DNA of 64,000 nucleotides from contig NZ_JAPHEH010000001.1 of assembly GCF_029607905.1 (NCBI RefSeq), positions 2,323,530-2,387,529 on the forward strand. The letters run 5' to 3'. How positions within the stretch are numbered: the first letter of the stretch is position 1; each line of letters starts with the position of its first letter. This document shows positions 1 through 64,000 of the stretch, piece by piece. The notes under the pieces are model-generated. The model had not been told where the DNA came from. It did not search any database and saw nothing but the letters and a program-made list of their open reading frames with translations. The stretch is from Thiovibrio frasassiensis. GTDB taxonomy: Bacteria > Desulfobacterota > Desulfobulbia > Desulfobulbales > Desulfurivibrionaceae. A program made the translations under genes and the position numbers.

Positions 1-2
1 GC

Positions 3-332
3 AATTCCAACCACTTGCAACAGGTCCTGGTAAACCTGATGCTCAACGCGGTCCAGGCCATGCAACCCAACGGCCGTCTCGATCTGATCGTGGGGGCTGA
101 GCAAAAAGTGGCCCTGATCGTAGTGCGTGACACCGGGGCGGGCATCGCCCCCGAGGCCTTGAGCCATATCTTTGATCCGTTTTTCACCACCAAGAACGAG
201 GGAACCGGACTCGGTCTCTCCTTGAGCTACGCCATTGTCAAGGACCATGGCGGTGACATCGTGGTGGAGAGTGAACCCGGCAAGGGAACGACCTTCAGGC
301 TCACCTTCCCCCAATTGTCCTCGGAAGCCTGA
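3..332 (+). CDS. Histidine kinase, C-terminal fragment (HATPase domain)
   Basis: The gene enters from the left edge, so only the last ~109 residues are seen. They form the ATP-binding domain of a sensor histidine kinase: an N-box (NLMLNAVQAM), a G1 box (DTGAGI), an F-box (IFDPFFTTK) and a G2 box (GTGLGLSLSY). The sequence resembles the kinase domain of the intact kinase at 8243-9664, which suggests duplicated NtrB-like kinases flank this locus. The stop codon is one base from the ATG of the next gene, so the two are probably co-transcribed. Sensor domain, H-box and membrane segments lie outside the window, so the signal is unknown. Confidence 0.9.
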   Translation, partial: NSNHLQQVLVNLMLNAVQAMQPNGRLDLIVGAEQKVALIVVRDTGAGIAPEALSHIFDPFFTTKNEGTGLGLSLSYAIVKDHGGDIVVESEPGKGTTFRLTFPQLSSEA

Positions 333-333
333 A

Positions 334-2880
334 ATGAAGCTCCCCGCCAATCCCTTCTTGAGCACGACAAAAGGCGAAACCGCCTCATTTGCTTCCTCGT
401 TTCGTCTTTTCCGGCGGTTGCTTTCCCTGAACAACACGGTGCTTGAAAAGATCGGCCGCATGGAGGGGGCCCTGGCCGGAGAATATGTCTTTGACCGGAA
501 ATTTTTAAGCGAGGCTGTGGCCGAGTTGAATGAACTGGTGCGGGAGGTGGTCTCCTGCCTGGGCAGTCTGACCAACAACCGCTATCTGGTGCTCTATGAT
601 TGTTATGAGGAGATTGCCGGGAAACTTTCCGGCCTGGCTTTGGAATATGCCGGACCCTATGACCGGAGCCTTACCTTGGCCTATCCGCTGCTGAACAGCG
701 ATTTCGAGGAGCTGGTTGGGGGGAAGAACGCGGTCTTAAGCGAGATCCGCAACCGACTGCACCTGCGGACCCCGGACGGTTTTGCCATCACTGCTGCTGC
801 TTACCGTGGGTTCATGGAGGCAAACGGACTTTTTGCGGCCATTGATTCTATCTCTGCGGGCACGGCCTCCAGTCGCGATCGTTCGGCGGCTATCAGCCGT
901 CTTATCGATCAGGCCCGTTTCCCGGAGGTGCTGGTTGCGGCGGTGAAAGACGGGTTGAAAGAATTGCTCAATCGGGCTGGCGGTCCGGCTCCCTTGGCGG
1001 TCCGCTCAAGCGGGTTGGGGGAGGATGCCGAAACCCGAAGCTTTGCCGGACAATTTCATTCGGTGCTTGCAGTGCGGCCCGAACTCTCTTCGGTGCTCGA
1101 AGCGTACCGTGCGGTGATCACCTCCCGCTTTTCGGTTGCGGCCCTGGAGTATCTTGGACCAGCGGCCACCAGCCGGGATCTTCCCATGGCTGCAGGGGTG
1201 CAGCCGATGATCCAGGGCAGGATTGCAGGAGTGACATACAGCCGCGTCCCGGAGTCGCCGGAGAAAAATCAACTGCTCATCACCGCCCTGCGCGGTTCGG
1301 CCCACGACCTGGTATCAGGACGGAGGCAGGCGGAACGTTTTGTCTTGAGCCGATTGTGGCCTTTTACCCCCTTGAGCAGCGAGCTTGTTGTGGAGGAGGA
1401 TTTTCCCTCAACCAGGAAAGCGCTCGATATGCTGCCCAGCGGCCTACGCCGTGGCTCGGCAACCCTTACCCCCAAGGAGCTGGCCAAGCTTGCCGAACAG
1501 GCGCTTTTGTTGGAAAAAACCTTCGGCGAAGCGCAGGATATCGAGTGGGCCTTGGCGGATGAACCGGTGATTCTTCAGAGCCGCGCTCTCTCCTTGCCCG
1601 CCAAACCACCGCCTCGGCCCGGGGAGCTGGCCGCCGAGCTGGCTGCCGCCACCCCGCTCATGTCCGGCAAAGGGCAGGTCGCCCAGCTCGGTATCGCGGC
1701 AGGAAGGGTGGTGCATGTGGATCAGAACACCGATCCGGAGCAATTCCCGGTGGGGGCCATTGCCGTGGCCCGTTTCCCCAGCCCGCAACTGAGCCCCATT
1801 GTCTGGCGGGCCGCCGCCATGATTACCGAGATCGGCGGCCCCACCGGACATCTGGCCACCATTGCCCGGGAATACCGGACTCCGGCCCTGTTCGGAACCG
1901 GCGAGGCGATCAACCTCCTTGCCGAGGGCGCTGAGGTGACGGTGGATGTGGAAAACAAACAGGTCTATCAGGGGATCATCGAGGGGCTGGTCCGTCTGCA
2001 TGCTGCAGAGCAGGATGACTACCGCGCCTCCCAGGAGCTGCGGATTCTGCGCCGGATCCTGCGCTGGGTGGCACCCATCACCCTGTCCGACCCAACCTCC
2101 CGTGATTTCAAGGCGGAAAACTGCCGCACCTTCCACGATATCCTCCGTTTTGCCCACGAAAAGGCCATTGACGCGCTGATCCATTTTCATGCCGACCGGA
2201 GCGGCTCCCAGGAGGAGTTGAGCCGGTCGGTGCGGCTGCCGATCCCGCTCAAGCTGCGGGTCATCGATCTGGGTTCGGGGCTGCGGCCGGAGGCACCGGC
2301 AACTGGCGCAATCAGTATGGAAATGCTGAACAGCAGGCCCCTGAACGCCATCCTCCATGGTTTTCTCAAGGATGACCAAGGTGGCAGGGAACCGGCGCCT
2401 CTCGGGTTGAGAGATATCCTGGCCGGGATCAGCAAACCGTTGGCCCTGCTTACCGGCCCTGCCTATCCCGGCGACAACCTGGGGATCATTGCCGAGCATT
2501 ACTGCAACCTCTGCCTGCGCCTGGGCTACCACCTCAATGTGGTGGACGCCTACATGTCGCCCGACCCGGACAACAATTACATCTACTTCCGGTTTGCCGG
2601 CGGCATGGCCGAGAAGGCCAAGCGCGAGTGGCGGGCCCGCTTGATCAGCGCCATCCTCTCCGGCCTCTACTTTAAGGTGGAACGCAAGGGCGACCTGGTG
2701 ATCGCCAAGGCCAGAAATCTCGATATTCCGAGGATGGAACGGGTGCTGGTTCGTCTCGGGGAGCTGATTTCTTTCACCCGGCAGCTTGATGTGCGGATGC
2801 GCGACGAAGCGGCCATCGAAGAGTTTTTTCAGCGTTTTCTCGTAAGCATCAAGCAGGAGCAGGATGGGGGGGAGGGGTAA
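334..2880 (+). CDS. PEP synthase/PPDK-like phosphotransferase, paralogue A
   Basis: 848 aa. The ATG at 334 is one base after the upstream stop; the frame is open back to 235, but that part overlaps the kinase. A helical N-terminal region (1-120) is followed by a PPDK-type ATP-grasp domain with GGKN (K131), VRSS (R224), DIEW (402-405) and QSR (Q415, R417). A swivel phospho-His domain follows, GGPTGHLATIARE, with His506. The PEP/pyruvate TIM barrel of PEP synthase is absent. Instead there is a ~270-residue C-terminal domain shared with the paralogues at 2864 and 10056, with HDILRFAHEK near 601 and an NNYIYFRFAGG stretch. Expected chemistry is ATP-dependent phosphorylation of the His and transfer to an unknown acceptor, as in rifampicin phosphotransferase architecture. 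The substrate is not deducible. Confidence 0.85.
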   Translation: MKLPANPFLSTTKGETASFASSFRLFRRLLSLNNTVLEKIGRMEGALAGEYVFDRKFLSEAVAELNELVREVVSCLGSLTNNRYLVLYDCYEEIAGKLSGLALEYAGPYDRSLTLAYPLLNSDFEELVGGKNAVLSEIRNRLHLRTPDGFAITAAAYRGFMEANGLFAAIDSISAGTASSRDRSAAISRLIDQARFPEVLVAAVKDGLKELLNRAGGPAPLAVRSSGLGEDAETRSFAGQFHSVLAVRPELSSVLEAYRAVITSRFSVAALEYLGPAATSRDLPMAAGVQPMIQGRIAGVTYSRVPESPEKNQLLITALRGSAHDLVSGRRQAERFVLSRLWPFTPLSSELVVEEDFPSTRKALDMLPSGLRRGSATLTPKELAKLAEQALLLEKTFGEAQDIEWALADEPVILQSRALSLPAKPPPRPGELAAELAAATPLMSGKGQVAQLGIAAGRVVHVDQNTDPEQFPVGAIAVARFPSPQLSPIVWRAAAMITEIGGPTGHLATIAREYRTPALFGTGEAINLLAEGAEVTVDVENKQVYQGIIEGLVRLHAAEQDDYRASQELRILRRILRWVAPITLSDPTSRDFKAENCRTFHDILRFAHEKAIDALIHFHADRSGSQEELSRSVRLPIPLKLRVIDLGSGLRPEAPATGAISMEMLNSRPLNAILHGFLKDDQGGREPAPLGLRDILAGISKPLALLTGPAYPGDNLGIIAEHYCNLCLRLGYHLNVVDAYMSPDPDNNYIYFRFAGGMAEKAKREWRARLISAILSGLYFKVERKGDLVIAKARNLDIPRMERVLVRLGELISFTRQLDVRMRDEAAIEEFFQRFLVSIKQEQDGGEG

Positions 2881-5497
2881 GGTGCGTCGCTGGCTCAGGA
2901 AACAGCTCGATCGACAGCTCGGCAAACTGCGCCAGGCTCGGCAACAGCGGAAAACGGATTCGCAACAGCTTCTCAAGGCGCGCTATCATGTGTTCCGCGC
3001 CCTCTTGGCCAGCAACAACCGGGCCGTGGACTGCCTTACCGAAATCAGTATCCATCTCCGCCTGCAGGGGGATTCCTTGGGCCTTGCCCAATTGATCCAC
3101 CGCCTGATCGAAGAAACCGCCGAAATGATCGCCCGGTTGGAAAACCTGGCCAGTGGCCGGTACCGGGGGCTGCAGGTCGCCCACCACGCCGTTGCCCAAC
3201 GGTTGCAGGCAACCCTTGCCGGTCTCACCTCCAGCGGGAATGTCCCCTCTGTCCTCCCCCTTGCCCAGATCCATTCAGGTCTGAAGGACCAAACCGGCAA
3301 CAAGGCTGCGGCTCTGGCCGAACTGCGCAAGAACGGTCTGCCGGTGCCGGATGGCTTTGTGATTACCCTGGCGGGGTGCCGTTTTTTCCTGGAACATGGT
3401 GGACTCTCGATGGAGCTGGTCCATCTTTTGGCCACGCAAGGGGCGGACAAAGAAAAAAATGTCTCCAGTGCCACCGCAGCGCAGGTAAAGGGGTTGATTA
3501 CCGGGGCGGTGATCCCGCCGGTCTTGGCCGAGGAAATCACGGAGGCGGCCCGGGTATTTTTTGAAAACGGGAAACCCTTGGCGGTGCGCAGCAGCAGTAT
3601 CAGCGAGGATGGCCGTCATCATTCCTTCGCCGGCCAGTTCAGTTCCGTGCTCAATGTCTGTGATGCAGCGCAGTTTCTTGAGGCATTCAAACAGGTGGTG
3701 GCCAGCAACTTCAATGCGCGCAGTCTGGCCTACCGCCTCAATGCCGGCCTGGACCCCCTCCGTTTCGACATGGCCGTTCTCTGTCTGGAGATGGTGGAGG
3801 CCCGCGCCGCCGGGGTTTTGTTGACCCGTTCCCCGCAAGAGCCGGAAAGCGGGCAGATGCTGATCAGCGCGGTGCCGGGCTTGGGAGAGGCTGCGGTCTC
3901 CGGCAGCGCCGCTACGGATCTTTATCTGGTGAATGCTGACGGCCAGGTGGATTGGACTCGCTCTACCATCGCCGACAAGGAGCGCTTGCTTGTCTGCGAA
4001 AAGGCAGGCGGCGTGGTCTGGCAAGAGCTGGCTGTGGAGGCGAGAAACCAGCCGGTCCTCGGTGAAGGGGAACTGCGGTCTTTGGCCGGCTGGGGCAGAG
4101 AACTGGAAAAGCGCGAAGGCATGCCCCTGGATCTGGAGTGGGCGGTGAATCCGGAGGGCGCTGTGGTCATCCTCCAGGTGCGTCCCATGACCACCATGGG
4201 TATCCAGACTGGCGACAACCGGGAGGAAAAATCCTCTCCGCTGCTGCAGGGGGTAATCTCCTCGGGCGGGCGGGCCAGCGGCCGGGTGCTCTTGGTGAAG
4301 AGCCGAAGGGATTTTGAGCATCTTCCCCAGGAACCGGTGGTCTTGGTCATGCACCAGAGCTTTGTCGAAGCGGCCAATCTCCTGGGACAGGTGGCGGCGG
4401 TGCTGGTGGAGTTGGGCAGTCCGGCAGACCATCTGGCCTGCGTGGCCCGGGAGCAGGAAACCCCCATGCTCTGCGGGATGCAAGAGGCGTCCGCCGTCTT
4501 GAGCGAGGGACAGTGGCTCACGGTGGACGGCAGTCACGGCAGGGTCTACAAGGCCACCGCCGATGAGATCGCTGCCACGGAAAAGCGCTGGCAAAATGGT
4601 CCGCCGCAGCCACACAGGATGCGGGTGCCCCTGCCCCCGTTGCACCGGGAGTTGCAGGAATTGGTGACGGTCCTGCATCTCACCGATGCTTACGGCCCCA
4701 CTTTTTCCATTCTTGAATGCAAATCGCTCCACGATATCGTCCGCTTTGTTCATGAAAAGGCGGTGCTGGCCATGTTCCACGCCGGCGACGAGTTGCTGGA
4801 GGAAAATTTCGGCGCCGTACATGCCATCGATGCACCGGTGCCCTTCTTTGTCAGCGTTATCGACATGGGCGGAGGACTGGCCCTTACCGGTCCGCTCCGG
4901 AGACGCATCCCGCCGGAAGCGGTGGTCTCCCGGCCCTTTCAGGCCCTTTGGCAAGGGATCACCACCCCAGGCCTGCACTGGGGGCCGCCGCCAGGCGGAG
5001 CGCCCATGGGTTCGGTGATGTCCTCCTTCCTCACCGACCAGAAGTCGGAACGGCCCATCGGCATGCCGAATTATGCCATGGTCAGCCGCGATTACTGCAA
5101 TATGAACGCCCGGATGGATTTTCATTTCATCATGATCGATGCGGTGGCATCGCTTGAGCCGCGGAGCAACCATATCAAATTCCGTTTCAAGGGCGGCGGC
5201 ACTTCTCTTGAGCGGCGACGCCGTCGCGCCCTGTGCATTGGCGAGATCTTTGAACAGCATGGTTTCTTTGTTGATGTCAAGGAGGATCTGGTCAACGCCT
5301 CGTTGCAGGGGGCCTCCAGGGAGGCCATCGAGGAAAAGCTTGTCATGGTTGGGAGGATTCTCGGCTTCACCCGCTTGCTTGACGCGGCCATGGGTACCGA
5401 CGCGATGATCCCGGCGGTGGCCCGCGCCTTTATGGAAGGAAATTATGCGCTTGTCGGCCTGACCGACAACGAAGAAACCGCGCAGGTGGCCGGATGA
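2864..5497 (+). CDS. PEP synthase/PPDK-like phosphotransferase, paralogue B
   Basis: 877 aa. The start overlaps the previous gene by 17 bp, with AGGAG about 7 bases before the ATG. The N-terminus is very basic (RRWLRKQLDRQ), then helical. The ATP-grasp part reads TGNKAAALAEL, so the usual GGKN is GNKA with K147 kept, followed by LAVRSSS, DLEW and LQVRP. The swivel motif is GSPADHLACVARE: the phospho-acceptor His is kept, but the preceding Gly-Gly-x-Thr is altered. The C-terminal domain repeats the family motifs HDIVRFVHEK, VIDMGGGL and NHIKFRFKGG. This is the most divergent of the three paralogues, perhaps with a different acceptor or reduced activity. Translationally coupled to both neighbours. 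Confidence 0.85.
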   Translation: MGGRGKVRRWLRKQLDRQLGKLRQARQQRKTDSQQLLKARYHVFRALLASNNRAVDCLTEISIHLRLQGDSLGLAQLIHRLIEETAEMIARLENLASGRYRGLQVAHHAVAQRLQATLAGLTSSGNVPSVLPLAQIHSGLKDQTGNKAAALAELRKNGLPVPDGFVITLAGCRFFLEHGGLSMELVHLLATQGADKEKNVSSATAAQVKGLITGAVIPPVLAEEITEAARVFFENGKPLAVRSSSISEDGRHHSFAGQFSSVLNVCDAAQFLEAFKQVVASNFNARSLAYRLNAGLDPLRFDMAVLCLEMVEARAAGVLLTRSPQEPESGQMLISAVPGLGEAAVSGSAATDLYLVNADGQVDWTRSTIADKERLLVCEKAGGVVWQELAVEARNQPVLGEGELRSLAGWGRELEKREGMPLDLEWAVNPEGAVVILQVRPMTTMGIQTGDNREEKSSPLLQGVISSGGRASGRVLLVKSRRDFEHLPQEPVVLVMHQSFVEAANLLGQVAAVLVELGSPADHLACVAREQETPMLCGMQEASAVLSEGQWLTVDGSHGRVYKATADEIAATEKRWQNGPPQPHRMRVPLPPLHRELQELVTVLHLTDAYGPTFSILECKSLHDIVRFVHEKAVLAMFHAGDELLEENFGAVHAIDAPVPFFVSVIDMGGGLALTGPLRRRIPPEAVVSRPFQALWQGITTPGLHWGPPPGGAPMGSVMSSFLTDQKSERPIGMPNYAMVSRDYCNMNARMDFHFIMIDAVASLEPRSNHIKFRFKGGGTSLERRRRRALCIGEIFEQHGFFVDVKEDLVNASLQGASREAIEEKLVMVGRILGFTRLLDAAMGTDAMIPAVARAFMEGNYALVGLTDNEETAQVAG

Positions 5498-7035
5498 GCA
5501 AGGAGATGTTGGTAGGTTTAGAGAAAATGCAAGCCCTGAAAGCACTGGGCGATCGCTATGGCTGCCCATGGGTGGAGTATCAGGAATCGGTGACCGGTCC
5601 CCAGTTGCTTTTGTGGAAACTCGACATGGCACAGCTCCGGGCGGAGGGCTGGTTTCCGCGCATTGTCAGTGATGGTCGGGCCACGATAATTGCCGATGTG
5701 CCCAGCCCCGCCCTGGCCGACAAGGTCCGTAAGACGCTCGGCGTGCAGGAGGTCGAGTTTCAGGTCACCCTGCCCGGAGATCTCACTCGGATCTTCGAGC
5801 ATAATCAGGATCTCAACCCCGGCTTTCCCGCTACAGCCGGACGGACCCCGCTGGCCAAGGTCCGTACCTATCTGGCAGGGCGGCGTTCCCTGTTTACCCA
5901 TTACCGGACTCTGCTGGCCAAGAGCCGTACCGGCCTGGCTTTTATCCGCACCGGTCTTTCCTTTGTCACCATCGGGCTGCTCTTTCTCCGTTTGGCTGGC
6001 GGCGGGTATTACCTGTTTTTGGAGATACCCCTTCTGATAAGCGGCCTGATCATGGTCTATGACGGCCTCAAGTGGTATCTGCCGGCCCGGGCGATTTATG
6101 CCGCCCTGCCTCCCTGCGTCGATACCGGCGCCACCGGGGGAACCAGCGTGCTTGAGGCATATAACGAGTACATTGCCCCGGAGTTTCGCCGCAGCCAGGT
6201 AGTGGAAGGAGCCGAGGCGCAACGGCAAGGGTGGACCTCTCTCTCGCCGGTGATGCGGCGCCGTTATCTGGCCAGCGACCGGACCGATCTGGCCGAAGAG
6301 CGGACGCTGCTTGCCTGTTTTCGGACCAGGATGGCCAAGGTCCGTACCGGATTGGCCTTTACCCGCACCGGCTTTGCTTTTATCAGCCTTGGCCTAGGTC
6401 TCTTGCGCCAATTTCAGGCTAGCCGTTGGCTGGTCTTGGATCTCGGCTTCATCGGCATCGGCGCGGTTATGGGTCTGGAAGGCTTTTTCTGGTATCTGCG
6501 CGGCCGGCGGGCAGGGGTGGAAGGGCAGAGGTCGGTGCGGCAAAAAACCGGCATGCCCACCATCTGGGATTATTTTTTCCCCCACAGCCATGCCATGCCC
6601 GGCGTTGTCATAAACCCCATGACCCTGCCGGTAAAAAGCTCTCATGCTCCAGGGATCTGGGCGACCACCGGGGTTGCCTTGGAGCGGACCGTCTTGGCCG
6701 AGCGCCGCAATGTTATGGCCCGTTTGCGGACAGTCATGGCTCGGGCTCGGACCGGTTTTGCCTTTATCCGCACCGGACTCAGCCTCTTTTCCATCGGCGT
6801 TGCCTTTATGCTTTTCTTTAACGACAGCGGCGGCTCCGGTTGGGAGGTTTTCAACTATCTGATGATCGCAAGCGGCCTCCTTTTGGTGACAGACGGCTTT
6901 GTCTGGAGTATTCCGGCCGAGCGGACCCGCCGCCAGTTTCCCTATTGTTACGGTGACATGGAGCTTCCCCTTCCCGATTACGGCATCCCAGCCCGATTCT
7001 GGAAAACCGTGGTGTTCAGCAATGATGCCGCTTGA
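5494..7035 (+). CDS. GspE-N/MshEN-like domain fused to three DUF202 membrane domains
   Basis: 513 aa; the ATG overlaps the previous stop (ATGA). Residues ~5-110 read like the N-terminal domain of type II secretion/type IV pilus ATPases (GspE-N, MshEN): a VEYQES start, a WFPRIVSDGRATIIADVPSP strand region and an LTRIF end. Three DUF202-like units follow, at about 117-200, 255-340 and 390-490. Each begins with Arg-Thr-rich helices (RTLLAKSRTGLAFIRTG, RTRMAKVRTGLAFTRTG, RTVMARARTGFAFIRTG) and continues with two hydrophobic helices. DUF202 is also the membrane domain of yeast Vtc proteins, which make and translocate polyphosphate. No secretion ATPase domain is present. Probably an inner-membrane protein with a cytosolic sensing or docking domain; function unknown. 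Confidence 0.75.
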   Translation: MSKEMLVGLEKMQALKALGDRYGCPWVEYQESVTGPQLLLWKLDMAQLRAEGWFPRIVSDGRATIIADVPSPALADKVRKTLGVQEVEFQVTLPGDLTRIFEHNQDLNPGFPATAGRTPLAKVRTYLAGRRSLFTHYRTLLAKSRTGLAFIRTGLSFVTIGLLFLRLAGGGYYLFLEIPLLISGLIMVYDGLKWYLPARAIYAALPPCVDTGATGGTSVLEAYNEYIAPEFRRSQVVEGAEAQRQGWTSLSPVMRRRYLASDRTDLAEERTLLACFRTRMAKVRTGLAFTRTGFAFISLGLGLLRQFQASRWLVLDLGFIGIGAVMGLEGFFWYLRGRRAGVEGQRSVRQKTGMPTIWDYFFPHSHAMPGVVINPMTLPVKSSHAPGIWATTGVALERTVLAERRNVMARLRTVMARARTGFAFIRTGLSLFSIGVAFMLFFNDSGGSGWEVFNYLMIASGLLLVTDGFVWSIPAERTRRQFPYCYGDMELPLPDYGIPARFWKTVVFSNDAA

Positions 7036-8236
7036 TCCCCAGACATTGATGCAGCCCTTCTCCGGGCTTGCCTTCTCCGGACCGGGGATGCTTACGGAAG
7101 CGGCGCAAGCGGCGGTATTGCGCGGAGTGCCGTTGGCCCGTATTCTTCATGCCGAATACGGGGTGACGCGGGAGGCGCTTCTTTCTGCCCTGCGAGAGCA
7201 TTACCGCTGTGGTTCCATCGAATATGACGAGCGTCTTCCCATCCCTCCTGAATTGCTCAACACTCTGACGGCCAGCCAACTTGGCATCAGCGACTGGTTT
7301 CCGGTGATTAAGGATGCTGACGGAACCATCGTTATTGCCGCTTGCAACCCAACGGATCCTGCCATGCGCTCGGAGGTCGAGCGGGTTTTTGGGCCGGCCC
7401 CCTACGAATTCCGGGTGGCTCTGCCGGATGACATCTCCTGGTATCTCCAGGATTTTCTCCATGCCAAGCCGGGTCTGCTCATCGGCACCGAACGCACCGG
7501 CCTGGCCTTCTGGCGCAATACCATGGCCCAATGGCGGACCCGGCTGGCCTGCTACCGAACCGATCTGGCCCGTGCTCGCACCGCCCTGGCTTTTGTCCGA
7601 GCGGGACTCGCCCTGGCCGCCATCTCCCGGACCCTCTCGAGCAGCCCAAGATATGCCGAGCATCCCATGTTTGCCTCTGTTGCCTTGACCATTGGCCTGC
7701 TGCTTCTTGTCGCCTCCCTGCCCACCTATCTCCGGGTGCGGCGTTCCCGGTTGACCCCGCCCAGGGATCAGACCTTGGTCGAGGTGACCGGTGCCACCTT
7801 GAGTTTCCTGGAAAATTACCAGAGCCTTGCGCAGGGCGGGCAGGGAAAGCGAAGCAAGGAAACCATGCTGGCGCGGCTCGGCGATCTGCTCGGCAACTAC
7901 TGCACCATATTGTACCCTTCGCCTCCCAGTCGGGAACGCACGCACCTGGCGCGGGAACGCAATGTCCTTGCCGCCCAGCGCACCATTGCCGGCTGTTACC
8001 GGACCATCTATGCCCGGGCCCGTACCGGTCTGGCCTTCATCCGCACCGGTGTCGCTTTTATGAGTATCGGGATCGGTTTGATCGGCTATTTCGGCCTGGG
8101 GTTCAAGACGCTTTTTGACGCAATCCTGATCCTGATCGGCTTGCTGATGATCATCGATGGCGGGCTCTGGTATCTGCCGGTACGCAAAGAACAGGCAGAG
8201 CTGCCGAGAACCCGGAGTGCCGCACTGGCGGGGTGA
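7022..8236 (+). CDS. MshEN-like domain fused to two DUF202 membrane domains
   Basis: 404 aa; overlaps the previous gene by 14 bp. The frame is open from 6899, but the ATG pair at 7022/7025 gives the natural N-terminus. Residues ~20-148 form a fuller GspE-N/MshEN-type domain: GVPLARILHAEYGVTREALL, then SIEYDERLPIPPELL, then WFPVIKDADGTIVIAACNP. Some MshEN domains bind c-di-GMP; whether this one does is not visible. DUF202-like units lie at about 155-245 and 300-395, each with the RTALAFVRAG or RTGLAFIRTG signature plus hydrophobic helices. It is a shorter paralogue of the upstream gene, so the locus encodes five DUF202 units in all. The kinase gene starts 6 bases downstream. Confidence 0.75.
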   Translation: MMPLDPQTLMQPFSGLAFSGPGMLTEAAQAAVLRGVPLARILHAEYGVTREALLSALREHYRCGSIEYDERLPIPPELLNTLTASQLGISDWFPVIKDADGTIVIAACNPTDPAMRSEVERVFGPAPYEFRVALPDDISWYLQDFLHAKPGLLIGTERTGLAFWRNTMAQWRTRLACYRTDLARARTALAFVRAGLALAAISRTLSSSPRYAEHPMFASVALTIGLLLLVASLPTYLRVRRSRLTPPRDQTLVEVTGATLSFLENYQSLAQGGQGKRSKETMLARLGDLLGNYCTILYPSPPSRERTHLARERNVLAAQRTIAGCYRTIYARARTGLAFIRTGVAFMSIGIGLIGYFGLGFKTLFDAILILIGLLMIIDGGLWYLPVRKEQAELPRTRSAALAG

Positions 8237-8242
8237 AGAGCA

Positions 8243-9664
8243 ATGAAAATAGAACATAAGATATATCTTTCCAACGCGGTCCATATCCTGCTCATCGTCC
8301 TGATCGGGATCTTCGCCCTGCAGAATCTCAATCAGATCCTGACCAAGTTCCGTTTTACCGTGATCGCCGAGGGGCTCAATGCCAATTTCTTGGAGATGCG
8401 GCTGGCGGAAAAGAATTATTTCCTCTATGGCGATGATACGGCCCTGGACAATATCAGAGCCAGGATCGAGCAGACCAGCGACACCCTGCTCCAGGTCCGG
8501 GGGGATATTACCCGCGCCGTGGGAGCGGAGAAGTACTCGGAACTCCAGGGGAATCTCCATGTGTATACCCAGTTGGTTGACTCCATCAGCAAGGCCCGCC
8601 ATCGGGATGCCGCGGCCCAGAAAAAGCTGCGCGAAGCTGGGCAGAAACTGAAAACCTTTTCCGAAAACATAACCACCCTGGAAAGCGATCGGATCGAGGC
8701 GATCATTGTCCGTTCCAAGAACATTCTCCTCTACTCTTTTTGGGCGGTGGTCCTCTTCGCCTTTCTCTTCAGCAATCTCATTGTTCGCAATATCGGTCAG
8801 TCGTTGCGCAAGGTTGTCGATCTGACCCGGGCGATTTCCAGGGGCAACTACCCGAAGATTGAGGAAAAACCCTCCAACGACGAGATGGGCGCGGTGATCA
8901 GCGCCATCAGCACCATGGCCGATGAACTCCACAATCGGGAAAAGGAGCTGGTCCAGTCCAAACGCCTCGCCTCCATCGGCATCCTGGTAGCCGGGGTGGC
9001 CCATGAGCTCAACAACCCCCTGAACAATATCTCCATGCTCGCCCAGACCTATGCCGAGGTATACGACGGGCTGGGCAAGGAGGACCGGATCGGCTTTATG
9101 GAGCGGGTCGATGAGGAGGTTGAGCGTTTGCGGGTGATCATCCGCAATCTCCTTGATTATGCCAAACCCAAGGAACAGCATCTGGCCAAGGCGACCACCA
9201 ATCAGGTGATTCAGAAGATCCTTGCCCTGGTTCAGAATATGCTCGATATCTCCAATATCAGGATCAAGCTGAGCCTGGCCGAGGATCTCCCGGATATCTA
9301 CATCGATGAACACCAGATCCAGCAGGTGCTGGTCAACATGGCCACCAATGCCATCCAGGCAATGGGCAAGGGGGGCGAGTTGCGCATCGCCTCCCGTTAT
9401 CTGCCGGAGAATGAGGAGATCGAGATCGAGATCGGCGACAACGGGAAGGGCATTGCCCCGGAGTTTCTCGATCATATCTTTGATCCTTTTTTTACCACCA
9501 AGGAAGAAAGCGGCACCGGCTTGGGCCTGTGGGTGAGCTACGGGATTATCAAAAACCACCAGGGGAACATCCGGGTGGCAAGTCAGGTCGGCGTCGGGAC
9601 AACATTTATTATAACCTTGCCCAGTTGCAAAAAGTTAAAGAGGTGTACGGATGGCGAAGCATAG
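8243..9664 (+). CDS. Membrane sensor histidine kinase (HAMP, NtrB-like)
   Basis: 473 aa. A first membrane helix (~12-28), a ~130-residue periplasmic helical sensor region and a second helix (~161-180) precede HAMP (~180-235). A dimerisation/H-box follows, GVAHELNNPL with phospho-acceptor His254. The HATPase domain has the N-box NMATNAIQAM, DNGKGI, FDPFFTTK and GTGLGL. The gene overlaps the receiver gene 9651-10019 by 14 bp, so the two are a cognate pair. The periplasmic part looks like an all-helical four-helix-bundle sensor, but no ligand can be named. It probably sets the activity or expression of the surrounding phosphotransferase locus (inference). Confidence 0.92.
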   Translation: MKIEHKIYLSNAVHILLIVLIGIFALQNLNQILTKFRFTVIAEGLNANFLEMRLAEKNYFLYGDDTALDNIRARIEQTSDTLLQVRGDITRAVGAEKYSELQGNLHVYTQLVDSISKARHRDAAAQKKLREAGQKLKTFSENITTLESDRIEAIIVRSKNILLYSFWAVVLFAFLFSNLIVRNIGQSLRKVVDLTRAISRGNYPKIEEKPSNDEMGAVISAISTMADELHNREKELVQSKRLASIGILVAGVAHELNNPLNNISMLAQTYAEVYDGLGKEDRIGFMERVDEEVERLRVIIRNLLDYAKPKEQHLAKATTNQVIQKILALVQNMLDISNIRIKLSLAEDLPDIYIDEHQIQQVLVNMATNAIQAMGKGGELRIASRYLPENEEIEIEIGDNGKGIAPEFLDHIFDPFFTTKEESGTGLGLWVSYGIIKNHQGNIRVASQVGVGTTFIITLPSCKKLKRCTDGEA

Positions 9665-10019
9665 CATTATGGTTATTGATGATGAGAAGATCGTCGGCGA
9701 TATGGCAAAACTCTCCTTCGAACAGGACGGTTACGAGGTGGAGACCTTCCTCAACGGCGAGTCTGCCCTGGAACGGTTGCAGGAGAAACGGTTCGACGTG
9801 GTGGTCACCGATCTGAAGATGAAGGGGGTGGATGGCCTTGAGGTGTTGCGTACCGTCAAGAAGCTCTATCCCGGCATCAAGGTGATCATGATCACCGCCT
9901 TCGCCAACCTGGATGTGGCCATTGAGGCCCTGCGGGACGATGTGCACGACTTCTTCCCCAAGCCGGTCAAGATCAAAGAGCTGAAGGCCTCCGTGCAAAG
10001 AGCTTTGGGGGAGGCATGA
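9651..10019 (+). CDS. Stand-alone response regulator receiver (CheY-like)
   Basis: 122 aa, receiver domain only. The acidic pair is D10/D11, the phospho-acceptor is D54 (VTDLKMKGVDG), and the switch residues are T82 and K104 (FFPKPVKIKEL). There is no DNA-binding or enzymatic output domain. Signalling must therefore go through protein contact, plausibly to one of the adjacent PEP-synthase-like or DUF202 proteins (inference), or through a further phosphorelay. Overlaps the kinase gene by 14 bp. An ordinary 36-bp gap separates it from the third phosphotransferase. Confidence 0.92.
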   Translation: MAKHSIMVIDDEKIVGDMAKLSFEQDGYEVETFLNGESALERLQEKRFDVVVTDLKMKGVDGLEVLRTVKKLYPGIKVIMITAFANLDVAIEALRDDVHDFFPKPVKIKELKASVQRALGEA

Positions 10020-10055
10020 GCCCGGTCGGGTAATGCCCCTGCGGAATCGCTGACC

Positions 10056-12626
10056 ATGCAAAAAAATTTTTTCCGCAGGGTTCGAGAGCTGTTCGGCCGC
10101 AACCATGGTGCGGCCTCCGATCTGGCCACGCGGTTCCGCGCCTTCCAAGCGGTGCTTGACGGCAACAACCGCACCCTGGAAGCCATGACCGAGATGGGGG
10201 AAAAGCTCGGCGGCGACTATCTTTTTGATGTCAATTACACCCGAAGCGCCTACGCTGAATTGTTTGCCGCGGTCTCCGATTCCCTGCGCAATTTTAATCT
10301 CCTCACCGACCAGCAATATCCCCAACTTGGGGAAATTCTGACCCGGATCGACAGGTTGGTGCAGCGGATGCTGACCGGCAGCGACTCCTTGTTTCAGGGG
10401 CAGGTGGTATTTTATCCGGAGATCACCTGGGATCTGGCCGAAGAGGTGGGCGGCAAGAACTATCACCTGGCCGAACTGGCGAACATCCTGCAGCTCAGGG
10501 TGCCCGAGGCTTTTGCCATCACCACCGCGGCCTTCCGCGATTTTATCCGCCATAACGGCTTGACCGAAAGGCTCGCAGGGCTTAGTTCGGCGGATAAAAC
10601 CACTCTGGAGAAACTGCGAACGGAAATCCTCGCCGGCACCTTTCCCGAGGATTTCTGCACCTCGCTTACGGCTGCTGTAGACAAGATGCGAAACCGACTC
10701 GGCAAAAAAGGGAAATTGGCGGTCCGCAGCAGCGCAGATGAGGAGGACGGCGATTTTTCCTTTGCCGGTCAGTTTGAGACGGTCCTCAATGTGGATTGTA
10801 CCGTTGCGGCGGTGCAGGGGGCCTATAAAAAGGTCCTGGCTAGTCTTTTCCAAGCCAACGCCATCAGCTACCAGCGTCAATTGGGCTATGATCTGGGGAA
10901 ATTGAAGATGGCGGTTGGCTGTGTGGCCATGATCGAAGCGAGGGCTAGCGGAGTCATCTATACGGCGGCGGCAGGCAAGGACCGGAGCAGTATGGCGATC
11001 AGCGCTGCCTGGGGCCTGGGCCCGGGGGTGGTAGATGGTCTGACCGATGCCGATCTGTATACCGTGGCCAAGGAGGAAGATCCCCGCCTGGTGGAGCAAC
11101 GTATCGGGGCCAAGGCGCAGATGGTGGTGAACTCCGGGGCGAGCGGCGTTAAGACGCAAGAAACCCCGGCTGCGTTGCGGGGGCAAGCGTGTCTCCGTGA
11201 AGTGGAGGTAATGGACTTGGCCAGGCATGCCCTGGCCATTGAACGGTACTACAAGATCCCCCAGGATATCGAATGGGCCATGGACAACACCGGGCGCTGC
11301 TACTTTCTCCAGGCCCGGAGCCTCCGGATGGACGAGCCAGCAGACGATGTTCCGGACAAAGGAATGGCGGCAGTGGCGGGGAGCTATCCGGTACTGCTCA
11401 AGAATAAAGGGATTGTGGTGCAACGGGGCATCAGTGCGGGCAAGGTTTATATCCTCCGCCATCTCGATGAACTGGAGCATATCCCCAAGGGCAGCATCCT
11501 GGTCGCCAGACATGATTCTCCACATTTTGTCCAGGCCATTCCCATCCTCAATGCCATCATCACCGACATCGGTGTGCCCACCAGCCATATGGCTTCGATT
11601 TGTCGGGAGTTCAATATCCCCACCGTGGTCAATACCGGCTCCGCCAGCCAAATCCTCCCGCATGGTCAGGCCATCACTCTGCAGGCCGGCGAGGAAGGGG
11701 ACATGGTTGTCTATGAGGGGTTTGTCCAGAGCCTGCTCCGGGAGGAGCGGCAGAAAGGGGCTAAGCTGCGGGAACTCTATGAGGTCCGGCGGCAAAAGTA
11801 CATCATGCGCTATATCGCGCCGCTCAATCTGGTGAATCCCCTTGAGCAGGAGTACACCCCGGAAAAATGCAAAACCGTGCATGATCTTGTCCGTTTCATG
11901 CATGAGAAATCGGTGCAGGCCCTGGTTGCCAATGCGAGCCGGACAAAGGGGATAGGCGGTTTTTTCAGCAGACAGAGCGCTGTGCACCGGCTTGTTTTGC
12001 CCATTCCAGTGCAGATCCAGGTGATTGATCTGGGAGGCGGCTTGTCCGGAAAGGTGGTGGGCAAGGAGATAGGGTTTGCAGAGGTAGGGTCGGTGCCTTT
12101 GCGGGCTGTGCTTGCCGGGATGCTTTTCCCTGGGGTCTGGCAGAATGAGGCAGCACCCCTGCGCGGCGCCGATCTGCTTTCCGGCATGACCAGAGCAGAG
12201 GATCTTACCCGTGAGGGGGCGGCTGTTTTGGAAAACGTGGCCCTGGCGAGTGCGGTATATGTGAACATGAGCCTGCGTTTTGGCTATCACTTTAACATGC
12301 TCGATTGTTACTGCAGCGACACCCCGCGCAACAATCATATCTATTTCCGTTTCGTGGGTGGGGCCGCGGCCATCACCAACCGCTCCCGGAGGATTGCCCT
12401 TATGGCCGAGGTCCTGGCTGAGCACGGCTTTGCCCTGAAAGCCAAGGGGGATCTTCTCGTCGGCCGCCTTTCCGGCCGGAGCAGGGAGGAGCTTGAGGGG
12501 ATTCTCGAACAGATCGGCCGACTGATCGGCTATACCCGACAACTCGATGCCCGCCTCGATTCCGACGAGATGGTGCACATCTTGGCCCAACGATTTTTAC
12601 AGGGAGATTACCGAGTCGCTCCGTGA
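10056..12626 (+). CDS. PEP synthase/PPDK-like phosphotransferase, paralogue C
   Basis: 856 aa; the ATG at 10056 has no clear Shine-Dalgarno. It has the same order as paralogue A: a helical N-terminal region, ATP-grasp (VGGKNYHLAEL, LAVRSSADEEDG, DIEWAMD, LQARS), a swivel domain with GVPTSHMASICRE carrying the phospho-His, then the family C-terminal domain with HDLVRFMHEK, VIDLGGGL, a GYHFNMLD stretch and NHIYFRFVGG. The ATP-grasp and swivel motifs match the PEP-synthase consensus best of the three. The PEP/pyruvate barrel is again missing. It is the last gene of the + strand run; the facing phosphatase ends 12 bp downstream. Confidence 0.85.
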   Translation: MQKNFFRRVRELFGRNHGAASDLATRFRAFQAVLDGNNRTLEAMTEMGEKLGGDYLFDVNYTRSAYAELFAAVSDSLRNFNLLTDQQYPQLGEILTRIDRLVQRMLTGSDSLFQGQVVFYPEITWDLAEEVGGKNYHLAELANILQLRVPEAFAITTAAFRDFIRHNGLTERLAGLSSADKTTLEKLRTEILAGTFPEDFCTSLTAAVDKMRNRLGKKGKLAVRSSADEEDGDFSFAGQFETVLNVDCTVAAVQGAYKKVLASLFQANAISYQRQLGYDLGKLKMAVGCVAMIEARASGVIYTAAAGKDRSSMAISAAWGLGPGVVDGLTDADLYTVAKEEDPRLVEQRIGAKAQMVVNSGASGVKTQETPAALRGQACLREVEVMDLARHALAIERYYKIPQDIEWAMDNTGRCYFLQARSLRMDEPADDVPDKGMAAVAGSYPVLLKNKGIVVQRGISAGKVYILRHLDELEHIPKGSILVARHDSPHFVQAIPILNAIITDIGVPTSHMASICREFNIPTVVNTGSASQILPHGQAITLQAGEEGDMVVYEGFVQSLLREERQKGAKLRELYEVRRQKYIMRYIAPLNLVNPLEQEYTPEKCKTVHDLVRFMHEKSVQALVANASRTKGIGGFFSRQSAVHRLVLPIPVQIQVIDLGGGLSGKVVGKEIGFAEVGSVPLRAVLAGMLFPGVWQNEAAPLRGADLLSGMTRAEDLTREGAAVLENVALASAVYVNMSLRFGYHFNMLDCYCSDTPRNNHIYFRFVGGAAAITNRSRRIALMAEVLAEHGFALKAKGDLLVGRLSGRSREELEGILEQIGRLIGYTRQLDARLDSDEMVHILAQRFLQGDYRVAP

Positions 12627-12638
12627 GTTGGCGAACGG

Positions 12639-13295
12639 TCAGGCTGCGTGATGGAAGTGCAGTCCCGGCAACTCAACGGCGGTGAGCAGGTTGCCGTAGA
12701 CCGCCCCGGTGTCAATACCAATGCGGAATGGGGTGAGCAGCGGGGTGGCAAAGGGGGTATGACCGAAGATGACCCTTTTGCCGTAATCCCGTTCCTGGGA
12801 AAGAAAGGGTTCCCGCACCTCGCAGAGGTCGGAGATGTCCTGTTCGGCCAGGGGCTGGTCGTGGCGCAAGCCGGCATGCACGAAGATGTACTCCTCCGTC
12901 TGCCAATGGGGCAGCAGCGAGGCAAGAAAGTCCCGGTGTTCTTTCGGCATGAAAGCGAGGGAGGCAAGGGCGCTGAGACTGGCTCCCCCGTAACTTTCCA
13001 AGGTGTTTTCCAAACCGAGCCGCCGCAGGTAGGGGAGCAGGGCCTGATCACCGCTCCGGTGGTATTCCAGCAGTAAATATTCGTGGTTCCCCATGAGCGG
13101 GATCACCCGCACCCCGTCACCCCGCAATGCGCAGAGCTGCTCAAGCACTCCCTTGCTGTCGGGGCCGCGATCCAGGTAATCGCCGAGAAAGACCAGGGTG
13201 TCGTGGGCACGGTCGAAAGGGAGTCGGTTCATTAGCAGTGCAAGCTTGGCTGCGCAGCCGTGGATGTCGCCGATGGCGAAAATCTTACCGCTCAT
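12639..13295 (-). CDS. PPP-family metallophosphoesterase (serine/threonine phosphatase-like)
   Basis: 218 aa. The three metal-binding motifs of the PPP superfamily are intact: GDIHG (9-13), GDYLDRG (38-44) and GNHE (69-72), then HAGLR and GHTP with the remaining His ligands. The size matches bacterial PrpA/PrpE-like and ApaH-like phosphatases; the substrate could be a phosphoprotein or a dinucleoside polyphosphate. AAGGGAAG lies before the ATG. It converges with the PEP-synthase-like gene. A role in reversing a phosphorylation made by that locus is attractive but is only an inference from position. Confidence 0.9.
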   Translation of the reverse strand: MSGKIFAIGDIHGCAAKLALLMNRLPFDRAHDTLVFLGDYLDRGPDSKGVLEQLCALRGDGVRVIPLMGNHEYLLLEYHRSGDQALLPYLRRLGLENTLESYGGASLSALASLAFMPKEHRDFLASLLPHWQTEEYIFVHAGLRHDQPLAEQDISDLCEVREPFLSQERDYGKRVIFGHTPFATPLLTPFRIGIDTGAVYGNLLTAVELPGLHFHHAA

Positions 13296-13321
13296 GTGTT
13301 CTTCCCTTGTCGGAATGATCT

Positions 13322-13714
13322 TCAGGCACAGCTCTTGTGCCAGAAAGAAGCCACCAGGCCATAGATGAAGTTCAGCAGCAGCACGAGAAGCGGGGTCAGG
13401 AGACCGGCTTTGAGTCCCAGAATCCCCAAGCCCATTTCCGGAAAGACCATGACAAACATCATGGTGGTGGGTACCAGGCTCATGAGAATGCCACGCAGGG
13501 CGGTTCTTTGTCGGTAAAAAGGCAGGATCAGCAGAAGAGCCCAGATTCCGCCCCAGACCAGACGGGGATAGAGCCAGGAACCGGTGAATTGAGGGTGGAT
13601 CTTAATGCCCAGCCAGGCCGTTATCCCGACCTGGCCCAGGATCCAGATATTGACGCTGTCGATGAATGCCCCGAGGGCTCCGCCGGTGAAGGCACCGCTG
13701 ATTTTACGTATCAT
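13322..13714 (-). CDS. Small four-helix membrane protein, unknown function
   Basis: 130 aa with about four hydrophobic segments (near 5-30, 52-68, 80-97 and 100-122) and short polar loops, ending in a Cys-containing tail (FWHKSCA). AGGAGAT lies a few bases before the ATG. I do not recognise the family. It sits between the phosphatase and the pirin gene on the same strand, probably in one transcript. The repeated Gly pattern near the N-terminus (GAFTGGALGAF) suggests a tightly packed helix. No function can be assigned. Confidence 0.7.
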   Translation of the reverse strand: MIRKISGAFTGGALGAFIDSVNIWILGQVGITAWLGIKIHPQFTGSWLYPRLVWGGIWALLLILPFYRQRTALRGILMSLVPTTMMFVMVFPEMGLGILGLKAGLLTPLLVLLLNFIYGLVASFWHKSCA

Positions 13715-13742
13715 GCAAAGATCTCCTTTGGGCTTTGGTCCT

Positions 13743-14489
13743 TTAGAAGCGACTGCCTCTCAGGGTTTTTTTGTCGTAGCCCCAACCGCGGTTGGTGGGC
13801 AGGTCAATGAGAATGAAATCCGATTTTTTTTCCGCCTGCAGGACAAGATTGTTTTCCATGTCTATTCTGGCCTGGTATTTCGGCAGCAAGCGGGTCCGGT
13901 TGACCACCAGATCGCCGGAGGTGAGATAGATGAAAATGCGCCGGTCTTCCGTGGTCTTATAACTGATGGCCCGGCCAGGATCCAATTCACCACGGTAGAT
14001 CGTGGCGTCGCCATGAAAACGCACCACATTTTTGTGCCGTTGTCCCGAGGCAATGGGCAACAGTTGGTTTTGCCATTCTTCTTTTTTGAAACTGCGCTGG
14101 TCATAGGATGGGCGCAAGCCGTGTTTCTCCGGATAGAGCCAGATCTGATAAAAATGGACCGGCGACTTGCCGCCATTGTATTCCGAGTGGCTAATGCCGC
14201 TGCCCGCGGACATGCGTTGAACATCGCCCGCCTTGATGACGGTGGTGTTATTCATGCTGTCCTTGTGGGTCATCTCGCCTTCAAGGACAAGGGTGATGAT
14301 CTCCATTTCCTCGTGGGAATGGGTGGGAAATCCGGTGCCGGTAACAACCACGTCATCGTTGAACACCCGGAGAGGCCCAAACTGAATATTGTCCGGGGCG
14401 TAATAGTCGGCAAAGGAAAAGAGCCAGTAGGTTTTAAGCCAGCCGAAATCACTGAAATGACGGGAATCCCCGGCAATGGTTGCAATCAT
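13743..14489 (-). CDS. Pirin family protein (bicupin)
   Basis: 248 aa from the ATG at 14489. A frame open to 14594 would overlap the methyltransferase by 74 bp, and pirins start at this MIATIAG-type position. The pirin signature is clear: YWLFSFADYYAP, FGPLRVFNDD, and the metal site FPTHSHEEMEIITLVLEG with His and Glu ligands, then KAGDVQRMSAGSGISHSEYN. Pirins of the YhhW type bind a metal in the N-terminal cupin and some act as quercetin 2,3-dioxygenases; others regulate. The biological substrate here is unknown. In line with the methyltransferase upstream (32-bp gap). Confidence 0.9.
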   Translation of the reverse strand: MIATIAGDSRHFSDFGWLKTYWLFSFADYYAPDNIQFGPLRVFNDDVVVTGTGFPTHSHEEMEIITLVLEGEMTHKDSMNNTTVIKAGDVQRMSAGSGISHSEYNGGKSPVHFYQIWLYPEKHGLRPSYDQRSFKKEEWQNQLLPIASGQRHKNVVRFHGDATIYRGELDPGRAISYKTTEDRRIFIYLTSGDLVVNRTRLLPKYQARIDMENNLVLQAEKKSDFILIDLPTNRGWGYDKKTLRGSRF

Positions 14490-14520
14490 CGTTTGCCCAT
14501 AATTGTCAGGTGTAGGTGTT

Positions 14521-15180
14521 TCATCCTTTTTTGCACCAGGCAAGAAATATGGGGTATGTACGGTGTTTGCCTCCGGTTCCCTGGGGCTTTTCAATGGCGT
14601 GGATTTCTTGCACTGTGATATCCTGGCCGCCGTTTTTTGTCAGGATGGCGCGGATTGTCTCCGGATTGATTCCGTGATGGGCAACGCCGGTGTTATCTTC
14701 ATGAAAAGAGCCATCTTCCGTGACCAGATCGGCAACGGCGAGAAATCCTCCAGGGTTGAGACTTGTAAAAAGTCGCTCAAGAACGGTTTCGATATCGGGT
14801 ATATGGTGCAGGGTCATGCTGCTCATGACCAGGTCAAACCCGTTGTCCGGCAAGGGGGTTGCGCTCAGGTCATGGGAAAGGGTTTTAATGTTGCTGATCT
14901 TTTCTTCTCCGGCTTTCTGGCGAAGGACTTCGAGCATCTGCGGCGAGGTGTCAACGGCAAGGATGTTCTTCACCTGCGGACTCAAGGATCTGGAGAGCAT
15001 CCCGGTGCCGCAGCCGTATTCGAGGATCCGCATGGTCTCGGTCAGCGGGATAGCGCGGCGTATCGCCTCGGCAACCTTGCGGGCAAGAAGTACGCGTTGC
15101 GGTTTCTCTTCCCATTGTGCGGCGGCGTCATCGAATCGCTTAATATTGTCGGTGTGCGGATTTTTAGGATCTGGGGGCAT
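14521..15180 (-). CDS. Class I SAM-dependent methyltransferase
   Basis: 219 aa. The SAM-binding motif I is LEYGCGTGMLSRSL, motif II contains AVDTSPQML, and FDLVMSSMTLHHIPD is typical of small-molecule methyltransferases of the UbiE/Methyltransf_11 group. AGGGAA precedes the ATG. It is the first gene of the minus-strand run into pirin and the small membrane protein. The substrate is not predictable. The 214-bp gap upstream separates it from the divergent gene at 15395 and should hold both promoters; I could not pick convincing -35/-10 pairs there. Confidence 0.88.
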   Translation of the reverse strand: MPPDPKNPHTDNIKRFDDAAAQWEEKPQRVLLARKVAEAIRRAIPLTETMRILEYGCGTGMLSRSLSPQVKNILAVDTSPQMLEVLRQKAGEEKISNIKTLSHDLSATPLPDNGFDLVMSSMTLHHIPDIETVLERLFTSLNPGGFLAVADLVTEDGSFHEDNTGVAHHGINPETIRAILTKNGGQDITVQEIHAIEKPQGTGGKHRTYPIFLAWCKKG

Positions 15181-15394
15181 TGCGGTGATTCCCTGTATGT
15201 GTATGAGAAATGGAGAATGAACGGCTTTCCGGTGTCTGATTTTGTTAGCAAAGTAATCATTGTTTGAAATCTCGGCCAGCTTTTTTCTGGTAATGGAAAA
15301 ACTGGGGTGGTGTCGGGATTGGAAAAAACGTACAATGGCAGCATAGCGACAATGCCGTAATTATGGGGGGAAATCGCTTGGGTAAAGAAATAGC

Positions 15395-17503
15395 ATGAAA
15401 GAGATCGATCATTCCTGTTTGCTGGCCATTCATCCTTTGTCACAACAGGGGAGTCAGGCGCTTCAGAACCTGTGGCCTGCATTTATACAAACCTTGCGCA
15501 AACTTCTTGTTCAGGTTGGGGTAGAGTCGGCGGAGAGCACACCAGATCTCCTGCTCATTTATTATGATGAGCCCTTTACCGCCCTGAGCACCTTGATCGA
15601 AAGCCTGGAGTCCCTTAAAAAACAGCATTGGCACGCGGACAAGGGTGCGGTTTCCATTCAGGTTATTCTCCATCTGCATCGAAAAAAAGATCCGCCCATT
15701 GATTTTGCCGAGACCTCGGCCCCGGTATGGGGTTTGCTGCAACCGGAAACTCCATATATAACCCGGGCCTTGAAGCTTCAGTGGGAGCAGATTTTTGCCG
15801 GCAAAAAAATGCCTGCCCATCAATTTGTTGATGCCGGTGACGGGTTGTTTCAACTCGTTTTTTCCGGGGATCTCAGTACGCTGAGACGGGAGCGGCTTTT
15901 TACCGGTAAGGTTCTCGCGGCCAAGGGGACGTGTTCCGAGTGTTTTTACTGCGGGTTGTCCAACCATGTTCCGGCGCATTGCCCCAGCAAACATCTGACC
16001 ATGGAGACCCGCAGTCTTAATCGGGTGGGTTACCTGCCGCTTCCCAAAATTGACTCCCTGTTTAAACAGGTCATGGCCGAACAGAAAAAAATGGCCGAGC
16101 TGCTGACCACCAACATAGATACTGCCCAGATCCGGAGCGATCTGCTCTTGCAGGTTTATGTCGCGTATTTCGACTTGTATCTCATCTACCAGCCTCGTTT
16201 TCTGGCGAACTCCACTTTTTCTCTGCTCTCTTCCTGGGACGGAGGGGGAAAAACCGACAAAATGCGGATTGATAGGGTCAAGATCGACAGCCGTAATCTC
16301 CAGGCCGGTTTTGATTGTCTGCGGCTGGGCCAATACAAGCAGGCCATTGATTTTATGAAGGTGGAAAATCAGGCCTTGGGGGGGAAGCAGTTCTATGCCA
16401 CCATTGGCTTGGCTTTTGTCGCCCTGGAACGCGGGGGCTTGGGGGATATGGCCCAATTCCTGCAAATAGCGCATAGTACGGCCAGCAGTGAAAAAGAGAA
16501 GATCTATATCAATCTTTTGTATGCCAGATTTCATAGGTTGGCGGGCCACCCCTGGAAAGCGGAACAGCTGATGAGTTCGGTCGCCAATCTCTATGTCGAT
16601 TGCTCGGAGCTCCAATACAGTCTTATCCAGATCCGGGTTCATGAAGGACAGGGGCAACAGCAGATGCAGCTTCTCCGCAAGCTGGTCACGGGAGATCGCC
16701 GATATTTTATGATCTCCCTCATGGACCCGGCTCTGCTGCCCGCCAACAGCATGGTGGAAAACGTGCTTTCCGGATTGCTTGAGCAGAAAACCAAGGAGGC
16801 CGCTGAATATCTGGCCGAGGCGCAAGAGGCTTTGGCTGTGCTGCAGACCTGGTTCGGAGAGGAACAAGATGAGGAATTGCAGACCAATCTCACGGCCTTG
16901 GCCAACCTGGAAGAACAATTCCGGCGCAGTGCGGTCTATGATGTTCTTGATATCGCGGAGCGGGCCAAACCATTAAGCATGCTTTGCCCCCGGTTGCGTG
17001 AGGCAAGACTTGAGGCGCTGAATGATCAGGTGGATGCGGCGGCTTTAGTCTGGGCGGATTACAACGCATTCTGGAAGGAATATCCCTACCAATCCTTTTT
17101 TCGGGATTTCAAAGAGCTGCTGTATGCCGGCAAGAGAAAATTTGTCGAGGCCAGAAGCATTGCCGGAGAAAATCTGGCAAAGGGCAGGGAACGGTTGCAG
17201 ACAGGTCAGGCCAAGGTCGAACTCTTGACGGGCCAGGTTGAACGTATGCTCAAGTTAAAAATTGCTCTCGATACACTGATGATCTTTTTTAAAAAACTGA
17301 TTGTGGCGGAACTGGTATTCAGCGTGCTTGCTTTCCTTACCCTGCCTCTGATCACTATTGTGCTCTCCGGGATAATCGATCCGGATATTGTTCGGTTGGC
17401 GAAAAATCCTCAGACCCAGAAGGGTTGTATGGTGTTGCTGACCCTCTTTCTGGCGCCGTTTTCCGCTTTGGCCCTGACCATTCGTTCGATGTCGGAACGG
17501 TAA
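15395..17503 (+). CDS. Unknown 702-aa protein with CCHC zinc knuckle, helical repeats and C-terminal membrane anchor
   Basis: Not a family I recognise. Residues 1-170 look globular and alpha/beta. At 180-196 there is a perfect CCHC zinc knuckle spacing, C183-x2-C186-x4-H191-x4-C196 (CFYCGLSNHVPAHC), preceded by C180. Residues ~300-600 are TPR-like helical hairpins (DCLRLGQYKQAIDFMKVE, AALVWADYNAFWKEYP). Two hydrophobic helices near 630-660 and 675-695 place the C-terminus in the membrane, with the rest presumably cytosolic. The Shine-Dalgarno is weak (GTAAAGAA). It stands alone between divergent and following genes. Zinc knuckles are mostly known as nucleic-acid or protein binders in eukaryotes and retroviruses, so a binding role is a guess. 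Confidence 0.8.
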   Translation: MKEIDHSCLLAIHPLSQQGSQALQNLWPAFIQTLRKLLVQVGVESAESTPDLLLIYYDEPFTALSTLIESLESLKKQHWHADKGAVSIQVILHLHRKKDPPIDFAETSAPVWGLLQPETPYITRALKLQWEQIFAGKKMPAHQFVDAGDGLFQLVFSGDLSTLRRERLFTGKVLAAKGTCSECFYCGLSNHVPAHCPSKHLTMETRSLNRVGYLPLPKIDSLFKQVMAEQKKMAELLTTNIDTAQIRSDLLLQVYVAYFDLYLIYQPRFLANSTFSLLSSWDGGGKTDKMRIDRVKIDSRNLQAGFDCLRLGQYKQAIDFMKVENQALGGKQFYATIGLAFVALERGGLGDMAQFLQIAHSTASSEKEKIYINLLYARFHRLAGHPWKAEQLMSSVANLYVDCSELQYSLIQIRVHEGQGQQQMQLLRKLVTGDRRYFMISLMDPALLPANSMVENVLSGLLEQKTKEAAEYLAEAQEALAVLQTWFGEEQDEELQTNLTALANLEEQFRRSAVYDVLDIAERAKPLSMLCPRLREARLEALNDQVDAAALVWADYNAFWKEYPYQSFFRDFKELLYAGKRKFVEARSIAGENLAKGRERLQTGQAKVELLTGQVERMLKLKIALDTLMIFFKKLIVAELVFSVLAFLTLPLITIVLSGIIDPDIVRLAKNPQTQKGCMVLLTLFLAPFSALALTIRSMSER

Positions 17504-17551
17504 CTGCCTGTTTTTCCGCTAGGCGGCCAAGCCGGGAGTGCTCACAAAAAA

Positions 17552-18172
17552 ATGCATCCACGGAGGCAAGAATTTCTTTCTGCCGGGCGGGGCAGGGGCT
17601 CCAGAAAACATGCGGGGATGATCTGTCTTGTTTTTCTGCTGCTTCTCTTAAGCGCCTGTTCCAGACAGGAGCTTCTTGTTCGGCACGGAGGGGGACCAAT
17701 GGCAACAACTACCACGATCCAGGATGTTATCGATCAACAAGCGGCTTTGGGCAAAAAGCCCAACCGGCTCATCACGGAAAAAAGCCCCTACCTTCTCCAG
17801 CATGCCTTCAACCCGGTTGCCTGGTTTCCCTGGGGAGAGGAGGCCTTTGCCCTGGCCCGCACAGAAAACAAGCCGATTTTTCTTTCCATTGGCTATTCCA
17901 CCTGTCACTGGTGCCACGTCATGGCCCATGAATCCTTTGAAGACCCGGATGTGGCCCGGCTGCTCAACGAATATTTTGTCTGCATTAAGGTGGATCGCGA
18001 GGAGCGGCCTGATCTTGATCAGATCTACATGGCGGCCGTCCAGGCTTTGACCGGTCATGGCGGCTGGCCGATGTCGGTGTTTCTTACCCCTGATCTGCAC
18101 CCTTTTTACGGCGGGACCTATTTCCCCCCCCGAGGCGCGGCAAGGCATGCCCGGTTTTGTTCAGGTGGTTGA
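17552..18172 (+). CDS. DUF255/YyaL thioredoxin-fold lipoprotein, N-terminal part (frameshifted)
   Basis: 206 codons before an early stop. The start has an Arg/Lys-rich leader and a lipoprotein signal with lipobox LSAC; an internal ATG at 17618 would leave the signal without positive charge. The DUF255 core follows: [19 protein letters not shown], the redox motif STCHWCHVM, then [20 protein letters not shown]. At the end of GGTYFPP the reading frame leaves the family sequence at a run of eight C (18124-18131) and stops at 18172. Removing one C joins it to the next feature. DUF255 proteins are spermatogenesis-associated 20 homologues, usually ~600-700 aa and cytosolic, so an exported lipoprotein form is unusual. 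Confidence 0.75.
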
Positions 18173-19877
18173 GGCGGTCAACGATGCCTGGCGCATCCGG
18201 CCTGAGAAGATTCTTGAGTCCGCGGCCAATATCACCGACCATCTCCGGCACAAGGCCGCCGATTCCGGATCGGCAAGGATCGAGGCGGGGGTTTTCACCA
18301 AGGGGTTCCAGCAGATTGCCTCGGAGTACGATGCCGAGTTTGGCGGGTTTGGCCGGGCGCCCAAGTTCCCCCGACCCGTGCTGTTTAACTTTTTGTTGCG
18401 TCATGCCGCCCGTACCGGCGAGTCCCAGGCCCTGGACATGACTCTGGTAACCCTGCGCAAGATGGCGGCGGGCGGAATGTACGACCATCTGGGCGGCGGC
18501 TTTCATCGTTATTCGGTGGATGCTCAATGGCGGGTGCCCCATTTTGAAAAGATGCTCTACGATCAGGCCCAGCTCGCGGTCAGTTATCTCGAGGCCTTCC
18601 AGGTGGGACAGGATCCTTTTTATGCCAATGTCGCCCAGGATATTCTTGATTATGTCCTGAGGGACATGACCAGCCCGGAAGGGGGTTTTTATTCGGCGGA
18701 GGATGCCGACAGCATCCAGGCGGGCAACCCAAAGATCCACGGTGAAGGGTTGTTTTATCTCTGGACACAAGACGAGATCGTTTCCATCCTCGGCAAGGAG
18801 CATGGGGAGATTTTTGCTTACCATTACGGAGTTCTTGAGGCAGGCAATGCGCTGAACGACCCTCAGGAGGAGTTCAACGGAAAAAATATTCTCTATGTCG
18901 CGCACCCTCTAGCCGAAACCGCTGCCCGTTTCCGCATGCCGGAGGAGGAATTATCCCGGCTGCTTGAACGCGCCCGGAATAAACTCCAGGCAGTACGCGA
19001 GCAAAGACCAAGGCCCCATCGGGACGACAAGGTTATCACCTCCTGGAACGGCCACATGATCAGTGCCCTTGCCCGTGCTTCCCAGGTGTTGGGCGAAAAG
19101 CGTTACCTGGCTGCAGCCGAACGGGCGGCGACCTTTATCCGGGACAGACTGTATCAGTCCGAGTCAGGCACGCTTTTCCGCCGCTATCGTGACGGGGAGG
19201 CTGCCCTGGCCGGACAGCTCGATGATTATGCCTTCTTGGTCAACGGGTTGCTCGACCTCTATGAGGCTTCCTTCGACATTGTCTGGCTGCAACGTGCCAT
19301 TGCCTTGACGGAAAAGCAGATTGCGTTGTTTGCCGATGGGGAGCAGGGCGGCTTTTTTGAAACCTCCGGGGCGGATCATTCCGTCCTGGTCCGCCTCAAG
19401 GGTGATTATGACGGGGCCGAGCCCACGGGCAACTCGGTCAGTGCCCTCAATCTTCTTCGCCTTGCCTGGATAACCGGCAATGAAGCGTGGCTGAAGCGAG
19501 CCGGGGCGACCATCGAGGCCTTTGGCGAGCGGCTGAACGATTATCCTCCCATCCTGCCGCAGATGCTTGTGGCTTATGGCTTTCAAGGGAGTATGCATCG
19601 TCAGCTCGTGGTTGCCGGCAAGCTGGGACGACCCGATACCGAGATCATGCTGTCCATGATCCGCAAACGGTTTTTACCCGAAAAGATTGTTCTCTTGGCC
19701 GATGGCGGGGCAGGCCAGGAATTTCTCGGCCGCTATCAGCCGTTTTTGGCCGAATTGTCTGCGCAGGAGAACAGAACCGCAGTCTATCTCTGTGAGAACT
19801 TCAGTTGCCAGCTGCCCACTTCAGATCTGGCGGAATTGGCTAACCGACTTGAGGCGATGGGAAATGCGCCCCGATAG
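18147..19877 (+). CDS. DUF255/YyaL protein, C-terminal part (six-hairpin domain, frameshifted)
   Basis: Family sequence resumes right after the C8 run in the +1-shifted frame ([20 protein letters not shown], from ~18132). The ATG given here is simply the first one inside it; the same frame is open from 18057, but that upstream part is not family-like. The rest is the (alpha/alpha)6-type glycosidase-like domain of DUF255 proteins: [61 protein letters not shown]. With the upstream part it would give one protein of ~775 residues. Either a sequencing/assembly indel or a true inactivating or slippage-corrected frameshift explains the break. Confidence 0.75.
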
Positions 19878-19970
19878 GTTCAGAGCGGTTTCTGCAGGGA
19901 GTAAAATCAGGCCAACACCCAGTCCAAAATGCTCTGGTCCTGCAACCCGGCGAAAATCCTGCCGTTTTTC

Positions 19971-20006
19971 TTGACTTTTTTTTAGGCGCACACCTAATAA
20001 TGGTGT
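19971..20006 (+). promoter_or_regulatory. Candidate promoter of cheX with dyad over the -10
   Basis: TTGACT (19971-19976) and AATAAT (19996-20001) form a sigma70-like pair with a 19-bp spacer. The -10 lies exactly inside a dyad, ACACC-N7-GGTGT (19990-20006), which could be a repressor site. About 100 bases separate it from the cheX start. This is motif reading only. Confidence 0.4.
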
Positions 20007-20106
20007 AGGATGTTATACAGATGGCTGGTATCAAAGCCATTTCTCTTGGTGTTGGATATATGCGCCGTTTTTTTTCGGATGTTTGAACGAGACTTACAGG
20101 GGACTT

Positions 20107-20577
20107 ATGAAGGCTGAATATCTGAATCCTTTTGTGCACGCCACCAAAAATGTCTTGGAGACCATGGCCCAGACCAAATTGACCGGAAAAAAGCCGCATC
20201 TCAAGGAAGGCGTGAGCACTTACGGCGATGTGACCGGCATCATCGGCATGGCTTCCGATTCCGTCGAAGGCAGTATGACCATCAGCTTTCCGTCGGCCTG
20301 TATTCTAACGATTGTCTCCAGGATGCTCATGGAAGAGGCGAAAACCACAATCGATAATGACATTGTCGATGCGGTTGGTGAAATCACCAACATGATCTGC
20401 GGCGGCGCCAAGGCGGAATTCGGTAAATTGGGCCTGAGTTTCAACCTTGCCACCCCGACCATGGTTACCGGCAAGGGGGTGGAAATCCACCATCACTCCG
20501 ACGTGCCGATCATCGTGCTTCCCTTTGAGACGGATTGCGGGACCTTTGTCCTGGAAGCAAATTTGGCCAGTAAATAA
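20107..20577 (+). CDS. cheX: CheX-like chemotaxis phosphatase
   Basis: 156 aa. The frame is open from 20083, but the ATG at 20107 has AGGGGA 6-7 bases upstream and gives the standard CheX start MKAEYLNPFVHATKNVLETM. The CheX/FliY/CheC active-site signature is present as GEITNMICGGAKAEF with E92 and N95. These proteins dephosphorylate CheY-P. No other chemotaxis gene is nearby, so it may act on a stand-alone receiver such as the one at 9651, or on a distant CheY. It has its own upstream intergenic region of 229 bp with a plausible promoter. Confidence 0.9.
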   Translation: MKAEYLNPFVHATKNVLETMAQTKLTGKKPHLKEGVSTYGDVTGIIGMASDSVEGSMTISFPSACILTIVSRMLMEEAKTTIDNDIVDAVGEITNMICGGAKAEFGKLGLSFNLATPTMVTGKGVEIHHHSDVPIIVLPFETDCGTFVLEANLASK

Positions 20578-20586
20578 GAAGGTGCT

Positions 20587-20626
20587 AAGCTAACTGGGGG
20601 CAGGAATACATGGTCTCCGCTAGCTT
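20587..20626. terminator. Possible bidirectional terminator, cheX / epimerase
   Basis: An inverted repeat AAGCTA (20587-20592) / TAGCTT (20621-20626) followed by a short T run lies between two converging genes. The stem is short and the loop is long, so this is a weak candidate. Confidence 0.2.
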
Positions 20627-21528
20627 TTTCCGACTATATCCTCAATGGCTGCTTGTGCTTCCGGAAAATTGAAGCGGAAGCCGTTTTTAAGCAGCACTCC
20701 CGGGAGCATCCTGCATCCCTCAAGCACCACCCCACTCAGTTCCCCTAAAACAAGACGAACGGAAAAGCCAGGAACTGCCAGAAACGTTGGCCGATGCAGA
20801 ATCCTGCCCAGAATGCCGGTGAATTCGCTGTTGCGTACCGGGGTCGGGGCGCTCAGGTTCACCGGCCCTTGAATCGCGCTGTTTTGCATGCAAAAAAGGA
20901 TGGCTCTGGTGAGATCATCCAGGTGAATCCAGGGAAACCACTGGCGGCCGTGCCCCAGTTTTCCCGCTACCCCCAGACGAAAACCAGGCAGCATTTTGGC
21001 CAGGGCGCCGCCGTTTTTGCCCAAGACTATGCCGATGCGCATGCATATCACCCTGGCTTTTTCTTTCGCCTTGTTTGCCTCTTGCTCCCAGGCCGTGCAG
21101 ACTGTGGCGAGAAAGTCGCGGCCAGGCAAACCATCTTCAAGTTTCTCCTCATCTCCGCAAAAGCCATAGAACCCAGAAGCGCTTGTATTGATAAAGGTTA
21201 TGGGGTGGGGCGAATGCGCGGGAATTGCAGCGACAATATTGCGCGTTGAGACAATTCTGCTTGCCAGGATCTGTTGTTTTTTCTTGCTGGTCCAGCGAGT
21301 GAAGATGTCTGTGCCGGTTAGGTTGATAATCACATCATGGGCCGGCGCCTCTTCTTGCCAGGGTCCGGAAATAAGCGGGGAACCAGGGACCAGGCGAATC
21401 CGGGACGAGAGAGCCCCGAGTTTGTCGGGGCTTCTTGCCAGAGCGGTTACGGAATGCCCTTCCTGGAGAAGTTTCCGGATGATCGCCTGTCCGAGAAAGC
21501 CCGTGCCGCCTGCGATGAAGACCTTCAT
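20620..21528 (-). CDS. TIGR01777-family NAD(P)-dependent epimerase (SDR39U1-like)
   Basis: 302 aa, the usual length. The extended-SDR nucleotide motif GGTGFLGQ starts at residue 7. The family signatures INLTGTDIF.RWT, NTSASGFYG and HGRQWFPWIHLDD are present, and the C-terminal DUF1731 region reads VVLEGCRMLPGVLLKNGFRF. The enzymatic substrate is not known for this family. GGGAGGA lies before the ATG, 18 bp after the GIY-YIG gene. Last gene of the pepF-yciH-GIY-YIG-epimerase run. Confidence 0.93.
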   Translation of the reverse strand: MKVFIAGGTGFLGQAIIRKLLQEGHSVTALARSPDKLGALSSRIRLVPGSPLISGPWQEEAPAHDVIINLTGTDIFTRWTSKKKQQILASRIVSTRNIVAAIPAHSPHPITFINTSASGFYGFCGDEEKLEDGLPGRDFLATVCTAWEQEANKAKEKARVICMRIGIVLGKNGGALAKMLPGFRLGVAGKLGHGRQWFPWIHLDDLTRAILFCMQNSAIQGPVNLSAPTPVRNSEFTGILGRILHRPTFLAVPGFSVRLVLGELSGVVLEGCRMLPGVLLKNGFRFNFPEAQAAIEDIVGKS

Positions 21529-21546
21529 GGTTCCTCCCTGTTTGGC

Positions 21547-21843
21547 TTAGCGTTGCACAAAGGCAACAACGCTCTGGATCAATACCATTTTTTCTTTTCG
21601 ACTGAGTCTCTTGATCTGGGCTTCTCTCTGGGTCGCGTGCGTTCTCGAGGAGGCAGTTTCAGAGTATACCAGCTGTACGGGCCGCCGCCCCCTGGTGTAT
21701 TTTGCCCCTTTGTCCGCAGAGTTGTGTTCTGCCAATCTCCGGGAGAGGTTTTTGGCGATGCCGCAATAGAGGGTCTCGTCTTTGCAGCGGACCAGATAGA
21801 CAAACCAGGCACTCTGGCAGGCAGGAGGAGGGACCCGTGTCAT
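21547..21843 (-). CDS. GIY-YIG nuclease family protein (YhbQ-like)
   Basis: 98 aa. The GIY-YIG core appears as WFVYLVRCKDETLYCGIAKN (the G-I-Y is Tyr-Leu-Val here, the Y-I-G is Tyr-Cys-Gly), with the catalytic Arg in RRLAEHN and a KYTRGRRPV tract typical of the UPF0213/YhbQ group. These small proteins are single-domain DNases of unclear role. The start overlaps the yciH stop by 4 bp (ATGA), so it is translationally coupled. Confidence 0.9.
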   Translation of the reverse strand: MTRVPPPACQSAWFVYLVRCKDETLYCGIAKNLSRRLAEHNSADKGAKYTRGRRPVQLVYSETASSRTHATQREAQIKRLSRKEKMVLIQSVVAFVQR

Positions 21844-22214
21844 CCGCCCGCCTTTTTTGCCTGGTAGCCAAGGCGGAGGAGTTCTGCCAGCACTACCTCC
21901 CGCTGGTCGCCCTGGACCTCAATAATCCGGTTTTTGACGGTGCCGCCGCTGCCGCAGCGCTGTTTGAGCTGTTTGGCCAGGGCGGCCAGTTCGAGTTCGG
22001 CGAGGGGCAGCCCGGTAATGAGGGTTACGCCGCTGCCCTTGCGGCCCTTGGTTTCCCGCGAGACCCGGATGACACCGTCGCCCTTGGCTGAGCCTTTCTT
22101 CTGGCCACAGCAACATTGAGCCACGGGCTTTGCGCAATTCGGACAGGTTCTCCCATGTTCCGTCGAGTAGACCAGGCCGGAACCGCTGGTTGTGTTTTTA
22201 TGTATGGCCATCAT
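21840..22214 (-). CDS. yciH: SUI1/eIF1-like translation factor (YciH)
   Basis: 124 aa. A Cys-rich N-terminal stretch (CPNCAKPVAQCCCGQ), which could bind a metal, precedes the SUI1 fold: RETKGRKGSGVTLITGLPL, LAKQLKQRCGSGGTVKNR, and IIEVQGDQREVVLAELLRLG. The GSGGTVK loop is the hallmark of eIF1/YciH proteins, which affect initiation fidelity or stress translation. The start codon overlaps the pepF stop (ATGA at 22214-22211) and the stop overlaps the next start, so it is embedded in a coupled operon. Confidence 0.93.
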   Translation of the reverse strand: MMAIHKNTTSGSGLVYSTEHGRTCPNCAKPVAQCCCGQKKGSAKGDGVIRVSRETKGRKGSGVTLITGLPLAELELAALAKQLKQRCGSGGTVKNRIIEVQGDQREVVLAELLRLGYQAKKAGG

Positions 22215-23983
22215 TCCACCAACTTGAGCATCCCGTCAATGGTGGTGAGCCCGCCAAGCCAGAAAGCCGGATCATCCAAATTGACGCCAAAGGGCTTTAG
22301 CAACTCCGCCGGGGTATTACTGCCGCCGGCGCGCAGCAGGTCGAGGTATTTCGGGACAAATCCGGCCCCGTCTTCCTGGTAGAGGTTGTACAGGGCCAAG
22401 ACCAAGAGCTCGCCAAAGGCGTAGGAATAGACATAGCCCGGGGTATTGAGGAAATGGGGGATGTACGACCACCAGATTCCATAGTCTTCCCGCAGAGTGA
22501 CGGAATCCGCGAACATGGTCCGCTGGGTATTCAGCCAGTTGCTGGCCAACTGCTCCTGGGAGAGTTCGCCGCTTTCGCGTCTGGCATTGTGCACCGCATG
22601 TTCGAAGCGGTTCATGGAGACCTGGCGGAATACCGTGGCGAAGATGGACTCCAGTTTTTGGCAGATGAAGGCTCTGCGTTCTTCCGGGTTGGTTAAGAGC
22701 TTGACCTGGGAGTTGAACAGGAGCAGCTCGGCAAACACCGAGGCGGTCTCGGCCAAAACCAGGGTGGTGGAGGAGTTGTAGTAGCCGTTTTTGGCCGCGA
22801 GATATTGATGCACCCCATGCCCCAGTTCGTGGGCCACGGTGGAGATATCGCGCAGGCTGCCGGTGTAGTTGACCATCACGTAGGGATGCACCTCCGGCAC
22901 ACAAGGGTGGGCAAAGGCCCCGCCCCGTTTGCCTTCGAGGATCGGGGCATGAATCCATTGCCTGTCAAAGAACATCCCGGCGATTTCCCCCATCTCCGGG
23001 GCAAAGTCGTGAAACGCCGTGAGCACCATTTCTTTGCTGGTGTTCCAATCCACCAAGGCTGTGGGCAGATGGGGCAGGGGAGCGTAACGGTCATAGTCGC
23101 ACAGCTCGTCGAGCCCGATAATCTCCTTTTTGAGCCGGTAGTAGCGCTGGACAATATCGTACCGGGAAGTGACCGCACCCACCAGCACCTCCACCGTGTG
23201 GTCCTCCAGCTCGTTGTACAGGTTCATGGAGCTGACCCATGATTGGTACTTGCGGAGCCGGTCGTCGATCATCTTTTCCGCCAGCAGGGTGTTGAAGATA
23301 TGGGTCAGCACATGGAGCTGGCTGTTCAGTCCGGCGGTGAGCTCATCCGCGGCCTGGGCCCGCACCGTCCGCTCCGGGCTGTAGAGATCGGTCAGCACCT
23401 CCTCTTCGCTGCGCTGCTTTTCCCCGAACTTGAGATGCCCCATGACCTTTTCAAAAAGATTGGTCCAGCTGGAGCGGCCCACCGGCGCCTTTTCGATGAG
23501 CAGGGTTTCCTCGGCCATGGAGAGCAGATGTTTCGCATAGCGGCGCATGCTTTCCAGGTAGTGGCGGTACTTGGCCAACTCCTTTCCGGCCAGCAGGGTG
23601 GTGGCTAAGGAATTCTCCAGCTTGCTCCATTCCAGCTCAAAGAACACGGTCTCTCGGCCGATCCGGCTGCCAGCCTCCTTGATCTTTTGTAAAAAGGCTC
23701 CGGCCGCAGCGTTGCCGATCTGGGTGGTGAAGTTGAGAAAAGCATAGGTGGCAAGCTTGCCCATCACGGTTTCGAGCTGTTCCAGGCGCATGACCAGATC
23801 GAGAAGTTCACTCGCTCCAAGGCTTGCGACCTTGCCTCCACATTGCTTGTTGATGGATTGGGCTTCTTTTTCACACCAGGCGATGTCCGCCTCGATTTTT
23901 GGGTCCTCAATGGACTGGTACAAATCGCCCAGCTGCCAGAAAATTTCAGAAGTGCCGAGCTGTTCGTTCAAGGTGTCACTCAT
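22211..23983 (-). CDS. pepF: M3-family oligoendopeptidase F
   Basis: 590 aa. The zinc protease motif is STVAHELGHGVHQYL, with the downstream glutamate in LAETASVFAELLL. The helical N-terminal part and the C-terminal substrate-binding YGIWWSYIPHFLNTPGYVYSYAFG match the PepF/M3B type. It degrades short peptides in the cytosol; no signal peptide is present. GGAGAG precedes the ATG. First gene of the four-gene operon, divergent from parE across 290 bp. Confidence 0.94.
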   Translation of the reverse strand: MSDTLNEQLGTSEIFWQLGDLYQSIEDPKIEADIAWCEKEAQSINKQCGGKVASLGASELLDLVMRLEQLETVMGKLATYAFLNFTTQIGNAAAGAFLQKIKEAGSRIGRETVFFELEWSKLENSLATTLLAGKELAKYRHYLESMRRYAKHLLSMAEETLLIEKAPVGRSSWTNLFEKVMGHLKFGEKQRSEEEVLTDLYSPERTVRAQAADELTAGLNSQLHVLTHIFNTLLAEKMIDDRLRKYQSWVSSMNLYNELEDHTVEVLVGAVTSRYDIVQRYYRLKKEIIGLDELCDYDRYAPLPHLPTALVDWNTSKEMVLTAFHDFAPEMGEIAGMFFDRQWIHAPILEGKRGGAFAHPCVPEVHPYVMVNYTGSLRDISTVAHELGHGVHQYLAAKNGYYNSSTTLVLAETASVFAELLLFNSQVKLLTNPEERRAFICQKLESIFATVFRQVSMNRFEHAVHNARRESGELSQEQLASNWLNTQRTMFADSVTLREDYGIWWSYIPHFLNTPGYVYSYAFGELLVLALYNLYQEDGAGFVPKYLDLLRAGGSNTPAELLKPFGVNLDDPAFWLGGLTTIDGMLKLVE

Positions 23984-24273
23984 TATTTACTCTCCGTTAT
24001 GCATTCTCCAGCATGTCCAGCCGGAATTATTTTTATTCCTCCGGCCCTTCCGTTTTAATTTTAAAAACGGTGACCTGATATCCTCATTTGCAACCTACTT
24101 CATACCCCGACACCCCTTCTCTTTTCAAGAGATTATCCTTCAGAGCCAGAGTGGGACGGGCTTTCCGTAAAATATCATTGCGGCAGAGCTGAAAGAACGA
24201 TATACAAATGGGAATCAATTTTCCCCTTTGCGTAAGACCAATCAAAACTTATACCCTTGCAGCCAATTAAACG

Positions 24274-26112
24274 ATGAGTGTACAGAATTCCGATTCCGCA
24301 GCCGTCTACGACGAAAGCAAGATCAAAACCCTCAGCTCTCTCGAGCATATCCGGCTGCGGCCCGGCATGTACATCGGCCGGCTCGGCAACGGGAGTCATC
24401 CGGACGACGGGATCTACATCCTCCTCAAAGAGGTGGTGGATAACGCGGTGGATGAGTTCATCATGGGGGTGGGCAAGCGGATCAATGTGGATATCGGGGC
24501 GGACGGCGTGGTCAAGGTGCGGGATTTCGGCCGCGGCATCCCCCTGGGCAAGCTGGTCGAATGCGTGAGCGTGATCAACACCGGGGCCAAGTACAACACC
24601 GAGGTGTTCCAGTTTTCCGTGGGGCTCAACGGGGTGGGCACCAAGGCGGTCAACGCCCTGTCCGATCGCTTTGAGGTGACCTCCTTTAGGGACGGCAAAT
24701 TTGCCAGGGCCACCTTTGTCAACGGCGAGCTGGTTGGGGAAGAGCAGGGCGAGACTACGGAAAAGAACGGCACCCTGGTCTCTTTTCATCCGGATCCCAA
24801 TGCCTTTGAAGGCTTTTACTTCATGGGCGAGTTCGTACGCAAGCGGTTCTGGCGCTATGCCTACCTCAATGCCGGGCTCAAGATCTACTATGAAGGCGAG
24901 TGCTTTCATTCGGCCAACGGCCTTCTCGACCTGCTGGACAAGGAGATCGCCGACACCCAGCTCTACCCGCCCATCCACGCCAAGGACGCCACCCTGGAGT
25001 TCGCTTTTTCCCACACGGACGGCTATGGCGAGAGTTATTTTTCTTTTGTCAACGGCACCTACACCAACGAGGGCGGCACCCATCTTTCCGCCTTCCGCGA
25101 GGGAATCCTCAAGGGGATCAACGATTTCTCCGGCAAGAAGTTTTCCGGCGAGGATGTCCGGGAAGGGGTGGTGGGGGCCATCGCGGTCAAGGTGAAGGAC
25201 CCGATCTTCGAGTCGCAGACCAAGAACAAGCTGGGCAACACCGATGTCCGGGGAGATATCGTCAACACGGTCAAGGATTTTGTCTGCGATTTCTTCTACA
25301 AGAATACCGAGCTGGCCGAGATCATCATCGACAAGATCCAGCAGAGCGCCAAGATCCGCAAGGAACTGCAGCACGTGCGCAAGGAGGCCAAGGCCAAGGC
25401 CAAGAAGGTCGCGCTCAAGATCCCCCAGCTCAAGGATTGCAAGTACCATCCGAGCGCGGACAAGCCGTCCAGCCAGGAGCGTGAGAACATGCTTTTTCTC
25501 ACCGAGGGTCAGTCTGCCTCCGGCTCCATTGTCAGCTCCCGCGATCCCATGACCCAGGCGGTTTTTTCCCTCAAGGGCAAGCCGATGAACGTTTACGGCC
25601 AGCCCATGACCCTGTTGTATAAAAATGACGAGATGTACAATATGATGCGTACCCTCGATATCGAGGATTCGGTGGAAAGCCTGCGGTACGACAAGGTGAT
25701 CCTGGCCACCGATGCCGATGTGGACGGGCTGCATATCCGCAACCTGTTGCTCACCTATTTTCTCCAGTTCTTCGAGGCCCTGGTTAGGCGCGGGCATGTC
25801 TATATCCTTGAGACCCCCATCTTCCGGGTGCGCACCAAGGAAGAGACCATCTACTGCTATTCGGACAAGGAGCGGGCGGCGGCGGAAAAGAAGTTGGGCT
25901 CCAAAGGCAAAAAAGCGGTGGAGATCACCCGCTTCAAGGGATTGGGCGAGATCTCCCCCAAGGAGTTCAAGCAGTTCATCGGTCCGGACATGCGGTTGCA
26001 GCAGGTAAATATCGATACCTTAAGTGAAGTACCCAAGCTGCTCTCCTTTTACATGGGCAAGAATACGCCCGAGCGGAAAGAATATATCATGGATCATCTG
26101 GTGGTCGTGTAA
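24274..26112 (+). CDS. parE: DNA topoisomerase IV subunit B-like (GyrB/ParE family)
   Basis: 612 aa. GHKL ATPase: RPGMYIGRLG, KEVVDNAVDEFIMG, DFGRGIPLG and VGLNGVGTKAVNAL. Transducer, then TOPRIM with LTEGQSASGSI and ATDADVDGLHIRNLL. It lacks the ~170-residue insertion of proteobacterial GyrB and is of the short ParE type seen in Bacteroidetes-like topoisomerase IV. Two bases separate it from parC. The partner arrangement supports a type IIA topoisomerase that decatenates or relaxes DNA. Whether the genome has separate gyrase genes cannot be seen here. Confidence 0.9.
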   Translation: MSVQNSDSAAVYDESKIKTLSSLEHIRLRPGMYIGRLGNGSHPDDGIYILLKEVVDNAVDEFIMGVGKRINVDIGADGVVKVRDFGRGIPLGKLVECVSVINTGAKYNTEVFQFSVGLNGVGTKAVNALSDRFEVTSFRDGKFARATFVNGELVGEEQGETTEKNGTLVSFHPDPNAFEGFYFMGEFVRKRFWRYAYLNAGLKIYYEGECFHSANGLLDLLDKEIADTQLYPPIHAKDATLEFAFSHTDGYGESYFSFVNGTYTNEGGTHLSAFREGILKGINDFSGKKFSGEDVREGVVGAIAVKVKDPIFESQTKNKLGNTDVRGDIVNTVKDFVCDFFYKNTELAEIIIDKIQQSAKIRKELQHVRKEAKAKAKKVALKIPQLKDCKYHPSADKPSSQERENMLFLTEGQSASGSIVSSRDPMTQAVFSLKGKPMNVYGQPMTLLYKNDEMYNMMRTLDIEDSVESLRYDKVILATDADVDGLHIRNLLLTYFLQFFEALVRRGHVYILETPIFRVRTKEETIYCYSDKERAAAEKKLGSKGKKAVEITRFKGLGEISPKEFKQFIGPDMRLQQVNIDTLSEVPKLLSFYMGKNTPERKEYIMDHLVVV

Positions 26113-26114
26113 TC

Positions 26115-28178
26115 ATGGATACCTCCCATTATGGCGAGCTGCACAAGCTTTTTGATACCAATTTTCTGGACTACACCTCCTATGTCATCCGGGAGCGTGC
26201 GATTCCCGATGTGGCCGATGGCTTAAAGCCCGTACAGCGCCGTATCCTCCAGACCCTGTTCAATATGGACGACGGCCGTTACCACAAGGTGGCCAATGTG
26301 GTGGGCGACTGCATGAAGCTCCACCCCCATGGCGACGCCTCCATCTTTTCCGCCCTGGTCAATCTGGCCAACAAAGGGTATCTCATCGACCGGCAGGGCA
26401 ATTTCGGCAACATCTTCACCGGCGATCAGGCCTCCGCGGCCCGGTACATCGAATGCCGCCTCTCCCCCCTGGCCCGGGAGACCATGTTCAACAAGGATCT
26501 CACCGAGTTTGCCGACTCCTACGATGGCAGGATGCTCGAACCCGTTGCCCTGCCCGCCAAGATTCCCTTGTTGTTGATGCAGGGGGCGGAAGGGATCGCC
26601 GTAGGCATGGCCACCAAGATCATGCCCCATAATTTCTGCGAGCTGCTCGAAGCCCAGAAGAAGATTCTCCGGGATGAGCCGTTTACCCTGTATCCGGATT
26701 TTCTCCTCGGCGGCACCTTAGACGTTTCCGGCTACGAAGACGGCAACGGTCGTTTGCGCTGCCGGGCCAGAATCGAGGAGAAGAACGAAAAGACCATCAC
26801 CATCAAGGATATTCCCTACGGCACCACCACCCAGTCCCTGATCGAGAGTGTGGAAAAGGCGGCCCGGTCCAACAAGCTCAAGATTTTAAGCATCAACGAC
26901 TACACCGCCGAAGAGGTGGAGATCGAGATCAAGCTGGTGCGCGGCATCTATGCGGCCGACACCATCAAGGCCCTGTACGCCTTTACCGACTGTGAAATGC
27001 CGATCAGCCCCAACCTGACGGTGATTCTCGACAACAACCCGGCGGTGCTCACGGTGAGCGAGGTGCTGCGCCAGAATACCAAGAAGCTGGTACTCGATCT
27101 GGAAAAGGAGCTGACCATCGAGCATGGACGGCTCAAGGAAAAACTCCATGCCCACCTCTTGGAGCAGATCTTCATCGAAGAACGGCTCTATAAAGAGATC
27201 GAGGAGTGCAAAACCTACAAGGCGGTGGTCGAAACCATTGGTGCTGCCTTGCTGCCCTACCGGGATAAGTTGGTCCGCGAAGTGACCCCCGATGATATCG
27301 AACGGCTGCTGGAGATCCGGATCAAACGCATCTCCCGCTACGATCTGGACAAGAAGAAAAAGGATATCAAGGAGGTTCGGGACAAGATCAAGGCGGTGGA
27401 GAATCATCTTAAGGACATGGTGGTCTACACCATCAATTATCTGGACGATCTTCTCAATCGCTATGGCCATCTTTACCCGCGCCGCACCGAGATCGCCACC
27501 TTCGGCGAGGTGGAGGTGCGCAAGGTCGCCCTTTCCAACCTGACCATGGGATATGACCGGGAAACCGGCTTTCTCGGGCACCAGGTCAAGGCCAAGCCCG
27601 AGGATTCATTTTCCTGTTCCGAATATGACAAGCTGCTGCTTGTGTATCAGAACGGCATGTACAAGGTGATCAACGTGATCGACAAGCTCTTTGTCGGCCA
27701 TGACGTGCTCTGGTTCGGCAAGGTCGAGGGGAAACGGGTCTTCAATATCCTCTACCGAGAGGGAAGCAAGAATTTCTGTTATATCAAACGGTTCCAGAGT
27801 CCGAAATTCATTCTGGACAAAGAATACCGCCTCTTTCCTGAGCATAAGAGTTCCACCATCCTCTTTCTGGGCACCGGGGAAGGTGGCAGGGTGCGGGTGC
27901 ATCTGGCTCCGTCCAAACGCGCTCGCCACAACTATGTGGACTGCAGCTTCAGCGATATTTTGATCAAGGGTGCCTCGGCCTTAGGCAAAAGGGTTTCCGA
28001 CCGTCCGGTGCGGCGGATTGCCGAACTGCCTTCCGAAAAAGAGTCTTCCGAGACGACTGGGGTGCAACCACCTCTTTTCCCGACGACCAAAGAAGGCGAG
28101 GTCGGTCCACAGGCCGCCGGTGGGATAGGCGATGCTCCCGAGGCTGAAAGAACTGATCTCCCGTCGCAGGAAAAATAA
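26115..28178 (+). CDS. parC: DNA topoisomerase IV subunit A-like (GyrA/ParC family)
   Basis: 687 aa. The breakage-reunion domain holds the active Tyr111 in ASAARYIECRLSPLA. The quinolone-pocket region reads KLHPHGDASIF and the isoleucine-containing DNA-bending region is present further on. The protein is short for the family: a coiled-coil gate (~380-470) is followed by only ~200 residues, without a recognisable full six-bladed pinwheel or GyrA box. The tail is acidic and Pro-rich and looks disordered. Co-transcribed with parE. Confidence 0.9.
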   Translation: MDTSHYGELHKLFDTNFLDYTSYVIRERAIPDVADGLKPVQRRILQTLFNMDDGRYHKVANVVGDCMKLHPHGDASIFSALVNLANKGYLIDRQGNFGNIFTGDQASAARYIECRLSPLARETMFNKDLTEFADSYDGRMLEPVALPAKIPLLLMQGAEGIAVGMATKIMPHNFCELLEAQKKILRDEPFTLYPDFLLGGTLDVSGYEDGNGRLRCRARIEEKNEKTITIKDIPYGTTTQSLIESVEKAARSNKLKILSINDYTAEEVEIEIKLVRGIYAADTIKALYAFTDCEMPISPNLTVILDNNPAVLTVSEVLRQNTKKLVLDLEKELTIEHGRLKEKLHAHLLEQIFIEERLYKEIEECKTYKAVVETIGAALLPYRDKLVREVTPDDIERLLEIRIKRISRYDLDKKKKDIKEVRDKIKAVENHLKDMVVYTINYLDDLLNRYGHLYPRRTEIATFGEVEVRKVALSNLTMGYDRETGFLGHQVKAKPEDSFSCSEYDKLLLVYQNGMYKVINVIDKLFVGHDVLWFGKVEGKRVFNILYREGSKNFCYIKRFQSPKFILDKEYRLFPEHKSSTILFLGTGEGGRVRVHLAPSKRARHNYVDCSFSDILIKGASALGKRVSDRPVRRIAELPSEKESSETTGVQPPLFPTTKEGEVGPQAAGGIGDAPEAERTDLPSQEK

Positions 28179-28755
28179 TTCTCCCTGATGTGCAACAGGG
28201 CGTAGCCTGGGAATTTTTCCTCCCGTGCGCCCTGAGGAAAACTCCAACAATCAGTGCCCCCCAGAAATCTTTTTATATTTTTCCTCACAGGTTTTAGTGA
28301 AATCCTTGTTCTTGCCCGGATCCGCAGCAAAAAAGTAAAAAACAATTTTATTCCAGTGTGTTACCTGCATTTTGGTCGCGCAAGTAATCCGCAGCTAAAT
28401 GGTCTCGGCAAAAGGAAACATCCGGGAATTTCCACTTGCCATTTCCCTGGCGATAATAAAAAAAATAAAAAAACTCTCGGAGAAAACCTCTGGATATTGT
28501 TGGGTAATCCCGGTCATTTAGGTATTTCTTTGAATGCTTCATTAAAACTAGCAGTTGTGTTTTTCTTTTTTTTGTATACATCATAAAGTATAGTTGTAGA
28601 GCGGTTGGGTTCGTTTTCGGGATGTTTCGCTTGCCTTTTTAAGACACATCTGGTATCTTCGCCCACCTCTTAGAAACAGGAAGAGGGGATATTACGGCAG
28701 CGGTCAAGGACGAGCGTTTGCACTCTCGTTATGTGTTGCACAGGAGGAGGTAGCT
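28179..28755 (+). other. AT-rich intergenic region without a convincing gene
   Basis: 577 bases of visibly lower GC than the flanks, with poly-A/T tracts near 28260-28600. An imperfect inverted repeat, CAGGGCG (28196-28202) / CGCCCTG (28228-28234), lies just after parC with a nested GGAA/TTCC stem and may mark its transcript end. A short frame at 28254-28586 has low-complexity composition and no ribosome-binding site. The right part holds the candidate promoter of the next gene. Confidence 0.5.
28631..28659 (+). promoter_or_regulatory. Candidate sigma70-type promoter of the Bax-like gene
   Basis: TTGCCT (28631-28636), a 17-bp spacer and TATCTT (28654-28659). It would give a leader of about 90 bases that contains a CCTCTT/AAGAGG hairpin before the strong AGGAGGAGG ribosome-binding site. 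Confidence 0.4.
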
Positions 28756-29820
28756 ATGGACTCCCTTGCATCAAACCGTCCCCCGGACGTAACCCAAGAG
28801 CAGGAAAAAGATGTGGCAGCAAAACATGATGAAACCCCGATCTATTTTGGCAAAAGACCAGTAGATTCCGGGATGGTACGGATGGTTTCCGGAATATCCC
28901 TGGTCCTACTCTTCTTTCTTGTCGCTCTATTGACCCAGCCCTCTTCGGTATTTATTCGTTTTCCCCAACGATTTCAGTCTGTTCCCACCATCGAAGTCCA
29001 TTCCGCACAGGATCTGCTGAAACAACTCGTGGCAAATGATCTGTGGGAGGTTCAGGCATATTCAGAAGTACCCGCTGTTTTGGTCCGCCAGTTTCCTGGA
29101 GACATGCCTACCCTTGATGCGCCAACCCAAAAAAAGGCTTTTCTCCACGTCCTCCTTCCTGCGGCGATGATCGCCCTTTCCGAGGTGCAAGAAGAAAGGA
29201 TTAACTTTGAGAAAATTCTCGCTAAATTATCGCAGCCTTTTCACCGTTTGGACCTTAATCGGAAGGCAGAAGATTCTAGCCATCTTGCAGGATTATCACA
29301 AAACGAACTTTTTTTTCTACGTAATCTTTGCCACAAATACAGGACTTGCGAGGTCGCCGACCTGCGCCGTCGCATCAACCCGGTGCCAGTGAGCCTGATC
29401 ATGGCCCAAGGGGCACTGGAATCATCATGGGGTGGTTCCCGATTTGCTTTGGAGAAGAACAACCTCTTTGGTGTCTTGCGCTGGAACATGGAAGGGCGTG
29501 AGCCTGATGGACTGGAGGATGGCAAGGCCTACTACGGGAAGTCCTACGCTTCTCTGCTCGATTCCGTTCGTGGATATATTCTCATGATCAACAGGGCTCC
29601 CGCCTACAAAGAATTGCGGCAGCTCAGGGAAGATACCATGGATCCTCTTGTTTTGGCCAAGGGTTTGCACTTGTATTCCAATCGTGGAAGCAATTACATA
29701 GCTGATGTTGCTCAGCTTATCACAAGCAATGATTTGCAGGACTACGACCAGTGTGTGCTTGCGAATAAGACTGGGTTGCAGTCACGGGTTCGGTTTGCGA
29801 GCCTGGAAAATCTTCGTTAA
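28756..29820 (+). CDS. Membrane-anchored Bax-like glucosaminidase domain protein
   Basis: 354 aa. A cytosolic N-terminal segment of ~40 residues and one membrane helix (~42-62) are followed by a periplasmic part. The C-terminal half is a mannosyl-glycoprotein endo-beta-N-acetylglucosaminidase/Bax-type fold: VPVSLIMAQGALESSWGGSR with the catalytic Glu, KNNLFGVLRW, then YILMINRAPAYKELR and LHLYSNRGSNYIADV. Such proteins cut or remodel peptidoglycan. AGGAGGAGG is 7 bases before the ATG. It stands alone between intergenic regions. Confidence 0.88.
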   Translation: MDSLASNRPPDVTQEQEKDVAAKHDETPIYFGKRPVDSGMVRMVSGISLVLLFFLVALLTQPSSVFIRFPQRFQSVPTIEVHSAQDLLKQLVANDLWEVQAYSEVPAVLVRQFPGDMPTLDAPTQKKAFLHVLLPAAMIALSEVQEERINFEKILAKLSQPFHRLDLNRKAEDSSHLAGLSQNELFFLRNLCHKYRTCEVADLRRRINPVPVSLIMAQGALESSWGGSRFALEKNNLFGVLRWNMEGREPDGLEDGKAYYGKSYASLLDSVRGYILMINRAPAYKELRQLREDTMDPLVLAKGLHLYSNRGSNYIADVAQLITSNDLQDYDQCVLANKTGLQSRVRFASLENLR

Positions 29821-29920
29821 AGAAAGATTCAACGTTAGGTCCGTATTTTTTCCGTATTGTGCAGGGGTAAGACTCAGGCTATATTGTTGGATAAACACCC
29901 AGTAAAGCTTGGAGATCGCC

Positions 29921-30136
29921 GTGGCAGGCAGATATGAACAGAATACCACCTGTGAATTTTTTGTTACCTGTGATTTTTGTGTAAAGATCATGGCAAGTGT
30001 GCCGCAGTTTTCCAGCAAGATCCAGAACAAATACTGTCTCGCCGGTTTCGCCGACTGCGCCCGATATGCCTATGCCAAACAACATGGCTTTGGCAGCATC
30101 CCTGAAGACCTTTTCCCCAGCGCTTTCTATCTCTAG
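29921..30136 (+). CDS. Small Cys-rich conserved protein
   Basis: 71 aa from the GTG at 29921, preceded by GGAG at a good distance; a TTG at 29909 is the alternative. Five cysteines fall in a regular pattern: C-x5-C-x2-C, then KYCLAGFADCARYAYAKQ and a closing IPEDLFPS. I believe this C..C / YC...CARY / P.DLFP layout is a recurring small protein of deltaproteobacteria, often beside signalling genes, and it may bind metal. That is from memory, not from a search. It precedes the V4R gene by 117 bp. Confidence 0.6.
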   Translation: MAGRYEQNTTCEFFVTCDFCVKIMASVPQFSSKIQNKYCLAGFADCARYAYAKQHGFGSIPEDLFPSAFYL

Positions 30137-30195
30137 CCTTTCCCCGGAGTCCTTCTTTTTCGTTCGTTGGCCCATTGCCTTTTCTTTGGCGGATA

Positions 30196-30232
30196 TGCTA
30201 GCATTGTTTCATGCAATTCTAGCAATTATAAC
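30196..30232 (+). promoter_or_regulatory. Promoter with overlapping 11-bp palindrome, V4R-GGDEF genes
   Basis: TTGTTT (30204-30209), a 17-bp spacer and TATAAC (30227-30232). An inverted repeat TGCTAGCATTG-N7-CAATTCTAGCA (30196-30224, 10 of 11 pairs) covers the -35 and most of the spacer, the placement expected of a repressor operator. The V4R start codon is 22 bases downstream of the -10. Confidence 0.5.
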
Positions 30233-30253
30233 CAGAGGCAAAGAGGCACAACG

Positions 30254-30784
30254 ATGTTCAAGGCAGAACGGAAGTCCTTGCAGTTTGACTGGTCACTTCT
30301 TGGCGACATCGAATGGGGCCGCCCCAATCTTGGTCCCCAAACCACGGTCGCGGTCTATCGCCTGATGCAGTTCACCCTGCGGGATGCAATCATCTCCCAT
30401 ACCGATGTGGCCACTGCCAACCGGATATTTTACTCGGCCGGACAGAGTGCCGGTAAGGCGATCTATGGACATCTGCTTAAGAGTACCCAGGATTTTGACG
30501 GGTTCATCGCCGAGCTTCAGGAAACCTTGCGCACCCTTTCCATTGGTATTGTACGGCTAGAGGCGTCGGATCTGCAGAAGCAGCGTTTTGTCCTTACGGT
30601 GGCGGAAGACCTTGACTGCTCTGGCCTGCCCATGAGCGATGAGTTGGTTTGCACCTTTGACGAAGGCTTTATCGCTGCGCTCTTCTCCTCCCATTTCGGC
30701 AGGCAGTTTACGGCAAGGGAAACTGACTGTTGGTGCACCGGCGACCGGGTCTGCCGTTTCGAGGTCGTGGTTGCGGAAGCGTGA
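30254..30784 (+). CDS. V4R (4-vinyl reductase) domain protein
   Basis: 176 aa. The ATG at 30254 follows GAGG; the open frame upstream to 30167 covers the promoter. The C-terminal half is a V4R domain: LRTLSIGIVRLEASDLQ, then ESG-like FIAALFSSHFGRQFTARETDCW and CTGDRVCRFEVV, whose Cys pair is typical. V4R domains bind small hydrophobic molecules or metal. It probably senses a ligand and passes the state to the GGDEF protein encoded immediately after it (29-bp gap). Confidence 0.88.
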   Translation: MFKAERKSLQFDWSLLGDIEWGRPNLGPQTTVAVYRLMQFTLRDAIISHTDVATANRIFYSAGQSAGKAIYGHLLKSTQDFDGFIAELQETLRTLSIGIVRLEASDLQKQRFVLTVAEDLDCSGLPMSDELVCTFDEGFIAALFSSHFGRQFTARETDCWCTGDRVCRFEVVVAEA

Positions 30785-30812
30785 GTTCAAAAAACACCCC
30801 CTGGTAATCTAC

Positions 30813-31727
30813 ATGGAGCAAACAGAGGTCGAAAGACTGGACAGGATCAGCGCCCATCTGCATGCGCTGCTGCATCAAGGCCAATCCGGTCTGCTCGACC
30901 TTGCCGGAGAACCAGAGGATGAGATCCGCCAGGTGGGGGAATTTGTCAACTCCCTTGCGGAAGCCTTGTCCGGTCTGACCCATGCCGCCCACCATCTTTC
31001 CATCGGCGACATGGATGTGCCGATCATCGCCAAACTTCCCGCCTCGCATCATCTCAAGAATCTGCAAGCAACCCTCCGGCATCTCACCTGGCAAACCGGG
31101 CAGATAGCCAAGGGGGATTTTTCCCAGCGGGTGGAATTTCTAGGGGATTTTTCCCAATCGTTCAACTGGATGGTGGAACAGCTTGAGGCCTATCGGCAGA
31201 GGATTCTCGGCCAGAATCGGGAACTGGAACGCCTTGCCACCACCGATCCGCTGACCGGGGTCTATAACCGCCGTTATTTTATGGATTTCGCGACGAAGGA
31301 GTATCTGCGCTCCCAGCGCTATGCCCATCTTTTTTCGGTGATCCAGATGGATATCGATCATTTCAAGAAAATAAACGATACACATGGTCACGCGGTTGGC
31401 GATGAGGTGCTCAAGGCCTTTACCCTCACGTGTCAGGAGGCGCTTCGGGAAAGCGATGTCTTGGGACGTATCGGTGGAGAAGAATTCTCCATTATCCTGC
31501 CGGAAACCGAAAAAGAGGGGGCCTTGATCGTTGCGGAACGGATTCGCCGGAGTATCGCCGAGCTGAAGGTGGATGAGAATGATCAACGCATCCATTTTAC
31601 GGTCAGCAGCGGGGTCACCAATCTTCGGCCAGACGATCGCGGAATTGAGGCTGTGCTGCGAAGGGGGGATGAAGCCCTCTACCTTGCCAAAAACGGGGGG
31701 CGCAACAAGGTTTTTTTTGCCGAATAG
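30813..31727 (+). CDS. Diguanylate cyclase (GGDEF)
   Basis: 304 aa from the ATG at 30813; the frame is open further left, but that part lies inside the V4R gene. The N-terminal ~130 residues are helical, with a HAMP-like stretch (LATLRHLTWQTGQIAKGDFS type) but no membrane helix. The GGDEF domain begins at TDPLTGVYNRRYF, has the metal/GTP loop DIDHFKKINDTHGHAVGD and the active motif RIGGEEFSIILPETE (GGEEF). It should make c-di-GMP in the cytosol. The RxxD inhibitory site four residues ahead of GGEEF is RESD in this protein (ALRESDVLGRIGGEEF). Confidence 0.93.
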   Translation: MEQTEVERLDRISAHLHALLHQGQSGLLDLAGEPEDEIRQVGEFVNSLAEALSGLTHAAHHLSIGDMDVPIIAKLPASHHLKNLQATLRHLTWQTGQIAKGDFSQRVEFLGDFSQSFNWMVEQLEAYRQRILGQNRELERLATTDPLTGVYNRRYFMDFATKEYLRSQRYAHLFSVIQMDIDHFKKINDTHGHAVGDEVLKAFTLTCQEALRESDVLGRIGGEEFSIILPETEKEGALIVAERIRRSIAELKVDENDQRIHFTVSSGVTNLRPDDRGIEAVLRRGDEALYLAKNGGRNKVFFAE

Positions 31728-31730
31728 GTG

Positions 31731-32309
31731 TTAGGTCTCCCTGATTTTTTGCCAGATCGGCAGGGAGGGGCTGAGCTTTTTGAAACGATGGTCCCGGTCG
31801 ATGGCATCGCTGTTTTTGTGGTTCGCGATGAGAATCGCCCCGGTCTGCATGCTCTCTTCAATGAGTTTTTCAAAGCGCAGTTGCTGATCGCGTCCGGAAA
31901 AGGGCCGGTAGTAATAGACCACCTCGTAATTGCCGTAGCCTTCATAGCTCCAGATATCAGCCTGGGCAATCCGTTCCTCGCCGATGAGCCGGGCGGCAAT
32001 CCGGAAAGGATACGCATCCTTTTCGATCCCGTAGACCTCAAAACCAAACTGTTCGGCAACGAGGAGCACATTGCCGATTCCGCAGCCCACATCAAGGATG
32101 CGCGGCTGCCGGGCGGTCTGTCCAGCATGGTCAAGTCCGAGGAAGGTACTGACAAAGGAAAACTGGGCAAAGATCTGCCTGGTGTCCATGGCCACAAAGG
32201 GATATTCGCAATCGGGGTCGTTGCGTGTTTCCTTGACAGCATCCCGACTGTAAAAGCCGACGAATCGGTTGATGATGTTGAAAAAAATATCGTTTTCTTC
32301 GTTATCCAT
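31731..32309 (-). CDS. Class I SAM-dependent methyltransferase
   Basis: 192 aa. Motif I is PRILDVGCGIGNVLLVAE, followed by an acidic ribose-binding site in VYGIEKDAYPF. The later acceptor region (VVYYYRPFSGRDQQLRFEKL) gives no substrate. The stop lies 3 bases from the stop of the convergent GGDEF gene, with no room for a terminator. The gene start lacks a strong Shine-Dalgarno. The 98-bp gap to the M20 gene on the same strand may allow co-transcription. Confidence 0.88.
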   Translation of the reverse strand: MDNEENDIFFNIINRFVGFYSRDAVKETRNDPDCEYPFVAMDTRQIFAQFSFVSTFLGLDHAGQTARQPRILDVGCGIGNVLLVAEQFGFEVYGIEKDAYPFRIAARLIGEERIAQADIWSYEGYGNYEVVYYYRPFSGRDQQLRFEKLIEESMQTGAILIANHKNSDAIDRDHRFKKLSPSLPIWQKIRET

Positions 32310-32407
32310 ATCTTTTCAAAAAAGAGGGTTGCAGGAGAAGGGACGGACAAAAAAGGTCTATACCACGGATTGGGCATAAATTCTTCGGAAAGTTCTCTGC
32401 CGGGGGA

Positions 32408-33610
32408 CTATGCGCTCTCTTGTGATGGAGGAGGGAGTTCTCCCATACGCTCTAAGGCGCTGAGTGCGGTTTGCGCCAGAAACCGGGCGCCTATGGGCAG
32501 TACTTCTTCGTCAAAGTCGAAACGCGGGCTATGCGCTGGTCCATCGTGCAACTCAGTATGTTTCGCGCCAAAACGCACCAGGCAACCGGGAACCTTTTGC
32601 AGGAAAAAGGAAAAATCCTCGCCGCCCAGGCTGGGCAGGGGTTGCCCTTTCAATTTGGCTTGGCCTACGATTCCGGCAGCCACCTCTGCGGCGATGCGGG
32701 TTGCGGCAGGGTCGTTGACCACCGGCGGATATCCCTCCACAAAACGAAAAGAGGTTGTAACCCTGTGCAACTGCTCCAGGGCCAGGGTCATCCGTTGCAG
32801 ACTGGCGATGCAGAGAGCGCGGGTCTCCGAGCTGGTGGTGCGAATGGTCCCGGTAAGGGTCACCTGTGAGGCGATGACATTGGCGGCGCTGCCGCCATGG
32901 ATGGTGCCGATGGTGATTACGGCGGGGAAACAGGGATGCACCTCACGGGCGACAATCCCCTGGATGCTGGTGATGAGTTGACCTGCCGCCAAGATGGAGT
33001 CCGCGGTTTCGTGGGGCTTGGCCGCATGCCCCCCTGGGCCGTATATTTCGATGGTGAATTCATCGGTAAAGGCGGAGATCAAGCCGGGCTGCACGACAAT
33101 CTCGCCCAGTTCGTAATTGCGGTCGATATGGCCGGCAAAGATGGCTTCGACCCCGTCCAAAGCCCCATCGGCAATCATGCCCTGCGCCCCGCCGTCGCCT
33201 TCCTCGGCGGGCTGGAAGATGAGGGCTACCCGGCCTGGAAGTTCGATCCCCTTGAGCAGTGCGGCTGCGCCGAGAAGCATGGCCACATGGCCGTCGTGGC
33301 CGCAGGCATGCATCACCCCGGGAGTTTCCGAGGCAAAGGGCAGGCCGGTCTCCTCGGTAATGGGCAGGGCGTCCATGTCCGCCCGCAGGGCAACGCAGGG
33401 GGTGCCCGGTTCCATATGACCCAGGTTGGCGACAATGCCTGTCCGCCCCACCTGCTCCCGGCACTGAATCCCCAGGTTTCCCAGTTGCTCGGCGATAAGA
33501 CGTCCCGTGGCAAATTCAGCAAAGGCAAGTTCCGGATGCCGGTGGAGCTGGCGGCGAATCTCTTGCATCCTGGCGATCTGCTGATTGCTGGGGGGTGGCA
33601 GGATTTTCAT
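32408..33610 (-). CDS. M20-family amidohydrolase/peptidase
   Basis: 400 aa. The M20D amidohydrolase signatures are all present: RRQLHRHPELAFAEF, ALRADMDALPI, MHACGHDGHVAMLLGAA, FQPAEEGDGGAQGMI, the dimerisation-domain GPGGHAAKPHETAD and LGGEDFSFFLQKVPG. Metal ligands (Cys-Gly-His, Glu-Glu) are kept. Relatives hydrolyse N-acyl amino acids, hippurate or auxin conjugates; the true substrate is open. Divergent from the TPR-methyltransferase gene across an AT-rich 139-bp gap. Confidence 0.93.
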   Translation of the reverse strand: MKILPPPSNQQIARMQEIRRQLHRHPELAFAEFATGRLIAEQLGNLGIQCREQVGRTGIVANLGHMEPGTPCVALRADMDALPITEETGLPFASETPGVMHACGHDGHVAMLLGAAALLKGIELPGRVALIFQPAEEGDGGAQGMIADGALDGVEAIFAGHIDRNYELGEIVVQPGLISAFTDEFTIEIYGPGGHAAKPHETADSILAAGQLITSIQGIVAREVHPCFPAVITIGTIHGGSAANVIASQVTLTGTIRTTSSETRALCIASLQRMTLALEQLHRVTTSFRFVEGYPPVVNDPAATRIAAEVAAGIVGQAKLKGQPLPSLGGEDFSFFLQKVPGCLVRFGAKHTELHDGPAHSPRFDFDEEVLPIGARFLAQTALSALERMGELPPPSQESA

Positions 33611-33749
33611 AGGCGGAGTGTCCCATCGCTTGTTTTTTTTTAGACAATTTTACTTGCGACTTTGCGTTATTGGGTTATTTTTTCTCTTCGTCACACAATC
33701 ATCATAATTCGAACTTGATAGCACTACATCATTAAAATTCATCTTTCTG

Positions 33750-35207
33750 ATGCCGATGACCACAGACTCACGCCCTGTGCAGACAAACGAGCAGGCCGGC
33801 GAAAATAGCCGGCCATGCCCCAGCACCGCGGACGATTTTTTTCACCGAGGCCTTGACCTGCACCGGCAGGAAGCGGCAGACTCGGCGATTTCCCTCTATC
33901 GTCAGGCCATTTCCCTATGCCCTGAGCATGTCGATGCCTGTTTTTATCTGGCCATTCTCCATCGGGCCACGGGGGCGCCGGAAGAGGCTGTCCACTGGTT
34001 TGGTCGCGCCCATTCCTTGGTGCCAATGGAACCGGTAATCGCCTATGAGCTTGGCATAACCCATTACTCCCTGGGACAGCACCAGATGGCCATCGAGCAG
34101 TTCCAAAAGGTTCTCGCCCTGGATGAGATGCACTGGCAGGCGGCCTATAATCTCGGCACCGCCCACCTGGCGCAGGGCCGAATGAGTGAGGCCATCAATG
34201 CCTATCATCGGGCGGCGCAACTCAATCCCCAGGATGCCGATATCCATTTTAATCTTGGCTTGGCCTGCAAAAAGGCAGGGCGGCTGGAAGAGGCCGTGCA
34301 ATCCTATCTCTGCGCCATGGAGATTGCCCCGGATGATGCGGAGGTGCATTATAACCTAGCCCTGGTTTATAAAGCGCTCGGGTGCAAAGATGACGCCATT
34401 GCCTCACTGGAGATCGCCGTTGCCCTGCGCCCTGAATATGGCGCGGCCCACGGCAACCTCGGGGTTCTTTATCTTGACCAGGACAGGGTGGATGCCGCCA
34501 TTGGTTGTTATAGCCGGCTTATCGAGCTGGATCATAATGCGGTCTCGGCCCGTCATATCCTTGCCGCCCTCACCGGAGTAACAACCCCGGTCGCTCCTTC
34601 AGCCTATATTGCCGAACTCTTTGACAGCTTTTCCAGCCATTTTGAAGAGCGGCTGCTGGTTGACTTGGAATACCGGACCCCATGGGAACTCAAAAGCCTG
34701 TTGCTTGCTGACTCTGGGGGGGTAACCCATTGTAAGCGTCTCCTGGATCTTGGCTGCGGCACAGGGTTGGTCGGGCAGATTTTTCAGGATATCAGTGCGT
34801 ACCGGGTCGGGGTGGATCTTTCCCCGAAGATGGTCGCCTCTGCTGCAGCCAAGAAGGTGTACGATGAACTGGTGGTAGAGGAGATCGTCACCTTTCTGGA
34901 ACAGAACCACGATCCCTTCGACCTGATTGTCGCGGCGGATGTCCTGATTTATGTGGGCGAGCTGGACAGGATTTTTGCCACCCTGGCACAAGCTCTTGCC
35001 AGAAACGGAAGATTCCTCTTCTCCACCGAGCAGCTGGCGGGGCAGGGCTATCAGTTGTGCCAATCCGGACGCTATGCGCACGCCTTTTCCTACATCGAAA
35101 CGCTGGCCGCCCGTCATGGTTTTCGCATACTCAGCACCCAGTCCGCGAACATCCGTAAGGAAAAGGGCACTTGGATCACGGGGGAGCTTTTTCTCCTAGG
35201 TTTCTGA
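33750..35207 (+). CDS. TPR-repeat protein with C-terminal SAM methyltransferase domain
   Basis: 485 aa. Residues ~28-275 contain about seven tetratricopeptide repeats (for example AAYNLGTAHLAQGRMSEAIN, IHFNLGLACKKAGRLEEAV). The C-terminal ~180 residues form a class I methyltransferase with KRLLDLGCGTGLVGQIF, RVGVDLSPKMV and FDLIVAADVLIYVG. Similar TPR-methyltransferases exist in proteobacteria with unknown targets; the TPR part presumably selects a protein partner. There is no clear Shine-Dalgarno, and the ATG at 33756 is an alternative start. Confidence 0.9.
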   Translation: MPMTTDSRPVQTNEQAGENSRPCPSTADDFFHRGLDLHRQEAADSAISLYRQAISLCPEHVDACFYLAILHRATGAPEEAVHWFGRAHSLVPMEPVIAYELGITHYSLGQHQMAIEQFQKVLALDEMHWQAAYNLGTAHLAQGRMSEAINAYHRAAQLNPQDADIHFNLGLACKKAGRLEEAVQSYLCAMEIAPDDAEVHYNLALVYKALGCKDDAIASLEIAVALRPEYGAAHGNLGVLYLDQDRVDAAIGCYSRLIELDHNAVSARHILAALTGVTTPVAPSAYIAELFDSFSSHFEERLLVDLEYRTPWELKSLLLADSGGVTHCKRLLDLGCGTGLVGQIFQDISAYRVGVDLSPKMVASAAAKKVYDELVVEEIVTFLEQNHDPFDLIVAADVLIYVGELDRIFATLAQALARNGRFLFSTEQLAGQGYQLCQSGRYAHAFSYIETLAARHGFRILSTQSANIRKEKGTWITGELFLLGF

Positions 35208-35312
35208 GTTTCCTTGTCATTTTCTCCCCGCTTTCTCCCTGATTCCCTGCTTGTCCGCACTACCGGGGCTTCTCTGCCCTGCGCTCATTTCGGACGGCTA
35301 TCAATAAATCCC

Positions 35313-35343
35313 TTGAGTTTCAGTCCCCCCTTGGCTGTATAAT
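35313..35343 (+). promoter_or_regulatory. Candidate promoter of the DksA-like gene
   Basis: TTGAGT (35313-35318) and a perfect TATAAT (35338-35343), spacer 19 bp. The start codon is 50 bases downstream with AGAAGGAGG as ribosome-binding site. Confidence 0.5.
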
Positions 35344-35392
35344 TAAAAAAATGACTCTGTCTGCAGGTTGATTTTAGAGAAGGAGGGCTGCC

Positions 35393-35761
35393 ATGTCTGT
35401 TCAGGAAATGGATCTGCTGAAAGAAAAACTCATCGCCATGCGCCGGGAAATCTTTCAACGCTTACAGCATCTCGATAATGGCTGGCAAAGCCTTGCCGAG
35501 AAGGATATCGAGTTTGAGGAGGAGGCGCAAAAGGCTGAGCTCTCCGAGTTGTATGGACAGCTTGATGCGCGGGAAAAGGAGGAGATTGAGGCAATCGATC
35601 ATGCTCTTGATAAGATGGATACCCTGCAGTATGGAAAATGCGAAGGGTGTGCCAAGGAGATTCCCCTGTCGCGGCTGCAGGCTTTGCCTGCCACTCCCCT
35701 GTGTCTTGCCTGCAGTGCCAGGGCTGAGGAGAAAAAAAGGGTCCCGCCCGCACTTCCATGA
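35393..35761 (+). CDS. DksA/TraR-type zinc-finger protein
   Basis: 122 aa. A coiled-coil N-terminal half (residues ~5-75) carries acidic residues, and the C-terminal four-Cys zinc finger reads CEGCAKEIPLSRLQALPATPLCLAC, broken here by normal spacing: C-x2-C-x17-C-x2-C. DksA-like proteins bind the RNA polymerase secondary channel and, with ppGpp, shift transcription under stress. The size matches short DksA-like/YocK-type proteins. AGAAGGAGG precedes the ATG. First of a run of translation or stress genes on this strand. Confidence 0.9.
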   Translation: MSVQEMDLLKEKLIAMRREIFQRLQHLDNGWQSLAEKDIEFEEEAQKAELSELYGQLDAREKEEIEAIDHALDKMDTLQYGKCEGCAKEIPLSRLQALPATPLCLACSARAEEKKRVPPALP

Positions 35762-35846
35762 CTGGAACAATAACTAATTCCCAAAATTCTTTTGTCTGGA
35801 TCGATGATCTTTCTCTGTGGATATCAGATTGTTGAGGAGGGAAAAC

Positions 35847-36332
35847 ATGGAAAAGAGTCAATATGGAAGAAGGGATCGTCTGATTCAGGAAAAAAGGCAC
35901 GATGCTTATCGAGCCTGGGAAAAGTGGCCGGAACCAACGGTCTGCAAAGAGTGCAGGGCTTTATTTCACGGCGGCAGATGGTCCTGGGATACCGCTCCCC
36001 CCGAGGCGAAAGAAAAGATCTGTCCTGCCTGTCAGCGTATTGCCGATGATTTTCCCGCCGGCATCCTTATGATCAAGGGAAGTTTTTCTCGACACCATTG
36101 GCCGGAGATCCATAACCTGATCCGCAATACGGAAAAACAGGAACAGGGAGAACATCCCATGGAACGGCTCATGGGTATTGTCGATACTCCCGAGCATAAG
36201 GAGTTGACCACCACCGGCATCCATTTGGCGCGCCGGATCGGGGAGGTCTTGAAACATTCCTATCAGGGCGAGCTGGAACTTGCCTACGGTGATGGTGAAC
36301 AGAGCATCCGGGTGACCTGGTTGCGCGATTGA
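35847..36332 (+). CDS. BCAM0308-like zinc-binding protein
   Basis: 161 aa from the ATG at 35847, which has GAGGAGGG 6 bases upstream; the frame is open from 35817. An N-terminal C-x2-C (VCKECRALFHGGRWSW) pairs with a second CPACQR to form a zinc ribbon. The later part reads FPAGILMIKGSFSRHHWPEI and HPMERLMGI, matching what I know as the BCAM0308 family. Its function is unknown; it is often next to stress or translation genes. The ligand-pair spacing suggests RNA or protein binding (inference). Confidence 0.75.
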   Translation: MEKSQYGRRDRLIQEKRHDAYRAWEKWPEPTVCKECRALFHGGRWSWDTAPPEAKEKICPACQRIADDFPAGILMIKGSFSRHHWPEIHNLIRNTEKQEQGEHPMERLMGIVDTPEHKELTTTGIHLARRIGEVLKHSYQGELELAYGDGEQSIRVTWLRD

Positions 36333-36418
36333 CCGGTGGTGTTGCCATTGGTGAACAGTGTTTACTTTCGGCGGAATAGATTTATAAATGAAAACATTTT
36401 TCAGCGGGGAGAGAAACT

Positions 36419-36970
36419 ATGCAAGTACCCTTACAGATTACCTTCCGGAACATGACCACCTCCGAGGCTCTGGAGTCTTATATCCGGGAGAGAGCGGAGA
36501 AGCTGGACCATATCTGTGACACCATTGTCAGCTGCCGGGTCGTGGTTGAGGCACCGCCCAAGCATCAGCGCAAGGGAGGGCTTTTTCATGCCTCCATCGA
36601 TATCAGCCTGCCCCATGAAACCATTGTGATCAATCGGGAGCCTGATCTGCACAAATCTTATCATGATGCGCATGTGGTGGTGCGGGACGTTTTTGACACC
36701 GCCCAACGGAAATTGCGGGATTTTGTCAGCCGGCAAAAAGGCGAGGTGAAGGCCCATGAGGAGATGCCCCAAGGCACAATCAGCGAACTCTATCCCTATG
36801 AGGATTACGGCCGAATTCTCACCGGGGCGGGTGACGATATCTACTTCCACCGTAACAGTCTCATCAATGCGGACTTTGGGGATCTTGTGCTCGGGGCGGA
36901 GGTGCGGTTTGTCGAAGAGCAGGGGAACGATGGCCCCCAGGCAAGCAGTGTGCGTGTGGTTAAGCCTTAG
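36419..36970 (+). CDS. Ribosome hibernation factor (HPF/RaiA) with cold-shock-like C-terminus
   Basis: 183 aa. Residues 1-110 are an HPF/RaiA domain (LQITFRNMTTSEALESYIRE, then RVVVEAP, DISLPHETIVINRE, and DVFDTAQRKLRDFV). Residues ~118-183 look like a cold-shock OB fold (QGTISELYPYEDYGRIL, DIYFHRNSLI, LGAEVRFVEEQG). HPF dimerises or silences 70S ribosomes; a cold-shock tail would bind RNA, in place of the usual long-HPF dimerisation domain. The start follows GGGGAGAG. Its neighbours are ArfB and a DksA-like protein, which fits a ribosome-stress cluster. Confidence 0.88.
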   Translation: MQVPLQITFRNMTTSEALESYIRERAEKLDHICDTIVSCRVVVEAPPKHQRKGGLFHASIDISLPHETIVINREPDLHKSYHDAHVVVRDVFDTAQRKLRDFVSRQKGEVKAHEEMPQGTISELYPYEDYGRILTGAGDDIYFHRNSLINADFGDLVLGAEVRFVEEQGNDGPQASSVRVVKP

Positions 36971-37023
36971 CCCGGCAAAGGGTGTGAAACGAGAAAAAAG
37001 CAGCATGATGGTGCGGAGAAGAG

Positions 37024-37437
37024 ATGGTGCAGGTCTCAGATACGGTTGATATCCCGGAAAATGAAATAGAGCTTACCGCCATTCGGGCCCAGGGTGCCGG
37101 TGGCCAGAATGTCAACAAGGTCTCTTCCGCCGTGCACCTGCGTTTTGATATCCGCGCCTCGTCGCTGCCTGATTTCTACAAGGAGCGGCTGCTGGCCTTA
37201 AGCGATCAGCGCCTCACCAAGGACGGCGAGATCATCATCAAGGCGCAGCAGTTTCGCAGTCTGGAAAAGAACCGGGCCGATGCCCTGGAACGGCTGGGAG
37301 AACTGATCAGAGGCGCGGTCAAGCAGGAGCGGAAACGCAGGCCCACCAAACCCTCCCGCGGCGCCAAGGAAAGGCGTTTGGAAGGCAAGGAGAAGCGGGG
37401 CAAGGTGAAAGCCATGCGCGGCAAGGTCTCGGAGTAA
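37024..37437 (+). CDS. arfB: Alternative ribosome-rescue factor ArfB (YaeJ)
   Basis: 137 aa, normal for ArfB. The catalytic GGQ is in IRAQGAGGQNVNKVSSAVHL, and the Arg/Lys-rich C-terminal tail (QERKRRPTKPSRGAKERR and on) is the part that enters the empty mRNA channel of stalled ribosomes. It releases peptides from non-stop complexes. GGAGAAG precedes the ATG. Convergent with the molybdopterin-binding gene, with only 3 bases between stops. Confidence 0.94.
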   Translation: MVQVSDTVDIPENEIELTAIRAQGAGGQNVNKVSSAVHLRFDIRASSLPDFYKERLLALSDQRLTKDGEIIIKAQQFRSLEKNRADALERLGELIRGAVKQERKRRPTKPSRGAKERRLEGKEKRGKVKAMRGKVSE

Positions 37438-37440
37438 CGG

Positions 37441-38466
37441 TCACTTGCCGAAGCCGCAGATCGGATAGGCGCAGGTTTTGCATTGTCTGCACAGGCCGCC
37501 ATGTCCCAGCATTGCCATGTCATGGCGGCTGATTTTCTCCCCGCACAACACTCTGGGCAGAACCAGATCAAAAACGGTAATCTTGTGGAACATGCCGCAA
37601 GCAGGTAAGCCCAGGACCGGCACCTCGCCGATATAGCCAACGAGAAACATGGCCCCAGGCAGCACCGGGGTGCCGTAAACGATATCCTTGGCACCGGCCC
37701 TGGCAATGCCTTGCCGGGTCACGTCATCCGGATCCACGGACATGCCGCCGCTGGTGATGATGATATCCGCCCCCGCCTCTAAACAGGATTTTATCTCCGC
37801 GGCAATGGTCTCGATATTGTCCGGGGCGAAGCGGACCGCAACCACTTCCGAACCGAGCTTTTCCAGTTTCTTGCGCAGGACCGGTTCGAAGGCATCCTTG
37901 ATCCTCCCGTGAAAGACCTCGTTGCCAGTGATGATCAGCCCGGCCTTGGCCTTTTTTAGGGTGGCGACCGTGATGATTCCTCCGTCCTTTTCCCCTAACT
38001 CCACGGCGGTGTTGACGATCTCCCGTTTGGAAACCAAGGGGATGAGCCTGGTTCCGGCGAGTTGGTCGCCTTTTTTAACCGGGGTGTTGTTGTGCAGGGT
38101 GGCACACATGACCTCTCCCAGCAGGTTGAAGCGGTAGAGGGAATCGACATCGACCTTGAGCAACCCGTCATGGGCTGCCACGAGGTTGAGCTTGCCTTCC
38201 ACCGGCTCGCCGGATACCAGGGTTCCCGGTCCGGCAAGGGCTCCGGCCATCAGTTCGGCCGCCTCGTTTTCATGGATATCGTCGGGCCCGAGCTCCAGCA
38301 CATAGATGTTGTCCTTGCCGAGCCGTTTCAGACGTTCGATATCCTCAGGCTGAATGATGTGACCCTTCTTGAAGGCACGGCCTTTGAACTCCTCGGTGCG
38401 GATCTCTGTGATGTCGTGGGGCAGGACCATGCCGACGGCCTGCTCAACCGGGATTGTTTTTGTCAT
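37441..38466 (-). CDS. Molybdopterin-binding (MoeA/MogA-like) protein with C-terminal Cys cluster
   Basis: 341 aa. A MoaB/MogA-type MoCF-binding domain spans ~170-310, with GLIITGNEVFHGRI, DIIITSGGMSVDPDDVTRQG and VLGLPACGMFHKITVFDLVLP. The N-terminal part resembles the MoeA substrate-handling region (KGHIIQPEDIERLKRLGKDN). The protein ends in a Cys-rich tail CRQCKTCAYPICGFG, fit for a metal or Fe-S. It probably acts in molybdenum cofactor maturation for one enzyme. TGGAGT precedes the ATG. It follows the FmdE gene by 28 bp and is probably in one operon with it. Confidence 0.85.
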   Translation of the reverse strand: MTKTIPVEQAVGMVLPHDITEIRTEEFKGRAFKKGHIIQPEDIERLKRLGKDNIYVLELGPDDIHENEAAELMAGALAGPGTLVSGEPVEGKLNLVAAHDGLLKVDVDSLYRFNLLGEVMCATLHNNTPVKKGDQLAGTRLIPLVSKREIVNTAVELGEKDGGIITVATLKKAKAGLIITGNEVFHGRIKDAFEPVLRKKLEKLGSEVVAVRFAPDNIETIAAEIKSCLEAGADIIITSGGMSVDPDDVTRQGIARAGAKDIVYGTPVLPGAMFLVGYIGEVPVLGLPACGMFHKITVFDLVLPRVLCGEKISRHDMAMLGHGGLCRQCKTCAYPICGFGK

Positions 38467-38494
38467 CTGCGATACTCCAAGAACCCAAACGGGT

Positions 38495-39073
38495 TTACAT
38501 TATTTCGTAATAACGGCCAAAGGCGCAGGGTTTGCACAACGCTTTGCCGTCCTTGATGACCTCCCGACAATCCTGCACCCAATCGCCGCATTGTTCGCAT
38601 TGCACCCGCCGCATAGGACGGCCGGGCATATCCTCTTCGGGCACGGTGATCGCAACCGACTGCACCTTGAAAAGCTCCTCTTCGGGCATGATCCGGTAGG
38701 CCTCAAGCTGCTGCTTGTATTTGTCGCCGATTTCCGGGCAGTATTTTTTCGAGGTCTCTCTCGATTCCTCCAGCGCGGTGATCCGCACTGCCTTGCCAGA
38801 CTTAAGGTTGACAAAGGTTGCGGCCATGATTCCGTAATCGAGCCATTTGAGGGAGCGTTTGCCCAGAGAGCAGCCGGTGACGGTCTGGATGGCGTCGGTG
38901 GCGCAGCGGTCGATCTCCACCAGCACATAAAACTCCTTACGCTGGGCCTTGGGATCTTCGATGCCGATCTCCCGCAGGCCGATCATGGACATGCGTACCC
39001 CGATGACCTGGCCCGCGCAGATGTGGCCGTGGATCTTGGTTGATCGTTCAAGTAATGTCTCAAAGTTTTCCAT
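38495..39073 (-). CDS. FmdE family protein (formylmethanofuran dehydrogenase subunit E-like)
   Basis: 192 aa. The FmdE core starts HGHICAGQVIGVRM, then EIDRCATDAIQTVTGCSLGKRSL and YGIMAATFVNL. A C-terminal zinc-ribbon C-x2-C pair (CEQCGDW ... CKPCAFGRYY) follows. In methanogens FmdE belongs to the Mo/W formylmethanofuran dehydrogenase; bacterial FmdE proteins are of unclear role, often beside Mo-cofactor genes as here. GGAGAT precedes the ATG. The B12 riboswitch starts 185 bp away on the opposite strand. Confidence 0.9.
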   Translation of the reverse strand: MENFETLLERSTKIHGHICAGQVIGVRMSMIGLREIGIEDPKAQRKEFYVLVEIDRCATDAIQTVTGCSLGKRSLKWLDYGIMAATFVNLKSGKAVRITALEESRETSKKYCPEIGDKYKQQLEAYRIMPEEELFKVQSVAITVPEEDMPGRPMRRVQCEQCGDWVQDCREVIKDGKALCKPCAFGRYYEIM

Positions 39074-39257
39074 ACGGTATCTCCGCCATGTGCAGGGTGG
39101 ACTTTTTAGGGTGCTTGATAAGCACAGAGGTTCACTTTAGGTGATCGTGTCGAATTTTGCCAGTGAAACCCGCCAGGGAGTGCGTTGTCAAGTGACATCG
39201 CGGGCAAGAAAGAAGAATGATGCAAAGTTTCGTTGAATATGCTAAATAATCCTTTCC

Positions 39258-39406
39258 AAGGTGCTCCATGGGAGCTTAAACGGGAACCCCGTGTAAATCG
39301 GGGACGGGCCCGCCGCTGTAACCGGGGACGCGTTTCGCAATCACGCCACTGTTTTTAGAATGGGAAGGCGCGAAACAAGGATGAACCGGAAGTCAGAAGA
39401 CCTGCC
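39258..39406 (+). ncRNA. Cobalamin riboswitch 1
   Basis: All main elements are in order: an AAGGTGC start, GGGAA, the CCGCCGCTGTAA-type conserved core following a C-rich arm, and a terminal B12 box AAGTCAGAAGACCTGCC. It lies upstream of the Gate-domain membrane protein. The terminator hairpin at 39480-39516 is its expression platform. Confidence 0.92.
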
Positions 39407-39479
39407 TTGACAAATAATACTGCATGATCGCCGTGGACAAGTGGTCGTGTTATGATCTGCCGTGGATGAAACAGGGCCT

Positions 39480-39516
39480 CCCCGGATCGAGAAAATCGGT
39501 CCGGGGATTTTTTTTT
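39480..39516 (+). terminator. Rho-independent terminator of riboswitch 1, with embedded Shine-Dalgarno
   Basis: CCCCGGATCGA (39480-39490), loop GAAAA, TCGGTCCGGGG (39496-39506), then A and nine T (39508-39516). The T run is directly followed by the ATG at 39517. The GGGGA of the 3' arm is the only Shine-Dalgarno candidate, so the hairpin would both end transcription and hide the ribosome-binding site. Confidence 0.85.
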
Positions 39517-40491
39517 ATGGTGCTGGATCTTCATTTTATCACCTCGCTTTGGGCCCATCTCATCTGGCCGCTGACGAAGATCCTCTTTTGGATGTCCGTG
39601 GGTTTGATCGCCGCGAATTTCATCGAGGCCCTCAACTGGACGCACCGCTTGGCCTCCCTGACCCGACCCCTGGTGCGTTTGGGCAGACTTTCCCCCGTCT
39701 CCGGGGCCAGCTTTTCCATGGCTTTTTTCTCCGGGGTAACGGCAAATACCATGTTGGCCGAGGCCTTTGATAAGGGCCAGCTGAGCAAAAAAGAGCTGGT
39801 ACTTGCCAACCTTTTTAACGGTCTGCCCCGTTTTTTTCTCCATCTCCCTACGGTTTTTTTCCTGACCGCACCGCTGATAAAAATGGCTGCCCTGCTGTAC
39901 CTGGCCCTGACTTTTGCCGCGGCAATGCTGCAAACCGTTGTGGTGGTTATCGGTGGCAGGATCTTGCTCCCCCCCCTGCAGGGAGAGCTGGGAGAGGTAG
40001 CCCCCCTGGTCCGCGAGAAAATCGACTGGCACCAGGCCCTGAAAAAAAGCGTGCAGCGATTTCGTAAGCGGATCAAGGGGCTCATCTATTTTACCGTGCC
40101 CGTGTACATCCTCTTCTTCTACCTGGGTAAACACGGGGTGTTTGACTGGCTGGAGCAAGTATTTGCCACCAAGGTCTGGTTTCTTGCTTGGCTCCAGCCG
40201 CAAAGCCTTGGCATTGTCATGGCCCATGTCACCGTGGAGTTTTCCGCTGGTCTGGCGGCGGCCGGAGCCCTGCTGGCAGCGAAAAGCCTCAGCTATAAAG
40301 AGGTGGTTCTTGCTCTCCTGGTCGGCAATATCCTCTCCACCCCGATTCGGGCGGTGCGGCACCAATTCCCTTACTATGTCGGCATCTTTTCCCCGAAGCT
40401 TGCCCTTGAGCTTGTAGGGGTGAGTCAGGTCTTGCGGTTGGCCTCGGTGATCGCTGTTGGCCTGGGATATTATTTTCTGCCGCTTGGCTGA
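39517..40491 (+). CDS. Nucleoside-recognition (Gate) domain membrane protein under B12 control
   Basis: 324 aa. The frame is open from 39424, but translation from there would read through the terminator; the ATG at 39517 is the first after it. It has about eight hydrophobic segments. The Gate-domain motifs are SGASFSMAFFSGVTANTMLA and a second half with AHVTVEFSAGLAAAGALLAAK. Gate domains occur in nucleoside transporters, FeoB and spore proteins; the substrate is unknown here. Control by a cobalamin riboswitch makes it a candidate for cobalt or corrinoid transport (inference). A second riboswitch follows, so it is a separate unit from cbiK. Confidence 0.85.
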   Translation: MVLDLHFITSLWAHLIWPLTKILFWMSVGLIAANFIEALNWTHRLASLTRPLVRLGRLSPVSGASFSMAFFSGVTANTMLAEAFDKGQLSKKELVLANLFNGLPRFFLHLPTVFFLTAPLIKMAALLYLALTFAAAMLQTVVVVIGGRILLPPLQGELGEVAPLVREKIDWHQALKKSVQRFRKRIKGLIYFTVPVYILFFYLGKHGVFDWLEQVFATKVWFLAWLQPQSLGIVMAHVTVEFSAGLAAAGALLAAKSLSYKEVVLALLVGNILSTPIRAVRHQFPYYVGIFSPKLALELVGVSQVLRLASVIAVGLGYYFLPLG

Positions 40492-40576
40492 GGGTGGAAC
40501 GAGGAATTACTCTGGAGTTGGAGGGAAATTGCCGGTTTTTAAGTTTTCAACTTAGTTGTACACGTGTTGTGTCAAT

Positions 40577-40745
40577 AAGGCGCCCATTGGGCTTAAAAGG
40601 GAATCCCGTGCAAATCGGGAACGGTCCCGCCACTGTAATTTCCTCCTGCTTCCACCGGGAAGCGGGAAAGTCGGTTCTCAGGCCACTGTCCTCTGTCATG
40701 GGGCGGGAAGGCGAACCGGTTTTGGGAAAAGTCAGGAAACCTGCC
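40577..40745 (+). ncRNA. Cobalamin riboswitch 2
   Basis: An AAGGCGCCCATTGGGCTT start, GGGAATCCCGTGCAAATC, the conserved CCCGCCACTGTAA core and the B12 box AAGTCAGGAAACCTGCC. It lies 127 bp before cbiK. No terminator as clear as that of riboswitch 1 was found downstream; a short GGAAAGGTTTCC hairpin and a T7 run before the ATG may form the platform, possibly at the translational level. Confidence 0.93.
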
Positions 40746-40871
40746 TCGTTGATTGTTTTGCTGCCGCCTTCGAGGAAAGGTTTCCGGCCTTGCGCGAAAA
40801 TTACCACAGCAGGGGGATGCCGTCTTTTTTTGAAGGAAATGTATTAACCTTTTGAAAGATGGAGAAAAAAG

Positions 40872-41861
40872 ATGCGTTTGCAAAGAATGGTGCACAATGG
40901 TGTTGCGTTGCTGGTCGCCCTGTTTTTGGTGCTTGGCGCCACGGCTGTCCAGGCTTCCCAGGCTGCCAAGGCTGAGAAAAAAACGGCGGTGGTGCTGGCG
41001 GTGTTCGGCACCAGCCATGAAAGCGGGCTGGACGGCATCCTCAACATCCGGGAGCAGATCCAGAAAGAGCTGCCCGGGATCCCGGTCCGCTTGGCCTTTA
41101 CCTCGAACATCATCCGGAGGATCTGGCAGGAGCGGCGTCAAGACCCAACTTATGCGGCTCAGCATCTAGAAGTGCCGGGGGAAGTCCTTAATGTCAAAGG
41201 GCCGTTGGCCACCATCGCCGACTTGCAGGACGAAGGCTATGGCTATATCGTGGTGCAACCGACCCATATCTCAAGCAGCGAGGAGTTTGCCGATCTGGCC
41301 GGTTATGTCGCGGGATTGAACAGCATTAAGACCGTGAAGAAGCGGAACATGCCCTTTAAAAAGATCCTCCTTGGACGTCCTGCCCTGGGAACCTTCGGCA
41401 TTGAGCACGAGTATCGCCACGACATCGAAAAGATGGCGGCTGTTGTGGCCCCGGATGTGGAGCTGGCCAGAAAAGCCGGGCGGGCGTTGGTTTATTTCGC
41501 CCATGGCAACGAGCATTATTCCACCGGGGCCTATATGGAGTTCGAACAGGTGATGCGCCAGCGCTATCCCGGGGTGCGCATCTATGTTACCATGGTTGAG
41601 GGTTTTCCGGACAACGCTGTCCTTTTCGCGGAACTGAAGGCGGATAAAACGAAAAAGGTGCTGCTCAAACCCTTCATGACCGTGGCCGGCGACCATGCCA
41701 AGAATGATATGGCCGGTTCGGAGCCGGATTCCCTGAAAAGCCTGCTTGAGGGTCGCGGCATCGATGTGGCCGCCTCCCTCACCGGCTTGGGTGAGTCCGA
41801 TACCTTTGCCGCCATCTTTGCCCAGCATATCAAGGATGCCATGACCGATGAAGGGATATAA
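40872..41861 (+). CDS. cbiK: Sirohydrochlorin cobaltochelatase CbiK, exported form
   Basis: 329 aa. A signal peptide (hydrophobic 10-26, cleavage after VQA) precedes the class II chelatase fold. Motifs: VLAVFGTSHESGLDGIL, VVQPTHISSSEEF and ALVYFAHGNEHYSTGAYMEF with the metal-site His residues, then KPFMTVAGDHAKNDM. It inserts Co2+ into sirohydrochlorin. An exported form is known from Desulfovibrio vulgaris (CbiKP). Good SD (GGAG, 7 bases). First gene of the B12 operon under riboswitch 2, directly ahead of a BtuCDF-type importer. Confidence 0.93.
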   Translation: MRLQRMVHNGVALLVALFLVLGATAVQASQAAKAEKKTAVVLAVFGTSHESGLDGILNIREQIQKELPGIPVRLAFTSNIIRRIWQERRQDPTYAAQHLEVPGEVLNVKGPLATIADLQDEGYGYIVVQPTHISSSEEFADLAGYVAGLNSIKTVKKRNMPFKKILLGRPALGTFGIEHEYRHDIEKMAAVVAPDVELARKAGRALVYFAHGNEHYSTGAYMEFEQVMRQRYPGVRIYVTMVEGFPDNAVLFAELKADKTKKVLLKPFMTVAGDHAKNDMAGSEPDSLKSLLEGRGIDVAASLTGLGESDTFAAIFAQHIKDAMTDEGI

Positions 41862-41867
41862 AAACCA

Positions 41868-42899
41868 ATGACCCGCAGTGGATACCAAATATGGCTGCTC
41901 AGCCTCTCTTTGGCGGCAGCCACTCTTGGCGCCATCATCTATGCCACCGGCATGGGGCATATCGCTGTGCCCGGTGGGGATATTGTCCGGGTGATTGCGG
42001 CTCGGCTCACCGCCAATCCCGCGCTGCTTGGCGGGATGGATCCGGTGTTTCCCTTTGTGGTTTTCGAGGTGCGGCTGCCGAGAATTCTCACCGCCACCCT
42101 GGTCGGGGGAGGCCTGGCCATGAGCGGCGTCATCTACCAGGGTATCCTGCTGAATCCGCTGGCGGACCCGTATACCCTCGGGGTTTCCTCCGGCGCGGCC
42201 TTCGGCGCGGCCCTGGCTTTGTTGGCCAACCTGAGCATGATGGGTCATTTTTCCGTGCCTCTTTTTGCCTTTGTCGGTGCGGCCATAACCCTGCTGGTGG
42301 TCCTTTATCTTTCCAGCTTCAACGGGCAGATCTCGGCCAACACCCTGATTCTTTCCGGCGTCATTGTCGGGGCCATTCTGGCGGCCGGGATCAGCTTTTT
42401 AAAATATCTGGCGGACGAGCAGGTGGCGGTGATTATCTTTTGGCTCATGGGCAGCTTCGCCTCCCGCACCTGGCTGGATGTGTGGGTGGTGGCGGGGGCG
42501 GTGCTCTGCGGTCTGGTTCTGTCCCTGTATTACGCCAGGGATCTCAATATCCTCAGTCTGGGCAGCAGGTCGGCGGATACCTTGGGGGTAGAGAGCACCA
42601 GGGTGCGCTGGATTCTGCTCCTGGGGGCCTCCCTGGTGACTGCGGTCTGTGTTTCGGTTTCCGGGATCATCGGTTTTATCGGCCTCATTGTCCCGCACCT
42701 GATGCGTTTTCTGGTGGGGCCGGATAACCGGAAGCTGCTGCCGGTTTCCATCCTGGCCGGCGCCTTGCTTCTTCTAGTGGCCGATACCGTGACCCGTGCG
42801 GTCCTGCCGGTGGAGGTGCCAATCGGTGTGCTCACCGCCCTGATCGGCGGCCCGTTTTTTTGCGTGATCTTCCGCAGACGGCAAAGGAGGGCGGCATGA
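41868..42899 (+). CDS. btuC: BtuC/FecCD-family ABC importer permease
   Basis: 343 aa with about ten membrane helices. Family motifs: RLPRILTATLVGGGLAMSGV, LNPLADPYTLGVSSGAAFG, and the cytosolic coupling region GIIGFIGLIVPHLMRFLVG. It imports a corrinoid, heme or iron-siderophore with the downstream ATPase and binding protein; the riboswitch points to a corrinoid. The stop overlaps the ATPase start (ATGA). Confidence 0.9.
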   Translation: MTRSGYQIWLLSLSLAAATLGAIIYATGMGHIAVPGGDIVRVIAARLTANPALLGGMDPVFPFVVFEVRLPRILTATLVGGGLAMSGVIYQGILLNPLADPYTLGVSSGAAFGAALALLANLSMMGHFSVPLFAFVGAAITLLVVLYLSSFNGQISANTLILSGVIVGAILAAGISFLKYLADEQVAVIIFWLMGSFASRTWLDVWVVAGAVLCGLVLSLYYARDLNILSLGSRSADTLGVESTRVRWILLLGASLVTAVCVSVSGIIGFIGLIVPHLMRFLVGPDNRKLLPVSILAGALLLLVADTVTRAVLPVEVPIGVLTALIGGPFFCVIFRRRQRRAA

Positions 42900-43687
42900 C
42901 ACCGGACAACGGTTTTGCCCTGTCCGGGGTCAGTTTTTCCTACGGTACGACTCCGGCCCTGGTCGGTCTGGATATCACTCTTAAGCCGGGCAGGTTCTAC
43001 GGCATTGTCGGCCCCAACGGCTGCGGCAAGACCACCTTCCTCGATCTGCTCACCGGCGGCAAGAGCCCCGACCGGGGAAGGGTCAGCTTTATGGATCGGC
43101 CGGTGGCTGCGTACCGCCGCCGCGATCTGGCCCGGCTTGTTGCCCTGGTCCCCCAGGATTTTGGCATCGATTTTGCCTTTACCGTGCAGGAGGTGGTGCT
43201 CATGGGACGCCATCCGCATATCGGCCGTTTCGCCTCCCCGGCAGTGGAAGATTGGCGCCAGGTTGAGGCGGCCATGGCGGCCATCGGCATCAGCCATTTT
43301 AAGGACCGTTTTGTCAATGAGCTTTCCGGCGGGGAAAAACAGCGGGTCGTCGTGGCCCGGGCCCTGGCCCAGCAGACCCCGTATCTGCTTTTCGACGAGG
43401 CGACCTCCAGCCTGGATGTGCGCTACACCATGCAGATCTTCAACGTGGCGCGCAACCTGGTCAAAGAAGAAGGGCGAACGGTGATCGCGGTGATCCACAA
43501 CCTGAACCTGGCTGCGGCTTACTGCGACGAGATTATCTTCATGCAGGGTGGCAAGGTTGCGGCCTGCGGCCCCACCGAAACGGTACTGGAAGCGGCTCTG
43601 ATCAAAAAGGTTTTCGGGGTGGAGAGCAGGGTGGGGTTTGACCAGTTCAGTAATACCCAACAGATTTCTTTTCGCTACTGGAGTTAA
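42896..43687 (+). CDS. btuD: BtuD-like ABC importer ATPase
   Basis: 263 aa from the ATG at 42896 (AAAGGAGGG upstream); the frame is open from 42860. Walker A GPNGCGKTT, signature LSGGEKQRV, Walker B YLLFDEATSSLD and the switch His in AVIHNLNLA are intact. The FepC/BtuD-type helical segment is present (GRHPHIGRF). It powers the permease encoded just upstream. 4-bp overlap with it. Confidence 0.92.
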   Translation: MTPDNGFALSGVSFSYGTTPALVGLDITLKPGRFYGIVGPNGCGKTTFLDLLTGGKSPDRGRVSFMDRPVAAYRRRDLARLVALVPQDFGIDFAFTVQEVVLMGRHPHIGRFASPAVEDWRQVEAAMAAIGISHFKDRFVNELSGGEKQRVVVARALAQQTPYLLFDEATSSLDVRYTMQIFNVARNLVKEEGRTVIAVIHNLNLAAAYCDEIIFMQGGKVAACGPTETVLEAALIKKVFGVESRVGFDQFSNTQQISFRYWS

Positions 43688-43691
43688 CATT

Positions 43692-44663
43692 GTGCCTGCA
43701 ATAACGATGCGTCTGCTTTTTCTTGTTCTTGTCGCTCTGCTGGCAGGTTTCAACCCACCCGCCAGTGCTGGTACAGTTCCCGCTACCTTTCGGGACAGCG
43801 AAGGCAAGACGGTTACGGTCAGTAAACCATATACCCGAATCATCTCGCTTTACCCGGCCCATACCGAGAATCTGGTCAGCCTGGGGCTTGACAGAGAGAT
43901 CATCGGCATTGAAGGCGCGGATGAAGATCTGCCCCAGCTCAAAGACAAAAAGCATTTCAGCTACCGGGAAGATGCGGAGAAAATCATCGGGGCTAGGCCC
44001 GACCTGGTGCTGGTCCGGCCGATGATCGAACGCACCGCGCCGCAGCTGCTGGCCACCCTGCGTCGGGCCGGGATCACAGTGGTTTCCCTCCAGCCCAACA
44101 CGGTGGAGGAGATCTTCGATTATTGGCGTGCCCTTGGGGTGCTCACCGGCAAAACGCGCCAGGCCGAGGAGATGGTTGCCACCTTTCAGACGGAGCTTGC
44201 GGCAATCCGCAGGATCATAAGCAAGGTGCCGGAAAAGAAGCGAACCAAGGTCTATTTTGAGGCGATCCACACCAAGATGAAGACCTTTGCCCAGGAAAGC
44301 ATTGCCAGCTATGCGCTGCAACAGGCCGGGGGCATTAACGTGGCCGCGGATGCCAGCCAGGTTCGGGAAACCAATATCGCTGCCTACGGCAAGGAGCAGA
44401 TCCTGGCCAAGGGTGCGGAGATCGAGGTTTTTCTCGCCCAGCTGGGACGGATGAATCCGGTGTCCATCGAGACTATCATCCAGGAACCAGGATTCCAGGC
44501 GATCAAGGCGGTGCGGAACAACCGGGTCTATCTGGTTGACGAACACCTGGTTGCCCGGCCAACCTTGCGGATCATTGAGGGCATAAAAACCATCGCTGGT
44601 CTGCTGTATCCCGAGCTGTTTCCTGGTGGGGGACAAAAAAAAGCGGCTGCCGATGGACGCTGA
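43692..44663 (+). CDS. btuF: BtuF-like periplasmic substrate-binding protein
   Basis: 323 aa from GTG 43692, chosen for the GGAG 8 bases upstream; ATG 43707 is the alternative. Signal peptide with ASA cleavage near residue 27. Class III (BtuF/FhuD) fold: RIISLYPAHTENLVSLG, REIIGIEGADEDLP, IGARPDLVLVRPMIER, and the long bridging helix. It delivers the substrate to the BtuC-like permease. It overlaps the cbiA start by 11 bp. Whether the ligand is a corrinoid or a tetrapyrrole/metal complex is open. Confidence 0.88.
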   Translation: MPAITMRLLFLVLVALLAGFNPPASAGTVPATFRDSEGKTVTVSKPYTRIISLYPAHTENLVSLGLDREIIGIEGADEDLPQLKDKKHFSYREDAEKIIGARPDLVLVRPMIERTAPQLLATLRRAGITVVSLQPNTVEEIFDYWRALGVLTGKTRQAEEMVATFQTELAAIRRIISKVPEKKRTKVYFEAIHTKMKTFAQESIASYALQQAGGINVAADASQVRETNIAAYGKEQILAKGAEIEVFLAQLGRMNPVSIETIIQEPGFQAIKAVRNNRVYLVDEHLVARPTLRIIEGIKTIAGLLYPELFPGGGQKKAAADGR

Positions 44664-46041
44664 CCGTCGCTCCGCCTTCCTGATTGCCGGCACCAGCAGC
44701 GGCTCCGGCAAGACCACCATCACCCTGGGTCTGCTGGCCGCCCTGCGCATGCTGGGGCATACGGTGCAGCCCTTCAAGTGCGGCCCGGATTTTATCGATC
44801 CGGGTCTGCATCGGCTGGCCTGCGGCCGCATTTCCCGGAATCTGGATCTGTGGATGATGGGGGCGGAACAGGTGCGGGAGACCTTCGCCGCCGGTGCTGC
44901 CGAAGCGGAGATCTCGGTGATCGAAGGGGTCATGGGCATGTTCGACGGCCAGCTTTCTTCCAGCGCCGCCCTGGCCAAAGGGCTGGGTGTGCCGGTGGTG
45001 CTGATCCTTGATGTGCGTTCTGCGGCGGAGAGCGTGGCTGCGGTGCTCAAAGGCTTTGAAACCCTCGATCCCGAGGTGGCCCCGGTGGCGGTGATCCTCA
45101 ACCGGGTTGCCAGCCCCAGGCATCTTGAACTGGTGAGCGGGGCCATCCGCGCCCATTGCCGGGCCGAGATATTGGGGCATCTGCCCCAGAGCCTCGATTT
45201 TGCCATGCCCGCCCGGCATCTTGGTCTCTTTACCGGAGAGGAACAGCCCATCAGCCCCGAGGCATTGGCCAGGTTGGCCGAGACGATTCAGGCCCAGATC
45301 AACCTGGAGCGGTTACTGGAGCTGGCGGCAACCGCCACCGTGCCCGCGCTTGATCATGCCCCGGCCCGGCAAGCAAGTGTGGTGGTGCAGGCACGGATCG
45401 GGGTGGCCCGGGACAGGGCCTTTTGTTTTTATTACGAGGATAATCTCGATCTCTTGCGGGCTGCGGGCGCGGAGCTGGTTTTTTTCAGCCCCCTGGCAGA
45501 CGATCAGCTGCCCGAGGGGCTGGACGGCCTCTATCTGGGCGGCGGCTACCCGGAACTGTATGCCAGGGAGCTTTCCTCCAATCTTGGGATGCGGCAGGCG
45601 GTGTATGATTGGGGTGAATCCGGCCGTCCGCTCTATGCTGAATGCGGCGGCTTCATGTATCTCACCGAAGGAATTGCCGGAGATGATGTTGGCGTCTTGC
45701 CCATGGTTGGGGTATTTCCGGTGACGGCTCGGATGCAGAAAAAACGGGCCAGCCTTGGCTACCGTGAGGTCCGGCTCGAACAGGATTGTTTTTTCGGCCC
45801 GGCCGGCAGCCTGTTTCGGGGCCATGAGTTCCATTACTCGGTAATCGACGAGATGCCTGTGCAGATCGAACGCATCTATGCGGTGAACCGCGGTGTTCAC
45901 CGCATAGACAGCCGTGAAGGGTATCGTTATAACAATGTCTTGGGCGGCTATCTGCATCTTCACTTCGGCTTCAACCCGCGGATGGCAGTGGAATTTGTCC
46001 GGGCCTGCCGACCTGGCAGCCCCTTGGGAGAGGAACAATGA
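44653..46041 (+). CDS. cbiA: Cobyrinate a,c-diamide synthase CbiA
   Basis: 462 aa from ATG 44653 (a GTG at 44626 would add nine residues). N-terminal ATPase with the P-loop-like GTSSGSGKTT and the PFKCGPDFIDPGLH motif; C-terminal class I glutaminase-like domain with YLGGGYPELYARELSSN, the Cys nucleophile in YAECGGFMYLTEG and the final GGYLHLHFGFNP. It amidates the a and c side chains of cobyrinate. Overlaps btuF and cbiC by a few bases. Confidence 0.95.
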   Translation: MDADRRSAFLIAGTSSGSGKTTITLGLLAALRMLGHTVQPFKCGPDFIDPGLHRLACGRISRNLDLWMMGAEQVRETFAAGAAEAEISVIEGVMGMFDGQLSSSAALAKGLGVPVVLILDVRSAAESVAAVLKGFETLDPEVAPVAVILNRVASPRHLELVSGAIRAHCRAEILGHLPQSLDFAMPARHLGLFTGEEQPISPEALARLAETIQAQINLERLLELAATATVPALDHAPARQASVVVQARIGVARDRAFCFYYEDNLDLLRAAGAELVFFSPLADDQLPEGLDGLYLGGGYPELYARELSSNLGMRQAVYDWGESGRPLYAECGGFMYLTEGIAGDDVGVLPMVGVFPVTARMQKKRASLGYREVRLEQDCFFGPAGSLFRGHEFHYSVIDEMPVQIERIYAVNRGVHRIDSREGYRYNNVLGGYLHLHFGFNPRMAVEFVRACRPGSPLGEEQ

Positions 46042-46676
46042 AGAGCACCATCATGCAGATTCGACCCGAGGAGATCGAGGCGGAAAGCTTTCGGATCATC
46101 GCCGAGGAGCTTGGCCCCAATGATTTTGAGCCGAGGACCTTTCAGGTGGTGCAGCGGGTGATCCATGCCACCGGAGACTTCTCCTTTGCCGAATCCCTGA
46201 TCTTCCATCCCCAGGCCATCGACGCCGGCATTGCCGCGATCCGGGCGGGACGCAACATCCTGACCGACGTCAACATGGGCGCGGCCGGGGTGAGCAAGGG
46301 GTTGCTGGCGCATTGGGGAGGCAAGGTGATTTGCAGGGTGGCGGAGATGGAAGTGACTCGGCTTGCCAAAGAGCGGGGTCTGACCCGTTCCGAGGTCGCC
46401 ATAGAGCAAGGATTGCTGGAAAATGTCGGTATCGTTTCGGTGGGCAACGCACCCACCGCCCTGTTGAAAGTTATGGAGTGCTGGCAGAAGATGGATAAGT
46501 CCCTTCGCCCGGGCTTGGTGGTCGGAGTGCCGGTGGGCTTTGTCAATGCCGCCGAATCCAAGGAGCTGTTGAGCGAAAAGAATTATCCCTTTATCACCTG
46601 CCGGGGGAGAAAGGGCGGCACTCCGGTGGCCGTGGCCATCGTCAACGCCCTGATCCGCCTGGCAAAAGAGGCATAG
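46038..46676 (+). CDS. cbiC: Precorrin-8X/cobalt-precorrin-8 methylmutase CbiC
   Basis: 212 aa, normal length. Catalytic His in RVIHATGDFSFAESL, then AGRNILTDVNMGAAGVSK and VGVPVGFVNAAESKELL with the family's FVNAAESK signature. It moves the C-11 methyl to C-12, giving cobyrinate. GGAGAGGA precedes the ATG; ATGA overlap with cbiA. Confidence 0.96.
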   Translation: MKSTIMQIRPEEIEAESFRIIAEELGPNDFEPRTFQVVQRVIHATGDFSFAESLIFHPQAIDAGIAAIRAGRNILTDVNMGAAGVSKGLLAHWGGKVICRVAEMEVTRLAKERGLTRSEVAIEQGLLENVGIVSVGNAPTALLKVMECWQKMDKSLRPGLVVGVPVGFVNAAESKELLSEKNYPFITCRGRKGGTPVAVAIVNALIRLAKEA

Positions 46677-46682
46677 AGTCCC

Positions 46683-47891
46683 ATGGGACGCAGACTGCGA
46701 AGCGGATATACCACCGGTGCCTGTGCGGCTGCGGCGGCTAAGGCGGCGGTTCTGTTGCTTCTTGGCCGCCGCCGGCCCGAGAGGGTGGAAATTCCCTTTC
46801 CCGATGGCAGTCGTTATGCCTTTGTCGTGCATCATTGCCAAGTCAAGGCCGGTCTTGCCCGGGCCTCGATACTCAAGGATGCCGGGGATGATCCGGATGT
46901 GACCAACGGGGCGGAGATCGTGGCCACGGTTTCTTTTTTTCCGGAAGGAGCCTCCTGCAAAAGTTCCCTCCCCTCCGGCGGGGAAGGGTTAGGAAAAGGG
47001 GGAAACAGCGATGAACCAGGCAGGTTGCTAGTTCACCCGCCCCCCAACCCCCTCCCATCGAGGGAGGGGGAGCTGAACTGTGTTCGGCTGGAGCAGACCT
47101 CTATTTTCCTTAGCGGCGGAGCGGGGGTTGGCAGGGTCACCAAGCGAGGTCTTGCGGTAACGGTTGGGGAACCGGCGATCAACCCGGTACCGCGCCGGAT
47201 GATACTGGCTGCGGTTCTCGAAGGGTTGGGCAAGGAGCCGGGGAAGAAACTTCTGGTGGAGATTTCCGTGGTCAAGGGAGAAGAGCTGGCGGAGAAAACC
47301 CTGAACCATCGGTTGGGCATAGTGGGCGGTCTTTCCATCCTCGGCACCACCGGCATTGTCCACCCCGTTTCCGCCGAAGCCTGGACCGCAACGATCGAGG
47401 CCTCTCTGGCCGTGGCCAAGGAGGGTGGACTCACGGAGGTGGTGCTTTCCACCGGCCGCACCTCGGAAAAGGGGGTGCAGACCATGCTCACCCTGCCGGA
47501 GGAGGCGTATGCCATGATGGGAGATTACCTGGAATTTTCCCTGCTGGCCGCGGCCCGACGGGGTTTTACAAAGATCCATCTGGCCGGGATGTGGGCCAAG
47601 ATCATGAAGGCGGCATTGCAGACCCCCCAGACCCATGTCCGACACGGCGCGCTGGAGGTTCAGGACGGCTTGGCGCTTCTCGCTCAGCTGGGGGCGGAAC
47701 CGCCTTTGCTTGAGAGTCTCAGAGAGGTCAATACCGCCAGGGAGATCCATGAAAGGCTGGTGGAAGCAGGGAGAGACGATTTGATCCGAGGGGTCTGCGA
47801 AGCGGCGCAACGCTATGCCCAAAAGGTTTCCGGGCTTCCGGTGCGGGTCTATCTGGTGAACAGCCACACCCGGGTGGAGTTGCATGTTTAG
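46683..47891 (+). CDS. cbiD: Cobalt-precorrin-5B C1-methyltransferase CbiD, with inserted palindromic element
   Basis: 402 aa against the usual ~365. The family start RLRSGYTTGACAAAAAKAA, the DDPDVTNGAEIVATVSF segment, GGAGVGRVTKRGL and GLSILGTTGIVHPVS are all present. Between VSF and the GGAGVGRVTK motif there are ~35 extra residues rich in Pro and Gly (SLPSGGEGLGKGG, then PPPNPLPSREGE). They coincide with a 105-bp palindromic element (46966-47070) that keeps the frame. It methylates C-1 with loss of the acetaldehyde fragment context. The insert lies in a likely surface loop, so the enzyme may still work. Confidence 0.94.
   Translation: MGRRLRSGYTTGACAAAAAKAAVLLLLGRRRPERVEIPFPDGSRYAFVVHHCQVKAGLARASILKDAGDDPDVTNGAEIVATVSFFPEGASCKSSLPSGGEGLGKGGNSDEPGRLLVHPPPNPLPSREGELNCVRLEQTSIFLSGGAGVGRVTKRGLAVTVGEPAINPVPRRMILAAVLEGLGKEPGKKLLVEISVVKGEELAEKTLNHRLGIVGGLSILGTTGIVHPVSAEAWTATIEASLAVAKEGGLTEVVLSTGRTSEKGVQTMLTLPEEAYAMMGDYLEFSLLAAARRGFTKIHLAGMWAKIMKAALQTPQTHVRHGALEVQDGLALLAQLGAEPPLLESLREVNTAREIHERLVEAGRDDLIRGVCEAAQRYAQKVSGLPVRVYLVNSHTRVELHV
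46966..47070. repeat. REP-like palindromic doublet inserted in cbiD
   Basis: Two hairpins in opposite orientation: CCCT/CCCC with GGGG/AGGG (46966-46988) and the perfect CCCCCTCCC-atcga-GGGAGGGGG (47048-47070). Inner arms GGTTAGG and CCCCCCAACC also pair. The span is 105 bp, a multiple of three. This looks like a REP/BIME-type doublet or small MITE; other copies would be needed to confirm it. Confidence 0.7.
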
Positions 47892-47942
47892 GAGCCGTTC
47901 CGTGCATACCTGTAGATGCTTAATCGTTTTCATACGGCTCCT
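47890..47942 (+). promoter_or_regulatory. Inverted repeat in the cbiD-cbiET gap
   Basis: AGGAGCCGT (47890-47898) pairs with ACGGCTCCT (47934-47942) across 35 bases, right at the cbiD stop. It is the only sizeable gap in an otherwise overlapping operon and may act as an mRNA processing or stabilising stem-loop. There is no T run, so a classic terminator is unlikely. Confidence 0.45.
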
Positions 47943-47963
47943 TATGCCGTTGGGGCAGACCAG

Positions 47964-49202
47964 ATGAAGAGTCAATTGTCACAACGGCCTAGGTTGATTC
48001 TAATCGGCGTCGGTTGCCAGGGGCTGAGCGGTGAACAGACATCGGTATTGTCTCGCTGCGGACTCATTGTCGGCGATCCCCGCCATCTGGTTCAGGTGGC
48101 GGAGATGACGGCGGAGAAACTGGTCATCTCCCCCTTGGCTTCGGCCCTGGAAGGAATCCGCTTGGGGCTGGACAGCGGGGATGTCGGGGTATTGGCCAGC
48201 GGCGACCCCTTGTTTTTCGGGATCGGTCGCAGGCTGCTCAAGGAATTCGGCTCGGATCAACTGCTCATTCTTCCGGCCCTCTCCACCATGCAGGAGGCGT
48301 GTGGTCGGTTTCATCTCCCCTGGGACGACATGCAGATGGTCAGCCTCCACGGGAGGAAAACCCTGCATTCCCCCGGCCTGCTGCTGGAACGGGAGAAGAC
48401 TTTTGTTTTTACCGATGGGCACAACACCCCAGCCCATTTGGCCAAAGAGCTTATTGATTATCTGGAATTGATTGAGGAGCAACCCCTGTTGCACGGGTGC
48501 CGGATGTATGTTGCCGAAAATCTCGGCACTGCCGAGGAGCGTCTTTTTTCCGGCACCCCGGCAGAGACGGCGGCGGAGCAGTTTGCTGCGCTGAATGTGC
48601 TGATCGTGACCCGGCCGCCTCTTGCTGCAGCGGAATTTTTGGCTTTCGGTCTTACCGAAGAGGAGATTGCCCACAGCCGGGGCCTGATCACCAAGGATGA
48701 GGTGCGGGCCGTAACCCTGCATGCCCTCAGGCTGCCGAGCACCGGGGTGCTCTGGGACCTCGGTGCCGGCAGCGGTTCCATCTCCGTGGCCGCTGCCCGT
48801 CTGCAGCCGGGCTTGACGGTCTTTGCCGTGGACCAGCATCCCGAGGCCTTTGCTAATGTGCAGCGCAATATCCGGGACTTCGGCTGCTACAACATCATCC
48901 CCGTTCAGGGTGAGGCATCGGCCGTTGTAAGCACCTTGCCGGACCCGGACCGGGTCTTTATCGGCGGCAGCGGTGGCAAATTGGCGGAGATCATCGGCCA
49001 GGCTGCCCAGCGGTTGCCTTGCGGGGGCAGGATGGTGGTGAACGGGGTGATCCTCAAAACCGTGGCCGAGGCCCCGCCATGCATGGCGGCACACGGCTTG
49101 AAGGTTGCCTTGACCAAGGTACAGATTGAACGAACGACTTTTCCGGAGAGTAACCCGGCAAAGGTTTTAAATCCCATAACCGTTATGACAGGAAGCAAAT
49201 GA
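47964..49202 (+). CDS. cbiET: Fused cobalt-precorrin-6B/7 methyltransferase-decarboxylase CbiE-CbiT (CobL type)
   Basis: 412 aa from ATG 47964; the frame is open from 47916. The N-terminal tetrapyrrole methylase (CbiE) has LILIGVGCQGLSGEQ and VLASGDPLFFGIGRRLL. The C-terminal class I methyltransferase (CbiT) has VLWDLGAGSGSISVAAAR and FAVDQHPEAFANVQRN. The fusion methylates C-5 and C-15 and removes the C-12 carboxylate. ATGA overlap with cbiL. Confidence 0.93.
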   Translation: MKSQLSQRPRLILIGVGCQGLSGEQTSVLSRCGLIVGDPRHLVQVAEMTAEKLVISPLASALEGIRLGLDSGDVGVLASGDPLFFGIGRRLLKEFGSDQLLILPALSTMQEACGRFHLPWDDMQMVSLHGRKTLHSPGLLLEREKTFVFTDGHNTPAHLAKELIDYLELIEEQPLLHGCRMYVAENLGTAEERLFSGTPAETAAEQFAALNVLIVTRPPLAAAEFLAFGLTEEEIAHSRGLITKDEVRAVTLHALRLPSTGVLWDLGAGSGSISVAAARLQPGLTVFAVDQHPEAFANVQRNIRDFGCYNIIPVQGEASAVVSTLPDPDRVFIGGSGGKLAEIIGQAAQRLPCGGRMVVNGVILKTVAEAPPCMAAHGLKVALTKVQIERTTFPESNPAKVLNPITVMTGSK

Positions 49203-49924
49203 AGGGAACATTATATGTAGTCGGGGTGGGCCCGGGCGATCCGGAGCTGATGACCCTCAAGGCGGTTCGGATTTTGGAGCGTTGCACGGTGTGGCTCGCG
49301 CCGGCGGCGAAAAAGGACGGAGAAAGTACGGCCTTGGGGATCGCAGAAGGGGTGGTGAATCGGGGCGACAAGGAGATCGTCACCCACCATTTTCCCATGA
49401 AAAAGATCCGCATGGGGAAACGCCCGGATCCCGAGGTGAAAAAGGCCTGGGATGCGGCAGCGGCCCAGATCGTCGGCCATCTGCAGGCGGGCCGGGATGT
49501 GGCCTTTCCCACCCTCGGCGATCCGGCCATTTACAGCACCGGCTTCTATGTCTGCGAAACCCTTTTTGCGCTGGCTCCGGACCTGCCGGTGGTGATCATT
49601 CCGGGCGTCTCCGCCATCGGCGCTTCCGCGGCGGCGGCGGGCCAACCCCTCTGCCTTGGGGATGACCGACTGGTGGTCATTCCGGCCACCTTTGAAAATG
49701 GCCGCCTGCGGGAGATCCTGGAGCAGTTCGATTCGGTGGTTCTCATGAAGGTGCACCGGGTGATGGACCGGCTGGTGCCTCTGTTAAAAGAGATGGATCT
49801 CCTCGACAAGGCGGTGCTGGTCGAGCGCTCGAGCCAGTCCGGCCAGCGGATCAGGCGCGATCTGACCACCGCCCTCCATGAGCAGCCCCACTACTTTTCC
49901 ACCATCATTGTGAGAAAATCATGA
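49199..49924 (+). CDS. cbiL: Precorrin-2/cobalt-factor II C20-methyltransferase CbiL
   Basis: 241 aa. Tetrapyrrole methylase fold: LYVVGVGPGDPELMTLKAVR, then FPTLGDPAIYSTGFYV and IIPGVSAIGASAAAAGQPL. The GDPELMTLKA and LGDPAIYST motifs are typical of CbiL/CobI. It adds the C-20 methyl from SAM. AGGAAG before the ATG; ATGA overlaps on both sides. Confidence 0.95.
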   Translation: MKGTLYVVGVGPGDPELMTLKAVRILERCTVWLAPAAKKDGESTALGIAEGVVNRGDKEIVTHHFPMKKIRMGKRPDPEVKKAWDAAAAQIVGHLQAGRDVAFPTLGDPAIYSTGFYVCETLFALAPDLPVVIIPGVSAIGASAAAAGQPLCLGDDRLVVIPATFENGRLREILEQFDSVVLMKVHRVMDRLVPLLKEMDLLDKAVLVERSSQSGQRIRRDLTTALHEQPHYFSTIIVRKS

Positions 49925-50700
49925 GTCCGGCCAACGAGCGCTTCCCGGTCTTTTTCGTGGGGGCCGGACCCGGCGATCCGGAACTGATAACGGTCAAGGG
50001 ACAACGGTTGCTGCGGGAGGCGGATTGCATCGTCTATACCGGCAGTCTGGTGCCGGAGGCTCTTCTTGTCGGGGTAAAGGCGGAGGTGCATAATTCTGCC
50101 GGCCTGAATCTGGACGAGGTTATGGCACTGGTGATCTCCGCGCAACAGAACGGGAAAAGGGTGGTTCGCCTCCATACCGGCGACCCCTCGATCTATGGGG
50201 CCATCAATGAGCAGATCGCCCGTCTGCTTGCGGCCAAGATCTCCTTTCAGGTGGTCCCCGGCGTGAGTTCCACCGTGGCCACCGCCGCAGCCCTGGCCAC
50301 CGAACTGACCTTGCCCGAGGTCTCGCAGACCGTGATCATCACCCGGAGGGCAGGGCGGACCCCGGTGCCGGAGCAGGAGTCCCTCGCCTCCCTGGCAAGT
50401 CATCAGGCCACCATGCTGATCCTGCTCAGTATCGGCATGATCAAAGAGGTTGTTGCTGATCTGCTCAGCGGCGGTTACCCGCAGGATACCCCGGTGGCCG
50501 TGGTCGAAAAGGTGAGCTGGCCGGAGGAGCGGGTTCTCCGCGGGACCCTTGCGACCATTGCGGCCCAGGTAACGGAAGCGGGGATCACCAAGACCGCGAT
50601 CATCGCGGTGGGCAAGGTCCTGGCCAGTGCCCCGCCCCCGGCGCTTTCCAAGCTCTATGACCGTCATTTCAGTCACGGTTATCGGGATGCGGCTCAATAA
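49921..50700 (+). CDS. cbiF: Cobalt-precorrin-4 C11-methyltransferase CbiF
   Basis: 259 aa. Motifs: FFVGAGPGDPELITVKGQRL, DCIVYTGSLVPEALL, VVRLHTGDPSIYGAINEQI and the family's VVPGVSSTVATAAALATELT. Methylates C-11. Cys-free active site as usual. Co-translated with cbiL; cbiG starts 3 bases after its stop. Confidence 0.95.
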   Translation: MSPANERFPVFFVGAGPGDPELITVKGQRLLREADCIVYTGSLVPEALLVGVKAEVHNSAGLNLDEVMALVISAQQNGKRVVRLHTGDPSIYGAINEQIARLLAAKISFQVVPGVSSTVATAAALATELTLPEVSQTVIITRRAGRTPVPEQESLASLASHQATMLILLSIGMIKEVVADLLSGGYPQDTPVAVVEKVSWPEERVLRGTLATIAAQVTEAGITKTAIIAVGKVLASAPPPALSKLYDRHFSHGYRDAAQ

Positions 50701-50703
50701 GAT

Positions 50704-51705
50704 ATGAAGATCGGGATTCTCGCCATAACCGCCGGCGGCAAGAGGCTGGCCGCTGACTTGGCGGCCATAATGGAGGGCGCTCTGCTGGTGCAGGAGGAGG
50801 GGGTGGCGCAGACCCTTGCCAGGTACTGGCGGGAGATGGACGGGTTTATTTGCATCATGGCCACCGGTATTGTGGTGCGGGCTATTGCTCCGCTTCTCCA
50901 AGGCAAGGAGCACGACCCCTGCGTGGTGGTGGTGGATGAGTTGGGCCGTCATGCCGTCAGCCTGCTTTCCGGCCATCTGGGCGGGGGGAATGACCTGGCT
51001 TGTCGGGTAGCGGCTCTCTGCGGCGGCGAGCCGGTGATCACCACCGCCTCGGACACCTTGGGCCTTGTTTCCCTGGATCTCTGGGCCAAGGCGCAGAATC
51101 TTGTCTGCGAGAGCAAGCAGGGGCTGACCCGGGCCAGTGCCAGGCTGGTCAATACCGGCAGCCTGACCCTGTATGCCGAGGGGCACATTGCTTCGCTGCC
51201 CCGTGGATTGGTACCGGTTGCCGGGCCGGAGCTGGCGGATATTGTGGTGACTTGTCGTCTCGGAGAATATGGCTCCGCCGTGGTCTTCCGCCCTAAAAAT
51301 CTGGTGGTCGGAGTCGGGTGCAACCGTGGGGTTCCGGTTGCCGAACTCCACCAGGCCTGCGGGGAGTTGTTTCGCGAACAGGGGCTGTCGACGTTGAGTA
51401 TCCGCAATCTGGCCTCCATCGATCTCAAAGACGACGAGATCGGATTGCTGGCCTTTGCGCAAGAGTTGGGCGTAGGCATAGATTTTTTTAATAAGGACGA
51501 GTTGAATAGGGTTGCGGGTGTCGCGGTTTCCGAAGCGGCGCTGCACCATGTCGGTGCGGTCGGTGTGGCCGAACCTGCTGCCCTGCTCAGCGCACAGAGT
51601 AACGATCTACTGGTTGGGAAAAGAAAATGGCACAATGTAACCATGGCAGTGGCCAGGGCAAACTGTACGTTGTCGGAACAGGACCTGGTTCTGCAAGACA
51701 TATGA
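50704..51705 (+). CDS. cbiG: Cobalt-precorrin-5A hydrolase CbiG
   Basis: 333 aa. N-terminal domain KIGILAITAGGKRLAADLA, central domain FICIMATGIVVRAIAPLL followed by VVVVDELGRHAVSLLSGHLGG (broken here), and a C-terminal CobE/GbiG domain starting VVGVGCNRGVPVAELHQA. It opens the lactone and releases acetaldehyde, the signature of the anaerobic route. The last 79 bases overlap cbiH in another frame, and both reading frames look genuine. Confidence 0.94.
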   Translation: MKIGILAITAGGKRLAADLAAIMEGALLVQEEGVAQTLARYWREMDGFICIMATGIVVRAIAPLLQGKEHDPCVVVVDELGRHAVSLLSGHLGGGNDLACRVAALCGGEPVITTASDTLGLVSLDLWAKAQNLVCESKQGLTRASARLVNTGSLTLYAEGHIASLPRGLVPVAGPELADIVVTCRLGEYGSAVVFRPKNLVVGVGCNRGVPVAELHQACGELFREQGLSTLSIRNLASIDLKDDEIGLLAFAQELGVGIDFFNKDELNRVAGVAVSEAALHHVGAVGVAEPAALLSAQSNDLLVGKRKWHNVTMAVARANCTLSEQDLVLQDI

Positions 51706-52397
51706 CTCCTGCGGCGGGCGAGGCCCTTGCTGCAGCCGAGGTAATCGTCGGCTATCAGACCTACCTTGATTTGATCCCTGAATTTCTTGCGGGCAAGGAG
51801 GTGATCGCCTCCCAGATGATGAAGGAGGTTGACCGCTGCCGCAAGGCGCTGGATCTGGCGGCCGAGGGCAAGAAAGTGGCCCTGGTTTCCGGAGGCGACC
51901 CAGGGATCTATGCCATGGCCGGTCTGGTCTTTGAGATGGCCCGAGAGCAGAATGCTTCTGTCGATATCGAGGTGATTGCAGGCATCGCCGCGCTCAATGC
52001 CTGCGCCGCCCGTTTGGGCGCACCGCTCATGCATGATTTTGCAGCGATCAGCCTTTCCGACCTGCTGACCCCCTGGGAAAAGATCGAGCGACGGCTTGAG
52101 GCTGCGGCCGCCGCTGATTTTGTTGTGGTGATCTATAATCCGAAGTCGAAGAAGCGGGCCGAGCATATCGTTAAGGCCCGGGAGATTTTGCTGGCGCATC
52201 GCGATCCGGAGACGCCGGTGGGTATTGTTACCGCCGCCACCCGCGAGAACGAACGGATCGTGCTCACCACCCTAGCGAAGATGCTGGAGAGCGAGATCGA
52301 CATGCAGACCACCATCATCGTCGGCAACTCCATGACCTTTGCCTGGCAGGGGTTTATGGTGACTCCCCGGGGATATGCGGCAAAGTACGCGCTCTAA
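51627..52397 (+). CDS. cbiH: Cobalt-factor III/precorrin-3B C17-methyltransferase CbiH
   Basis: 256 aa. LYVVGTGPGSARHMTPAAGE, VIVGYQTYLDLI, VALVSGGDPGIYAMAGLVFE and VIAGIAALNACAARLGAPLMHDF match CbiH/CobJ. It causes ring contraction and C-17 methylation. It starts inside cbiG and is the last gene of the operon; cbiJ, cbiB and cbiP are not in the window. The converging permease gene ends 25 bp downstream. Confidence 0.95.
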   Translation: MAQCNHGSGQGKLYVVGTGPGSARHMTPAAGEALAAAEVIVGYQTYLDLIPEFLAGKEVIASQMMKEVDRCRKALDLAAEGKKVALVSGGDPGIYAMAGLVFEMAREQNASVDIEVIAGIAALNACAARLGAPLMHDFAAISLSDLLTPWEKIERRLEAAAAADFVVVIYNPKSKKRAEHIVKAREILLAHRDPETPVGIVTAATRENERIVLTTLAKMLESEIDMQTTIIVGNSMTFAWQGFMVTPRGYAAKYAL

Positions 52398-52421
52398 GAA
52401 GCTATCAGCCCTTGCTGGTGC

Positions 52422-53615
52422 TCACGCGTCCTTGATTGCCAGCAGCGGTTCCATCCGGGCCAGACGGAGAATGGGAATCGCTGCGCCGACCAGGCAAATC
52501 ACGATGCCCACCCCCATGGCGATGAGCCCGATGGTAATATTGCCCGCGGTTATGGTCGAAACTGCGCCAAGGGTGCGGAGCAGGGAAAAGTCCTTGGCCA
52601 GATAATGGATCAGGGAATGGCCGATAAGCACACCGGCAAGACCGCCCATGGAGCTGATCAACAAGGCCTCGGCCAGGAAGATCTTCATGATATGGATCTG
52701 GTGGGCGCCGATGGCGCGCAAAATGCCGACCTCGCGCCGCCGTTCGTTGGCGAGCACGGTGAAGGTCGACCAGGCAAGGAGCAGGGCGAGAAGCGAAGAG
52801 ATCAGGATGGTGATGGAAAAGACCCGGATGATGTCGCCCAAGGTATTGCGGACATCGGCGCCGATATCCCCCCTGGTCATCACCCCCACAGTGGGATTCA
52901 CTCTCCGAATATCAGCGACCACCTTGTCGGTGGAGACCCCATCCTTTACCTTGATGAAGATGATGGAAATCTTGCCGGCTTTATATCCCCCCGTTGCCTC
53001 GGGAGAGATCTTGTTCAGGTCGTCGAGGCGCATGAACACCCCATGGTCCAGGCCGGTGCGCGTCTGCTGGAGATGACCGACCACCTTGACCCCCTTGCCG
53101 AACAGACTGGCGGTGTTGATCAACCCGAGATACTCATAGACATAGCTCCCCACGTAGACCTGACCCGGTTGCAAATGCTTGGGCCCGACCTCCAGCCAGG
53201 GGGCGATCACAAAATCCTTGTCCTGATCAAAAACAATGACCTGCCCCTCATCGATGCTGCAACAGCCGGAAGAAAGGGTGTTGAGATAGATATGGTAGGT
53301 TGCCTGCTTGATATCCGGCAACTGGCTGATGTCGTCGAAGACAAACTTGTCCATGTAAAAACTCTTGATCCTGCTGTCCAGGATGAACTCTTCGGCAGTG
53401 CCCTTGGCCTCGGAGGGTACGATGACAATGTCTGCCCCAAGCCGCTGGCTCGCCGCCTCGATATCCTCTTCCACCGCCTTGTTGAAGAGCATGGCAAAGG
53501 TCAGCAACCCGACCAGGAGTCCAACCGCCAACATCAGGATCAGGTTGCGGAACATCTTCCGGGAGACGCCTTTCCAGGCAATGGCAATGATGGAGTATGC
53601 GTTGCGGGGAGTCAT
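52422..53615 (-). CDS. MacB/FtsX-type ABC transporter permease
   Basis: 397 aa. One membrane helix near 22-44, a large periplasmic domain (~45-265) and three helices in the last ~130 residues, the MacB/LolC/FtsX layout. The coupling motif is LANERRREVGILRAIGAHQ. CC in the periplasmic domain (SSGCCSIDEG) is notable. Its likely ATPase is the one encoded divergently at 55229. It follows the propeller cytochrome gene on the same strand after a strong hairpin. Such permeases usually work mechanically rather than carrying small solutes. Confidence 0.88.
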   Translation of the reverse strand: MTPRNAYSIIAIAWKGVSRKMFRNLILMLAVGLLVGLLTFAMLFNKAVEEDIEAASQRLGADIVIVPSEAKGTAEEFILDSRIKSFYMDKFVFDDISQLPDIKQATYHIYLNTLSSGCCSIDEGQVIVFDQDKDFVIAPWLEVGPKHLQPGQVYVGSYVYEYLGLINTASLFGKGVKVVGHLQQTRTGLDHGVFMRLDDLNKISPEATGGYKAGKISIIFIKVKDGVSTDKVVADIRRVNPTVGVMTRGDIGADVRNTLGDIIRVFSITILISSLLALLLAWSTFTVLANERRREVGILRAIGAHQIHIMKIFLAEALLISSMGGLAGVLIGHSLIHYLAKDFSLLRTLGAVSTITAGNITIGLIAMGVGIVICLVGAAIPILRLARMEPLLAIKDA

Positions 53616-53657
53616 AGGGCTTTGGCTGTCACTGAGGAGGTTGGGGGAGTTGAAACA

Positions 53658-53691
53658 GGAAAACCGGAGGGCAGCAGCCCCCCGGTTTTCC
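53658..53691 (-). terminator. Strong hairpin between propeller cytochrome and permease genes
   Basis: A 15-bp stem with one mismatch (53658-53672 with 53677-53691) and the loop AGCA. It lies ~28 bases past the stop of the propeller gene and ~40 bases before the permease start. The T run is poor, so it may attenuate transcription or protect the 3' end of the upstream mRNA. Confidence 0.55.
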
Positions 53692-53719
53692 TATAGAACA
53701 AATAAGTACTGAAAGGAAC

Positions 53720-54904
53720 TTATTTCTTTTTCGCGGTCTTTGCTGCCTTTCCGGCCCAGTTTACATCAAGACCGCAGAGAATGGCATGGGGGGCGTCTTC
53801 GCCGGTGCCGAGTTGCTCGTCATGGCATTTCAGGCAGGTGGAGCTCGCCTTGCCGACAATTTTCTTGGCAGCGACGTCAAAAAGACGCATCTGGCCGTCC
53901 ATGCGCCACTCGCCGTCAGCCGGCTTAACAGGATCCTTGCAGCCGGGGAGAATGGCCTTGGTGCGGGTGGTGATCATTACGTACTTGCTGTCCGGGGTGA
54001 AGATGGCGTCGTGGGTCTCTTCCAGGTTGGCCATGGTCACGGAAGACACGGTCTTCAAGGTTTTTGCGTCAACAATAAAAAGGATGTCCCCGGTGGCGTT
54101 GGCAATGTACTTGCCGTCCGGTGAGTAGTACTGACGGAAGCTGACGGTGGACTTGAAGTTGCCGTCTGCCACGCCTTTACGCAGAACCTTTACCTTGCCC
54201 TGCTCAAGCGACTTTGCGTCAAGCACGAACATGTGCATCTTGCCGATGACATCGCCAAGTTCCTTGTTGTCCGGAGCGGAGTTTGACTCGTTGAGGGTGA
54301 TGAAGATTTCCTTCATGTCCGGAGAGTTGATACCGTGGGTGTACTTAACGCCGCCCTTGATGTCAGCCTCGGTGCCTTCCAAAAAGATGTTGTGCTTCAT
54401 CTCCATGGTCTTCTTGTCGATGATGCTGATATAGCCAGGCTTGTTCATGGAGATGGGCATGAAATAGTCCTTGGTCTGAGCGGAAGCGCAGTAACCCGCC
54501 TTTGTGCTCATGACCTTGGCCGGAACCGGAAAGGTCTTGTCTACGAGAACCTTACCGGTTTTGAGGTCGGTTTTGCCATAGTGATACACATCGTTGGCAG
54601 AATGATCCGGCTTGTAGGTGGACCAGTAAATGGTGTTGCGATCCTTATTGTCGATGCGGGCATCATGGAAAGGATGGGTTTTTCCATCGCCGATGTCGAT
54701 CTTGTCCAGTTCTTCAATGATAATGGGGGTCTCGGCCTTGGGGTCAATCTTGAATACGGCCTTGGCAAAATGGCCGCCCATGCCTGCGATGTAAGCGGTG
54801 CCGGCATAGTTTGCCGCATTGGCGGTGGCAGCTGCGCCCATCATGCCAAGGGCGATGGTGCCGGTGATCAGGGAGTTGCGCCAGGTAGCTTTGGAAAAAT
54901 GCAT
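53720..54904 (-). CDS. Periplasmic beta-propeller protein with C-terminal CxxCH heme site
   Basis: 394 aa. Signal peptide 1-30 (ending ANA). Repeated YVTN-like blades, for example YSPDGKYIANATGDILFIVDA and FTPDSKYVMITTRTK. His residues open several blades: H77/H80 (THPFHDARID), H190 (THGINSPD) and H298 (THDAIFTPD), which could face a central metal site as in other enzymatic propellers. A single c-type heme motif CLKCH lies at 357-361. Lys-rich tail. The family is not one I can name. Context (NosL, TlpA, ABC modules) suggests a redox enzyme or electron carrier needing metal or heme maturation. GAGGAG precedes the ATG. Confidence 0.75.
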   Translation of the reverse strand: MHFSKATWRNSLITGTIALGMMGAAATANAANYAGTAYIAGMGGHFAKAVFKIDPKAETPIIIEELDKIDIGDGKTHPFHDARIDNKDRNTIYWSTYKPDHSANDVYHYGKTDLKTGKVLVDKTFPVPAKVMSTKAGYCASAQTKDYFMPISMNKPGYISIIDKKTMEMKHNIFLEGTEADIKGGVKYTHGINSPDMKEIFITLNESNSAPDNKELGDVIGKMHMFVLDAKSLEQGKVKVLRKGVADGNFKSTVSFRQYYSPDGKYIANATGDILFIVDAKTLKTVSSVTMANLEETHDAIFTPDSKYVMITTRTKAILPGCKDPVKPADGEWRMDGQMRLFDVAAKKIVGKASSTCLKCHDEQLGTGEDAPHAILCGLDVNWAGKAAKTAKKK

Positions 54905-55041
54905 TGTTCTCTCCTCGTTGTAAATGTCCGCAGTTCATTAACTCATGCCGACATCCGACAGCTGGTAACTGTCTATTCACTTATAATGACCTTGGACAAC
55001 AGAGCCGAAGAGCGATGTTGGCCAAGATAGACTTCGCATAC

Positions 55042-55071
55042 TGCGACAAATTGCCATGCGACAAAATGCCA
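55042..55071. repeat. Two adjacent 15-bp direct repeats upstream of the NosL operon
   Basis: TGCGACAAATTGCCA (55042-55056) is followed directly by TGCGACAAAATGCCA (55057-55071), 14 of 15 identical. They lie just upstream of the candidate -35 at 55080, the usual position for a tandem-binding activator, in the divergent region shared with the propeller gene. Confidence 0.55.
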
Positions 55072-55079
55072 CATGGTTG

Positions 55080-55108
55080 TTTACGATATTACCACTCGAT
55101 GGTATATT
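55080..55108 (+). promoter_or_regulatory. Candidate promoter of the ABC-TlpA-NosL operon
   Basis: TTTACG (55080-55085), spacer 17 bp, TATATT (55103-55108). An imperfect dyad ATATTACCA / TGGTATAT (55086-55107) spans the spacer and -10. Read with the direct repeats just upstream, this gives a regulated divergent promoter region of 324 bp (54905-55228) with no gene in it. Confidence 0.4.
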
Positions 55109-55228
55109 GGCAACCTCATTTTTATGCGGAGGCAAATAATTTTGCAGGGGATCAAGTCCGGCGCCATTTTCCTGTCTTTTCTTGCCCCTGCTCCCGGCTG
55201 AATACCGACCTACCTCATGGGGATACAC

Positions 55229-55915
55229 ATGATCATCGAATGCAAGGAAATCACCAAGACCTACCCGGTGGAAGGGACCCTGGTTCACGCCGTCAATGCG
55301 GTGAATCTTTCCGTGGACAAAGGGGATTTCCTGGTTATTCTGGGCCATTCCGGCTCCGGGAAAACCACCCTCTTGAGTCTGATCGGGGGGTTGACCTCCC
55401 CGGACAGCGGGCAGGTCTTTATTGATGGCGTGGAAAATTGGCAGCAATCCGACCGGGCCCTTTCCACCATGCGCAACAGCAAGATCGGTTTCATCTTTCA
55501 GTTTGCCAGCCTGATTCCCACCCTCTCGGTGATGGAGAACATCCTGCTCCCGTTGAGCTTCGGCCAGAACCCTGCAGGCAGCCGTGCGCTGGCCCTGGAT
55601 ATCCTCGCTCAGGTCGGCTTGGCGGACAAGGGCAAGGCTTTTCCCTCCCAGCTCTCCGGTGGTCAGCAACGGCGGGTCGCCATCGCCCGTTCCTTTATCA
55701 ACTGTCCGGACATCATCCTGGCCGATGAACCCACCGGCGATCTGGATGAAGAAACAGAAAGTGATATCCTTGGCCTGTTTAGAAGGTATAATGAACAGGG
55801 CACCACCTTTGTGGTCGTTACCCATAACAGCGATCTTGCCGCCACCCAAAAGGGCGCCAGGGTTTTTTCCATGCGGCAGGGCGTTCTTTCCAGTCAGGGT
55901 GCCCGAGTTTTTTAA
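55229..55915 (+). CDS. LolD/MacB-type ABC transporter ATPase (module 1)
   Basis: 228 aa from ATG 55229, which has GGGG 6 bases upstream; ATG 55217 is the alternative. Walker A GHSGSGKTT, signature LSGGQQRRVAIARSF, Walker B ILADEPTGDLDEETE and switch VVVTHNSDLA. The LolD/MacB type pairs with FtsX-like permeases, probably the one at 52422 on the opposite strand. First gene of the plus-strand operon. Confidence 0.92.
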   Translation: MIIECKEITKTYPVEGTLVHAVNAVNLSVDKGDFLVILGHSGSGKTTLLSLIGGLTSPDSGQVFIDGVENWQQSDRALSTMRNSKIGFIFQFASLIPTLSVMENILLPLSFGQNPAGSRALALDILAQVGLADKGKAFPSQLSGGQQRRVAIARSFINCPDIILADEPTGDLDEETESDILGLFRRYNEQGTTFVVVTHNSDLAATQKGARVFSMRQGVLSSQGARVF

Positions 55916-55942
55916 AATCCCCAGACTGAGCCGGCCCTTATT

Positions 55943-56470
55943 ATGGTACAAAAGATCCTTCCCATATTTCTGCTCTGCACCCTGCTCTTTGTCCTGACTG
56001 GTTGTTCCGGCACCGATTCGGCTGCCAAAAAACTTAAGATCGGCGATCAGGCTCCTGACTTTGCCGGGACCGATCTGGATGGCCAGCCTCTCTCCCTTGC
56101 CGACTACCAAGGACAGCCGGTTATTCTCCGGTTCTGGTCCACGGATTGCAAGTTCTGCCGGGCCGACACCCCGATCTTCAACCAGTACTTTGAAAAGTAT
56201 AAACAAGCCGGGCTGCGGGTGGTCTATATCAACCGGAATTCCGACGAGGCCACGGTGCATCAGTTTGTCGACGACCTGGAAATCGGTTTTCCGGTACTCC
56301 TTGACAAGGACGGGGCGATTTCTTCTCGATACAATATCAAGGTGGAGCCGCAGACCATTGTTATCAGCCCGGATCACAAGATTGTTGCCGCCATTCTTGG
56401 CGGGGTCAGCGAGCCGGAGCTGAAAAATCTCCTCGGTGGATATTTTAGTAAAAAAACAGAAAAACAATAG
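55943..56470 (+). CDS. TlpA/ResA-like thiol-disulfide lipoprotein
   Basis: 175 aa. Lipoprotein signal with lipobox LTGC (Cys21). AhpC-TSA/Redoxin fold starting KIGDQAPDFAGTDLDGQPL, redox site WSTDCKFCRAD with C69 and C72, cis-Pro region KVEPQTIVI. It should reduce disulfides in the periplasm, for example the CxxCH of the propeller protein or Cys metal sites of NosL. 27-bp gap after the ATPase; NosL starts 5 bases after its stop. Confidence 0.93.
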   Translation: MVQKILPIFLLCTLLFVLTGCSGTDSAAKKLKIGDQAPDFAGTDLDGQPLSLADYQGQPVILRFWSTDCKFCRADTPIFNQYFEKYKQAGLRVVYINRNSDEATVHQFVDDLEIGFPVLLDKDGAISSRYNIKVEPQTIVISPDHKIVAAILGGVSEPELKNLLGGYFSKKTEKQ

Positions 56471-56475
56471 GTTAC

Positions 56476-56997
56476 ATGAAAATGTCAACGCGCAATCTTA
56501 CGATTGGTTTTGTCCGAAAGGGCGCCCTTGCCGCATTCTTCGTCTCCTTTTTCTTGCTGGCAAATCCTTTGTTGGCCCAACCCGTTCAGGAGATCTCTCC
56601 CCAGGAGCGCTGTTCGGTATGCGGGATGTTTGTCGCCAAGTATCCTGACTGGCTCACCCAGGTCCGACTGAGTAACGGTATTGTGAAATATTTTGACGGG
56701 GTCAAGGATATGCTGGCCTTTTCCTTCAATCCCGATTCCTTCGGCACGCCGGGGCAGAAACTTCAGAAGATCTGGGTCAAAGACTACTACACCCTTACCT
56801 GGCTCGATGGCCGTGCGGCCTGGTATGTGATCGGCAGCGATGTTTACGGTCCCATGGGCCACGAGTTCATTCCCTTCAGCTCCGCGGCTGCGGCGGAAAA
56901 TTTCCGCAAGGATCACAAGGGGACCAAGGTGCTCCGTTTTGAAGAAATCAGCGAGCCGCTGGTGCAGTCCATGCGCCACGGCCAAAAGATGCGCTGA
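56476..56997 (+). CDS. nosL: NosL-family copper-binding protein
   Basis: 173 aa. Hydrophobic signal segment (18-34). Metal motif ERCSVCGMFVAKYPDWLTQV with C46, C49 and M51; the usual NosL lipobox Cys is not seen, so it may be a soluble or anchored variant. Core GIVKYFDGVKDMLAF and GPMGHEFIPF match NosL, a Cu(I) chaperone of nitrous oxide reductase. No nosZ is in the window; the likely client is the propeller protein (inference). Confidence 0.9.
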   Translation: MKMSTRNLTIGFVRKGALAAFFVSFFLLANPLLAQPVQEISPQERCSVCGMFVAKYPDWLTQVRLSNGIVKYFDGVKDMLAFSFNPDSFGTPGQKLQKIWVKDYYTLTWLDGRAAWYVIGSDVYGPMGHEFIPFSSAAAAENFRKDHKGTKVLRFEEISEPLVQSMRHGQKMR

Positions 56998-57001
56998 ACC
57001 G

Positions 57002-57280
57002 ATGCGGCCCGCCCTGGTTTTTTCCATATTCCTCTCTCTGCTGCTGGCCCTTGACGGGGCGCTCCTGCTTGATGGCATGAGCAGGCGTAATGATGAGAAC
57101 GCAACCCTTGCCCAGCTGGAGGTGCTCACCAGCGGCCTCGGTCTCACCGATCTGGCCGTGTCCACCGAGGCCCGCTACACGCGGCATCCGGCGGTAAGCG
57201 ACCCGATGGCCCCCTTTATGGATCATCCCGGGGCCATCGAACATTTTCCCACCGGCGCCTTCTGGCTGCCGGTGCGCTGA
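57002..57280 (+). CDS. Small membrane-anchored protein of the NosL/ABC cluster
   Basis: 92 aa from ATG 57002, 4 bases after the nosL stop. One N-terminal membrane helix (5-23) and a periplasmic tail with a Cys-free motif-like end (STEARYTRHPAVSDPMAPF, then DHPGAIEHFPTGAFWLP). Its His and Met residues could bind metal. I believe similar small proteins occur beside FtsX-type permeases in deltaproteobacteria, but I cannot name a family. 5 bases to the permease start. Confidence 0.7.
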   Translation: MRPALVFSIFLSLLLALDGALLLDGMSRRNDENATLAQLEVLTSGLGLTDLAVSTEARYTRHPAVSDPMAPFMDHPGAIEHFPTGAFWLPVR

Positions 57281-57285
57281 GTGCC

Positions 57286-58482
57286 ATGGCCTCCAAAAAT
57301 CTCGAGAAACAGCTCAATATCCTGGATTACGCCCTTTCTTCCCTGTGGCGGCGTCGGCTGAAAAGCCTCAGCGTCCTGCTGGTCTTTGCTGCGGTTATCT
57401 TCCTCTTGGCCTCTTTTCAGATGGTGACCCAGGCATTGTCCGATAAGGCTGCGCAGGTGCTGGCCTACACCCCGGAGATCACCCTGCAGAAGATGTCCGC
57501 CGGCCGCCAGGAAGCTATTCCCCTGGCTTACCGGGAGCAACTCGCCGGAGTCTTCGGCATCCGCAGGGTGGTGCCCCGGATCTGGGGCTATTATTTTGAC
57601 GAGGTCCGCTTGGCCAATTACACGGTCATGGGCATGGATTTTAACGAGATGCCGGAAGGCGCTCGCCTCGATACCGCCTTGGCCAGCGGCACCATGCCGG
57701 CGCCGGACGAGCAGGGCAGGGTGGTTATCGGCCATTCTATCAAAAAAGCCCTGGCCCTTGGAGGGCGCGACACCTTCTCGCTGTTCCGCCCCGATCTCTC
57801 CTTAAAAGCCTTTACGATCAGCGGCGAGTTCTCGCAAGAGACCGATATCCTGACCAACGACCTTATCGTCATGAGTCTCGCTGATGCCCGCGATCTGTAC
57901 GCTATTCCCGCCGGCAAGGTCACCGACCTCTGCGTTTACGTGGCCAACCCCAAGGAGATCGGAACCATTGCCAAAAAGATCTCCGCTGCCCTGCCTGCGG
58001 TCCGGGTCCTGACCCGGCCCCAGATCCAGAAAACCTATCAGGTGGTCTTCGGCTGGCGCAGCGGCTTCGGCTCCATCTGCCTGCTCACGGCCCTGGCCGC
58101 CTTTGTTATCCTGGCCTGGGACAAGGCCTCCGGCCTTTCCCCGGAGGAGCGGCGGGAGATCGCCATCCTCAAGGTGCTGGGCTGGGAAACCAGCGACATT
58201 TTGGCGGTGCGGTTCTGGGAGTCGGTAATCGTTTCCGGTCTTGCCTGCCTGGTGGGGATAACCGCTGCTTATATCCATGTGGTCTACTTTGCCGGTTCTA
58301 TTTTTCGCCCGGTGCTCATGGGCTGGTCCGTGCTCCGGCCTGAGTTGCATCTTTTGCCCAGATTGGCGGCGGGCGATATCCTGCTGATTCTCGCCTTTAC
58401 CGTGATTCCCTATCTCGCGGCCACGGTGATTCCGGCCTGGCGCAGCGCCACGGTTCCCGCCGATTCGGCGCTGGGAGGCTGA
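57286..58482 (+). CDS. FtsX-type ABC transporter permease (module 2)
   Basis: 398 aa. First membrane helix ~27-47, periplasmic domain to ~255 and three C-terminal helices, as in the module-1 permease. Coupling motif LSPEERREIAILKVLGWETSD. Only weakly similar to the 52422 protein, so the two modules probably handle different partners. Tightly spaced between the small protein and its ATPase (4-bp gap). Confidence 0.9.
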   Translation: MASKNLEKQLNILDYALSSLWRRRLKSLSVLLVFAAVIFLLASFQMVTQALSDKAAQVLAYTPEITLQKMSAGRQEAIPLAYREQLAGVFGIRRVVPRIWGYYFDEVRLANYTVMGMDFNEMPEGARLDTALASGTMPAPDEQGRVVIGHSIKKALALGGRDTFSLFRPDLSLKAFTISGEFSQETDILTNDLIVMSLADARDLYAIPAGKVTDLCVYVANPKEIGTIAKKISAALPAVRVLTRPQIQKTYQVVFGWRSGFGSICLLTALAAFVILAWDKASGLSPEERREIAILKVLGWETSDILAVRFWESVIVSGLACLVGITAAYIHVVYFAGSIFRPVLMGWSVLRPELHLLPRLAAGDILLILAFTVIPYLAATVIPAWRSATVPADSALGG

Positions 58483-58486
58483 GCCG

Positions 58487-59164
58487 ATGCTGATCGAACT
58501 TTCCGGGGTGAGCAAGATTTACAACCAGGGCAGAGCCAACGAGGTGCGGGCGCTGAGCGACATCGATCTCAAGGTGGAGCAGGGGAGCATGGTCTGCCTC
58601 AAGGGGCCGAGCGGCTCGGGCAAGTCCACCTTGTTGGCCATCATCGGCTGCATCTTTCCGCCCACCAGCGGCCGGGCCGTTATTGGTGCGCGGCAGCTGG
58701 CCCGGCTGCCGGACCGGTTCCTCACCCTGCACCGACGGGAGACCATCGGCTTTATCTTCCAGCGTTTTAATATTCTCCCGGAGCTGACGGTGCTCGATAA
58801 TATCGCCCTGCCTCTGCTGCCGCTGGGGGTGTCGCCCAAGGAACGCAAGCTCCGGGCCCAGGAGCTGCTGGAACGCTTTTCCATCAGCCACCGGGCCAAC
58901 TTTCCGGCCGGGCAGATCTCCGGCGGCGAACTGCAGCGGGTGGCCATTGCCAGGGCGTTGATCAACAACCAGCCCATCATCCTGGCCGACGAGCCCACGG
59001 CCCATCTCGATACGGTCCTGAGCCGGGAATTCATGGAGATCATGCAGCAGTTGAAAGATACGGGCAAGACCATCGTCATCGCCTCCCACGACCCCCTGGT
59101 TTTCGAACATCCGGCCATCGACCGGACCGTCACCATCCAGGACGGCAGAATCCATGTTTCTTAA
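58487..59164 (+). CDS. LolD/MacB-type ABC transporter ATPase (module 2)
   Basis: 225 aa. Walker A GPSGSGKSTLLAIIG, signature ISGGELQRVAIARAL, Walker B IILADEPTAHLDTVLS, switch IVIASHDPLVFEH. Partner of the permease just upstream. It overlaps the next gene by 11 bp, so all genes from 55229 to 60161 look like one coupled operon. Confidence 0.92.
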   Translation: MLIELSGVSKIYNQGRANEVRALSDIDLKVEQGSMVCLKGPSGSGKSTLLAIIGCIFPPTSGRAVIGARQLARLPDRFLTLHRRETIGFIFQRFNILPELTVLDNIALPLLPLGVSPKERKLRAQELLERFSISHRANFPAGQISGGELQRVAIARALINNQPIILADEPTAHLDTVLSREFMEIMQQLKDTGKTIVIASHDPLVFEHPAIDRTVTIQDGRIHVS

Positions 59165-60161
59165 TCCCTGGAGCCTGGCCCTCACCCTCTGCAGCCTGGT
59201 GGTGCTGGGGCTCGGCGCAGTGGCCGGCAAAACCGCGGTGCGGGTCCTCCGTTTCTGGGAGCCAGGCAGCGACAGCAACCAACAGATCCGGCTGGAAAAC
59301 GAGATCTGGCTCTCTTCCACCCTGGTGGCCTACGGGTTGGGGTTACAGATCATTACCCTGATCCTTTTCGTCCTTGCCGCCGACCAGTTCTGTCAGGTCA
59401 TCGTCGGGGCCATGTGCGCCACCGGCGCCCTGCTGGCAAACCCCTACGGCATGCCCGCCCTGCTGGTCAAACTGTTCGGGGTTTTCTTCTACGGCCTTTG
59501 GATCCTCCTCCACCAGTTGGACATCCGCTCGGAGCAGTACCCGTTGGTGCGGATCAAGTATCTGACCCTGCTCCTGCTTCTCCCCATGCTGATCCTCGAT
59601 GTCGCCCTGCAAACCCTCTATATTGCCGGGATCAAGCCGGACATCATCACCTCCTGCTGCGCCGTGGTATTTAGCGAAAGCACCGGGGGCGGGACCAATC
59701 TGCTGAGCGGCTATTCGCCACAGGGTTTGCTCGTTGCCTTTATCGTTTCCATTATCGGCCTTGTAATCCTGGGAAGGGGATTGTTGGAGCGCTGGCAACC
59801 TTGGCTGGCTGGGCTTTATGCCGCGGGCTGGCTCTGGTTTTTCGGCCTATCCCTGGTGGTAATCACCACGGTGATCTCATCCTACGTCTATGCCATGCCC
59901 TACCATAAATGCCCGTTCTGCATCCTCAAACCGGAGTACCATTATTTTGGGTTTGCCCTCTATGGCACCTTGATTCCGGCGACCTTTTTCGGGGCCAGTG
60001 CCGCGTTTGCCGGATTGGTAAGGGGGAAGGGAGGATTGGCTGGGGTGGTGGAGCGCTACCAACAGCTGGCGATGAAGCTTTCCCTGTTCTTGTTGCTCCT
60101 TTTTTCAGGGTTGTCGTTCTATCATTATCTCAAATATCTGATCGGCGGCGGGGAAGGGTAG
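59154..60161 (+). CDS. Polytopic membrane protein of the NosL/ABC cluster, unknown function
   Basis: 335 aa with about eight hydrophobic helices. A conserved-looking CPFC pair (MPYHKCPFCILKPEYHYFG) sits near a membrane face, and a Cys pair (TSCCAVV) sits in another loop; both could carry electrons or bind a metal. Start ATG 59154 overlaps the ATPase by 11 bp. I do not recognise the family. As the last gene of the cluster it may be a quinol- or thiol-redox partner of the TlpA or propeller protein (inference). Confidence 0.75.
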   Translation: MFLNPWSLALTLCSLVVLGLGAVAGKTAVRVLRFWEPGSDSNQQIRLENEIWLSSTLVAYGLGLQIITLILFVLAADQFCQVIVGAMCATGALLANPYGMPALLVKLFGVFFYGLWILLHQLDIRSEQYPLVRIKYLTLLLLLPMLILDVALQTLYIAGIKPDIITSCCAVVFSESTGGGTNLLSGYSPQGLLVAFIVSIIGLVILGRGLLERWQPWLAGLYAAGWLWFFGLSLVVITTVISSYVYAMPYHKCPFCILKPEYHYFGFALYGTLIPATFFGASAAFAGLVRGKGGLAGVVERYQQLAMKLSLFLLLLFSGLSFYHYLKYLIGGGEG

Positions 60162-60240
60162 CGAGGTCTGTTGGCGAAGGAATTTGCACCGGTTCGCGGC
60201 GGGGTCGGAGAGGGAGGGAATGGATTATAATGTTTGCAGC

Positions 60241-61224
60241 TTACGATACCGTTTCGCCACCGAGAATACGGATAAAGGCGACCAATTGTTCTTGGTCGAA
60301 ATGCCCATCCATCTGTTCCAGCATCACCTTGAGGGCATCAAATGGTTTTCTCGCCCCGGCGTAGGGGCGGTTGGTGGTCAAGGCGTCGTAGACATCCGCG
60401 ATGCTGGCGATCTTCGCCTCTGTTGGAATATTCTGCATGTTCCGACCATCTGGATAACCTGAGCCGTCAAAGCGCTCATGGTGGTAGAGGATGATGTCCA
60501 GCGAGCTTTTGGCAAGATATTCTTTCATCAGAATGTAACCAAGTTCGGGGTGCTGGCGCACGACCTTGGTTTCTTCCTTGTTCAACGGTCCAGGTTTCTT
60601 GAGAATGTTTTTCGAGATCTGGCTTTTGCCGATGTCGTGGAGCAGGCAGCCGATGGCAAAATCCTGCAGTTCTTGATCAGCGTTGCCAAAACCCAACATC
60701 TGCCAGAAGTTGATCCCGAACACGCAGACATTGACGCTGTGGGTGAAGGTGTAAAAATCGTGGGTGCAAAGCTTGGCCAACATCGAGGCGGAGGAGGCGT
60801 TGTCCATGATCAACTTGATCAGCCCCTCGGCAATATTCTGAACTCGGGCAACATTTTTGCCGCTTCTCGGATTGTTGAATACATCGGTGACGGCATTTTT
60901 GGCACAGGAGTATAGGACAATCGCCTTTTTTTCCACCGGGGTTTCGGTATTGTCCAAGACGCTTTGCAGGGTTTTTTCGAGAAAGAGATTGAACGGCCCC
61001 TCATCCTGCTTCTTGATATAGAGCTGGCCGAACTGAAGGTTGGCGATGGCCAGTTTCAGGTTAACAATCTCGGAATCCTTGCTGGCGAGAAGGACAGGTT
61101 TCTCTTGAGAAAAGGAGCTGCTACTGCCGTAGATATCAAAATTGAGGTATTGGTCGTCTTTGAGCAGAAAATCCTTGGTGATGACGACATACTCATCATC
61201 GGTGATGACAGTGGACATTTTCAT
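60241..61224 (-). CDS. HD-GYP domain protein (c-di-GMP phosphodiesterase type)
   Basis: 327 aa from ATG 61224; the frame is open to 61323, but that part is not domain-like. The N-terminal ~130 residues have no recognised fold, though the DDQYLNFDIYG and SQEKPVLLASKDSEI stretches recall the DUF3391-type adaptor of HD-GYP proteins. The catalytic part has HSVNVCVFG, CLLHDIGKSQIS, HPELGYILMKEYLA and HHERFDGSGYPDGRN, so both the HD and GYP motifs are intact. It should hydrolyse c-di-GMP. The GGDEF protein at 30813 makes the same molecule. Confidence 0.92.
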   Translation of the reverse strand: MKMSTVITDDEYVVITKDFLLKDDQYLNFDIYGSSSSFSQEKPVLLASKDSEIVNLKLAIANLQFGQLYIKKQDEGPFNLFLEKTLQSVLDNTETPVEKKAIVLYSCAKNAVTDVFNNPRSGKNVARVQNIAEGLIKLIMDNASSASMLAKLCTHDFYTFTHSVNVCVFGINFWQMLGFGNADQELQDFAIGCLLHDIGKSQISKNILKKPGPLNKEETKVVRQHPELGYILMKEYLAKSSLDIILYHHERFDGSGYPDGRNMQNIPTEAKIASIADVYDALTTNRPYAGARKPFDALKVMLEQMDGHFDQEQLVAFIRILGGETVS

Positions 61225-61525
61225 AAGTGCGGGGGCCAGTGGTCTTGTCCTTGAATATCCCGGGGATAATGCTTCTCGGGAAATTTCCTGTTCAAAAGCG
61301 GGCTTTGTTACACAAAAAAACATCGCCCATTACCGCTTCAATCATATATGAATATGTTATTCCCTCTTCAGAAACAATACGGAAAAAATACCTGGTTGAA
61401 AAGTGAGCAAATACCATGCTGCTCAGCAAGGGATCTTTTCGGTTCGCTCACTTCTTTCATTTAATCCGGACATGGCCCGATTATTTACCAAGGAAACCCA
61501 ACAACACGGTATTATGATCGTAAGC

Positions 61526-62986
61526 ATGGAGACCTCTTTTCAATTCATTCAAGATTTCTGGCCCCATTTTTTGACGACCGTTACCGTTCTGGCAATGGTC
61601 GCGACCGCCGTGCATGTCATCATGCATAAGCACGATACCCGGGCGGCCATCGGCTGGCTGGGATTGACCTGGTTTTCTCCGGTTTTTGGAGTCTGCCTCT
61701 ACTGGCTCTTCGGAATCAACAGAATCCAGCGCCGAGCTAAAATAAAGTTTGCCGACCGGGTATCCGTTGCTTTGCCTCGGCTGGATGTCTTGGTTTCCGC
61801 GAATCAGATTGGCGCAATCTTTGGGAAGCATGATTCAGGAATGACCGCCCTTCACAGCCTGACGGATCAGGTAACCACCCGGCCGCTGCTTGACGGCAAT
61901 CGGATTGAGGCTTTGCAAAACGGCGATCAGGCCTATCCGGCCATGCTTTCGGCCATTGCGGAAGCACGGATTTCCATTACCCTGGCCACCTATATTTTTG
62001 ACGACGATTCCTGGGGCAAGAAATTCAGGGATGCGCTGCGAACTGCCGTGCGGCGCGGAGTCGAGGTCCGGGTACTCATCGATGCGGTGGGAGCCCGTTA
62101 CTCGTTTCCTTCCATCATTGGCGAGCTGGAGCGTGACGGGATCCGGGTTGCCACATTCATGAAAACCATTCTCCCCTGGCGGTTTCGCTATCTCAATTTA
62201 CGCAGTCACCGGAAAATTATGGTCACGGATGGCAGAACCGGTTTCAGCGGGGGGATGAATATCCGGGAGGGCTGCGTTCTGGGGGATAACCCGGCCTATC
62301 CGCTGCAGGACCTCCATTTTAAGATCGAGGGCCCGGTGGTTGCCGAACTGCAGCAAGTCTTTGCCGAAGATTGGGCTTTCAGTACCGAGGAAAAGCTGGC
62401 AGGGCCCGCCTGGTTTCCGGTTCAGGAACTCCGGGGGGGGGTGCTCGCCCGGGGAATATCCGACGGGCCGGATGAAGACCTTAACAAGCTCCGTTTCGTG
62501 ATGATGGGGGCGATTGCAGTCGCCCGTCGTTCCATACGGATTGCGACCCCATATTTCCTGCCGGACAACGAACTGGTGGCGGCCCTGCAGATTGCAGCGC
62601 TGCGCGGAATAAAGATCCAGATCCTGCTCCCCGGCACCAGCAACCTCCGCATGGTCAAATGGGCCTCCGATGCTTTGCTGGAAGAGTTGCTCCGCTCCGG
62701 CTGCCAGATCCATTACAGTGCCGCTCCGTTTGATCACTCAAAAATGATGGTGGTCGACGGCGAATGGGTGCTCCTTGGTTCTGCGAACTGGGATGCCCGC
62801 AGCCTGAGGCTTAATTTTGAATTCAATATGGAATGCTACGACCTCGATCTTGCCCGGATCATGGAAGAGATTCTCGCTGAAAAGGAGCGGCAGGCAACGG
62901 AACTGACCCTCCCGGATCTGGATTCGAAAAAAATCGCAGCCCGCATGAGGAACCGGTTTTTCCGCTTGTTTTCGCCGTATCTTTAA
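61526..62986 (+). CDS. cls: Cardiolipin synthase (phospholipase D family)
   Basis: 486 aa from ATG 61526, the usual ClsA length; the frame is open from a GTG at 61403. Two membrane helices (~12-32 and 40-58), a short linker, then two HKD motifs: SHRKIMVTDGRTGFSGGMN and FDHSKMMVVDGEWVLLGSAN. It condenses two phosphatidylglycerols to cardiolipin. No Shine-Dalgarno is clear at any of the candidate starts. Divergent from the HD-GYP gene. Confidence 0.92.
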   Translation: METSFQFIQDFWPHFLTTVTVLAMVATAVHVIMHKHDTRAAIGWLGLTWFSPVFGVCLYWLFGINRIQRRAKIKFADRVSVALPRLDVLVSANQIGAIFGKHDSGMTALHSLTDQVTTRPLLDGNRIEALQNGDQAYPAMLSAIAEARISITLATYIFDDDSWGKKFRDALRTAVRRGVEVRVLIDAVGARYSFPSIIGELERDGIRVATFMKTILPWRFRYLNLRSHRKIMVTDGRTGFSGGMNIREGCVLGDNPAYPLQDLHFKIEGPVVAELQQVFAEDWAFSTEEKLAGPAWFPVQELRGGVLARGISDGPDEDLNKLRFVMMGAIAVARRSIRIATPYFLPDNELVAALQIAALRGIKIQILLPGTSNLRMVKWASDALLEELLRSGCQIHYSAAPFDHSKMMVVDGEWVLLGSANWDARSLRLNFEFNMECYDLDLARIMEEILAEKERQATELTLPDLDSKKIAARMRNRFFRLFSPYL

Positions 62987-62988
62987 GG

Positions 62989-63008
62989 GGAAGCGGATAT
63001 CCGCTTCC
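62989..63008. terminator. Bidirectional terminator candidate, cls / cytochrome c
   Basis: A perfect 20-base palindrome, GGAAGCGGAT followed by ATCCGCTTCC, between converging genes, 2 bases after the cls stop. A short T run follows on the plus strand. Confidence 0.5.
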
Positions 63009-63031
63009 GCCCATTTTCCCCAGGCACCCGC

Positions 63032-63376
63032 TTATTTTTTATGACACTCCTTGCAATTGGTCGGCCCTGTTTTCCGGCCTTTGTCGGCTAACTCCTTGTG
63101 GCATTTTTTACACATGTTCATGACATCTTTTCTCTGTAATTTGCCTGCACCCTTCATTTTGTCGACAACCTGAGATTCCTTGGGGAAAAATGCGTGGCAG
63201 GGCTGGCAATCGGGAAACATCCCCTGGTGACGGCCATGGTTAAAGGTGACCGAGCCCAGGCTGCCGCCGTTGAGGACAATCGACGAAGCCCCTTTCGCCT
63301 CAGCACCCATGCTGCTGCCTGCCGACAAGAGAATACCGCCGATAAGCATTGCCCCGAACAATGTTCCTGATTTCAT
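63032..63376 (-). CDS. Three-heme class III-type cytochrome c (c7-like)
   Basis: 114 aa from ATG 63376, with GGAG 7 bases upstream; the frame is open to 63421. Signal peptide ends near SMGA. Three heme-binding motifs: CQPCH, CKKCH and CKECH, plus FNHGRHQGMF with likely distal His ligands. Small periplasmic electron carriers of this kind shuttle electrons in sulfate and metal reducers. The hydrophobic leader (8-24) supports export. 41 bases after the next gene on the same strand. Confidence 0.9.
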   Translation of the reverse strand: MKSGTLFGAMLIGGILLSAGSSMGAEAKGASSIVLNGGSLGSVTFNHGRHQGMFPDCQPCHAFFPKESQVVDKMKGAGKLQRKDVMNMCKKCHKELADKGRKTGPTNCKECHKK

Positions 63377-63417
63377 TTTTTTGCTCCAATAATGATTGGC
63401 TAGGGGGAAGAACTGAA

Positions 63418-63846
63418 TCACAAATAACTACTCAAGGCACGAACCAGTTTTTGATTAAAATTATCTTGCAGAGATAAACAGAGGCTGGCCCCTTCATGCA
63501 GATAGTCGTCAAGGCCTTCCATGTAACTGCTGTTGTCTAAGGGACTTGGACAACCCAAGCTGTTATAGGTGATAATAATCGGAGTTGTTTGATTTACGGA
63601 ATCTTGCCTGATGAATTTGATGCCATTCAAAATAACGTTTTGTTTTTTGGCCATGGTTTGTAGCGTGTCTTTGGCGGAAAAGCTTTCGTTAATTATGATC
63701 AAAACATATTTTGTGGACCTTAAAATGTTGAGCCCCTTCACAAGGTAGGGGATAATTTCGCACTCCTGCTGGAATTTTTTTTCTATCGCGCGCTTGATCA
63801 ATGCATTCTCAGGAATTTCTTCTAGAATAACGACTTTGTCAGCCAT
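63418..63846 (-). CDS. Degenerate receiver-like protein, unknown function
   Basis: 142 aa. The beginning (KVVILEEIPENALIKRAIEKKF) and the strand TKYVLIIINESF mirror the beta1-alpha1 and beta3 of response-regulator receivers, but the acidic pair is Glu-Glu and the phospho-acceptor Asp is Asn/Glu. The C-terminal EGLDDYLHEGASLCLSLQDNF has the helix of a receiver-like end. Probably a non-phosphorylated pseudo-receiver. CGGAGAT lies before the ATG. Upstream of the cytochrome gene, possibly co-transcribed. The 154 bases to the window end show no gene. Confidence 0.6.
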   Translation of the reverse strand: MADKVVILEEIPENALIKRAIEKKFQQECEIIPYLVKGLNILRSTKYVLIIINESFSAKDTLQTMAKKQNVILNGIKFIRQDSVNQTTPIIITYNSLGCPSPLDNSSYMEGLDDYLHEGASLCLSLQDNFNQKLVRALSSYL

Positions 63847-64000
63847 AATATCTCCGAACTCCAGCTGTCCGCCTTATATTTCCCGGCCAGACCACGAGGT
63901 ATTCTTGTAATAGCTTTTCGACCGTGTAATCTTGCCGCCTCCTTGCAATAGCCGGAGGAATCCTCCAAGAAAAAAATTCATACTTGGTTCTGGCCATAAC

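Follow-up and report, generated by a model that had tools for sequence, protein, structure and literature searches.

The 64,000-nucleotide stretch of Thiovibrio frasassiensis DNA analysed here (the window; contig C1, positions 2323530-2387529 of a 2.84-Mb genome) contains the larger part of a run of 12 co-directional genes, which are separated by intergenic gaps of -17 to +61 bp. Features were called from open reading frames and Pfam matches, and all parts listed in an earlier, sequence-only reading of this DNA were recovered at the same positions. Upstream of the window, on the same strand, lie genes for a TauE/SafE protein (PF01925), a PF09608 protein that is an exported membrane protein, a PEP-synthase-like protein, a receiver-only regulator (RR1) and a histidine kinase (HK1). 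The 3' end of HK1 occupies positions 1-332 on the + strand (start outside the window, L006:11351) and encodes HisKA and HATPase domains, with a HAMP match under its cut-off. The PEP-synthase-like paralogues of the locus, here named SW, are four in number (SWa to SWd), three of them inside the window. SWb (334-2880, 848 aa), which has the RR1/HK1 pair upstream, and SWc (2864-5497, 877 aa) are followed by two DUF202 polyproteins, one of three units (5494-7035) and one of two units (7022-8236, with 7022 as the best placement of its start). Next come a membrane histidine kinase, HK2 (8243-9664; helical sensor, HAMP, HisKA and HATPase), a receiver-only response regulator identified by Pfam, RR2 (9651-10019), and SWd (10056-12626, 856 aa), all on the + strand. 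A PPP-type (ApaH/PrpA-like) metallophosphatase gene (12639-13295, - strand) is convergent with SWd and may belong to the system.

HK2 and RR2 are the kinase-receiver pair recognised in the sequence-only reading, and RR1 and HK1 form a second such pair; by Pfam, the receivers of the locus have no output domain. The six junctions from SWb to SWd measure -17, -4, -14, +6, -14 and +36 bp, so that four of the six are overlaps of 4-17 bp, as had been described for most junctions. Expression of the locus is probably sigma-54 dependent, since promoter matches are found and an NtrC-type regulator and kinase are encoded upstream. A sigma-54-type promoter upstream of the Usp/TauE operon start matches at least 10 of 11 bases in 34 of 136 regions, compared with 0.3% of shuffles; the sigma-54-like site of the genome itself, TGGCATGGTTAGTGCA, matches 9 of 11.

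Architecture of the SW proteins

All four SW proteins consist of an N-terminal helical region (~130 aa) that matches no family, an ATP-grasp domain, a central swivel domain (residues ~476-573; His523 in SWc) and a new C-terminal domain of ~280 aa (C-domain). In SWb, SWc and SWd, the ATP-grasp and swivel parts match the Pfam families PPDK_N (E 8e-55 to 1.5e-74) and PEP-utilizers (E 2.9e-13 to 1.9e-16), and the C-domains are encoded at ~2044-2877, ~4637-5494 and ~11790-12623, respectively. The ATP-grasp residues and the swivel histidine are intact in all SW paralogues; Pfam matches and residue conservation thus agree with the earlier description of three such genes in the window. The swivel His, Arg and Glu are invariant in 233/233 full-length SW sequences, the equivalents of PPDK K22, R92, E323, Q335 and R337 occur in no fewer than 230 of the 233, and the D321 equivalent is Asp in 219 and Glu in 14 (equivalences assigned by alignment to PPDK). 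Every residue needed to move a phosphoryl group from ATP to histidine, a capacity proposed in the sequence-only reading, is kept. Because the catalytic residues are intact and the C-domain has no sequence family and no convincing match among solved structures, the SW proteins very probably still perform the first half-reaction (ATP to phospho-His), and their acceptor site is predicted to be new.

Among NCBIfam models, phosphoenolpyruvate synthase fits the SW proteins best, across their ATP-grasp and swivel parts. The first half alone aligns to the two PEP synthase models TIGR01418 and NF005057, with 208.7-302.6 and 196.3-288.1 bits against curated cut-offs of 598 and 739.75, whereas the bona fide PEP synthase of the same genome (C1:2537371) is matched completely, with 1181 and 1161 bits. 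No Pfam match to the PEP/pyruvate-binding barrel was found in the C-terminal part of SW. It had been considered that the paralogues might turn out to be a known enzyme such as PEP synthase; judged by these scores they are not, and the new C-domain stands where the pyruvate barrel would be. The SW proteins are thus best described as a variant of the phospho-histidine dikinase superfamily with a putative new acceptor domain.

Several characterised enzymes invite comparison. The ATP-grasp and swivel-His domains are common to SW and PEP synthase (pyruvate, water dikinase), from which SW differs by its additional N-terminal helical region, by the new domain in place of the barrel and by scores far under the cut-off. 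The small-molecule dikinases rifampin phosphotransferase (RPH) and HpeHI/PpsAB (PMC4844700, PMC12167813) are similar in that a third domain, which is not a barrel, receives the phosphoryl group of ATP by way of the swivel His, as is predicted for SW. The domain order differs, since RPH carries the swivel at the C-terminus and the antibiotic-binding domain in the middle, and the acceptor domains of RPH and HpeHI/PpsAB have no sequence relation to the SW C-domain and gave no fold match. VadK (Rv1127c), a PPDK-derived protein, was reported as an autophosphorylating regulatory histidine kinase (PMC13400623) and offers a precedent for the conversion of a PPDK-type protein to this function; it acts on the methylcitrate cycle, and no TauE, receiver or DUF202 partners are described for it (PMC13400623). 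No biochemistry on any SW protein was found in the literature searched.

Eight C-domain positions never vary among the 233 SW sequences, namely H623, D624, H630, H754, N769, G777, R788 and D840 (P0003 numbering), and an alignment of 73 rows contains 20 invariant columns. A structural model built with 73 relatives (pLDDT 84.9, pTM 0.80) has a mixed alpha/beta fold. Searches of Pfam, NCBIfam, PHROGs, PDB sequences and two Foldseek libraries returned nothing convincing: no Foldseek match fell below E 0.001, and the best VIA Z was 6.4, over a length of 64 residues. Weak resemblances to the folds of PcyA/RCCR and McsB/arginine kinase and to ferredoxin-like folds do not rise above noise and were left aside. 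Sequence and model describe an apparently new domain, in which the invariant site stands out clearly and for which no fold is recognised. The His/Asp/Arg-rich invariant set looks like an enzyme site, and a small-molecule substrate would therefore be equally natural.

DUF202 polyproteins

The two polyproteins, reported earlier as five DUF202 units, proved to have a conserved 3+2 arrangement. They match DUF202 (PF02656) with 56.2 and 31.5 bits against a Pfam cut-off of 23.4; in a genome search, four of the five units exceed the cut-off and the fifth reaches 22.5 bits, and these five are the sole DUF202 domains found in the genome. Each unit begins with an array in which arginine recurs at every seventh residue, in runs of at least four across 81 homologues and of five to six heptads per unit in the window proteins. 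The homologues contain 199 such runs, compared with 2.15 expected in shuffles. Three arrays are found in 37/40 homologues of the first polyprotein and two in 41/41 of the second, and the 3+2 architecture is thus strictly conserved.

Both proteins have an N-terminal MshEN-type domain, which the sequence-only reading had not noticed. Pfam matches it in the two-unit family throughout (31/31) and, at a weak level, in the three-unit protein. When the two-unit protein was modelled (pLDDT 74.6), it comprised this domain, whose fold was confirmed by Z 12.7 to MshE (5htl), and two helices of ~52 residues, each running into another, hydrophobic helix. The DUF202 signature of YidH and of the VTC membrane domain is common to every unit of the locus. 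Unlike in those proteins, the locus units follow an MshEN-type domain in a 3+2 fusion, and three to four additional Arg-Thr heptads lengthen them along a single long helix. By these features, the polyproteins are a new kind of DUF202 fusion.

Gene neighbourhoods and the Desulfovibrio nitrate cluster

A scan with the C-domain over 84,980 species identified 187 coding stretches, the best 80 of which are nearly all from Desulfobacterota, Nitrospirota and Thermodesulfobacteria. The domain is present in 110/296 sampled genomes of the phylum, and the nearest relatives are Desulfurivibrio/Desulfobulbaceae metagenome bins. Parts of the gene run are conserved across two bacterial phyla, in the form of two modules. 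The first has the order TauE-PF09608-SWa-RR(-HK-SWb-SWc), and its TauE-PF09608-SW-receiver part is a conserved core in Desulfobacterota, in many cases with a sigma-54 promoter in front. The second has the order DUF202x3-DUF202x2-HK-RR-SWd; a neighbourhood survey of C-domain genes beside DUF202 fusions, the check suggested with the sequence-only reading, found it again in Nitrospirota and Desulfobulbales. In Nitrospirota, TauE-PF09608 sits shortly before the DUF202 module. The TauE-SW-receiver cores are mostly without DUF202, and some SW genes have no TauE neighbour.

Among 77 SW genes in a sample of the phylum that favours strong matches, so that the rates are not phylum-wide, 81% have a receiver-only gene no more than three genes away (background 8.7%), 55% have TauE (6%) and 60% have PF09608/c15 (0%). 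Where SW follows PF09608 (position A), a receiver comes next in 74/77 cases. When 102 SW proteins were placed in a tree and labelled according to their gene context, positions A, B, C and D required 2, 3, 1 and 2 label changes, compared with 25, 14, 14 and 24 after shuffling. Context labels thus form near-perfect clades, and the positions are stable orthologous positions; SWb, SWc and SWd of the window belong to clades B, C and D, and the DUF202-linked SWd proteins form one clade across phyla. No metabolic genes were found beside the conserved core among the neighbourhoods examined, the neighbours being signalling, stress-protein and phosphatase genes. Homologues of the PPP-type phosphatase at 12639-13295 directly adjoin an SW gene in 29/29 instances, a count that free-standing copies escape because loci were fetched around SW genes.

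A second branch of SW proteins is linked to a dual-specificity phosphatase (DSP), and in one genome (L219) the two are fused in a single 1259-aa protein. One locus of this branch (L222) has the order TauE-x-PtxB-HK-RR(120 aa)-SW-DSP, and another (L220) has the same order reversed; their SW proteins carry the new C-domain (E 2.9e-72 and 2.5e-70, respectively). The L222 order is that of DVU0251-DVU0245 in D. vulgaris, which encode TauE, a hypothetical protein, PtxB, HK, a 119-aa receiver, a PPDK_N/PEP-utilizers protein and DSP (PMC4001038). This is the "nitrate cluster" of Desulfovibrio (DVU0251-DVU0245 / Dde_0597-0605; PMC4001038). DVU0246, at 744 aa somewhat short, is matched to SW by domain description and synteny, and may carry the new C-domain. 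The nitrate cluster and the window locus with its upstream genes both contain TauE, HK, a receiver-only RR and an ATP-grasp/swivel protein. The PtxB-like binding protein and DSP are absent from the window locus, and DSP is absent from the whole genome; conversely, what the window locus has and the nitrate cluster lacks is PF09608, a set of four SW genes, two pairs of kinase and receiver, and the 3+2 module of DUF202 proteins. The nitrate cluster is a paralogous branch and not the same operon. The exact gene set of the locus was not found described in the literature, as the sequence-only reading had supposed, but its statement that it knew of no described system with this set needs to be qualified in view of this relative, which has been studied genetically (PMC4001038).

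In D. vulgaris, growth no longer responded to 100 mM nitrate when the TauE, hypothetical, receiver or SW-type gene carried an insertion, although resistance to nitrite was not gained, and D. alaskensis mutants in the cluster likewise gained fitness (PMC4001038). DSP mutants had low fitness in D. vulgaris and high fitness in D. alaskensis (PMC4001038). The authors proposed a leaky thiosulfate transporter and cited unpublished data on mildly weakened growth of G20 mutants with thiosulfate (PMC4001038). Because the disruption phenotypes are identical, they suggest that the TauE, receiver and SW-type genes act in one pathway, with polar effects of the insertions possible. This relative points towards the transport of anions and away from polymer synthesis.

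A candidate phospho-histidine control system

Our preferred reading, to which we assign a probability of roughly 40%, is a phospho-histidine control system in which ATP-driven transfer by SW, tuned by receivers and phosphatases, governs a TauE-type oxyanion transporter. Each SW would phosphorylate its own swivel His from ATP, as in the first half-reaction of PEP synthase and RPH, and hand the phosphoryl group over at the new C-terminal acceptor domain. The receiver-only regulators, charged by the neighbouring membrane histidine kinases, would set SW activity, and adjacent phosphatases would undo its product (PPP-type here; DSP-type in the paralogous branch, once fused to SW). As a result, the transporter pair of TauE and PF09608 would be switched or energised. 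The two MshEN-DUF202 polyproteins with their 3+2 units, HK2, RR2 and SWd, which make up the module particular to this locus, would add a membrane scaffold, and its Arg-heptad helices may hold SW proteins or receivers at the membrane. At the sequence level, the proposal draws on the gene set, its conservation, the intact phosphotransfer residues, the new domain, the sigma-54-type promoters and the synteny with the nitrate cluster; from these we infer the half-reaction, the role of the receivers, the acceptor, the direction of control and the scaffold role. A narrower version, which we consider doubtful, is a PTS-like principle for inorganic anions, in which SW would phosphorylate a protein partner (TauE/PF09608 or a receiver) and thereby gate or energise oxyanion transport, with the 3+2 DUF202 Arg-ladder module as a new docking platform for several such enzymes.

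The main rival places a small-molecule acceptor at the C-domain: TauE would import an organic anion, and SW would phosphorylate it there, trapping or activating it, with the receivers only tuning flux. This is a real, if tentative, possibility, as most characterised relatives (PEP synthase, PPDK, RPH and HpeHI/PpsAB; PMC4844700, PMC12167813) use their third domain to bind a small acceptor and the eight invariant polar or glycine residues and 20 invariant columns (73 rows) of the C-domain are typical of a catalytic pocket. However, the core has no metabolic gene neighbours, one substrate would hardly explain four paralogues in the same operon that share the C-domain invariants, and transport or its regulation accounts for nitrate resistance on loss without a new metabolite. 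The prominence of receivers could instead reflect a phosphorelay between the phospho-His of SW and the aspartate of the neighbouring receiver, which would feed ATP/AMP status into two-component signalling. The receiver-only gene is the steadiest neighbour of SW (81% of 77 vs 8.7%; 74/77 in position A) and its product lacks an output domain, but we regard such a relay as unlikely, because the usual phosphoryl donors of receivers are HisKA/Hpt helices, each pair has a kinase nearby and the invariant C-domain would be left without a role.

In the VTC complex, DUF202 forms the membrane domain, and the sequence-only reading had inferred a membrane-linked phosphorylation or phosphate-polymer pathway. 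The analysis supports one conserved, membrane-linked unit. The polymer part found no support: DUF202 alone does not imply polyphosphate, and neither VTC (PF09359) nor PPK1 was found in the genome, an absence that is not absolute given its estimated completeness of 95%. PPK2 is represented by a 24-bit fragment match alone, and the locus has no CYTH/SPX domain. A structure search with the DUF202 model returned MshEN structures and generic helices alone, from which we draw no conclusion on the VTC fold. The conserved Arg ladders could bind a polyanion; with most TauE-SW-receiver cores lacking DUF202, we nevertheless give polyphosphate synthesis hardly any weight. Very unlikely, too, is that the polyproteins are c-di-GMP receptors that switch the system: the MshEN Pfam matches (31/31 two-unit members, weak in the three-unit protein) and the structural similarity to 5htl would favour it, but the published 24-residue motif (tandem RLGxx..LxxxLxxQ; PMC5013675), strict or relaxed, was found in 0/81 homologues, and c-di-GMP control was rejected. 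That the SW proteins are ordinary PEP synthase paralogues, as their best NCBIfam match would have it, can practically be discounted with scores far below the curated cut-offs, alignment over the first half only, no pyruvate barrel and a full PEP synthase encoded elsewhere in the genome.

Taken together, the system is real, widely conserved and mechanistically unexplained. SW is a large, hitherto unnamed family in which ATP-grasp/phospho-His chemistry comes together with a transporter and with receivers of the two-component type, and two domains of unknown function, DUF202 and PF09608, gain an ordered, conserved context. If SW controls oxyanion entry, this would explain the puzzling nitrate-resistance mutants of Desulfovibrio, which bear on the nitrate treatment of oil-field souring, and would represent a new way for phospho-histidine chemistry to govern transport. 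The locus is thereby tied, in a way that can be tested, to a standing problem of Desulfovibrio genetics.

Cobalamin riboswitches and a split gene in the window

Two successive ORFs of the window (39424-40491 and 40872-41861) are each preceded by their own cobalamin riboswitch, at 39242-39423 (+, 121 bits) and 40561-40762 (+, 90 bits), respectively. A thioredoxin-domain gene (17552-19877, +), YyaL/DUF255-like as judged by eye, is divided into two overlapping ORFs, with the break around eight consecutive C residues near 18125-18133; a relative (L016:15556-18039) forms one uninterrupted 827-aa ORF. The cause of the split is probably either a sequencing error in the homopolymer or a frameshift that arose recently.

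Variant SW proteins and genomic contexts

SW proteins, the PEP-synthase-like paralogues, reach about 1060-1080 aa in loci L190, L191, L192, and L193, where they carry an additional C-terminal extension of ~200 aa, which by eye looks like a concanavalin/LamG-type beta-sandwich. A neighborhood very different from the TauE-PF09608-SW-receiver core occurs in L109 (4926-12780), L021, and L022, where SW genes adjoin a VgrG-like gene of type VI secretion together with a small linker protein. A separate SW branch (L167, L175, and L176) adjoins dCache-like/HAMP sensors; those of L167 and L176 have the layout of a membrane-bound NtrC-like protein, terminating in a sigma-54 AAA+ activator domain.

Genes accompanying the core

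The core is regularly flanked by degenerate universal stress protein genes, 5' of TauE or 3' of the receiver; such genes occur at L006:5944-6534 and in L110-L115 and L130-L152. L130, L143, and L155 contain DUF202 genes with histidine kinase and receiver genes (the pair being complete in L130 and L155), without an adjacent SWd, the DUF202-linked paralogue. Since the core lies near these SWd-less sets in all three loci, their arrangement suggests that DUF202 genes can serve the SW protein of the core.
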